From Owenia fusiformis (Eukaryota; Annelida; Polychaeta; Sabellida; Oweniidae), in NCBI GenBank assembly GCA_903813345.2, contig CAIIXF020000009.1, positions 5,820,030 to 5,884,029 of the forward strand: a stretch of 64,000 nt of DNA, read 5' to 3'. The notes below the pieces were generated by a model. That model had not been told where the DNA came from. It saw only the letters and a list, made by a program, of their open reading frames with translations, and searched no databases. Positions 1-64,000 of this stretch are shown one piece after another. Each line of letters starts with the position of its first letter. The first letter of the stretch is position 1. A program made the translations under genes and the position numbers.

Positions 1-931
1 AATTTATAGAAAACATTTTATTTGATATAAATTAAATATATTGGGGTTATCAGCTCATAGTCTGTAAAACATACATAAGCTCATCATATGGTGTTGACAT
101 TGCTATATGATGTTAATAACTGTAGCTTGTTACCACCTGGTCTTGTTTTTAACACTTCTACTTTACTTCCTATCGCCCATAGGCCCCAGTTTACCAGGAC
201 AGAGAATCAAAAAGAATGTTCCCCTAAGTATTGTATTATATTATCTAGATGTCCCCCTCTAGGGAGAGTACCTTTCCATAAGTTTACAATTACAACAGGG
301 GGGAGATTTCCCAAAGATGACCTGTAGTATTCGGCACGTTCGATGACCAATTTTATAAACACAATGTTCGTTGTTGTTTTATGATTATTCTCTACAAGTT
401 TGGATCGAGTAACTTCAATAGTATTACCGTAGTTTTGAAATGATGATGTTGAAATGATGTTAATTGAAACAAACGCTATTTCCATGATTTCAAATGTTAC
501 TTTACGCATGCGCACATCCTGCAATTTGATTGGAGATGATGCGGAGATGATGTAATGGGGAATCCCCGAATACGATAGAATATGAAAGAATTGTGGGAGC
601 TACTCACTTCTTCTGCAATTACAAAGTGATAAATAATACAATTACAACATATTTACAGTTACAGATTTAAAGATATGTACAATACTAGTGTGTTGACGCA
701 TGCATTGGATGATGATTAAGGGTTGCATAATACGCTTACAATTTGTGCTATATTCTTGCTTCATTCAGCTCCATTTGCTCAACAATATATCAAACATTAG
801 ATTTTTTGGGGCATTATGGGTAAATTACATGGTGGCCATTTTGATTTTTTGATAAAAATATATAATGTGTAATTACAATAATCACAATAAATTAATTTTA
901 ATGTTTTAGATGATATCAACATTATTTCAAG
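1..931. other. Intron upstream of first visible exon
   Basis: AT-rich sequence with no recognisable motor exon on the plus strand and no RNA gene. The small frames at 88-327 and 207-524 overlap each other on opposite strands and show no family signal. Confidence 0.6.
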
Positions 932-1064
932 AGATGCGAGATAGCGCACTTCAAAAAACGACAAATAAAACAACTGGACGGTATGTCACACTTAAGCCAA
1001 AGACGCCAACTGTGACGGCGAGTTTCCATGACTCTCTGGAGGCACTTATGCAATCAATGTCAAG
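932..1064 (+). CDS. MYO15A: Myosin XV exon 1 of window: motor, lower 50-kDa region
   Basis: Reads from [12 protein letters not shown] to [18 protein letters not shown], the motor segment after loop 2 that leads to the conserved actin-interface motif. It ends with two codon bases before donor GTAGTG; exon 2 completes an Arg codon. The acceptor may be at 931/932 or 933/934 because two AGs are adjacent. No earlier motor exon was found in 1-931. Confidence 0.88.
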
Positions 1065-4000
1065 GTAGTGTTGGGTTTTGTATTCTTTATTTGTTTTTAT
1101 ATATATTATAATATAAATATAACATAAACATACCAGTGATAAAGACACCCAAGGGGTGTATGATTTATCACAAATTACTCCAAAAAATGAAATACAAATC
1201 ATTGAAGAGAATTTTTGAATCCTTAGATTTTTCAACATTTGTAGCCATATTCAAAAAATGGCAGCCATCGCTGTTATCTAGTATTACTTTCTTGTTCTTT
1301 TACTTGATATGTCCAATCTTGAGAGTATTGGCTGTCTAAGTTTGCTGGCTGTGTCCTTTGGATTATGGCACTGAAAGTGTGACCATTTTCGAGCCACAAT
1401 TGACCATCCATGAGTGATAACACCGAGATAAAATCATGTACGTTTTAATCCAATGTGTCGTGAGTTAGATCACTAGTACAGTATTTACAAGAACGCTATC
1501 ACAACTCGTTGGACAGCGCGACCAATGAAATGAAATCTTCCTTGTGTTGGAATCAGACACATCTGGTTGAAGGAATAGACAATTAGTGAGAACAAATCTA
1601 AAATATAAATTCTCACATTTATTCTTTCATTTTGATAAAGGTTATAGTTTACATTGATAGAATTTATTTTTGAAAAACTGATATTGAATAGTTTTTAAGT
1701 GCAACCATTCTTATTATCCCAACGAACGAAGTTCGGTAGGGATATAGTGAAGCCCTCCGTCCGTCCGTCAGTCCGTCAGTCTGTCAGTCAGTCCGTCCGT
1801 CCGTCCAGAAGATAACTCAAATATTAGTTGACGGATTTTTCGCTAATATTTAGATCTTTCTGAAGTATAGCTTTGTTATACTCAAATGAAAGGCAATTAA
1901 GAGTAGATTGCAAATATTGTATCTTTTTTCTGATTCGAGCCTCGTAAAATTCAAAATGGCCGTCTAATGTACGATTTCGCAATAATTTTTCGATCCCTTC
2001 AAAGTATGGCTATATAATACTCAAATTGAAGGAATTTTGGAGTAGATCACAATTATTGTATTATTTATCAGATTTGTACCTCAGAAAATTCAAAATGGAT
2101 TTTTTCAAGATGGCCGCCGCTTTAAAAATGACGGGACTTTTTCGCAAAAATCATAAATTTTTCATTCTAAACCAAAGTAATTAATATTATTGTTTGAAAT
2201 TTTGGTATTGTATTCGCAACATCTATGTATTTCACATATATTCCATGTTTTTCATCCTGACCCCCAGGGGCCCGTGTATGGGGGGTCAGGAAAACAGAAA
2301 TTTTTAGATCTTTCTGAAGTATAGCTTTATTATACTCAAATGAAAGCCAAGTAAGAGTAGATTGCAAATATTGTATCTTTTTTCTGATTCGAGCCTCGTA
2401 AAATTCAAAATGGCCGTCTAATGTACGATTTCGCAATAACTTTTCGATCCCTTCAACGGATGGCTATATATTACTCAAATTGAAGGAATTTTGGAGTAGA
2501 TCACAATACACTGTATTATTTTTCAGATTTGTACCTCAGAAAATTCAAAATGGCTGCTTTGCAGGAATTCGCAATTCTAAAATCTAAATTTTTCAATTTT
2601 AACCAAAGTAATGAGTATAATTGATTGGAATTCGGTAATTGATATTTTGTTCGTTGGGATTTGCTACTCCGCGGAGTTGCCATTATCTAGTTGAATTGTA
2701 TTTAAGATGCACCCCATTCTTATTTAATCATATTTCAGATGCAACCCATTCTTATTTTATCGTATTTCTATTGCAGCCCATTCTCATTGAATTGTCTTTT
2801 AGATGGAATCCATTCCTATTTCAGATGTGACCCATTTTTATTAAGTTGTATTTTAGATGCAACCCATTCTTATTGAATTGTATTTTAGATGCAACTCATT
2901 TATATGGAATTGTATTTTAGATGCAATCCATTCTTACTGAATTTTATTTCAGATCCAACCCATTCTTTTTGAATTGTATTTCAGATGCAACCCATTCTTA
3001 TTGAATTATATTTCAGATGCAACCCATTCCTATTAAATTGTATTTCAGATGCAACCCATTCCTATTGAATTTTATTTTAGATGCAACCCATTCTTATTGA
3101 ATTTTATTTTAGATGCAACTCATTTATATTGAATTGTATTTTAGATGCAACTCATTTATATTGAATTGTATTTCAGATGCAGCCTATTCTTATTGAATTG
3201 TATTTCAGATGCAACCCATTCTTATAGAATTTTATTTTAGATGCAACTCATTTATATTGAATTGTATTTTAGATGCAACCCATTCCTATTAAATTGCATT
3301 TCAGATGCAACCCATTCCTATTGAATTTTATTTTAGATGCAACCCATTCTTATTGAATTGTATTTCAGATGCAACCCATTCTTATTGAATTGTATTTTAG
3401 ATGCAACCCTTTCTTATTGAAGCATATTTTAGATGCAACTCATTTATATTGAATTGTATTTTAGATGCAACCCATTCTTATTGAATTGTATTTCAGATGC
3501 AACCCAATCCTATTGAATTGTATTTCAGATGCAACCAATTCCTATTGAATTGTATTTCAGATGCAGCCCATTCTTATTGAATTATATTTCAGATGCAACC
3601 CATTCCTATTAAATTGTATTCAGATGCAACCCATTCCTATTGAATTTTATTTTAGATGCAACCCATTCCTATTGAATTGTATTTCAGATACAACCCATTC
3701 TTATTGAATTGTCTTTTAGATGCGATCAATTCCCATTGAATTTTATTTCAGATGCAACCCATTCCTATTGAATTGTATTTTAGATGCAACCCATTCCTAT
3801 TGAATTGTATTTCAGATACAACCCATTCTTATTGAATTGTCTTTTAGATGCGATCAATTCCCATTGAATTTTATTTCAGATGCAACCCATTCCTATTGAA
3901 TTGTATTTTAGATACAACCCATTCTTATTGAATTGTATTTCAGATGCAACCCATTCCTATTGAATTGTATTTCAGATGTAACCCATTCCTATTGAATTGT

Positions 4001-7000
4001 ATTTCAGATGCAACCCATTCATATTGAATTGTATTTCAGATGCAACCCATTCCTATTGAATTATATTTCAGATGCAACCCATTCTTTGTGAGATGTATTA
4101 AACCAAACAACACCAAGGCTCCAATGGTATTTGACGACAAAGTGGTAGTTATGCAGCTGCGGTACTTGGGAATGATCGACACAATCAAAATACGACGACT
4201 CGGCTATCCTGTCAGAATGAGATTCCAAGCCTTTATAGATAGGTGAGTAACTATAGCTTAAAAGGGATATTCCTTGTTTATAGCTTAAAGGGATATTCCT
4301 TGTTTATAGCTTAAAGGGATATTCCTTGTTTATAGCTTAAAGGGATATTCCTTGTTTATAGCTTAAAAGGATATTCCTTGTTTATAGCTTAAAGGGATAT
4401 TCCTTGTTTATAGCTTAAAGGGATATTCCTTGTTTATAGCTTAAAGGGATATTCCTTGTTTATAGCCTAAAGGGATGTTCCTTGTTTATAGCTTAAAGGG
4501 ATATTCCTTGTTTATAGCTTAAAGGGATATTCCTTGTTTATAGCTTAAAGGGATGTTCCTTGTTTATAGCTTAAAGGGATATTCCTTGTTTATAGCTTAA
4601 AGGGATATTCCTTGTTTATAGCTTAAAGGGATATTCCTTGTCTATAGCTTAAAGGGATATTCCTTGTTTATAGGTTAAAGGGATATTCCTTGTTTATAGC
4701 TTAAAAGGATATTCCTTGTTTATAGCTTAAAGGGATATTCCTTGCAAGAGAATATCTTTCTTGATATAGTAGCTATAACCATTTTTAAAGTATCAATATT
4801 TAGCAAAACACAATAAAATATTTCGATAGTCTAAAACTTATCATTTAAAAATGAAAAAAAATCTCGTTAAGAAAATTCCTAAATGCAAGAGATGTCAAAA
4901 CTATAATTCAAATTTTTTATGTTCATTTGATATTGACTAAACCTTTCTTGCTCATTAAGTGCCCGTGATATCTAATGACTGAAAATCATCTTCATAAGGC
5001 TAAGACAAACATTATTTATCACCATTTTATTGGACAAAACTAATTAGGCACATAAAAGGAGACTACAGTAAATGGAGTATCAAGTTTTATTATTAACCTT
5101 GTGCTGAAATATGCCTATTGTGTTGAAACCCCTTATTTGCAAAAACAGAAATGTGTGTTATCTAAGAAACTATATGTACAGGGTGGGGCAAAAAACGTTC
5201 TTTTTTTTTATTTCGATATAACTGTTTTGAAAATTCATGGTTTTCAATAAAATTTTCGCAGAGGATGCATGCAGGAATTATTTTTGCAATTGTTCCCGAA
5301 ATGGGATGATTAAATCTTCAAATTTTTTGAATAAGGATGTAAACAGATACAGATGGAATGCCTCTGTCCCAAATGAATTTGTGATTCAATAATTTTTTCT
5401 ATTTTTATCATTTCTAATGCATTGACATAGACTTTAGGGTCTATTTGAAAAGATACGGATTTCAGGATGATATTCAAAGCAACAATTTAACTGATACTAA
5501 CCATGCCTCAAATTATAGAACCAGACTGACATAGCGTTCAGTCTGTCAGAGAAACACATTTTGTAGGGTGTTCAGTATATTCTGAAATAATTTCAGACAA
5601 AAATGAAATTTTAAGTATCAAAACTAAGATGAAGAAAAACTGATTCAACATCAAGAAAAAATGTGAATTCGGCCTCTGAATCAGTTCTTCTTTCTTTCTC
5701 GATGTTGAAGCAGTCCAACTTCTTTATTGGTCTCTGTACACTATCAATGCTTCAATTTTTATCAGAAATATAGATTGCGATAGTCAGAAACCACTGAAGA
5801 TTTATATTTATCGCTGCATTTCAATCAAAAATATTTAAGAAATATATGCATTGTTGAAAAAGTTTTCACCAAATGAAAGATTTGAACATTTTTGGCCCAC
5901 CCTGTAGATATGAGCCATATCCAGAAAAAACATAACATAGTAATCATCACATTGTCATTTTCTCATTTTTGTTAACCTTGGTTGTAGATACCAAGTATTA
6001 CTAAAGGGTAGGCAGTTACCAAAGACTAAGGCCATCCAAGACAAATGTGAGTTCATCCTTCAGACTGCCACTCCTTCAACTCATGCCAACCAGTATCAAA
6101 TAGGAGCAACCAAGGTAAGGATAAAATCAAAATTTCTCTAAATTCTTCTGCCATGGCTGCAGTGTTGAAGTATACCATCTGATCCATTCTGATACTCATA
6201 GCATCTTTTTGTTTCACCTGAAACATCTCAGGGCAGAGAAGAAATGAGATGTCATGGTTAATCATGATGCATCTGATCTACCACAGGTGAAACAGTTTCA
6301 GTTTTTTGGGACGGTTCGGGTTGGGCTGACCTGGCCTTGGCTGGTATTATATATATGTATATGTATATATTATATATATATTTGTAATATCTACCTGGAT
6401 TGCAATTTGCAAATGGGACTTTTTATTGATCAATAATAATCATTGCAGAAGATAAGGGCCAATTTGACCTAGTTCATTCTTTTATATTTAGAGGTTATGT
6501 CACTATGACGTGAAATATGCCTGAGTTCTCCCAATATAGGCCGACCTTGGGAGGCTCTATATTTGGGCAAGAACGAAGGCATATTTCACGTCATAGTGAC
6601 ATAACTGATGTATTACATGCCTTTGTTCCCATGGTTACTTTGTATCAATGACGTGACGTCATGATATTATCATGGTTATTAAAGAAATCTAATATCAAAA
6701 CGAGGTAAGCGGGCTATATCGGGGTAATCGGGCAATATCGGTGGATATAGCTCGCTAACTTTCCCATTGACTTCCATACAAATGCTTCGCTAGGTATGTA
6801 ATACATCTTAATATACCATGTTTGATGTTCATTTTAGGTATTATTACTTAACAATGAAAAATACACACATTTGTCAAAGTTAGAGTCATTCCGTCACTTT
6901 TGATATTCAAGGCGTTAATGATACACTAAAAGCTCAACACATTAAGAGAATGATTCTTGTACTTGTTGAAACGCTATAGTCAATCACATTAAAGGACCTG

Positions 7001-10000
7001 GCATTTGCCAAGGATTGCTTTTTGCTGATTAATGTTCCAGGTTAATCTATCACTCTCCAATTTAATTTCCCAAACATTTGTGGATGGTTTAAAGACAAGA
7101 AGGCTGAAGTCAAAAAAGCAAAATGTTAAGCTTAAAGGGGCAATAATTAGAGGTTATGTCACTATCGTGGCATATATGGCCGAGGTGTCAGTGATATATG
7201 GCCCGACCTTGGGAGGGACATTGATCTCTGAGAACCGAGGGCATATGTGCCACGATAGTGACATAAACGATTTATAACATACATATGATGATGTAGACTG
7301 GTCAGAGAGTACCGTTTTCTTATAGAATTGACAAACAAATGGTTTGAAAATGATTGAAATGAGTTTAGAAAAATTGCTCGCGCAGTTTTATCTTTGATTG
7401 ATTGGTTATGACGTCAGCGCCTTGACCAATCAGAAAGTTAGCGGGCGCGGGCTTTTCAAAACTTATATTGGCCCGCTGTCTTGTGTACACTTTGCACTAT
7501 ACATCATCATAGGTATGTTATAAAGACTCTTAAGAGACTATAAATTTTAGGGCAATCTTTTCAAAAACCATGTCAATGTCTCCCTTTCTACCCTTGTTTT
7601 ACCACTTTTAAGAATTGAGATATTTGATCAAATAAAGAAGTTATTGAAGTTAAAATATGCAGAAAAGTCCAAATTCATAAGAATTGATATGGGGAAGGAA
7701 GAACCATTTCATTTTTTATTTAGTAAATAAGCATGACTTGGAATGATGAGAACAAAATATATTGTAAAATTATGAATGTTTTAAAGGTCTCAAGTCATCT
7801 CTGCCCCTACATTTCCTTTAACTTTCAGTATGAGGAATCAGTAAAAGTACAATTTATGGTGTCCACCGTGAACACCTCAAAAGAAAGGATCAGATGTTGA
7901 ATCAAAATTAAAAATTGAATTGTATCCCTTATCGTGAGTTAAATGATTAATTTTTAGTAAAATGGTGATCGAAGATGAACATTATTAAATGTCAACTATG
8001 CAGTGCTTTACATGTAATCCAAATTGTTCATCGAATTTAACATCTGAGTATAGACACACATGCTTTCATCACATTTCCATGAGTTTTTATTACCTATACG
8101 TGCAAATCATGTATGAGAGATCCTGTTGCAATAGCCCTCTTTGATTGAAGTTTGGATTCAAAGAACTACACAAATGTCGCTTCATTTATTGATAAGATAT
8201 ACAATATGTCTTAGTGAATCACCTCTGAGCATTAATACATAGGTGTATACTTATGGCCTCCCAAGCTATTAATATAAAATAATTATTTTTATTATCTGTC
8301 ACAATGTATTTTAAATGCTCTCTTTTCTGTTTTTGTTTTAATTTTATTTTTAACCTTCACCAAACCTTTATTAAAATGTGCTGTGTTTCTTAATATATAG
8401 GTGTTTCTGAAAGTTATCATGTATTGAATATATATAGGTGTTTCTGAAAACTATCATATCTTGAATATATAGGTGTTTCTGAAAGTTATCATATTTTGAA
8501 TATATAAAGGTGTTTCTGAAAACTATCATATCTTGAATATATAGGTGTTTCTGAAAGTTATCATATATTGAATATATAGGTGTTTCTAAAAGTTATCAAA
8601 TATTGTATATATATAATTGTTTATGAAAGATCACATATTAATTACAGGTGTTTCTGAGAGAGGAGCTAGGAAGATACTTTGAGATGCAGCAGAACACATT
8701 GGTGAATGAGGCGATCATTTTGATACAGAAGATGACGCGGGGCTTTATTGTGAGGAAAAGGTACCAGGTCAAGAGGAGGTCAACGAGGGTTATTCAGGCG
8801 CATGTGAGACGTTGGATACACAGGTATGCATGGGGTGTGGAAATATTAGGGTGGTGATGTTTTTGAGGGATACCAGGGTGTAAAGGAGTGGAATTATCAA
8901 GGAATTAAAGAGGTAACAAAGACTAGAGAGACTTGAGGATATAGTTCTGATTAATGTCATAAAAATGGCTTTTTATAAGGTTATTTAATTCTAAGAAATA
9001 AGAGGACAACTGCTTTTTTGATTTTTAAATTTGGTTTTTCTGCATCTTAAGTTTTCATTTACTTTTGTATATAACCTTTGTTGCCACTTTAAGTAAAAAG
9101 TATGTTAGGTCATTTTTTATACAAGTTTGCCTGCAAAAATATAATGAAGGATATGTATGTGATGTCATTCACAACACATAATTGGAATATGAGGTTTTCT
9201 AAATGGTTGAATGGGAATGTGAGGTGTTTCCCTTTGTAGGGAAATGGAATATGAGGTTGAAATGGGGTATAAGGTCTTTTTGTTAAGAAAAGGAATGTGA
9301 GGTTTTCTAAATGGGAATGTGAGGTGTTTCCTTTTGTAAGGAAAGAGAATATGAGGTTGAAATGGGGTATAAGGTCTTTTTTTTAAGAAAAAGAATGTGA
9401 GGTTTTCTAAATGGTTGAATGGGAATGTGAGGTGTTTCTTTTTATAAAGGAAATGAATATGAGGTTGAAATGGGGTATAAGGTCTTTTTGTCAAGAAAAG
9501 GAAGGTTTTCTAAATGGTTGAATGGGAATGTGAGGTTTTTCCTTTTGTAAGGAAAGGGAATATGAGGTGTACTTAAGGTGAAGGAAATGAATTGTGTTCA
9601 CAGTTTGAAGGTGAATGTGTTTTTTGTGAATTTGTTTTGAAATAGTTAATACGATATACAAACTAAATACAACACACATGCCATCTATCCATTAAGACAT
9701 CAACTGCAGTAGTTTACGATATAATTATTTTACTGTAATAATGTTTTGAATAATTGAATATAAAGGGGGCATTGCTGTTCAAAATGAATTCTCATTCGTT
9801 GAAGTATGAGGTAAATCATGCTATCTATTGGGTGTGATGTCATTGCTATAATTTTATGGCAAAATATGATAATTTATGTCAATGATCTCATGTCAGTTGA
9901 TTTATTTTGCTGCAAAAAGAATTACATTTACAGTAAATCCTGTGTATGTTGAACATTTTTTTGTCAAGAAGTAGAACCAGTGTAAGTAGAACGCCTTTGG

Positions 10001-13000
10001 AATCTAAAAGTGTTACACTGCGAGATGTTCCACTTACAAAGGTTCATTAACATGGAGTCAATGGGCTGCAAAACCTGTTCCACTTGTGAGGTGTTCAACT
10101 GATAAAGGGTGTTCCACTCAGCAGTTTCTACTTACTCGAAAATGATGAAGCATAAAAATTAAATTGGCAAATTTTAATTTACTTTGATGAGAATTGTGAA
10201 ATGCCTCCAGTAATGAATTCCACTTTCTATTTCATGCTGTTTGTACAAATAAAATTGATTTGAATAAAGGTCAAAAATTGTTGATATTAGATTTTTGTGG
10301 GATTGTATAAAGTTTTGTCATTCAGCTCAGGGGAAATACTATCTTCCATGCACTTTTTTAAAATACAATTTCTCAAACGTAAACATCTAAATAAGGCAGT
10401 ATTGTTATCAGTATTAACATAATTTACATGATAATTAACTCAACCAGGACCTTATGAATAATTAATTGATTAGCATATGCATCAACCTTTAACAATAGAT
10501 AGGATCATGATCGTGAATTTTTAATAGCAATTTCTATTGCAATATGAGAGCTGTATTGATTATTCATGGATTCTACCTGATGTATCCTCTAGAAGGCAAA
10601 TAATTTATTGCTCTATGTCTGATGAAGAAATAATTTCTATATTTATGTGTTTGTATCTCTATTTCCGTTTTCCATGTGTTTCCTATTTTTATGTCACCAC
10701 CAGAAGTGGATGGCTGTTGGTGTCTGTAACAAATAGCATGTGGTGACATTTTGCATGTTAATGCCTTGTTTCTATTTTTCCTCATGCCATCAGTAGCTTT
10801 ACATCAATACTCATTAATAGAGTTTGTATTGGTTTGTGGTTCTACTTTTCCAATCAATTAATTCTCACGCTGGATAATTAACAAAAATCTCAGATTGCAG
10901 TTGATTGCCAATACTTATCAGAACTATTATAATTAAACATCCCTCAGGGTTTTAACATTTAATTTCTTGAAATCCTTTGCTACACATATATTGATGATTT
11001 TATTGAACAATGGAGCTATACTTTCAAATGATTGAGATACGTTCTGGGTTAGTTTGACATTTCTATTACAATTTCATTAGTTAAGTGCACTATGGAATCC
11101 ATTTTTCTGAATATATTGGTAACAGCTATATAGGCTAGCAGTTGGATGGTTGGTTGGTTGTGGTTGGTGGTTGGTTTTTTGATTGGTTGGTTTTTTGGTC
11201 AGTTGGTTGTTTTGTTGGTTGTTTGGATGTGTTTGGCTGGTTGTTTTGTTGGTTGGATGTGTTTGTTTGTTTGTTTGTTTGTCTCTTGGTTGGTGGTTGG
11301 TTGGTTTAGGTGAGGCAGTGTGAGACCACACTAAAATAGCCACATCAAATATATCCCACTGTCTCCCAAAAAAGCCTCTAAAGCTGGATTCCATCCTAGC
11401 TATTTACCTATTCACACCTTACTAAGGTATGGCCCCACTCACTCCTTCTTAGCTTACTTTCCTCTTTTTCCATCTTGTAGATCTATTGTATTCATACTTT
11501 TTGTTTTGGTAAGGTAATCCTAAAGACATATGCTAACATTTCTGTAACTGTCTCATCACAAAATTAGAATTTGAATGTTATAAAAACCATTCGACCTGTG
11601 ACCTTTAACCTGTGACCTATGGGGTGTCCAGAATTTAGTGGAATTAAAACATGATGATGTTGGTAATGATGTGCACCCGCATACATTCAATTCAAACTTT
11701 AATTAATATCATATTGTCACAGTGACTTTCCAATTGACACAGAATTCATAATTATCCTTTCCTTTGTGCACAATCATATTCTCTTCTGTCCTAACAAAGC
11801 TTCTTCATTCTCAATAAAAAACCTAACACACATCCTCTTAGGTATGGTTCTGCGCCAAGCGCCGAGAGTGGAGCTGCAGTAACCGTTTATTCCAACTGAC
11901 AAATACAAAATCATCATCATCTTTCAACATTAATTAACATGATTACAATGCGATCTTTATCGATTATTATGTATTTAATTAGCGTCTACAAACTATTTTG
12001 CTGATACAAGAGTTGCTATTTTGCACTTTAATAAAATGGTTTGTCTGTGACCAAAGTTGTTAACGATGCAACTGTTGCACCGGCTCCTGATCCGGGAACC
12101 CAACCCTTTATATAAAAACTGCAATACACCAGCGCGTACTTTACAGAAAATTCTATAGGGAGGTCCACCTCTCCATGAAAAGGAGCAGTGTGAGGATTTG
12201 AACTTCTACAAGTATTTACCTAATAACCATGGTAATTATTTTTTCAACATACAATAAACTAAATACATGTTATTCTAAAATAATGTAAAGTTTAGTCCAC
12301 CCGCTTTGGCGTTTAGAACCGAGATGACGCCTACAAAACCTTTCAATACCCAAGAAAACAATCCACTCATACATGACCTCGTTCTATTATTAAATCATTT
12401 CAAAACACCTTGACCGTACAGAAATTATTTATACACTAATTCATACTTCGTGATTCAACCGTGAATAAATACATTTCTGTCCTAACAAAGCTTCTTCATT
12501 CTCAATAAAAAACCTAACACACATCCTCTTAGGTATGGTTCTGCGCCAAGCGCCGAGATAACAAAGTTAGGGCCTTTCGAATCGAAATATCTAAATATGA
12601 ATCTACAATCCAATGTTTTGAGTTACAGAAAGCAAATCTTTGATACTATCTTCGATATAACCATCTTTTGCGGTTTCTGATTTCCACCTTCCATGCCGTT
12701 TAAACAACCTGTCACTCACTCCTTGATTTGCTGCGGCAGTACTGCCTCCAGCTCTCATTGAGTGTAAAGAGTACAATTTTTCATTATAACCCAACTCTTT
12801 GAGACATTCCAAGAGAATTTCACGACACCTTGTATAACTCAACTTCTTGTTATCTGTCCTTAACACGTACTCGTTTTTTGATTTTAAAAAGGTCAGTCCC
12901 CTGAATATGTAATGATCGTGTTGGACAACGTTAGCCTGTCTCAAATATCTACTGAGCAAACTGACTGGACAGAGCTTTGTACCTGTTCTCGCAATAATAC

Positions 13001-16000
13001 AATTTCTACCATCTCTGTACACGTCTGTCTTAGAACGCTCAAGGAAGATGCTCATGTGAGTATCGTAGAACATAATATCTCCTAATTGTATACTAGACAG
13101 CTCATCAAATCTAAAGAAACCTGAATAACCCAGCAAGACAAATGTAGCCAACCTCAAACCTTTCAAACATGTTTTAGTATTAGTTGCGAATCTGTCTACA
13201 ATAAGGGCCAACATTTCTGGCGTAATTGGTAATTTCTTGGTTTTTGGTTTGGCTAAAATTCTCTTTGCCGATTCTAAAGTCATTTTAACAAGGTTACTAT
13301 TACATGGATTGCTCTGATTTGCAAAGTTATGTGCCGCAGCAATGGCGTAAACGGCGTTAACCAAAGGACTAGCCGTGTTGCTTTGTTGTATCATGCTCAC
13401 CAAATATAATGCTAAGTAAACTGGATTTGCTGGCAAGCAGGTCACTTCTTCAAATTGTTGTGCCCAGTTCTCCCACTTTTTGTAAGCGTAATTATAAGCC
13501 TCAATTGTTTTGGGCTCTTTGGATTTCAATAAAACTGTTGGTAGTTTTTGTTTTAGTTCCTTAAGTTTTTCACTTTTAACCAATGTATCGCTCATCAGTC
13601 TTTTAAACGGACCTGGAAAAAAGTAATGAACGCAAAACGATTAGACCGTGTCTAAGAATACGCCTAAAATGTACAAAATTATAATAACCTGTAATGTTCA
13701 GGTCAACGCTGCCTTTCATTATGCTAAAACAAAATATATATCCATATCATTTGCCACAATGTATCATCGTCACCACGTTTCTGTTTGATGTTGCCCTCAT
13801 CAACATCTGCAATAACATTGCCATATTGGTATCATCGTCACCATAGAGGTATCATCGTCACCAGGATTCTGTTTGATTTCCTTACAATAAAATCATGCAA
13901 ATAACATATGCTCTAGTGGTATCGTCGTCACCACGGCTCCGTTTGATATCATCGTCATCAAACTAGTGGTATCATCGTCACCACGGCCTTACTTGATATC
14001 GTCATTATCAAGCTAATTTTCATACTAAACCATCATCGTCACTTCGACGTCTCGTTACTTGAGATCATGTTAATCAAGCTAGATTGCCACTTGCCAGAGC
14101 CCTGACATGCATTTAGACCTAACGATAAAATAAAAGATTTTATGTTTATGATGCCCTTCATTACTTCGTATATGATACCACACCTTTCTGTGTCTAAAAA
14201 CATGAACAAAGTATATACAGATCACATGGAAAAATATTAATCAAGTTACACTGAAGCTATACGTATAGACTGTAATTCATGATATGAACATCGTATTTGC
14301 TCTTGATTGAAATAACTGAATGTAATGTTTCATTGGTTTGATCAACTTGATTGATTTTTTATACATTTTTATTCAAAATCTAATTTTTAATGCCAACATT
14401 GTGCCATTGAAATTGTCTTTTGTGAAAACACTGTTGCTCTGTGAGCACTTGTTTAAGACGTATTTTGCATTTGTGTATTCTACAATATCTTTCACAAAGT
14501 ATTTGAACACATTGCCGTTATGTATCAATGGCCAAAATGACGCCGATTGCCACCTAGGTACAATTAAAGTTCCTTCAGCACCCTGCTGTTTCATGTACGC
14601 TATGACGTTTGGCACTAAATACAAAGGTGGCACACACCAGTTATTTTCACAAGACCAAATTTGTGTAAAGGCGTCCACGGCCTCTGTACCTGGGTTCCAG
14701 AACTTTGAATTGAACCTTGTCACTTGCTTGTTATCACATGATGCGAATCTATCTATCGAATGAGGCCCCCATGCCTGATCGAGATCTCTAAAAGTGCTTT
14801 TTGAAATACTCCAATCGTCAAAATCTACTATTTTGCTGTAATAATCTGCCTTCTCATTTAAAGACCTTGGAATCCACTGAATGTTTAAATCCACATGGAA
14901 CCTTGCACACAAAGTGAAAATATCTATCGCCAAAGCCTGCAAATGCTCTTTCATGCTTCCATTTGAGACTATACTGACAATGTTTTTGTTATCTGTGAAC
15001 CACTTGATAGCTTGACCCTCAAGTTTGTTCATTAAAGACTGAAGTACCACATGTACACCTTTTAATTCTCTCCAAGTGGAACTCTGAACAACCTCTGAAC
15101 TTGTCCATGTTTTATAACATATTTCCTGATCCGCTTCGACTACGTAGCCTGCACAACCATTATCACTTGCGTCTGAAAACACAACCTTCCTTAGCTTGGG
15201 AGTATCTACTATCGCCTTACCGTTCAAGTTTTTTAAATTGTTCACCCAGTAAGTTAGCTCTGAAATGCTATTCCCATTAAGAACCACTACCTGATCCCAA
15301 GCGTAACTCTGATTTATTTGTGCGTGTGAATATTTTGTCATGAGTTTTGTGACATTACCCAAGGCTGGACCTGCAGAATTTATCTTGCCTACAACCGAAG
15401 CCAACCGTCTAGCAGTAACTATCACTTTACTTTGCAGAATATTTTCTAAGCATTGAATATAATTGTCGACTTTCGTTTCTGGTATGCGAATTTCAAATTT
15501 TGCGAGGTCTATTACAAAGCCTAACCATTCTACTTTTTGAGCTGGTTCCCACTGAGACTTTTGCACATTTTCTATGAAACCTGCCCTTTTTAGCGTTAAC
15601 CTTACGAACATTGCCTGTAACTCTGTTTCTTGCCTATTGTTGCCAACAATAATCCCATCATCTAAATACGTAACAATTCTCACATTGTTTGACCTCCAAT
15701 ACTTTACTATAGCCCGTACGACCTTTGAAAAAACCAAACCTCCCGTTTTTATTCCAAACGGTAAAACCTTGAAGCAGAAATACTTGATTTGCCCGTTTTC
15801 AAATTGCCACTTGAAACCTAAATATTGCCACTGATTTTGCCTGATGTCCAAGTGATGATAGCCACTTTTAATATCAAATGTGCTCATGTGACCTCCTTTT
15901 CTAAAATAAGGCATAGCTGTGTTAATGTCTTCATATTTCATTTTTTCGATCCACACATGTGGATTAACGTGTCTAAGATCTAAAACTAAACGTTTTTTGC

Positions 16001-19000
16001 CCTTTGCATTTATTGCTACAGTGAGCGGATTAATCACCCTTGGCTTTTGTTCTACTTCGCAAATAAAACCACCTTCTATTAAATTTTGAATTTCTTTTGT
16101 CACGAAATCACCATTTTCTATAGCAGATTTGTTATTCTTAAGATCTACGACACCTGGTTCTGATTTTAATGGTATAACATAGCCATTTTCTACAATATCT
16201 ATTATGGTGCTATTTGCACCTATTTCTGTCCAAAATTTTACATGCCTTCTGAGATTACCTTTCACCTTTTGAGACACATTATCAATATCACATGAAGTTA
16301 CAATTTTACTTATCTTTTCTGTGTTACTGCCCTCCTGCATTTCCCCCTGTTGCCGCCGTGCACTCTCGACTCCAGTGCCCCCTGCCGCCGCAGGCAAAAC
16401 ATGAGTCGGTCGGCCTTGGTCCTCGCGCGATATTCGACTTAAGCTGCTGTTGTTTCTGGGCCCATCCGGTGTTGCCGTTACCGCCGTTACCGCCGCTGTT
16501 ACCGCACCCTGCGTTGCTGTTGTTGCCTTGGAACCGGTTTTGCTGACCACTGAAACTATTGTTTTTTCTTAAATTTTGTGCTCTTTTTTGAACACGTTTT
16601 CTGTTAACAGTACGAATAGCAAAAGATTGAGCCCTTTTTAATTTTTTGTCATCGTCACTATCGCTAGCTATTGAATATTTACGGTACTCGTCTACAGCAC
16701 CCCAACCAGCTTCACTGCTGTCTGCCAAAATGATAAGCTTATTTCTATTATTCAAAATTGACATACCTTTGGCGACCTTTTCGGTCGCCAATTCTGCATT
16801 TCCAGACTTCAGAGCTTCGTTAGCCACGTGTAATTGTTCTAGAATCTCTTTGTTGACCTTGAACTGCTCTTTGTGTCCCGTTCTCTTGAAATCATATTCT
16901 GGTTCTTTATGCTGTCTTTTTGCTGCTGCTAATATGCTTTCTTCTTCGTCTGGTAACTTTCTCTTCATATTCTCCATCTTCTCATTTAGGTCAGAGAATT
17001 TTTGATCAAAATAATTCATGAGTTCCATGTTCTGTTCCATGATGGAAGTTTAGTCCACCCGCTTTGGCGTTTAGAACCGAGATGACGCCTACAAAACCTT
17101 TCAATACCCAAGAAAACAATCCACTCATACATGACCTCGTTCTATTATTAAATCATTTCAAAACACCTTGACCGTACAGAAATTATTTATACACTAATTC
17201 ATACTTCGTGATTCAACCGTGAATAAATACATTTATTAACAGGGTACACAATATTTAATGGTAAACCATCAGCCTTTGGTGAAATAAAACAAGGGACAGA
17301 TATGAAGTTTACATAATATGCAAACCGTGATAATTAATTGCATCAAAACTCATTAAGTATTTACAGCATATAGCTCCATACCAGCCTAGACTCATAGGTT
17401 ATTAGACTTATTTAATCAAAGGTAGATATTGGAAAATGCAGCGGTTAATGTTAATCGCTGGCAATTTCATTTTGTTAGTACAACAGAGTTATCCAGTTAG
17501 CCGATCAGTAGCTTCATATGGAGTTTGTCATGACGATTAAGAATATGAAACAAAGGCACTATTAATCTCTTAAGTACTCGCTGGAATGTTGCACGATGGA
17601 TTGAGATCGTTCTCTCTCATTGTGAACCCAATATATGGATTAACTTGACCTCGAAGAATAAGCAACGAACCTGACACCTTGAAACGTTCAATCCATAATT
17701 GGACGTGAGGCTGAATTACACATTGTACTATTGGATACACCTGTATTGTATTGGATATAAACATGTGCGTATAACTCATTGGATTGGATATATTTAATAC
17801 ATACTTCTATGTATGATGGAGAATATAAAAGGATATACCCATGTAGCATAGATTCAACAATCATAAAAGTGCTTATGACAAGACAAAAGTGATTAAAATC
17901 AACTTGATTTCAATTTTTGGAGCAACACCTATAACGGTGTAATATTCATCTCCTACAGATCTGGTCTTAGATTTATAATATTTCCTCGTGTGTAGTCTAC
18001 GAGCAAATATGGGAACAACTTAAAAGGTGAGATAAATGTATATCATAGGCCCACGTGTATAAAACCTGAGTACCTAGAAGTACAGTATATATCATGGGTC
18101 TATATGCCCAAAGCCATCAAGGTTGCCCCCCCCCCTCCCATCTTCCGATTTTAATCTGTTACTCCAAACAATAGTTTTCTACTCAACCAACTTTTGTCAT
18201 AGCCATTTGACGCACAGTTGTTATTGTAAACAATTGATTGGCACAGTAACAACTCTGTGAATCAGCAAGATTTTTCACTCGATCAAATGGTGGTACTGTA
18301 TTAATTGCCATGTTTCTAACACATCAGACTTGTTCTGTTCTGGATTGAACATGGCATAATATCACCTATGTACAACCAGAGCTTTCTGTAGTTTGCTTTT
18401 GTGATTTTATCTATCCATCTACTTGTAGCTCATCTTTATATCTAAAGCTTGTGAGAGATGTAGTCTAGCTTTCTCTCACAGATAGGAGAGGATTTAGACT
18501 CCACAATTCTCAGACCTTTCTTCTTTTAATTTGAAAAAATGGCATCATACACTATGATGCATTCAAAGTGATTACAGCCAGTTATGTTTTCCCATTTTCA
18601 AACATACATTAATAACACTGCCCGATTCAGGCTCCTTCTAAGTCATCATACTATTCATATAAAGTGATAATAGTTACAGCTTTTCCTTTCCCAGTTACAG
18701 CTTTTCCTTTCTCAGTTACAGCTTTTCCTTTATCAGTTACAGCTTTTCCTTTCTCAGTTACAGCTTTTTCTTTCTCAGTTACAGCTTTTCCTTTCTCAGT
18801 TACAGCTTTAATTCCTTTCTCAGTTACAGCTTTTCCTTTCTCAGTTAAAGCTTTTTCTTTTTCAGTTACAGCTTTTCCTTTCTCAGTTACAGGTTTTTCT
18901 TTCTCAGTTACAGCTTTTCCTTTCTCAGTTACAGCTTTTCCTTTCTCAGTTACAGCTTTTTCTTTCTCAGTTACAGCTTTTCATTTCTCAGTTACAGCTT

Positions 19001-22000
19001 TTTCTTTCTCAGTTACAGCTTTTTCTTTCTCAGTTACAGCTTTTTCTTTCTCAGTTACAGCTTTTCCTTTCTCAGTTACAGCTTTTCCTTTCTCAGTTAC
19101 AGCTTTTCCTTTTAATCTCCATAAATTGGTGGTACAACACTCATTGTAAGCTGTCAATCATCTGAGTCAGACGTTCAATTGGTTCTATGTTACCCCTGAT
19201 ACATCTTTGATTAGGCATGATTAGGTATGAAGTTTTCATATCGAAAATCAAACTGGAAAATGTGTATGCCACTGGAGTGGATTGAGAATGTTTTGTATAG
19301 AAAAGAATAAGAAGTAATGAACCACTGTAATATATACAACTATGTTACTGTTAGAAATGAACTTAATATTATTACCAGCTGAATTGTATTCAGTGATGAA
19401 CAAGCAGTGCATGCAGAAGCGTTGCCAGCTTTCAGTCGGGGGGGTGCGATCGCCAAAAACATTTCGGTTTTCTGATCAGGGGGTGTTATCGTGGCATAAG
19501 CAACGCAAAAAAAATTAAGATTTGTTTTGAATTTTACTAAAATTGATGTAATTTCCTTCAAAATTGCATAAAACTAAAAAGCATTTTAAAGCTCTTTTCT
19601 TCCTCTATCTAATGGTTATATTTTCATTGGTTAGTTGGGGGTGCGATCGCACCATCGCACCCCCTCCTGGCTACGCCTATGGCATGTTCTATGATCTTTG
19701 TATATAATGATGGGCATGTGTTTTATTGGATTGGTAACAATTTTACAATTTCAATGCACTACATGCTTCACAAACAAATAAAACTATAGAATAAATACTG
19801 TAACACTTTTTTAGGACAACCAAATGAGAGGACTTAGAATAGGCAATTGCTTCTTGTCCAATCCTTTTTGTCTCATCAATATAATGAAAATCAATACAAT
19901 GTATTATGTAAAACATTCTTAATTAGATGCAGTATAGTTTTTTGAATGTCAAAGAGATTGCCTTCTACTTCTATTACAGAAATATGTGGTGAATATTATA
20001 TAATACTGACAGCTCAACTTCTTGAACTTTCTGGGAACGCTGCATAACTTAACTGAAGTGTCTTGATTTACGAATCTCAATAAAATATGGGTTCAAATTA
20101 GTTTCACCATTTGCTGAACCTTTGAGCCCTTCAACCAGGAAGTATTGAAGAATTGTGATGTCAAATCAAAGTGCCCCCAATAAATAGAGATGTCAACCAG
20201 GCCATCTTGTTTGATAGAAATAATCAAGGCAAAGATACACTAGGGTTGATCAAAAAGTTCTGCACCATTTGCTCTTAAAATCTTAATATGTTATGAATAT
20301 TGTTCATATTTGGCTTCAACAATCCTATACTGTTGTAGTTGTTTCATGTTGTGTAGAAATTAGCTGTAAATTTGACCAGTAACATAGGTGTCTAGTTACT
20401 ATAGTAACATGACAATAGGGTACTTTTGAGCTAGCAGTGCAGAACTCTTGGATCAACCCTCTTACATGTACTCTTACATACTTAACAATGAGAAGGTCAA
20501 AAAGGTATTCAAGATAAGCTACATATAAGGTTACATCCCATTTTTCACTAAATCTTTGGAGCATTTTAGTTTTGATTTTGAATGATGCATTTTTTTCCTT
20601 GTATCTACATATACATGAATGTAATTTAGAGTTTGAACTTAGGTATATTTTTATGTAATTTTATGCCGTTTCCACTCCTGACAATTCTGATAAGGCCATT
20701 TGTTATTTTATTCATTGTTAATGAAAGGGTCTCAATGTTCAAGAGTGAAACCAATTTGAAGAAGTGAACAGAACACCCACTCCTAGATATTTCAATGATT
20801 TAAAAAATGTAAGTTGAACTTTATCAAGATTGAGCTTTGGTGTTTAAAGGCAGAATCTGATCTATAGGGGGTGACAAAATTACAAGCAACATGTATAATT
20901 GACCTACCAATCTATTCCTTACAATATCAAATACAATATCTCCCAAAAGATTCACAATATGTTATAAATTGCTGAAGTTATTAATGATTCAAAGTGCAAA
21001 AATGAGTGAAAAATGTTTAAATTCTCCCAAATAATAAGAATGGTAACCATCTTTAGTTTTCCTGGAATAAAGTATGCACTTTTGTGATTTTTAGAAAATA
21101 GGCATGACAAGGAATGACATGAGCCAAAAATATTCTAAAATTGAAACAGTTTTTTGTTTAGCATGCTTGCTATATCTGATTCTCTCTTTAATCTTTATTT
21201 CATCTAAGCACAAAATACATTTTACAGTCTTCTTCAATCATATTTTGGAAAATTCTACACCGACTTCAGTGTTTATCAGTAATTTCTGGGAATTAATAGC
21301 TTTATTCTTAGAAGTAAATCTCATAAATGCATACGCATTACATATGAAGAGATTATAAAATTATTGCTGATAATCTTCTGTGAATTGATCATAACAGAAA
21401 TAGATGGTAAGGTGACACATGTCTGGCAAAGGGTCAGTCAAAATTGCTGTTTATAAGATATTTGTTTTTGACTTTCTGGTTTATCAAGAATTTTTTTCTT
21501 TTTCAAGATATTAATATATATACCATTTTAAAAATGAATTTTATAGTCTCTCCTAAGCCGGCAATGGCTTGATGTCCAGGAGACATGTGAGACTTTAATA
21601 AACAAAATATACATATATAAGGTGGGAGGATGGTATACGTTGGCTTGGTGCTAGATGGTATAATCTCCAACAGCGTTTTCATTCTATTTGTCTCTCTAAG
21701 TGCTGGAGGATAATTGTCATGTTATCATACATCATTGTCTCTCTGTGTAGGACATTGCTAGTAAAGACCGTATATCATTGATAATTATTTCAAATATATG
21801 ATTTTGAACTCTTCTGGTTTACAATTATAATGTGTATTTAATATATATTTTGGGGTCTCTGTGGGTTTGTTCCTTTGATGGTTTTGTGATTCTATGACTT
21901 CAGTTATGTTTTGTCCTATCAAGATTTAGTTCTCCATAATCCATAGTTTGTATGCGTTTCCTTTCTCCAGAACTGTCATGTGAAACTGCATCATTTTCAT

Positions 22001-25000
22001 ATTCACAATTTGCTCATGTAGCAACCTCATTAAAACTATATCTTGTCTATAACTAAAGCATAAGTATCAATTAAATAGAAATTTCCTGATGCTCCATTTA
22101 TTTGATGTTTCAGGAGATTGCAAGTAGATCAATAAGAAGCACCAGTGCTTTAAAGAAAACACAAGATTATGAAAAAACATTTAGATTGTGAATCTTATGT
22201 AAACAGCAAGCTCTTTAAACAGTGGAGTGCTTTAACTCTTTAACTATTTTATCATAGATTGCCAATATCTGTATCTACATTATCATGGGCTTCACTATCA
22301 TTTTACATTAGATTGTATTATATAGTAGCATTATCATTGGTAGTGTTACCATAGGCAGAATCATCATATATTACAACAGACTACAATGTTCTAGGTTGTA
22401 TTAAAAAAAGAGATCTTTGTCATGGGGAATGTCACAATGGACAGCATCAACTTAATGGGCACATGTGCTATGGGCAAAATGATATCATTGTTAGAGCTAG
22501 CAATATAATACGCATATTCATTACTTGCATTTTAATAATATATAAATACATGCACCTTTTGTAGAGGAAAATACTCAATGATAAATACTTCAAACTTCAA
22601 AGAGATGTATAGAGATTATGAAAATATATTCATGTACTGTATTTGAATGTAAGGTATGCCATATGTACAGTACATGTTATTGTAATTTTATGATGAAGAA
22701 ATGCAAGTTAAAAAATAATACAATACTATTAGTTCAAAAAATCTATATTTTCCTAGTAAAGTGAACTAGACATAATTCTTGTCACTGGATTGATGTTTAT
22801 AATAACCATATGATCATGCACCTAATATTATTGATGAATATGTTGAAGATAAAATTCATAGGAAGCTACCTTTATTTATTTATAAGCTTTTATTGATCTC
22901 TGAATACTTCAATGTTTGAAATATGAGCACTCTAGCCTAGCTAGAGTACTTGTGCCTATTCTATATTTTATGTAATATTTTGTTTCCATTTACTGAAATA
23001 TGGATATTCCGAGTTTACGTGATATAATCAAAAATGCTGAATCTGAGTTAAGTGTATGTCTTGCTAAAATCGCTCTTGTTCATGTTTTAAATGAACGCTA
23101 TGTGTTTTACTTAGGGACTCACTCTATAAGTATAAGACTGAATTTATGGTCAAGTATACTTTCTCATTTTTTATTGATTCTGTAAATTATGGCTTCTTTA
23201 TGTAATAATGTGGTATTCTGTTGGTAGAAAACAACATTGCGTTCACAGGGGATGAACTACTTTGAAGTTAAATATAACCAATTTAATAATATATTTTAAC
23301 TTTTGCATTTATTCGAATCATTTTCATCTACAGAAAGATAAGTCTAAGATAACGCATATCTCTGCATTTCTTATCATGGAAAACCTAAGAAGTTGGAAAA
23401 ATTATAAGATGGGTAGTACCATCAAATAGAAGTCACTTTTGGCCAGGACGGGTCCATATTCTTACTGTATCCATCACTAGGTGCGGTGATCATAAACACT
23501 CTTAAATTATAAAGGGCTCCCAAAGAGGGGGCAGTGAGGTCACTTTTGTCACTTTTAAAATTTCAAAATTGTTACTTTGTCACATTTAATATTTACTTGT
23601 CATATTTTCTCAGATTCATTCCTTTTTTAGAGAGTCAAAGCATTTATTGCAACAAATTGTCTGTTATGTTCCATCGTTTGATTATTGGTTAGAATAAGTC
23701 ATCTTAACTTGCATCAATTTACATTCACAACGAATTGTCTATTTTTGCCACTCTTAAAACACTTGTCAGTCCAATAAATGTACAAAATTGTCACAATTGC
23801 AAGCATTTATTTGTCACATTTGTTTGTTTTTAAGTACCCCAAAGTCCCATTTTTATAGGCCAGGTTGCCTTATCGCATACCCCTTGGGGAGCCCCCTATA
23901 ATTCTCCAGGAGTGGTTATATGATTTGGTTTCCTCCTATACTTCTGTATTTTATCTCTAGGTGTTCCCAATTTTTCTAGGTGTGTTGGTGATGCAAACAC
24001 TTTTGGCTTCATCAACTGTTTGAGATGATGGTTGGTTTATAACTTTGTATGCCATTGGACCGGTGAAGCATCTTTGATTAGGGGCGTATCAATGAATCAT
24101 GTTTTACATGAATATTATGATTCACATTTATTTTAACAGTTGTATTTATAACAATGTTATATCCAAATATGTTCATCTTTATGAAATATCCAATTTCACA
24201 TTACTTTCTTTTACTAATGCAGCCATGGGTTATTTGCTATCTTAAGTATGAACCATTCAAAATATCAGTTTTGGGAAAACATATTTTGTTCATTTGGATT
24301 TGCTTTATCCATGGAATTGATATATTTAATTGACAGCACAACATTGCACTGTGCTTAATTTTAATATTGCACCATATTTAGATAACGACGCAGTATGTTC
24401 ACCTTGTCATTTGTGATATTTATTAGTCCTATATAATCTGCATTTGAAACAATTTTACTAAATTCTCTTTTAAGTAGTAGCCCTTGAGAGATAATGGAAT
24501 ATTTTGTCCTTGATTCTAGCTAAGGTGATTTAGTGGTCAAATGCATCACTCAATTATATGTTTTACAATAATTGAACTTTGTATCATTAGTGTCCTCCAC
24601 CTTGATTAAATTATTCACTGAGTAAATGATTCTATACAACTTTCTGAGTTTTCAGATTTGAGAGGAGGGGGTGGCAGTTCCTCAAAATTTAGCATGTTAT
24701 GTGTATGGGCTCTTATACAGTAGCTATACTTGGGGGACTCTTATGCTCAACCTGTTGCAAGTTTTTGTTAGATGACTCAATGTGCTTTGTAAAGGAGCTC
24801 AAAGTTTTGTCAGAAAGGCAAATTTTGGTTTTAAAAATCCATTTCTGACCAAAATTTTGTCTGTTTTACTCTATTTAAGGCATTTTGCTGAAGAAAGGGC
24901 AGGTCAGACTTTTCTGTGTTGAATTTTAGGGATACACGTAGATATGACATGACTTTGGAGAGCATAATAGTGCATTATGGGAAACATAGATAAAAATGAC

Positions 25001-28000
25001 TGTGTAAATACAATATATACTTCGACTATCAACACCATTGACCCACATAGTAAATCAAATACTTGTATTTTTGAATATGTAGGGAAATAAATCACATAAT
25101 AAACTAAAAGATATGGTGCCTCCATATTAAATTATTTTCAGCACTGTATAAAGCTATAAGACTTTTGATGTTATAAGAGTTATGAATTTAGATTCAGAAT
25201 TTTTTAATTGGTGCATTATGGAAATGTTGGCTTCAAATGTAAATTGCAAATATAGGTTGAAATTGTGGGTTGCAAATATAAGTTGAAGATGTAAGTTGCA
25301 AATATAGGCTCAAAATGTAGGCTGCAAATATAGGTTGCAAATATAAGTTGAAGATGTGAGTTGCAAATATAGGTTGCAAATGTAGGCTGCAAATATAAGT
25401 TGAAGATGTACTTTGCAAATATAGCTTGCAAATATAGCTTGTAAATGTAGGTTGCAAATGTAGGTTGAAGATGCAAGTTGCAAATGTTGGCTGCAAGTGG
25501 AGTGGCAATCAGGGTTAATCAGTTGCTACATCATTATAGACTTATGATCTTACTGTATAACAAATATATATCGTATAACACATTCATGCTCTACAAATTA
25601 TTGTTTCTAATTTGTAATAACAATGAAAACTCCAAGTCTCAGTCATCTAAAATGCAGAATGCTATGCAATTGAAAACAACATTATCCCACATTCAATATT
25701 TTGTAAACAGATTTTCCCGATCAATAGCAAATTAAATGACATTTAAAATCAATGTTTGGTGAACTAACAAAGGGTGCTATTGGATTGAATAATGAAATCA
25801 AGATTTGAATCTATGTACTGTCACAACAAGCTGGTACTCATTTGCATAAAATGCAACGCCAGATTCCTGAGTCATTGATTTACATTAAGATTTTGCATCC
25901 TGGTTGTTGATGTGTGTTTTTTTATCATAAATGTTTCCCTTGTTTTCATCTTCAGTTTCTTCTGCATCAATGTCAATATTATCTTCAATGTCAACAGCAT
26001 TGCCAGCTTCAATGTCAATATTGTCTTTGGCATTTATCTTCGGATTGATTAAAAGAAAAGGAAGATTCTTGTGTTTTATGTTTTGTCACCAGTCCAGGCT
26101 ATCCAGTTTTAATCCCCGCTGTTACACTTTCTTTTTCTATATTCTCCAAAATAACAAAAAAACTATACCAAAGTTGTAAAAATTTACTCATTTTTTGTTT
26201 ATGGTTTTTGATGGTACATAATTGATAGATATAACACAGAGACAAAGACAAGTGTTTGGATCATTTTGTTAATGTACATGCGGATGAAGAAGAATTCTCA
26301 AAATTTCTCTGCGATAGTTTGACATTTCAGCTAAAACCTTACTGGCTCAACTCTTGAATTTCCAGAACTACTCATAACCACCTGAAACATCCCTATTTCT
26401 CCAGGCCTAGTGTACATATTTACATTTTTATTGTTGTTAGTTCAGAACAAGGATAATGATAACTCAGTTCATCAGCTAATGCTCTGAATTGTATAATGAT
26501 GATGATATAGATAGATTACCTTGAAGTAGCTTCATAAGAAGAGAAAATGAGTTCCTTTTCTTTTTAATAAGTTTTTATTTCAGCTTAAGCAGCATTACAA
26601 TTACAATAAATAAAAAATAAATATTGAACAAGGTTTTACATGTTAATGTAACACCATATAAATATAAATACAGTTTGTAGAAAAATGTCTAAAATTGAAT
26701 ATCCCTCTTCAAAGAAGAAGGGATAGAGACAATTCCAAAAGTTTTGAAAATATTGTCACAATTTTGCAATACTTATGCTCCCGTCATTTCATGTCATGCC
26801 TATTTTAGAAAAAATCCAACAGTTGACCTTATTTTCAGAATAAATCTTCATGGCAAAAACTAGAAAAAATGGATATTCCCTTGTACATCATATAAGAGGG
26901 CATTATTTTAATAGACTAGATGCGAGTCGAAATAATTTTGATTTACATCATTAAAAATTAAGTCAAAGTGGTATCATATTTGAAATCTACATGTAAAATT
27001 ACATCCAGAAATGTGGTTTTAAAAGTGCCAACTTTGAAATTTTCTTTGAAAATGTGATATCTAGGTCAAGGAGATTCCCCACAGACCTCATGGTATAAAA
27101 TCATGAAAAGTGAAAAGTTTTTTCTTAAATTGGACAGATATTTTCTTTTACTGTACATATTTTAATTTGCACGATGATCAGATACATAAGGGTAATATTG
27201 AAATTGAACCACTAAAACTGGTGAATATTCAGGTTTAGGGGAACTTTCTAATAACCTGCCATGGTATCTACCTCAAATTAGCCACCTGGTGGTAAAATGA
27301 TAACTATCTAATCGCATCTGGATAATTCTTTCTGAAAGAAAGGATTGTTAACAGATAAAGGTTTGGTGAATGGAACTTATATCATAACATTGTACACTTA
27401 ATCAATAGTGAATTATTTTGTTCAACTGTACTTATTAAGTTAATAAACTTTATTCTGCGGTGAGGAAACTCAATATAGAAATCAATGGAAAGGCTCAAAA
27501 TAATACAAAAATGTGATTACCTCTAAAAATAGGAAATCAGAAATATTTTGTGAGATGCAAGTCCTGAGATGCTAAATTCTGCTTTGTGCATTTTACAGAA
27601 TTCTTTTGACTACTCATAACCAATGCTAAATAAAGAACAGATATGTAAAATGGAATGAATATAATTTTTTTATGTTGCTAATATTTGTAATGAAACAACT
27701 CTTCTGTATAAATTGGCTATTGTCTGGTTGCGAGTTGATGTATTACCTTAATAATATTTATACCAGCATGTTTTGCATTGAAACAATTATGAACTAGATA
27801 TATTATCCAGCCTATATGATATGTAGGGAATTCACCAGTATAATGGATTATGCATTGTACTGAGAAACCATCTTCGTGTAGATGGCATTAGGGAGCATCT
27901 GAAAAGTTCAATGTAGGATTTATAACTGTATTTGCACATTTAATTTGTGACCCCCTCCATCCCACCTCATAACTGTGTTTGAGAAATGTTGATATATGCG

Positions 28001-31000
28001 TTGTTTGAAAGTTACACTTTATCGAAGATATCATGTAAAATATAGTCATTTTTATAACTTCAAATCTGTATTTCTGTGCATTATCAGCAGGAGGTTTAAT
28101 ACTGAACAAGTTTATTGTGACTTGTAAATTATTATCACTGTTAAAAACAAATGAATAGCCGCTCATTTTTTGTATGATTTTACTTTTGTTGTATACATGT
28201 TTTTATTTTATTTTTCGTACCAGAATTGCACTGAACAAAAAGAGCATGCACTAAGAAATTGTGCAGATATAGTTAATTTTCCAATATTGATCTTTTGAAA
28301 TGCTCCTTTAGTGGGTCACATCTAGGGATGTATGTCAAATTCCTTTTTAAATTGATTATAATTGTTAACCTTGGGCCAAAACATAGAAATAATCATTCCC
28401 CTCTTAATAGGTCAGAAGTATTGAATATATTTTAATCTAGTTTAATGGCACCATTTATTGTCATCTTTTTCCCTCATTGCTTCTTTTATACATGTAATTT
28501 GAGAGAGTCTTGGATTAACAACTTTTACTTTCACGTTTGAAATAAAGGACTTGTCTAAAAAATGTCATTGTCAAAAATGCAATGATAAACAAATGAGAAT
28601 AAAAAAAAAACATTATAAAGAAACATAAAATCAAACTCCACATCAGTTACACAATTACATAAAAAGATAGCTTGATCAACCATTGTGCATTTGAACATTG
28701 GATTCAGACAACAAGCGTGACTTTTTATTTTAAGACTATATTAACCATAGCAACTGTGAGGAAGAGATAAGATTCATGACTTCAGGATCAATCATTATTT
28801 TATCGGCATTATTTGATAACATTATTGCGAATGCCATGAATTTATCGAACAAAAACATACTTGATCTTCAATTATTTAGAGACAATAGAGGAGATCAGAG
28901 AGATATACCATATGCGTTTTTGTATATTGCTTATAAAAAGGTTTAAACATCACATGGAAAATTAATATGGCATTGGGATTAGATGCATTCATGGTTGTTG
29001 TGGTTAAAGTTGTTTTATTCAATGGTTGATTTGCATTCACAATTGATATTGATTGTTTATAGAAATAAATCAAACAATTTGTTTGAATCGAAGATTATAG
29101 TATTAGTAATGTTTACATCATCATCTGTCATATCATTCTTTTATTGTCACTTGTGGGATGAATGATATTCCTATTTTTTTTTTAAATAATTTATTTCATA
29201 AATTAAGTTTATGGTTAGTTATACCGCCTAGGTTTGATCATAAACATTGTTGGCAGTAGGTTATAAGTAGGTACATAATATCATATAAGATATGAAATTT
29301 AATGACGTTACACCACATCTAAAGAATTAGAAATATATGAGTGGACATTTAATAGTGAAAAGTACATACATGGATAAAGGGCTAAGCAAGGGCTATCGTT
29401 TCCATACTTTTGGTGATGAACTTTGCAGTTAGATGAAGAATTTGGTGATTAGATTTTTAGTTATAGTTTTTATAAAATAGAAACATGTGATTATGATTAG
29501 AATGGTATGTTTGAGATTATGAAATAAATAATTCTCCAATTGGAGGTTCGCTCTTCAAATGCTCTTCAATTGGGAAGGTGCAAAAATATATATCTCTATC
29601 ATATAAAACAAAATGTTGAGATTTATAAATTTTCGATGAAGATGTATGAATACATCAAAAATTTGTAAATCTCAACATTTTGTTTTGTTTTTAACTCTTA
29701 TTAACATATTACGTTTATAATATAAAATATATATCTCTATAATTTAATTTGTGTTTCCAGACGTCGTCTTCAGATTATGATCAATGGTTTCACAAAACTA
29801 CAAGCTCAGCATCGTATGCGCTCCCAGCGTAAGACATTCATCCATGTAAGTTACTTAAACCACTTGCCCGGATAGTGAGGGGTTGTCCCCACTGGCCCTT
29901 AGTTTAGCAATACATGAAGGGTTGTCCCTACTGGCCCTTAGTTTAACAATGCATGAAGGGTTGTCCCCACTGGCCCTTAGTTTAACAATACATGAAGGGT
30001 TGTCCCCACTGGCCCTTAGTTTAACAATACATGAAGGGTTGTCCCCACTGGCCCTTAGTTATCCCATCGAACGAAGTTCGGAGGGATATAGGGAACGCCT
30101 CCGTCCGTCCGTCCGTCCGTACGTACGTACGTCCGTCCGTCCGTCTGTCTGTCTGTCCGTCCGGGCAATAACTCGAATACTGTTGGCCCGATTGATTTCA
30201 TATTTTGTACACATATACCCTATGGGGGTAGAAGTTCTGCTCGTAAGCCGATTTTCAAAATGGTCGCTCATTTAAAAATGGCGGCCATTTTAGTGCCGAT
30301 TTTACAGTAATTTAGGTGCAATATGTAAAACTGTAATAGCAATATGTTTTAAATGTAAAAAAATTATAAAGGACATTAATAAAGCTACAAATGTAGATAT
30401 TAAAAAAGCACATGGCAGCCATCTTGAAAAATGGCGGCCTTTACTCGTTATATTATGATTTTTGCTGTAACTCGAAAAGTAGTGGAGCGATTTGGTTCAT
30501 ATTTGGTATGTGAATACTATAAACATTGCGCACTGTCTAAAGACACTTTTGGTAGAAGGCAGCCATTTTGAAAAAAAATTTGAAAAAAATGACTGCCATT
30601 TTAACGTAATTTACTATAACTCGAAAAGTAGTGAAGCGATTTTGTTCACATTTGGTATGAGAATACTATAAGCATGGCACTGTCTAATGACACTTTTGGT
30701 AGAAGGTGGCCATTTTGAAAAAAAGCCGCCATCTAAACATATTTTACTATAACTCGAAAAGTAGTGGAGTGATTTTGTTTATATTTGGTATGTGAATACT
30801 AAAAGCATGGCACACTTTCTAATGACACTTTTGGTAGAAGGTGGCCATTTTGAAAAATGGCCCCATTTTAACATATTTTACTATAACTTTAAAAGTAGTT
30901 CAGCGATTTTGTTCATATTTGGTATATTTCATATTTTATATGTGAAAACTATAAGCATGGCACACTGTCTAATGACACTTTGGGTAGTAGGCCGCCATTT

Positions 31001-34000
31001 TGAAAAATGGCCACCTTTTTTACTTTTTTTACTATAACTTGAAAAGTAGTGAAGCGATTTTGTTCATATTTGATATGTGAATACTCATGAGCCTTGCACA
31101 CTGTCTCATGACACTTTGGATAGTAGGCGGCCATTTTAAAAAATGGCTGTCATTTTTATATTTTTTACTATAACTCGAAAAGTAGTGGAGCGATTTTGTT
31201 CATATTTGATATGTGAATACTCTAAGCATGGCACATTGTCTAATAAAACTTTGGGGAGTAGTCAGCCATTTTGAAAAATGGCCACCATTTCTACGTGTGC
31301 TATTTTACAAGTACATGTGTGCGATCTTCAAAAATTTTATAGGTGGCTACTTAAAAGCATATTACTTCTGATGACAACTTGGCTAGTGAGCAACCATTTT
31401 GAAAATGGTGGCCTTTCTGGTGTGTTGTTTTATGATTGTATATTTCGTTTGTAAAAATGCCAGCCATTTCTGTTCGATGGGATTCGCTACGCTTTGGCGT
31501 TGCCGTTTTTCTGATTTAACAATACATGAAGGGTTGTCCCCACTGGCCCTTAGTTTAGCAATACATGAAGGGTTGTCCCCACTGGCCCTTAGTTTAGCAA
31601 TACATGAAGGGTTGTCCCCACTGGCCCTTAGTTTAACAATACATGAAGGGTTGTCCCCACTGGCCCTTAGTTTAGCAATACATGAAGGGTTGTCCCCACT
31701 GGCCCTTAGTTTAACAATACATGAAGGGTTGTCCCCACTGGCCCTTAGTTTAGCAATACATGATTTTCATTCTGTGTTTTCAGTATTGATAGTTAATCAG
31801 ACATATATCCCAAATAAAATTATTGATTCTCATATTATATGTATTATATGATTTACAGAATGAAAAATAGTTCGAAAACTACACCACTCCCTAGCAATCT
31901 ATTTCTAGATTCTTTTTATGTTCTGCCATACTTGTTTTCCTCATTTGCTTTGTGGTATTATTTGAGGTCAATAGCCGAAGGCATATATTGTTTTTATAGC
32001 ATACATGTATTATACAACTTGTTATTTTTATTATCTGATTAATTATCTGGTCCCCATGTTCATTTTGACCTTCAATACCAATGCATGTGAAGTGAGCATC
32101 GCACATGTGAAGACAATGGTAAAACATTAATATTCCGTTTTGAATTTCAGTTAAGGGATGAATTCCGACGAAATCGCCACGAGGAGATGATAAACCGTAA
32201 AAACAATCGAGAAACTACAGAACAAGACAAAGATATGAAAGTAAGTCAATAAAATGATTCTACTGGTAAAGTTATTTGCTTGTAATATCCATGTATGTTG
32301 AAACAAATGAAATGAGAAATGAGATAAGATCGCATGTATGTTGATTGAGATTATAAATGAATCTGCAATTGAATATTTAACTGTTAGTGATTTATGGCTC
32401 ATTCTTTAGATAGATTATAGTACAAATACTGTATTATATATGATTGTATTTTAGTATATTAACAATTATCTTGTCTGTACTCACATAGAAACATTCAATG
32501 ATATTATCCCTAATTCAAAAATACTTGATTAGTGTATTGCAGCCTGGTCACCCTTTTGTATTGATACTCTATTTCATCCCTGTGATGCAAGGGGTATACT
32601 GTACTCCTCAAAGCCCTGTATTGCACCCCTCAAGGCCATGTATTGTACCCATCAAGGCCCTATATTGCACCCCTCGAGGCCCTGTATTACACCCTTCCCT
32701 TCAAAGCCCTCTATTACACCCTTCCCTTCAAAGCCCTCTATTACACCCCTCAAAGCCCAGTTTTACATCCCCCAAAGTGCCGTATTGCTTCCCTCAAGGC
32801 TGTGTCTTGCACCCCCTAAGGCCCTGTATTGTACCCCTCAAAGCCATGTATTGCACCCCTCAAGGCCCTGTATTGTATCCTTCAAGGCCCTGTATTACAC
32901 CCTTCAAATCCCTCTATTACACCCCTCAAAGCCCAGTTTTACATCCTGCAAAGCGCCATATTTCACCCTTCAAGGCCCTGTATTGCACCCCTCAAAGCCC
33001 TGTATTGCATCTCTCAAAGCCCTTTTTACAACCATGGATGGGAATGATAACTCCCTTACTTTGTAATGACAGTGAATGTTTCTATATGTATCAGCTAAAC
33101 TCTTGGGCAATAAACACACATGATGTACATGTTTAAAGCACTAAGTGATTAGAATGATTCAATACTGCACTTCTGTATGTAACAAAAACATGATTGACAT
33201 AATGTACACTCCCCTCCAAAAGTTTGGAAACCAGAATGTACCTTTTCTGTGTCGTAGCCTATTTATGGTTGTGAATTTTAACAAATTCATTAGAATCACA
33301 AATGTGTAGCCTATTGTCATGAAAGAACAAAATTGGGATTCAAACATAGATAGACTTTATCATGCTTTTCAATGAGGAGTTCTGATTGTCAAACTTATGG
33401 AGGGGGTGTATATAATCTGTCTTATACATTCACTATGATGCTCATCGTGGTGAAAGTGAATAGATAAAATAGAAGGCCGGACTTGATCTGAATAATGATA
33501 AAAGTTCACTTAGGGATAAATTCTATATTTGTTACTCACAAAAGTGAGAATTAAAAAAAAAAAATTGAATGAAGAACTTACCACTTTTAGATTGAAATCT
33601 TAGAATCTCAATTTTTTGAGGTATTAATTTCAAAAATATCACCAAACTGATATTTTAAACACGGTACAACCTCAAAACAGAAGTATATAGTAGTATATAA
33701 ACACTAGGTATTAGATAAAGGATTATTTATGATGCGATATCAGTAGAACCAATAGTTAATATTTAACACATTTTGATTGGGTGTTTATAATTAATTGCCA
33801 TCGTAGGACATAAGTCAAGCACACGGGTCATGGTACACAAGGCTGTACAAGGTAAAAACTTTAGCATGAGGCACTAATTTAAAGGTATGCACGATTCTTT
33901 ACTTTTCAATTTTCACGATTTGTTTTGTTTGTTTTATTTCCTGGTTGGACTAAGTTGAAGGACATTGTTATGGGGATGTGTTTTATTGGTGTAATGTTGT

Positions 34001-37000
34001 TTAGTTTAGTTGGTGTTTTAATCTCTGGAGAAGTTTTATCGGTGGTAATTTATCGGTGAGGTAGAATGGTTTATAGCCGCACCCAAAGTGGCGTCATTTT
34101 TAATTAGGTTCTCTTTAGAATATTTTGGGATTATGTCGTATGGATGTAACTTACTGATAAATAAGAAACTATTTTTGACTATTATTGTTTGTGGACTATT
34201 GTTGTTGTTTACAAATAGATTCAGATATATTTGTTTGTTGGTACATATTTCTTTCATTTTTAAATAAATCAGAAATTGTTATAAGATATGTAGTCTCGGA
34301 CTCTCATAATGGAAATACACACTCACCTGTGACTGTGAACCTTTATGTAAATAGAGAACTGTATATTCCACAGTTCTCCCCTAATTAATATTCATTTGAA
34401 AACAATCTGTTGACTTAATTGGTATGAGATCAAGTTTAAGATGTGGTTGATGGTATGAGAGTTTGATCTTTGATCTGCAATTTCACCAATTTGAAAAACT
34501 GGGTACATCTTGAAATATGATTTTGAATCGATTTCTTGGTGTTTCTCTTTCTATGTTTATTTGGCTATACAAGTACATGTAAGCTCATTTTTTAAAATAC
34601 ATTTATTTTATATTTTATTATCACATACTGGAAGGATTCTTCACATAAATATTAGTTGTTAACTTTAATTTGCACCATCCAGTCACCTAATTTCATGTTA
34701 CATAGAATTTCGTTCAAAGATTGTTAGAATTTTTATTATGTTGCATATATGTCGTTTTGAAATCATACAATTAAAACAGAGGTTGGTTGACCATATTATA
34801 ATTTATCATTTTTTATCAGTTTCATTTTTTTCTACTTTTTAGAAATCACATGTTATCTACCGAGATTAATTCACAAACCTTAATATGCTTATCAAAATTA
34901 AATTATGAATCACAGTTCCCTTTGGGAGGAATGAGGTCGCATGGTGCATGTAAATAAAGATTTATTTTGGTTTCAAGATGTTTTGGGTGGCTTTGATTTT
35001 GAACGTTTGCATTTTATTTGGTTTGAGGATATTCTGAGTGATTTGGATTTCCAACAGTTATTTTGGTTTGAGGCTATTTTGTTGATGAAATGCCCTTTAT
35101 TTTGTTTGAGGATATATGGGGTATGAGGATTTAAGGGGTGTCTTTGAGTGGAATATGTGGCTTTAATATAAACTAGGAGCCAAATCAGTGCCTTTAATAT
35201 TGTGGTGATTTTCTTCAATGTTTGTGTTGTATCATAATAGTGTAACATTGGCCTCCTAAGTCCCAGAATTCAACAGTTGCAACGTAATCTTGCGTCAGAG
35301 TCACGCGTGATTTCTTCAGAGACGCCAATGCTGGTTTGTTAAATAAAGTTCTAAGCATGAATCTTTATGTTAATTATCCTATGTATCTTAATGCAAATCA
35401 TATCTTAATTATCCAAACATTTGAATGCCCTTACTCACATGAGGGATAGACTATTGTTATGCCACTGTACAATTTGTATATTGTATTTTTATGGAACAAA
35501 ACAAAATGTTGAGATTTACGATTTATTCATACAGAGAGTTGCATTCAAAGATTGTTGTAATATTTATACCCGATGAGGATGTATGACTACATCTAAAATT
35601 CGTAAATCTCAACATTTTGTTTTGTTTTTATCACTCATTAACATATTACATATTTTTATGGGTTATTTAATTCATAACATGAAATATGCCAGAAATCTGC
35701 CAATATGAGACTACTTAGAAAGACCCTATATCTGAGAAAGAGTGGAGACATATTTCACATTATAGTTACATAATTGATGTATCCCATGCCTTTATTTATC
35801 TCATGGTTATATTGTTTAATTGATAGTATACATATATGGGGAATTTTTCTGTAAATTGTCTTACAGTCAGTGAACTTTATTGTGTGATATATTACCATTA
35901 CTTACATCATTGTACTGTATATTGTATTATACATGTATATTTGTATTAATATGCAAAGTAACTTGACTCCTTTTGCCTTATCTCTCATGTACTGAATTTC
36001 AACTTAAGGATTAAAGTCCATTTTAATCATAAATTTACTTCAGTTGATAACTTTCTTCCTATTTATACGAATTACTTTCACAATCGACAGAAAGCAAAAG
36101 CCCCTTTTAATGTGACAAAACTTTTGAGAATTTTCACATATTTCATGACAAAGCTGACTCTTTAAATGTTCATTCTTTAAATTTTTCTGTCCATATATAG
36201 TTTTCCAATCATTGAAATAGATTGACAGCTGTCTGTTTTGTACATGTATACATGTGTACATATATATAGCAAAGCCCATTGACTTACATTATGGAGTAAA
36301 ACATGTCTATGTTACACACTTGTATGTCACTCAAATACAGGGTGGGTCAATTAAAGATATTTTTAACCTGTTGGATGCATACTAGACCATTTTTTATTTT
36401 TCATTTTTACCAGATTTTTTACTATCTTGATACACAATATGTAATGTTAATTTGGGAAAGGCAGTTAAGATAATTTGCTCATTATGTCCCCACCACATAG
36501 TGTGGGGCCATATTGTCGGCCTAGGCGCGTCCGTCTGTCTGTCCGTCCGTCTGTCCGTACGTCCGAGAGTTTTCTCCAAAACCGCTACAGATATCACCTT
36601 CAAATTTTCAGGGATAACTTATGAGTGCATACAGATGTGGATGAAAAAATCTTAACTCGATACCTACTTCCTGTCGGCCATTTTGAAGTCAAATGCTAAA
36701 ATCCTTGTCTGCAAACTTTAAGAAAAACGGCTTCACAGTTGCTTTTAAAACTTTAACATCTTGTTCAGCTCACTTCATTCTAGATCTGATTAGGTTTTGG
36801 ACCTGTTAGCTCAGTCATGTCAGCCATTTTGAATGTCTTAAGAAAAGTTAGCGCACGATAATACTTTGTATCATATTGAATGGTGTTTTTGAGTTTTCAT
36901 ACTTTAACTATTTAGTAGCTTTATAAATAATTTCAGATGTACTTTGTTGTAAAAGCCTATGTTATTGTTAACAGTAGTTATATGTGATAATTTTGTAAGA

Positions 37001-40000
37001 AGAAATCAGCAAAAACACATAATCACTTTTTTATTGTCGGCCATTTTGGATTTTTCCGTCCTAAAATCTTGTCTGTGAAGTCTTGTCTATGTGTTTTCAG
37101 GTGAACCGTTTGGTAGATCAATTTCAAATTTTCAGGGATGATTCTTAGTATAAAAATCTAGATCTGATTTGTTTTTTGGCATTCTGGGTAAATGTCAAGG
37201 CAGCCATTTTGGATTTTCCGTCCTAAAATCTTGTCTGTAAAGTCTTGTCTACGCGTTTTCAGGTGAACCGTTTGGTAGATCAATTTCAAATTTTCAGAGA
37301 TGATTCTTAGTATGAAAATGTAGAACTGATTAGTTTTTTGGCATTCTGGGTAAATGTCAAGGCAGCCATTTTGGATTTTCCGTCCTAAAATCTTGTCTGT
37401 AAAGTCTTGTCTATGCATTTCCAGGTGAACCGTTCTGTAGATCAATTTCAAATTTTTAGGGATGATTCTTAGTATGAAAATCTAGATCTGATTAGTTTTC
37501 TGGCATTCTGGATAAATGTCAAGGCAGCCATTTTGGATTTTCTGTCTTAAAATCTTGCCTGTAAAGTCTTGTCTACGTGTTTTTAGGTGAACCGTTTGGT
37601 AGATCAATTTCAAATTTTCAGGGATGATTCTTAGTATGAAAATCTAGGAACAGATTAGTTTTTTGACATTCTGGGTAAATGTCAAGGCAGCCATTTTGGA
37701 TTTTCCATTCTAAAATCTTGTCTGTAAAGTCTTGTTTACATGTTTTCTAGTTAACTGTGTGACGGATCAATTAAAAATTTTCAGGGTGGTTCTTAGTTTG
37801 AAAATCTAGAATTGACTAAATTTTTGGCATTCTTGGTAAATTTTAAGGTGGCCATTTTGGATTTTCCGTCCTCAAAGTGTGTTGGTAAAGTCTTGTCTAC
37901 TCATTTTCAGGATAACCATTTCATGGGATCACCCATTGGTGGGGACATTTTGTACACATTTGTGTTCTTGTTTTAAACATAATTTAAAAACATTTTGTTT
38001 GGTTTGGTTTAAGCCTTAGTCAAAATTCTGCAAATTTTTTGGGCGAAATTCAAGAGAAATTACTAATGTTCCAGAAAAATGGGCTTACATGTATGTGTTC
38101 AGTTAATACATATACAAATCTTATCAGCTTTTTAGGTTTTTTGGTATACATGTACATACATACATAAATACATGTACATACACAAATCACTTATCTATTT
38201 CAGGAGAGACAGGCCAGAACTACAATGGGTGTCGCAAAGCTAGAGATACCACCTGAATTGGCCTTCATCTTCAGCAAGCTGGATGGTAAGGCTGCAGTTG
38301 TGCACATTTTATTAAGAAATATTTAGTCATTAATTTGATATTAAGCATCCTCTAAACGCAAGACTCCAGGCATCAGCCACTACAATCCTGGAAGAATGAG
38401 GTATGATTTCTGGAGGCCCGTGTTTGGAGGATGATATTAAGAATTGGCGATCTTTATAGTACAGGAATACCAGATTTTATAATATAAAGTATAATACAGG
38501 AAAGATTATGATCAATGGTTGAATGATAGCCAAACTCCTGCTTTTGTTATTAACATAGTATATTTTTTGGTATATTGCCTTTGTAAATGCTGCATCTTAT
38601 AAGTCAGGTAATGACTGATGCTGTATCTTTTCTCTTTTTAAAATTATCATTTAACATGGGATATTCAGATATTCTTTTGAGGGGACTGGATTTCAACATT
38701 CCTATAGAGCTCAAGTAACAGGTACATTTCAAGTATCATGTTTGTACACCCTTTGCTCGTATGTGAGTGTACTTCCCTCTGACTAGAATCAGTCACTTTA
38801 CAGTTTGACCAATCAGTGAGCAGTTCATGGCCAATTTACTATGGTTTCATATATAAGGGAATTGTCTTCAAGCAAAGACAGGTTGTCTGATTGGCTCAGC
38901 TTTTTCAGAGGTTTATTGGCAAAATTGTAAGAGTGAGTCGTAGATGATACCTTTTGCAAAGAGTATATTGTACATACCCTGTTCTCAAATATGCAATTGC
39001 ATATGTTTCATATTTGTTTTCTTGTGTTTTATTTGTTAAAATTTGTTAATACTACAGCAATAAAAGATAAAACATTTCAAGATAAGTTGATATATGTAAC
39101 ACCACAAGGGAAGGATTAATTTTTTCAGTTGCTCAGATAATAAAAGAAAATATGTAAGCATAAGAGGAAAAAGAGGAGAGACCAAAAAGTTTTGTGAAAA
39201 AGAAACATTGAAGCGTACAACCAGTCATAAGGAAAACAAACCCCAATATCCTACAACATAACACACAAAGATAAAAATCTAACACCCCTCCCTCATCATT
39301 TAGAAATCAATATCACAATCCAAAGCATCAATTTATAAAGTTGTTGAATGTGTTTTTCAGACTGGCAGCCATTACATGTTGAACGTAATGTTGTTAATGT
39401 GATTGGAAACATCCCACCACAAGAATACCAGTTCCTTTTGCCCAAAGATATCAACTCTTATGTCTTCACCAAGTATTCTAACACATACTTTAGCAGAGTA
39501 AGTTAAGTCTGGGAAAATTGACCCTGAAATGTGCCACAGTCAAAGTTGATGCCAGTTTCCCACACATATCCTTATCTGATATATTTTTCTCATATATTGT
39601 CCTTGGTCTTCATTAAATGAATTTGTCTACCAGATTTAGGAGTCAATGTACTTTTGTGTGTGCATTGTACAGTATGAATGTATTTTCATGATATTATATC
39701 ATAAAATAATAAAAAATCTTTTGTTTAAATTTTTATTTGTCTATATGGATATGTATAAATCATTTCAGAATGTGGAGTTTGGAATGCTTAAGTCTCCCGT
39801 AAAGATTCCATTTCTGAATCAAGACACGCCATCTAACAGAGAAGATGCCGTCGCCCTCTTTAGTCTGGTAAAAATCCATTTGTCAGTTATTTTTGTCAAT
39901 AATTTTTTATTTTTGAAATAATTTTTCAGAGGTTTAGTCAATCAATGTATTAAATAAAATAGATATTCAGACACAACCATTGTTTATTAGAATCTCTCAT

Positions 40001-43000
40001 CCAATCAGATTGCAGCTTTACAATTATCTTATTCTCGATGCTTGCATCGTGATTCACAAGTTTTCAGTTGTTTCTACCTCTAGACCCAGTCAAAGGGATG
40101 ATGGATAGCAAGAATGGGAAGGCATACCTCTCTAAAAGCAAATGATCCAGATACTCAGAAATGTGTCCTCTTTGAACTTCTCCAGGGTATTTTCACAAGT
40201 AGAATGCTCAGTTTTTACACGTTTAATATTTTGAATCTATTTCAGATCCTGCGATTCATGAATGATGCTAACCTCAGTGGCAAGAGAGAGCTTGCCCTGG
40301 CTGCTTACATTGTACATATGGTAAGTGGATATACTCATTTTGTGAGTTTTTTAAAACATGATTAATTTATGTACAGTGACAGCTGTCTAATCAGAATGCC
40401 ATTGGGACTGGCCAAAAGTGTTCAGATTGGCAGGTGTTCACATTTCAAGGATTTTAACATGGTGACCTACAGACCTATGGGAGATTAAAAATAGGATCAC
40501 AAAAGTGTTCACAACAAAGGTTTTCAGATTAGAGTGGTATAGATATTCAGGTTTTACTCCATACAACTTGGATATTTTGCTCCAAGACGTGTCCACAATT
40601 CGAGAATGTTGCCCTTTGATATTACGATGTGTCAAAAGATATTTAGACATCCTGGTAAAAACAGAATGAACCAGTTTTCATGGTGTTTTTCTCTATAAAG
40701 ACTTTAATGTTATCTAGCCCAGTTCAAAACTATCTGGTTTTAGCTGGCACTTATATCACACATTGATTGCGTGATATGAATGGAACAATGTGACATGAAT
40801 ATAACAACATGAACAATTCATTATGTATTTTACATGTTCAGCTTAAGATTATGTTACATAAATAGATAAACTACATTTTATTACATTATGTATTGTAGGG
40901 TATATCTAGTGAGGGGCTTAGAGATGAAATCTATGTACAGCTATGCAATCAGACCTGGGGCAATGATAACCCTGCTAACTGTGAGAGAGGATGGTGGCTC
41001 ATGGCTAATTGCCTCAGTTGTTTCCCACCCTCATCCACCAGCAGCAAGTATCTCCTCAAGTAAGTCATGTATTCATACTCATTATAAAGTAAGTCATGTA
41101 TTCATACTCATTATAAAGTTAGTCATGCATTCATACTCAGTATAAAGTTAGTCATGCATTCATACTCATTATAAAGTTAGTCATGTATTCATACTCATTT
41201 TAAAGTTAGTCATGTATTCATACTCATTATAAAGTTAGTCATGGCTTCATACTCATCATGAAGTTAGTCATGTATTCATACTCGTCATAAAGTTAGTCAT
41301 GTATTCATACTCATTATAAAGTAAGTCATGCATTCATACTCATCATAAATGCAAAGAGCTCAGGCTCATAAATGAATAAATGCAAGGAGGTCAGACTTGT
41401 AAATGAATAAATGCAAGGAGCTCAGGCTCATAAATGAATAAATGCAAGGAAGACTGACTCATAAATGAATAAATGCAAGGAGGTCAGACTCATAAATGAA
41501 TAAATGCAAGGAGGTCAGACTCATAAATGAATAAATGCAAGGAGCTCAGGCTCATAAATGAATAAGTGAAAGGAAGTCAGACTCATAAATGAATAAATGC
41601 AAAGAGCTCAGGCTCATAAATGAATAAATGCAAGGAGGTCAGACTCATAAATGAATAAATGCAAGGAGCTCAGGCTCATAAATGAATAAATGCAAGGAGG
41701 TCAGACTCATAAATGAATAAATGCAAGGTCAGACTCATAAATGAATAAATGCAAGGAGGTCAGACTCATTAATGAATAAATGCAAGGAGCTCAGGCTCAT
41801 AAATGAATAAGTGAAATGAGGTCAGACTCATAAATGAATAAATGCAAAGAGCTCAGGCTCATAAATGAATAAATGCAAGGAGGTCAGACTCATAAATGAA
41901 TAAATGCAAGGAGCTCAGGCTCATAAATGAATAAATGCAAGGAGGTCAGACTCATAAATGAATAAATGCAAGGAGGTCAGACTCATAAATGAATAAATGC
42001 AAGGAGGTCAGACTCATAAATGAATAAATGCAAGGAGGTCAGACTCATAAATGAATAAATGCAAGGAGGTCAGACTCATAAATGAATAAATGCAAGGAGG
42101 TCAGACTCATAAATGAATAAATACAAGGAGCTCAGGCTCATAAATGAATAAATGCAAGGAGGTCAGGCTCATAAATGAATAAATGCAAGGAGGTCAGACT
42201 CATAAATGAATAAATGCATGGAGCTCAGACTCATAAATGAATAAATGCAAGGAGCTCAGACTCATAGAAGAATAAATGCAAGGAGCTCAGACTCATAAAT
42301 GAATAAATGCAAGGAGGTCAGACTCATAAATGAATAAATACAAGAAGGTCAGACTCATAAATGAATAAATGCAATGAGGTCAGACTCATAAATGAATAAA
42401 TGCAAGGAGCTCAGGCTCATAAATGAATAAATGCAAGGAGCTCAGGCTCATAAATGAATAAATGCAAGGAGGTCAGACTCATAAATGAATAAATGCATGG
42501 AGCTCAGACTCATAAATGAATAAATGCAAGGAGGTCAGACTCATAAATGAATAAATGCAAGGAGCTCAGGCTCATAAATGAATAAATGCAAGGAGTTCAG
42601 GCTTCTCAAACTAACTACCTCATTTTTACAGTGATAGAGCCTAGCTTACCTTGTTCAGCACTCTAGCCCGCTCAGCCAACCATGAAAAAGGTTGTTTCAT
42701 CAGTCAATCTGACTAAACCGAACAGGTGTTAACGCTAAAACACACTAGAGGCAACACACTAACACTCTCAATTAGCTCGATTGTCATGTAAATACATATT
42801 ATTAACGGAACAACTAATCCCCAAAGAACCATAGTCTTTCACATTCTCGTATAAGTTCATGTGTAGCCAATTATCTACATGTTCAGCTCACGAAATAATG
42901 ACATATACATTGTTCATGTGTTCATCAAGGATTTATTTCACTTAAATTTTGAGACTATTCTCATCATACAAAATTAGATACCACAAAATTTCAAGATATC

Positions 43001-46000
43001 TTCAAGTTCTTAATTTCAGGTATTCGAGAATTCTTAAGTGTTAAGTATGTTAGATATCTGTTTACTTTTAAGGATTGTTTGTTTGTAGTTGTTATCAGTT
43101 GACCTCTTAAAGATTATGCTCATGTTACTCATACATTATTCGATTAGAGCAACAGATATATTTACACCCCCCTCAATAAGTGTGGCAAATGGAGGTACCC
43201 ATTGTATAGCATTTTAAGGCTTGTTAAAGTTTGGATCATTAACAGGTACACAGAAAGGAGGCATTCAATTGCCAATCTTTTTTGCGGGGAAGTATAAGTA
43301 TGAAGACATTTGTATAGTAGTTCGGGACATGTAGCTTTGTAGTATTTCTGACAATTACCACTTACTACTGATCTTTTTGTCACCTTGAAAATTGTTTCAA
43401 ATGATTACCATCGTTAAATGTTTCTACTGACATCTCAGGTTAAAATGATGAATTTGAGTGCAGTTTTGGCTATTTTCTTTATCAAACCTGATTTTTATGA
43501 ATGCAGTTAACTGAATTAATCTTAGAAAGCATTGATCTAGCATCGAGTTGATTTTTATTTTTTTTTTTATTATTATGATGATTCAATAGTGTAATATTTA
43601 GTATTTTATATATATCTTTACAGATATATTTCTGACCAAGCATACAATGGTTACAAAGCCTACTGTCAGCACAAGCTACTGCAATGCACAGACCACAAGG
43701 AAGGCATTCTAGCAAGAACTTACCCCATTAACTTGCTAGAGTCGCGAGCAGCCAGAAAACGTGCCAACATGGCCGTAGAGGTCCAATTCACAGATGGTAA
43801 GGGAAAACAATCAGTTGGGTCCCATTAGTTTAGGTACATGTTAGCAATACTGAAGCAGGGGTGTAACTTTGGCCCAAATATGGGCGAGGCATACCTAAAC
43901 AGGCGAGGCAAAACTCAACCGAAAGAGGCTGTTTATCATGTTATACATAATTCGGGCATATTTTATGGGACATTGATTTACAACTTTGAAGTGCTACAAT
44001 TCAACCAGTCTTTATAAATCATCACTTCTGACCTTGAGTGTGTTGTTAGTGGATCAAATCCATTCTTTGGTAAATTTGAATGCACTTCGAAAAAAGTCTC
44101 ATTGAGAATTAACTTTTTTATTATTTATTTCAACTTTGAATTTATTTCTTCAGGAGAAAAAGGAAAAGCTCACTGCGAATCCTGGACAACTGGCGAGGAG
44201 CTAACAGCCCACATTCTACGTTCCCGTCATGTTGCCCAGAGTTCCCATGGCTGGACAGTCGCATTGAAAGATGACAGAGACATCTATGAGCTCAGCGGGA
44301 CAGATTATGTCATGGATTTAATAGCAGAATTGGAACAACCACCTAACTTTCCATGCAATAAGTCGTACTTCCTGATATCAAGAGATAAGGGATATAGGGA
44401 AACACCCGGACATAAAAGACCTGGAACGTAAGAGGGAACAGTTTCATTTCTTTTATACTCGTACATGTACCATAATATGAACTTTATCAGTTTCAAGAGC
44501 TGGTGACATATTGTTACAGCCAACATTTTTTGTGACTTGCATTTGGCATACACTTTTGTAACTAGTGGCAGGTGGTGACCTTTTGTCAATGCCTTGCTTT
44601 AACTTTTACTTTTAAAATTTTTAAGTACATATAACATCAACAAACAAATGGCAAATTTATTTTTAGTTATCACAGAATTGCAACTATGCATTAAGTTTGT
44701 AGTTAGCCATCCAGTTAAATATATACTGAAGCACATCTTTGATGAAACATGCACATGTATGAAATATACTGTATGTGTGTATGAAATATATGAAATACTG
44801 AATTTGCTTAAAAATACTTGTTGTATCTCCAGGCAACATGATCCTGATAAGATAAACATCATGGAACTAAGTGATCTTGGTATTAAGGAACTTGACCGCC
44901 CGATCCCAGTTCCTCTGCCAGAAGCCCCAAGTTTGGACAGGGGACCATCTGATGAGGACAATGAGTTCAATGTGGCCATAAGAAATCGCCATTTAAGAGC
45001 ATCAGAGAAAGAGCGCCCAACACCAAAGAAAGCACCTCCCCCTCCCGCTCCTCTTTCCGTGCCCCCAGCCTTGCCACCTCCAAGGGAAAGTCCCCCTTTA
45101 CCTAAGAAGGAGGAGTTTTTTGCGAATGGTACTGGAGACGATCTCGGCCCATCAAGAATGAATGATCGATACAGAGCTGAGAAGGATATTGCTCTTGCCA
45201 GAAATAAGCTGAACCAAAGATATAATGAGCTTGAAGAGACTGATGGCAAGCCAGCAAAAGGAGGATTGAATAGCAGATATACTGATAAAAAGGGCAAAGT
45301 CAACGACCCAGATTTATCAAAGAATAAATTAAACGAACGCTACAATGCAAAAACCAATGGGCATGTACCAAATGGTAACGTCAAATCACAAATGAATCGA
45401 GATAGAACTTTTTCACTTGGATCAGAGGGCGCTACTTCAGCCCCCAGAGATATGGATGTCTGGCTCGATCGAGTATTTGATCCCGTACTTGATGATGAAA
45501 ATGTGAATGATCTAAGTGATGCTAGATCAGTTGAAAGAGTCCTTAGAGGAGGGGGGAAAGGTATCCCAGGAGTCACCTCACAGGTAATCATTTCCCATGA
45601 TTCTTTAATTCTTAAATTATGACTGAATTGTATAATTCCTGTACTTAATTTGATTGAATTTCATTTAAAAAGTTTTTAAATTGATGTAACACACACTAAA
45701 ACTTAAGTTAAAACAAATATTAATTGATACAGAATGGAGATATTAGAACTAGAAGGCTCAAATCTAGTAAGTACATTTTTCCTGATCAAAAGAATCTTGA
45801 CATGCATGCAAAAAGAATATGTTTGGAGAAATATAACAATGAGGCCTGAGCAATAGCAACAAATAATACATGGAGATGTATCTACTAAAATAAAACCCAT
45901 GGGTAGGGTAATTGCATCCAGTGTATGTATCCAAAAAATCATATTTGAATTTCTCCGACCTCAGATAGTATAACATACACTCCCCTCATAAGTTTGGCAT

Positions 46001-49000
46001 ATTTGACATATTTTAAAGCTTGCATGTTTATGTGTGACAATTTTTTCTCTCATTTTCATTCATTCATCTTCTCATCATATTTTTGCCTTATGTCTGTATT
46101 TATTTGTGAATATGTCTTAAGTGACAGATGAGTTTATTGCAATCTGTTTATCATACATGTATTATTAAATTATGCAAGAAATTCTGGAGAAAAAAATTTG
46201 AAAAGATTCATCAAATTATGTTGCCAACAAAAACAGACTTTAACATGCTCCTCAAAGGGTCACCAGGATTGCCAAACTTATGGTGGGGGGTGTAGATGCA
46301 TGTTAGAATATTAGAATGAAATAACATATGAACCTTGTAATATATAATGTGTGATTTGAATGTAGCCTGCTGGACCTATGGGTCTAACTGTGAACACTTC
46401 ACTGGCTAACGGTGGTATGGGTGTGGGCGGTGTACTAGGTGCAGGGGTACCCTTAGGACCTACAGGTACGTGTTATAGGAGCCTTTAACTCTAATTAAGG
46501 ATGTGTGTTTGTAGAGTAGTTCAGCAGAGTATGCTTAGTCCAGCACAATTACACTGCCATGTTTAAATGTTGCTTTTCGTGAATCCGAAACTTGTAAATG
46601 TCACAAGTGGAGATGAGATAAGAAATTTTCCACCATAAACACACAACTCATAACACGTCATGATCCGTTTTTCTTTTTCACATGCATTTCATCCATTTCA
46701 CATCTTTTGCTTCAGTGCACACTTTGAGCACTTTTGCTTGATTGTGCCAGGTCTCATATAGTGTGTAGTTGTTGATAGATCAATGCAAAGAGATGTATAA
46801 TATTCATATTGATGATATTAGGCATGTTGGGCATGTAGAAATGGGTATTGGTGGTCCCCTCGTTACGAAATTCAGCCTCTCCCTTTGTGGAATTAGTGCC
46901 CAGAGGCAGTTTGGTCCAACCCTCGTGTGCATAAAGCTTGATCAATGAATGCATCTCACTCTAGCATCATTCTGCAGTTAACCCTTGAAATAAAGTTTAC
47001 AAGATGCTTCAATACATCAATGATTGCCCAAAAGTCCCCAATTCCAAATTGTCCATTTTTCATTCCCATAAGATCTTTGACTGTTGCATATTCTGATAAT
47101 TACAATGAATGTTACAGCTTTCTTTCAAATCTTTTGATCTCAATATGGTGATCCTCTAACCTGATATATGAATTGTCACTGATCTTTTAGAATCTATTTA
47201 AGGCAGAATCAGAGCTATATACCAACATTTGTAAGAATAGTTCTATGAATTTTTCTTGGCTATGTCATATTTTGGATTATACATAGCACGTTGGTTATCA
47301 TTTGTAAATATTTAAGGATTTAAGCCTGAACCATTCCACGAAGATGTTGTTTCAAAATCTTCAAAAAGTTTAGGTAACAATATCTGAGTTGAATGAAGCA
47401 ACCACAATACATTTAGTCTTGGGCTTAAATTCTTTTCACACATTGCAAAAATATTTTCTATAAAATTACTTAAAAGATACAAAATCACAAAAAGAACATA
47501 TTTTCAATGACACCTTTTGCAAGGGTCAAGTTTTGGAAAACTCAATTTCAATCTCAATCGCTTAGCAACTGTACACAACAAATGCATTATTGATATTTCA
47601 CACACTGTTCATTATGTGAATACTCTGTTCGGATTGGCTGGAATCGGACACACCTTGCCTAGCTATATGCGAATACAGTTTTATCAACTCATGTACTCGT
47701 ATCTCTGATTCTGTATCATCAGTAGTTGCAAATGTTATTTGTTTAAATCTTTTTACTCCCAATATTTGATTCCATTGTATCATATACAGTATACAATAAT
47801 ACAATATAATACAATACATAAAGTGCTTCATATGTCTTAACTATTGCCCCTATTCCCTCTTTTGTATTTGCTTTCTGTGTCAGTACACTAGATATTATTA
47901 TTATTTAGTAATCGCAATTTTTTGTAGTCCAAACACAAAATTGGCAGATTTGGAGAAAATTTTTACTTTGCTTTAAGAGTATTTATATCATTTAAATTCA
48001 AGCATTTTAAAGTTAAGAGCTCTTTTCTAGGTTTTTTTTACTAAATACTATAATTATAAGTATATATATATATATTGTCAGTAATTTTTTTGTGTTTTAT
48101 ATATAGTGTTTTTAGGTTTGTGTGATCTTTGCCTATCATTGTTTAGACATCTGTCAAATGAATGTCAATTTGGCAATGTAAAATTTATATTATTATATCT
48201 TGGAGATTCATATTCTCAAATAAGAAGTTACTAACCCTTCTCTTTTAGATCAAATTGATACTGAAGGTCTAAACCTCAAAGAGAAAAATGTCAAGAATTT
48301 TTACCATACCTTGGATATGGAAAGGGATAAAGAGATATTGGGAGTTGAGTCAGAACCCAAAGAACCTCCAAGTAAATCTATCATTAAAAAACTAATCCCC
48401 AAGGGTAAAGATCCCAAATTAAAATCTCCTGAAAAGAGTCAAGATTCAAAAGATTCGCCTAATACCAAAAATGAAGGCCCCCCAGTACCCCCTAGAAATG
48501 AAGAGCAAGGTCCAATCGATAATTCCTACCTTACCTTGCTTGATCCGAGAGCTAGTTCTACCTCAGAAGATTCCTTTATGGAGAAAGCTAATGCAATTCT
48601 TGAAGATTACCTACAGCCTGTGAAGACACCAGACAAAACTGCAAACCCTGCTGTTGCCAGTGCTCCTTCAAATGCTACCACCACAAAAGATCCAGATAAA
48701 CGAAACTCTGGATATGAGAGGCCAAAGCTATCAAAACGAGAGCTATATGATATCAAAAAGAAGTCTCAGGCTCACTATGATCCAAATGCAGTCAGCTACA
48801 CTGCACTCCAGCCAAAGATCAAGGAGAAAACAGAACCAAAAGATCCAGTGAAAGGGGCAAATAATGTTACAAATGTAAGAGTAACTCCACCAACAAATAA
48901 AGATGTTAACAAAGAACAAAAGGTAAACAATGTTAAAAAAGAACCAGAGGTGAAAGCCACCCAACCTAAAGCAAACATTCCAAAACCAATAGATGACACT

Positions 49001-52000
49001 AGCCAGATGAAAAGTAAATTAAATGACAAGAAACCAGTCACTCAAACTCAAACACAAGCCAAACCAGCTACTTCCAAAACTCCAGTATCAAATGACAATA
49101 ACCCTGTTGCCCAATCACAACCAAAGGCTCCTGAGGTAAAGCCTGATAAGACAAAGGAGAATGCCAAGGAATCTGAACCTAATGAACCCAGAATCATTGT
49201 AAAGGCATCAACAAAATTTGATGAGAAAATTCCTAAAGTGAGCCTCAAGGATCGGAAAGCTCTATTCCTTCAGACAGATGCACCTAAATTCCCTGAACCC
49301 ATTAACCAGAAGAAAACAAAAACTACAGCTGATGAGAATATTTATACACCTGAACCAGATAAAGGAACAGTTATAGCACATTTTGAGGATCCTTCATTCG
49401 AACCACCTCCACCATTACCAGTTCCAACTGTTCCTGAAATTGAACCTGTAGCCACCAAAGTCTCAATTCCCACTCCAGTGGTTTCAAAGTCTGTTACTTT
49501 TGGTACACCTCCATTGGCTACACCACTTGTGCCAGTAAGTAAAATAACAACCACTGGGATCAAGAATGTCACCCCAATTGAAGCCCAAAGTATTTCAACT
49601 ACAGGGGTTCAGACTCAGCTCCCATTTCCAGTCTCAAACCCACAGGGCCAGACACCCTTTCCTTCAGCATATGGAGGTATGAATTCAAAGCCATGGTCAT
49701 CATTCTTGCTAGATTTCAAAGCAGTTCATTTGAGCATGTTTATGTTGTCTTGCACATACATATTTGTAGTTATGCACTATAAATGCATTTGTAGTTATGC
49801 ACTATAAATGTACTATTTATGTCGTATTTATCATTTTCATTTTCGACTTTAATCTTGATGGCAGAATTCTATCACATATTTTCGTGAGAAATTATTTTAT
49901 TTTTGAAATTCAAAGATTTAGTGCTTTAAAGGAGTGCTTTGAAATGCTAGCTAGGATCAGATGAGGCAAATGTAATCCACAAATTGAAGCTTTTAGGTGT
50001 ATCATTTGATGCTACATTGCTTCAGATCCTGCCACCAATGTCCAAAGCTTCATAATTTAAGATTTCTAGCTTTACCTTCAGATGTATCCTAGGAGAGATA
50101 TTTCATACTGGTTCTTTTAACTGAACATTATCTCATTTGATACCCTTTAGGTACTGTAGACATCGTTCCAGCTATTCAGAATCAGAATCCTATAGGTATT
50201 CTAGGCAACACCCCAGAAATTCAGAATCAGAATCCTATAGGTATTATAGACATCACACCAGACATTCAGAATCAAAATCCTATAGGTATTCTAGGCATTA
50301 CATCAGAAATTCAGAATTTAGAATGTAAGTTTTCCTCCATTGATACATGAAACCATTTCAGGTTTCTAGATGTGATTATCTTTTATTTAGAGTTTATCCC
50401 TATAACCTATACCTTCTTTACACTTGCACTAGATGGATTGGTCTTAATATTCGTTATCATTCTTCTCTGTTGAGTCCATTTACTGTTTTCTAGATGTGCC
50501 TTGTTGATAATTTGACCATTGCCTCTCTTAATTAAGGCTGTGTCTTATACATGGACTTGTATTATCCTTCTCTCAAAGTCTGATTCTGACAATATCAAAC
50601 TTCCAATTTTGTCCTATTAATTCTCAACTTTCAGTGATTTTAAGTTATATCTAAGTTTTAATTTAATTTGATATGTTCCCATCATCCTGAGGCTATTTTA
50701 TTGGCGTCTCTCCCTAGATTTTGAAATTAAACACCGCTCACATCCTTTGTTTTTCATATGGAATAGCCATATTGCTGTAGTTTCATCGTCACTCAACCTC
50801 ATTGTATGCAACATCAGCATCATAGTGTTAGGATAATGCCCTATGTCATATTGTGTTAGGATAATGCCCTATGTCATATTGTGTTAGGATAATGCCCTAT
50901 GTCATATTGTGTTAGGATAATGCCCTAAGTCATCTTGTTCATCAATAGATACATCCTTATTAACTTCCCTGCTTCTTCCATATCACAGATCAGTGACCAA
51001 AGCTCTACCAATTTCTTGTAGAATTCATGGGTCTAAATTTAATATAAATGGCATAGTAACTCAAGACCAGATGACTGAAACATTTGGTTGAGTTTAAGAG
51101 AGAAACTTTACAGAGAAAGAAAATATTAGCAATTATTCAGACAATTCAGAAGAAAAATCATTTTTCACTCTTGACAATGAACTTGGGAGATGATTGCCAA
51201 TATGTTAAATTATGGCAGTCCTGTGTTCAACCTTAGTCTATTCCCATGTACATCTGTATGACCTTGACATTTAAATCTTAAGTATAGTCTATACATTGCT
51301 ATTTCTTGTAAATATGAACTCCTTTTCATATTTCAGATTCCCTATCTGACCCTGATCTTGATGCCTTAATCCTTCTTAACAAGACCCCTAGTCCAAGTCC
51401 TGACCCTACTCATACCCCCGGGCATAAACCCGACCCGAAACCATTTAGCTCCAATGTTACCCAGCCTAAAGCTATTTTACCTGACATCCATCAATCCAAA
51501 GGCTCTCGCAATGATCACCACTCTGAACAACTACCTATGTCCCATTTCAAACTTCCAAATTTTAGCCTACCTAGAGTTTCTGCTAAGAAGCAAGCTGCCC
51601 CTCCTAGAACAGATAAAGAAAAACAACCTGTTCCTAAGTTAGACAACAAGAAATTGCACCTCATTGATAATGACACTAAGAAAAGAAAATCTCTCCCGAG
51701 AGTGGATAGCAAAAAGGCCCAACCTCCCAGACTGGATGACAAGAATGCATTCCCTCCATCATCCCTCCCTAGAATGGAAAACAAGAAAACTAAAGTGAAT
51801 GCTAAGCATGCATTCAATCCTAAAATGGATTGTGATTTGGTTCCTTCTAAAAAGGATAACAAAAAGTCAAGTCTTCCAAAATCTGGTCATAAATCAGGTC
51901 ATTCTTCCACTCAAAAAGGCCACCATCAACTATTGCCCCTGCCAAGAAGGAACTCGGCAAAATCACCATTACCGTGTATATCATCAAAACATGTATCACA

Positions 52001-55000
52001 TCCGAAAAATGATTTCAAGAAATTGTCAATTCCGAATCTTGTCAGACAGAAATTGTCCCTTCCTAGGATTGATCTCCCAAAGAAAAGTATCAACAAAAAA
52101 CTTTCACTTCCACGAACAGATTTTACCACCACTCTGTCACTTCCTGATATAGATTTTAAAACCTTGCCTCCCTTCACAAGGAAACTCAAGAAGAAATCAT
52201 TACCTAGGACCAATTTTGAAAGTGTAGAACATATTGATGATGTCTCTTTGAATCACTCCAAGCATATCAAGACCAAAATACCACCTGTACTCGTTGAACC
52301 TGATGACTCAAAATCTGACAAAGAAACCAAACATGATGGTGATGACATTCTGTTAACTGATACTGTGCCGCAAAAACCTGATTTTTATCTAGATACTGAT
52401 ACGAATGTAGACTCACCTGTCATTGATAAAAATGGTGCAGGAACAGAGGTCAATGATGACTCAACTCATATATATGAAAATATTGAGAAAAAGTTTGACA
52501 GAATTGAAACTTTACATGACGAAGACCATGAAATAGAAATGTGCTCTTCGGAAAGAGGATTTACATTCTCAAATGATGGAGAGTCCATACACTCTGATAG
52601 TACACTTGTACCTGATGAAAATATAATTGCACCTGATGAAAGCATAGTTGTACCAGATGAAAGTACACTTGCACCAGATGGGAGTGCTAGTGCAAAAGGT
52701 GGTGGTGCACATGTACTCGATACAAACCTTACTGACCAAGATGACCAAGTCAGCAATGTAGCATTCTTAGAATCTGAACAAAAACTTGAAATTGAGAATC
52801 CAAACAATTCAAACATAGACATTGATTTGGCACATGGTGATTTTGATGAGTCTAATCTGAGCCCAAGTCAGGGTCTGAGCTCAGACTTGCAAGTCCATTC
52901 CAATAAGCATGAACCTTTAAATTCTGACCCTGCATCCCTTCACACTTCCTCCCTGATGCAAACAGCAGGTATATCGTCCTCAAACTTTCTCTCATCTAGG
53001 GGTAAAATAACCATACTAATTCAATTACTAATATTCTTAGACCTTTATTTAAGGACTACTCTTGGTTGATTAAACTTTTTAACTTATACTAATCAAATCA
53101 GATTCCTTGAAGACTAAACATTAGGTAAAGCCCGATTTTTGGTACATTTGTGGATTTTTTGTCAAATTGGCAATATAAATTAAACCCTTCCATTAAGTCC
53201 TGGCAGCTTTTGATTAAGAAATTAGATAATGTTGGCTAAACTTCGTGATGTCAGACTAAAAAGGAAACAGAATTTGTAATGGAGCAGTCATACCTAAGCC
53301 ATGTGGGCTCACTGTTCTTCACCGTGTGAATACTTTTGGCGGTGCACGGTATGGATATATATGGTGGGCAAAACGAGTAGTTTTATGGCAAGATAACTAT
53401 ACCTCATCATACCAAATACAAGATTTAATTAATTAATTGAAAAAGAATTAGCCACACAGTGGTGAACAGTTATTCCACACAGCTATGTGACCGTTAGCAA
53501 GTAATATGTTGGAGGATTAACAATAAGTTAATTTTGTTTCTGTCCTGAAATTGGAAAAATGGCATCATTATTAAAAGCTGGCACGATTTACTGGATTTGT
53601 CTACTAGTGTATTTCTCAAGGCATGTAATGGTACACTGTATTATATTTCAAATTATTTGGTGTGGATTTTCGATTTCATAGGAGTAAATATGCATGAGCC
53701 CATGGTCTATGTCCACATATAACACCCAGGTATATTGAGCTTACTACCTCCTTTTTATGGGCCAATATGTATGACACCTTCATTATTACCCATTGCTTTT
53801 GCAGCTATCATTGTACAAGCTGGTGGTAGTTTATTTTCAATATTGTTTTCTTAAAAATTGTTTCAATTTTTGGAATCAATTAATTTTTTTTAATGAAACA
53901 TTTGTTTTAAACAACAATTAATAGAAGTAATATTTTATTTCATACCACAGTGATATTTCTATTTTGATAAATCTTTTTTTAGATAAATCAATGTGAAACT
54001 ATGAACCTGTGTTACAGACTATCTAGTTGTAAATTTAGTCATAACCATGGACATGATATCATTTCAGCATTTTCAACAGCACCTGTTGTTGATCCAATGG
54101 CAGTTGCACAACAAGTGGCTATTCAACAGGCAGCTGCACAACAGGCAGCTGTACAACAGGCAGCAGCTCAGCAGGCAGCTGTACAACAAGCAGCTGCTCA
54201 ACAGTTAGCTGCACAACAAGCTGCCCAGCAGTTAGCTGCACAACAGGCTGCACAGCAACAAGCTGCACAACAACTAGCTGCCCAACAAGCTGCCCAGCAG
54301 TTCACACAGCAGCAAACTTTGACACAAATTGTAAGTGATAAACTGACTCAAAACTTTTATGAAATATCTAATTCATAGTTAGTCTAGGTTCATTCAGTGT
54401 TTATGATTAGTTGAAATGCATTGATTAATTGTTTGTTTGTATGAATTGCATTGTGTTGATTTATTGTTTGTATGGATTTCATTGTGTTCATTCATTGTTT
54501 GTTTGTATGAATTTCATTGTGTTCATTCATTGTTTGTATGGATTTCATAGTGTTGATTCATTGTTTGTTTGTATGAATATCATTGTGTTGATTCATTGTT
54601 TGTTTGTATGAATTTCATTGTGTTGATTCATTATTTGTTTGTATGAATTTCATTGTGTTGATTCATTGTTTGTATGAATTTCATTATGTTGATTCATTGC
54701 TTGTTTGTATGAATTTCATTGTGTTGATTTATTGTTTGTTTGTATGACTTTCATTGTGTTGATTAATTGTTTGTTTGTATAGATTTCATTGTGTTGATTC
54801 ATTGTTTGTTTGTATGAATTTCATTTTGTTAATTCATTGTTTGTTTGTATGAATTTCATTGTGTTGATTCATTGTTTGTTTGTATGAATTCCAGTGTGTT
54901 GATTCATTCATTATTTGTTTATTACAGAATGCCCAGCAACAGCAGACAGCACAGCTGCAATCACAGCTGCAGAACCAGACATTGCAGAATCAGATCCTAC

Positions 55001-58000
55001 AGCAGACCATACAAACAGAGACTTTGAAGCAACAGCTGACAAGTATGCAGTCCCCACCACCAACAAAGGCCCCTGCCCCTGTGGTGTCCCCACAGGCATC
55101 CTATGCTCCCCAGTTTAATGGCCTAGAAGAGCCCCCTAAGTTTTCATACAAGAAACAGGTTGATAGGACCAAAGCCCCTGCCAAGGGGGAGGTGGATGCA
55201 GGTTCTCAAGGTGGATTTGGAACTCTGAAAGGGCAGTTTGAGAAACGACAGGTTGATCATCCAAGGCAATATGTACCTCCTCCACCACCCCCTATTGTCA
55301 CCAATGGGGATGTCCCTGAAAAAGGAGTTAAATTTTCCGAAAGTGTTCAGACAATATCGCCTGTGTCTCCAGATCCCCCTAAAGAGACAAAGGAAATTGG
55401 GACTGTAGCTCCTAAATCTTTACCTCCTTCACCGCCATCAACTCCTGCGCCACCCCCTCCCCCAGTTCCTACAATGTCATCTTCCAAGACATCATCAGAA
55501 AACAATGACACGCACCACCTAGATGCTGAAGAAAGAGCAAGGACTATCAAAATCGGTAAATTTGCCTGGCCTCCGAAGCAAGAAGTTGTCGAGAAAGAGG
55601 CAGTAAAAGTGAACAAGCTTCTGATAGATGAAGCCAAGGTGGACACCGAGATTCAGAAACCTGCAACAAACCAGGAGCGCCATGATCGCACCATGGAGTT
55701 GATTAGGTCTCGTAGTATGGATGCTAAAACGGCCGCAACAGCCCTCAAAGAACTGGTACGTTTCTCTTAAATATCTCAAATCAAAATGTTTTCACATTAT
55801 TATCCCAACGAACGAAGTTCGGTAGGGATATAGTGAAGCCCTCCGTCCGTCTGTCAGTCCGTCAGTCCGTCAGTCCGTCAGTCCGTCAGTCAGTCAGTCC
55901 GTCCATCCGTCCGGAGAATAACTCAAATACTAGTTGACAGATTTTCTTCATATTTAGTGGAAAGATGTATATTGGTTAATAGTTTTACGCAAAAAAAAAA
56001 TTTTCAAGATGGCCGCCGCTTTAAAAATGACGGGACTTTTTCGCAAAAATCATAAATTTTTCATTCTAAACCAAAGTAATTAATATTATTGTTTGAAATT
56101 CTGGAAGTATATTCGCAACATCTATCTATTTGACATATATTCCGTGTTTTTCATCCTGACCCCCAGGGGCCGTTTATCGGGGGTCAGGAAAACAGAAATT
56201 TTCGCTTATCTTTAGATCTTTCTGAAGTATAGCTTTATTATACTCAAATAAAAGGCAATTAAGAGTAGATTGCAAAAATTGTATCTTTTTTCTGATTCGA
56301 GCCTCGTAAAATTCAAAATGGCCGTCTTATGTACGATTTCGCAATAATTTTTCGATCCCTTTAAAGTATGGCTATATTATACTCAAATTGAAGGAATTTT
56401 GGAGTAGATCACAATTATGGTATATTTTTCAGACTCGTACCTCAGAAAATTCAAAATGGCTGCTTTGCAGGAATTTGCAATTCTAAAATCCAAATTGTTC
56501 AATTTTAACCAAAGTAATGAGTATAATTGATTAGAATTCGGTAATTGATATATTGTTCGTTGGGATTTGCTACTCCGCGGAGTTGCCCTTATCTAGTTTA
56601 CTAGATATGGATGGCAGGAGCAGACATTATGTTTTAATTCTCTCTTATTGATAGCATGAGATTTATTATTGGAATACATCATATCAGGACTGATTATCAG
56701 AAGTATTATATACTTTAATTATAGATGGCACTAGTAGTAGACTTCATTCATCTCGTGAATTTGTTTTGTTGATTATGAATATCAAAGTAATTTGATAATG
56801 AATAGACACATTTTAGTAAATAAATCTGTGACTGAATGTAGGATTAATGGCTCATTGATTACAGAAAATGCATAATAATAAAAAATGATTAGTGGAGTGG
56901 ATCCCAGTCTGTTCAATTGATGAACCACACAGTGTACCTACGTTTAAAAAATTGCTAAAATCAATATTGACATTTTAGAAAAAGGAAAATAAGACGCCTG
57001 AAATTCAGCACATCGACATGAAGGACCGTGCAAACAAACTGGAGAAATTAATGGCGAACAAGACCCCCACTGGTAGCGTTAAAGCCCTCCCTCCACCACC
57101 CCCTCCCCCTCAACCAGAGCCAGTAGTTCAGGCCACGAAAGCAACCGAGGAGGAACAGATATATGATACCATATTGCCAGTTACCAATATTGATGGTGAG
57201 CCATGAAAAATAGAATAAGTTGCATGAGATCACAATTGATAAAACAGAAACACATTTTTTAAAGATTTACATTGGAATCAATGACTAATGGACTTCATTT
57301 AGATTCACTATGCGCAAAATTAAAATAAAACTTGGATATGTTGATGAACACATGAACACAAAATGATTTACAGATTTAATTCACAATAAATTAACCTTTA
57401 TCCGCATTATATATAACTATAAATTATGAATTTAACCTATTCCATTCAGATGTAGCAGTTACTCAAGTTGATCCGTCAATGCTGGAGAATATTCAGACAG
57501 AGCTGTATGGCCCAAACACCGCCCCATACTACATGTACAATAAAACCCCTTGGGAGCTTCTTGTTAGGAAGGAGGTAGGTACCCATACTTATGTTTTATA
57601 ACTCATGCTAGAGAATTTTCAGACAGAGCTATATGGCCCAAACACTGACCCATACTACGTGTACAATAAGACCCCTATGGAGCACAGTGCCTACACACTC
57701 AAATGTTTTGTGACTAATGCTTAGGTATATGCAACCTCATCTTCCTAAGCAGGTGTCCAGAATCCGTACCTCCTTCTTTCCCCCTGCTATAACCAATTTG
57801 GAAGCACCTGATAAAACAGAATCACGTGATCTAATTATGCGCCAATGACATATATGATTGCTGTCGCAATGTTGTGACAGTGTATCAAATTGCGAGTTCT
57901 AAATTGGGGAAATGCTAACTGCTTATCGCAGGGGGGTAAAAAGAAAGAAGTATTTTGAAGCCCTGTGATCGGAGGATGATGTAACCTCACTTATCAATTT

Positions 58001-61000
58001 TTATTTTTTTAAAACCAATATACATTCATGCTGTAATTATGTAGAAAATGCCACGGCCATCATTGGGAGCTAACCTTCTAGTTTTTTTCTCTGCACAAAA
58101 TATGAATTGCACTAAAAATCTGTGAAAACAGAATTCTGCGTTTTTTCTACTGCTGTTGCATCAAAAAATGGAAAACTAGTTAGCATGCATGACACTTGTC
58201 AGTCTCAAATAAGTCATGTTTGTAATTCCTCATATTCTCTTTTGCAGGTATTTTCACCAAATGAAAAGTTGGACAATCCACTAGCATTAACCCTCACAAT
58301 GTGCCAAATTGTTATGGATGTGTATGAGTATCCATGTATTAGACTGAACAGAGAAGAAAAGGTCAAGATGAGACATCTCTTAGGTAAGCTTAATGAAAAT
58401 ACAGTGAAACCCATCCAATTTAGACTCCACTATGGGCACTTGCCAAATTGTTCAGATTGACAGGTGTTCACATTTAAAGGGTTTATAACATGGGAGTCTA
58501 TGCCAGATTAGAAAATGGGATGAAAAAATGTTGTCACTCAGTATATCTCTGAATCAAATGAAGAGGATATTAAAATAGAAAATCATTTGCTTGCAATTTT
58601 GTCACTCCTTATATCCCTGATTTCAAATATCTTGTTTCAAACAAGAAAATGCAGCAAACTCCTTGAGTCGAGGTCTCCAAGTCAAAAAATGCTTGACCCT
58701 CTCATATATCTGTTGATTATCCCTGTTTATAATTGATTCAAGCATTCTCAAAATTCATTTCGTTCGTTGCATACCTTCACTACCTGAGGCACAGGAGGTA
58801 CTGATTGCGAAAGGCTTGGAGATTGTGACTCAAGAGCATGAAGAGCGTGGCACTGAACGAACCTATATTCCTATTTGTTATTTGTTTAGTTGTTGGTTGG
58901 GTAACATGTTTATGACGTCACAAATGATGCGAAGAATCTTTAAACCAATCAGTGAAGTCTATATTAATTGTTTGTTTAGTTGTTGATGTGGCAATACGTG
59001 TCTGACGTCACAGTTGATTGCATCATATTCCAGTCACGCCATTTTACGACATTGCATAATTTTAGCTGATTTTGGCTTCATTTCACTTTATTTGAAAGAC
59101 TTTTTAAAATATAATAAGGAGTCAGTATTTTTTTTTATAAATATTAATATTTGAATTTGAGGTCAAAGTCCGAAAATTTGATCAACTGTTTGAAATCACA
59201 TTTTAAAGAGGTGAAGAAGTGAATAATTACAGGAGCAAACGTGATCAATGGTTCGAGGTCTCCCGCAAAGTAGTCACTACGCTCCTACTTCGCGCTGCCT
59301 TCGGCAGAGGAGACCTCGAAAAAATCTTGAATAATATAATTCACAAAAATGGAATACAGTGCCATCTATCCTAGAGATTAGAGAACCAAGTGTCAATTCA
59401 TATATTGTATTATGTATATTTACATTTTACATGTTTTCAGAGAGCCACAACGTTACAGTGGAGAATATGACTTCCAGCAACCATAAGGGTCAGACCAAGA
59501 GAACAGTGGTTGAGTTAGCCAAAGACTTCCCCCTTTACTTCAGTAGATTGTTTCCTATAAATGTAAGTTATGAAATAGTATTAAGATATGTATTATTACA
59601 GTTGAAAAAGGATCCAGATGTGATCTGAAACGCCCATTAATAATCCAACCTGAAGAACATGTTTAAGAATAAAAGTATTAAGATAGATTCCCCAAGATAA
59701 AATGTGTCTCATTCTTATTTGTCCTTATATATGCATCCCTTCTTTTGTCAGTTTTGTGATCTTGTTGGAAAGGCGACATAGCTGCCAGGTATAAATGTTA
59801 TAGTGCTTTAGTGACCAAGGAATGGGAAATCAACATTTTCAAATCCAAATTGTCATGTACCCCTATAGCTATTTTTGACAATTTGACGTGGTTTTTAATT
59901 GCATAATTAATTCATATAAATGCAATATTTAACATTTCTCATGAAGGTTACAAGCACCATTAACATGTTCCTTAAGTTATACTTGTACATGTATAACATT
60001 GAAATCTTTGTCTTTTTTTATTTTTTTATTTATTTCATTAAAACATAATACTTATACTTCATATATGTGCTACAGGGAGGCAGTAAGCTTTCCAGGCCCC
60101 ATATGCTAGCAGTCAGCCATGCAGGTATACATCTATGCAAAAGAGACCAAGAAGCAAATGAACACACCATCAAAATACTGCAGTCGCATAAGTAAGTACA
60201 GCTACCCTGTTTCTCATTGGCCTGGCAACTTGCCTGTCCTCTTACTATTGCAGAGGATTTACAGTTTCAATGTTGATAAGATTTTAATGATATCAAATGT
60301 AGTTTCTTGTACTTTCAGGAGTTTGAATGAAAAATTTATGTTAGCTATTTATTACAAGTAGGAAATGCGATGGCATGATTTCTCACTTCATTTTAGATTT
60401 GGATATTGGTTAGGTCAAGAATAATATCCAGAAAAGTATTTTTCAAAAGAACTCTTGTTAGGAGTTTTTTAAGTCATCTGAATTAAATTATTTTGATTTT
60501 AGATTTGACAAAATAATTGATGTCAGTGTCCCGAAAAAACATACAGTACAAATACGTCTTGCTGATGATTGGTTGATACTTTACACCAATAGGGTGAGTG
60601 GATTATGGAGTAAATTCTAGTGAGATGCCATATCAGGGGTTTCACTTGAATTTCTCACAAGCTAAGCTAATCAAAATAACAAGCAAAATGGAAATCATAA
60701 GTTTAACATGGAAAGTTGAAAAGTCCCTAAAAACAACAGGCGATTTTGTGAAAACAACCAGTGAAAACCACCTGTTACCTGCTGCTAATGAAACATGATG
60801 GGGTCATATATTGAGAGGGATTGAATATGGGTTTTATCTTAATATTTGTCTTAATGAACATCTATGGAGTCACAAATAGGTAGGTGTTCACTACAGAGAG
60901 GGGATTTTAAACGAGTCAATGTAAAATGTGACTTGAAATGGTGTTCACTTAACAGAGGTGTTCACTACTAAGAGGTGTTCACTAAAGACAGGTTTTGCTG

Positions 61001-64000: not shown

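Follow-up and report, generated by a model that had tools for sequence, protein, structure and literature searches.

The question raised by this locus is where a minisatellite whose repeat unit is itself a splice junction comes from, and how a gene can carry dozens of copies of an acceptor ahead of the one it needs. Within the window (the whole 64,000-nucleotide stretch analysed), Tandem Repeats Finder called positions 2691-4086 as a minisatellite of period 32 with 44.0 copies and 85% matches (score 1896), and a separate unit-by-unit parse of the same interval also gave 44 units. The 32-bp unit is TTGAATTGTATTTCAG|ATGCAACCCATTCTTA, where the bar marks the intron-exon junction, and joins the final 16-17 bases of the intron to the first 15 of the exon. 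The exon at 4072 opens with ATGCAACCCATTCTT, and 15 of 15 exon bases agree with the unit consensus, bearing out the proposal of the sequence-only reading that the units were derived from this junction. The repeat call, unit parse and acceptor scoring place the decoy units on the forward strand at 2691-4055, and the last unit, which holds the true junction (acceptor 4071|4072), follows on the same strand at 4056-4086, as located by unit parse, gene prediction, acceptor scoring and protein alignment. About 42 copies had been claimed ahead of the real site; this was near, the exact count being 43 decoys, with AG retained at the junction position in 42. The array shares three features with the "mirages" described in lancelets, namely a tandem array of short units, a unit lying across the boundary, and an AG kept in many but not all units.

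The gene containing the array is a myosin, and the array occupies the intron just before the motor exon at 4072. Exons in the window are our own prediction, in which 30 were predicted and 4 dropped as spurious. On the forward strand, an upstream coding exon (MISTLFQEM... + AG) was predicted at 910-1064, and the coding exon after the array, at 4072-4242, is supported by prediction, protein alignment and a Myosin_head match at C9:5824099-5824293 (E 7.2e-16); the joined exon product matches Myosin_head profile positions 524-679 with E 6.6e-37. Three further Myosin_head matches lie upstream on the same strand and in profile order (C9 5785387, 5787280 and 5804275), and the earlier numbering of the flanking exons as 1 and 2 was thus wrong. 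With the last copy as the splice site, the predicted protein can be aligned to myosins X and VIIa with no gap where the exons join, and the exon part of the unit encodes CNPFF, a motor motif common to solved myosins X and VIIa. Because this part encodes a conserved motif and is gapless at the junction, the exon is the source of the array and not its product, in agreement with the earlier suggestions that the final copy is under coding constraint and could have supplied the sequence. The suggestion that the array is tolerated through choice of the last site also fits the gapless alignment.

The unit was found at a single locus. Across the 498-Mb genome, TTTYAGATGCAACCCATTC gave 21 exact matches, every one of them within this array and in sense orientation, while the reversed TTTYAGATGCAACCCATTC control pattern gave none, and a 96-base query gave 20 similarity matches, again all (20/20) in the array. 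No copies indicating a dispersed or transposon-borne satellite were found elsewhere in the genome, and the support that the sequence-only reading had asked for, an array present only here, was thus obtained for this unit. One degenerate orphan unit lies apart from the array, at 1684-1715 on the forward strand (local alignment score 44, where 60 shuffles reached at most 28), to the left of a mobile element that sits between two units at ~1711-2690 (identified from sequence and self-BLAST, without assigned strand). This element has the inverted pair TCCCAACGAAC ... GTTCGTTGGGA near its ends, and related pieces were found by self-BLAST at 55797-56598. The position of the orphan unit beyond the element indicates that the array was once longer and is older than the insertion. 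In this one assembly, units 36-38 repeat units 32-34 in the same order, a sign of recent block duplication within the array. Copy order was weakly correlated with distance from the consensus (rho -0.34, P 0.03), a correlation that was gone when distance was measured from the last unit (P 0.33). The 43 decoys differ among themselves at many sites.

Scored with an acceptor model built from 203 acceptors of this genome, a rough model as these were picked by a generic score, 16 decoys equal or exceed the true acceptor. Splicing at any of the decoys would nevertheless introduce a premature stop (43/43), even where the distance is a multiple of 3, so that only the last site can yield a working gene; the earlier argument that most decoys would shift the frame is therefore stronger than it was claimed to be. 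Among the 40 full-length decoys, conservation is alike in the intron part (0.92) and the exon part (0.91), which is what decoys that are neither favoured nor eliminated should show, and the acceptor A and G are each conserved at 0.975, like many other columns. Selection to disable decoys was not seen in the decoy AGs, the strengths or the column conservation of this array. Of 20 loci, 7 have a unit length divisible by 3 (6 should the unit of L061 be 86 rather than 87), which is the chance share, and selection for frame-preserving units was thus not seen among these loci, as expected if decoys are seldom used. Open in-frame copies were observed elsewhere, in three of the three copies found at L111, five of eight at L113 and four of eight at L078; the units at L111 and L113 measure 42 or 57 nt.

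Although the unit is unique, the single event expected by the sequence-only reading is not what was found, as junction arrays recur both in the same gene and in others. A second acceptor-spanning array with a unit of ~35 bp lies on the forward strand at 8388-8657 (repeat call, sequence and junction-copy scan), with six decoys AG|GTGTTTCTGA (the last with CTAA) at 8401-8580 and the real site at 8648, the start of an exon at 8648-8823 (forward strand) that gene prediction, alignment and profile assign to the end of the motor and the IQ region. A donor-side array with a unit of 29 bp, identified in the same three ways, follows a forward-strand MyTH4 exon at 40899-41059 (gene prediction and profile) whose donor is copied downstream. 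It spans 41058-41349 on the forward strand, where the real donor, at 41060, is followed by nine AAGTWAGTC copies, of which two have GTAAGT and seven GTTAGT; the array is a weak case, its unit holding only 2 exon bases.

Recurrence across the genome was assessed in four samples, consisting of the window and sets of myosin, kinesin and ion-channel matches. The myosin sample used 79 of 92 matches, with 12 removed for lying in a repeated exon cluster and 1 for falling in the window; the kinesin sample used 119 of 144, with 18 removed that belong to a 159-bp block, which is a positive case in its own right, along with 7 more; and for ion channels 52 of 138 matches were taken by match length and the first 42 used. 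Junctions above the splice-score cut numbered 52 in the window, 116 of 158 for myosin, 174 of 238 for kinesin and 53 of 84 for ion channels. At an identity of at least 0.8, 14 of these 395 junctions were copied on the intron side and none (0/395) on the exon side, and with shuffled introns none of the 395 was copied at 80% identity. L133 and L044 are clear junction arrays by eye that fall below the acceptor cut and so outside the 14. Several candidates were set aside: L024, L040, L041 and L056 (0.70 each, one copy), L086, the second L111 exon and L171 (0.67), and L112 (0.70, its array beginning 11 bases into the intron). L159 is weak (0.70, two 21-bp copies at a donor), and L107 and L023 are doubtful, their arrays being probably unrelated to the junction.

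We consider it likely, at a probability of about 0.78, that 2691-4086 is a splice-junction minisatellite of the mirage type, produced by tandem duplication, with a pinned coding copy and silent upstream copies. Directly observed are the likeness of unit and junction, the restriction of the unit to one locus, AGs intact in nearly all decoys, motif strengths comparable to that of the true site, the stops that decoys would bring, the gapless protein and the recurrence in other genes. Ordinary intronic tandem duplication would sometimes take in a junction, and here a 32-bp segment of 16-17 last intron and 15 first exon bases was presumably duplicated in tandem. Within the intron, the array would then grow and turn over through the usual exchange between tandem repeats, while selection would hold the 3'-most copy, because CNPFF of the motor is encoded there. 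The copies ahead of it would leave with the intron and so be silent, the acceptor used being the exon-proximal one that adjoins the full exon and its donor, possibly through exon definition or some other rule that favours the site nearest the exon. A point against this reading is that a simple scan for the first AG after the branch point, or a first-transcribed rule, would not predict such a choice where acceptors are nearly identical.

Other explanations of the array differ in what they make of its copies. The decoys might be used at a regulated rate as a poison switch, with their stops tuning the amount of myosin through message decay. The intact AGs (42/43), the 16 decoys as strong as the true site or stronger and the stop that follows from every decoy would suit such a switch, which we nonetheless regard as improbable: the acceptor bases are conserved only as well as many other columns, the intron and exon parts of the decoys are conserved equally, unit lengths elsewhere show no frame preference, and lancelet mirages are reported, in the parts of those papers surveyed, not to disturb splicing (PMC3087553, PMC3902484). 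An artefact of assembly, in which long-read or haplotype errors created the repeats, could draw on L042, L105 and L114, where copies are identical over the compared stretch. It is very improbable given the differences among the 43 decoys, the mobile element interrupting the array, and the similar arrays of varying divergence at many loci. We give the least credence of all, next to none, to the entry of an unrelated satellite into the intron, its likeness to the exon being due to chance or the exon start having been made from it. Nothing was found in its favour, the 15 of 15 exon bases and the conserved motor motif stand against it, and with no exact match to the core elsewhere in the genome it is refuted, barring dispersed copies concealed by masking.

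A different alternative concerns the birth of the arrays, which splice junctions might promote, for example via co-transcriptional structures, so that tandem duplications arise there more often than elsewhere. With five within-exon arrays left out, 19 junction-crossing arrays were counted in the four samples versus 7.94 expected under random birth. The main source of this excess is kinesin (12 versus 4.18, P 0.0006); it was not replicated in ion channels (1 versus 0.96, P 0.63), and neither the window (2 versus 0.85, P 0.21) nor the myosin sample (4 versus 1.95, P 0.12) gave a comparable signal. Among these 19 crossing arrays, two (L023 and L107) are doubtful and a third (L159) is a weak case of two copies; the four samples also contain 98 arrays within introns. 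When 3000 intronic positions of the window were drawn at random, 13.3% proved to be copied (0.8 identity, within 600 bases), a larger share than the 1 of 52 found for junctions. Across 15 loci, the fraction of the unit that is exonic varies between 0.29 and 0.90, so that the breakpoints have no set position with respect to the junction. Promotion by junctions is thus unlikely, and the junction-anchored expansion proposed from the sequence is not established as a special mechanism. Crossing arrays are not rarer than simple random birth predicts and are commoner in kinesin, and some junction bias is possible.

In the open-licence literature surveyed, junction-spanning minisatellite arrays were recognised only in lancelets, plus one case in potato. 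The lancelet mirages affect Adh3, troponin C and the globins BflGb6 and BflGb9, with imperfect repeats of PGBD5 also described (PMC3087553, PMC3902484). Like the array here, they are minisatellite-like repeats across an exon-intron boundary, at acceptors and donors, with AG or GT kept in many units, and in the portions of the reports surveyed their unit sizes are of the same order (10-72 bp in Adh3 and 150-160 bp in globins, versus 32 bp), while two BflGb6 haplotypes have 6 and 3 copies versus 44 units here. Unlike in those reports, as far as surveyed, junctions of several genes are affected here, in samples not chosen for arrays. The host is also a lophotrochozoan and not a cephalochordate, as indicated by a Lox5 with a KLTGP tail and UbdA-type Hox genes, and lancelets are the sole mirage hosts in the literature surveyed. 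A lancelet origin, which work on mirages would lead one to expect, was accordingly rejected. Neither GFP-family nor COX1 matches were found in the genome; both results are weak, the GFP control having matched nowhere and a mitochondrial contig being perhaps simply absent. In the part surveyed of the report on a potato RdRp gene, a tandem duplication running from an intron into the exon that follows likewise copied the acceptor, but the upstream and downstream copies gave a new intron, where here there is a long array (PMC4974935); the window's exon prediction gives no sign of a new intron inside the duplicated segment. The VNTR in intron 6 of human TERT is similarly an intronic minisatellite of comparable unit length (38 bp) in a gene with splicing at issue, and differs in that no splice-junction origin is reported in the part of the source surveyed (PMC11830802). 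Against the literature surveyed, the array is of the mirage kind already known; what is new is the animal group, a lophotrochozoan, and the recurrence there.

How one splice site is chosen over nearly identical sites beside it is an open question, for which built minigenes are the usual tool. The array offers a natural 44-way contest that motif strength cannot decide, because the real site is equalled or outscored by 16 decoys, and it is a warning for gene predictors, as any of the copies could be picked as the acceptor. Arrays of this kind form a test set for exon definition, for decoy tolerance, and for the passage from tandem duplication to new exon sequence or introns. Their presence at junctions in several genes of a lophotrochozoan suggests that mirages are more than a peculiarity of lancelets. 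To the broader proposal we assign slightly less than even odds: a few percent of exon junctions in this lophotrochozoan would carry junction-copying arrays, with up to dozens of near-identical sites, which would accumulate because splicing strictly takes the exon-proximal site (the last acceptor, the first donor), and occasional decoy use could lengthen proteins by unit steps.

The sequence-only reading had described a minisatellite whose units copy the acceptor junction of the following exon, and this array proved to be real: it lies in a myosin-gene intron at 2691-4086 and contains 44 units of 32 bp, each joining 16 intron-end bases to the opening 15-16 bases of the exon starting at 4072, so that all share the junction of that exon and the last unit holds the real acceptor (4071|4072). 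That the array is present only here, which the same reading had named as support for its view, is borne out by a core search, in which 21 of 21 genome-wide matches to TTTYAGATGCAACCCATTC lie inside the array in the sense orientation, and by a genome similarity search, in which all 20 matches to a 96-base query fall at the array. Neither search found the unit elsewhere in the 498-Mb genome, an absence that is strong and not absolute, since the similarity search passes over common words and some genome stretches are masked.

Four plus-strand exons were predicted with our own script at 910-1064, 4072-4242 (starting at the array junction), 5988-6114 and 8648-8823 (the VFLRE exon). Their joined protein matches Myosin_head 524-679 (E 6.6e-37) plus an IQ motif, aligns without gaps to the solved myosins X and VIIa at the 4072 junction, and has myosins X, VIIa and XV as its best three solved relatives. 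MyTH4 and SH3 domains lie farther downstream of the motor exons in the window, and from this domain order we infer a myosin XV-like host gene. Upstream of the window, three further Myosin_head matches follow the order of the profile and share its contig and strand with the predicted exons, so the exons flanking the array, contrary to the earlier supposition, are not the first two of the gene. The predicted gene also holds, on the minus strand in the interval from the exon at 8823 to the one at 32151, a retroelement (12603-16568) that we take to be DIRS-like, with reverse transcriptase (RVT_1, RVT_3) and a weak, below-cut-off Dam methylase match in one frame and a weak, below-cut-off tyrosine recombinase (Phage_integrase) match in another. 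Elsewhere on the contig, twelve consecutive matches to one myosin-head stretch (profile about 18-84; G000:C9:37986009-37994334) look like a large alternative-exon set of a muscle myosin gene.

Among the 43 decoy units preceding the real junction unit, 42 carry AG at the junction position and 16 score at least as high as the true site, which itself scores 10.45, the 66th percentile of an acceptor model derived from 203 sites that were sampled from the same genome and chosen by our generic score. The concern that decoy use would shift the frame was well placed: splicing at any of the 43 is computed to give a premature stop, 49 nt past the junction in 36 of them, and decoys whose extra length is divisible by 3 are no exception. 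In the 40 full-length decoys, mean identity to consensus is 0.92 for the intron part and 0.91 for the exon part, and the acceptor A and G each reach 0.975, as do many other columns, so the decoys are neither being disabled nor visibly conserved as splice sites.

A degenerate orphan unit (1684-1715) lies to the left of a mobile element (about 1711-2690; related pieces at 55797-56598) that separates it from the array, an arrangement indicating that the array is older than the insertion. Units 32-34 are identical in order to units 36-38, pointing to a recent block duplication. Likeness to consensus rises slightly toward the exon, a weak trend (rho -0.34, P 0.03) that is absent when the last unit is the reference (P 0.33).

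When 52 junctions of 26 predicted exons in the window were screened for intron-side copies (at least 0.70 of 27 bases), three were copied: 4072 (1.0), the acceptor at 8648 (0.70), with six upstream copies reading AG|GTGTTTCTGA or near it before the VFLRE exon, and the donor after 41059 (0.70), with nine copies of a 29-bp unit that includes only 2 exon bases, GTTAGT replacing GTAAGT in seven. A different 31-bp array (41345-42600, 40.6 copies) directly adjoins the latter. Exon 4072-4242 is flanked by two minisatellites, since a 26-bp array (4252-4744, 18.9 copies, 96% matches) begins 10 bases into the next intron; the donor beside it has no copy (best likeness 0.52). A 35-bp array (54421-54908) stops 20 bases short of the acceptor of exon 54928, whose last intron bases resemble a worn unit by eye; this junction likewise has no copy (best likeness 0.52).

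Exons were also sampled genome-wide by profile match irrespective of repeats (79 of 92 myosin-head, 119 of 144 kinesin and 42 of 138 ion-channel matches used), giving, with the window, 395 junctions above the splice-score cut. Copies on the intron side at 0.8 identity were found at 1/52 junctions in the window, 2/116 in myosin heads, 11/174 in kinesins and 0/53 in ion channels (14/395), with 0/395 on the exon side and 0/395 in shuffled introns. The corresponding counts were 14, 1 and 0 at 0.74 and 22, 1 and 1 at 0.70, and more extensive shuffling of the myosin sample yielded 0/1160 at 0.74. The genome-wide share of copied junctions is a few percent, a figure that is only rough given the large rate differences between families. 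Donor arrays include L042 (34 bp, 4.0 copies, 100% matches), L113 (57 bp, 9.4 copies) and L109 (91 bp), and acceptor arrays L021 (61 bp), L111 (42 bp), L133 (84 bp, four copies) and L044 (259 bp, three copies). At the kinesin exons L111, L113 and L078, 3/3 decoys found, 5/8 and 4/8 are open and in frame, so that splicing to them would insert repeats into the protein. Excluded from the kinesin sample was L140 (G000:C2:23265900-23270100), where a 159-bp unit in 17.9 copies takes in the acceptor together with much of a kinesin exon; the unit is divisible by 3 in length, and in most copies the open frame spans just 52 residues.

Random birth of arrays predicts 0.85, 1.95, 4.18 and 0.96 junction-crossing arrays in the window, myosin, kinesin and ion-channel samples, against 2, 4, 12 and 1 observed (117 arrays counted, 98 intronic; of the 19 crossing, L023 and L107 are doubtful and L159 weak), a clear departure in kinesins alone (P 0.0006). 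Of 3000 intronic positions drawn at random in the window, 13.3% are copied nearby at 0.8 identity, compared with 1/52 junctions, because arrays fill much of the window's introns. Exon sequence makes up 0.29 to 0.90 of the unit (15 loci), and at 7 of 20 loci the unit is divisible by 3 in length. We read the breakpoints as random and crossing arrays as at least not removed by selection, with a modest excess possible.

On contig C1, a Hox cluster includes Lox5, whose tail reads EKLTGP, and two genes whose tails are of the UbdA type; we take these to be lophotrochozoan signatures, and they place the genome in Lophotrochozoa. No report of junction-copying arrays in lophotrochozoans was recognised in literature searches of an open-licence library. 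Two reports on lancelets describe "mirages", arrays spanning exon-intron boundaries (PMC3087553; PMC3902484), and these are of the same kind as the main array; in a potato gene, a boundary-crossing duplication is described as having turned into an intron (PMC4974935).

Such arrays probably arise when tandem duplication captures a junction by chance; the exon-adjacent copy would be held fixed by coding constraint, and the remaining copies would turn into intron, free to multiply. The extra copies would be harmless only if the exon-proximal site is chosen, and since motif strength cannot separate the sites, the deciding signal must lie elsewhere. Established knowledge of splicing would place it deeper in the exon than base 15, in the pairing of the acceptor with the donor downstream (exon definition), or in the order of the sites on the RNA. 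Chance duplication, coding constraint and exon-proximal splicing together probably explain the arrays, and the one at 2691-4086 is a known kind of feature that is new for this animal group and recurrent there.
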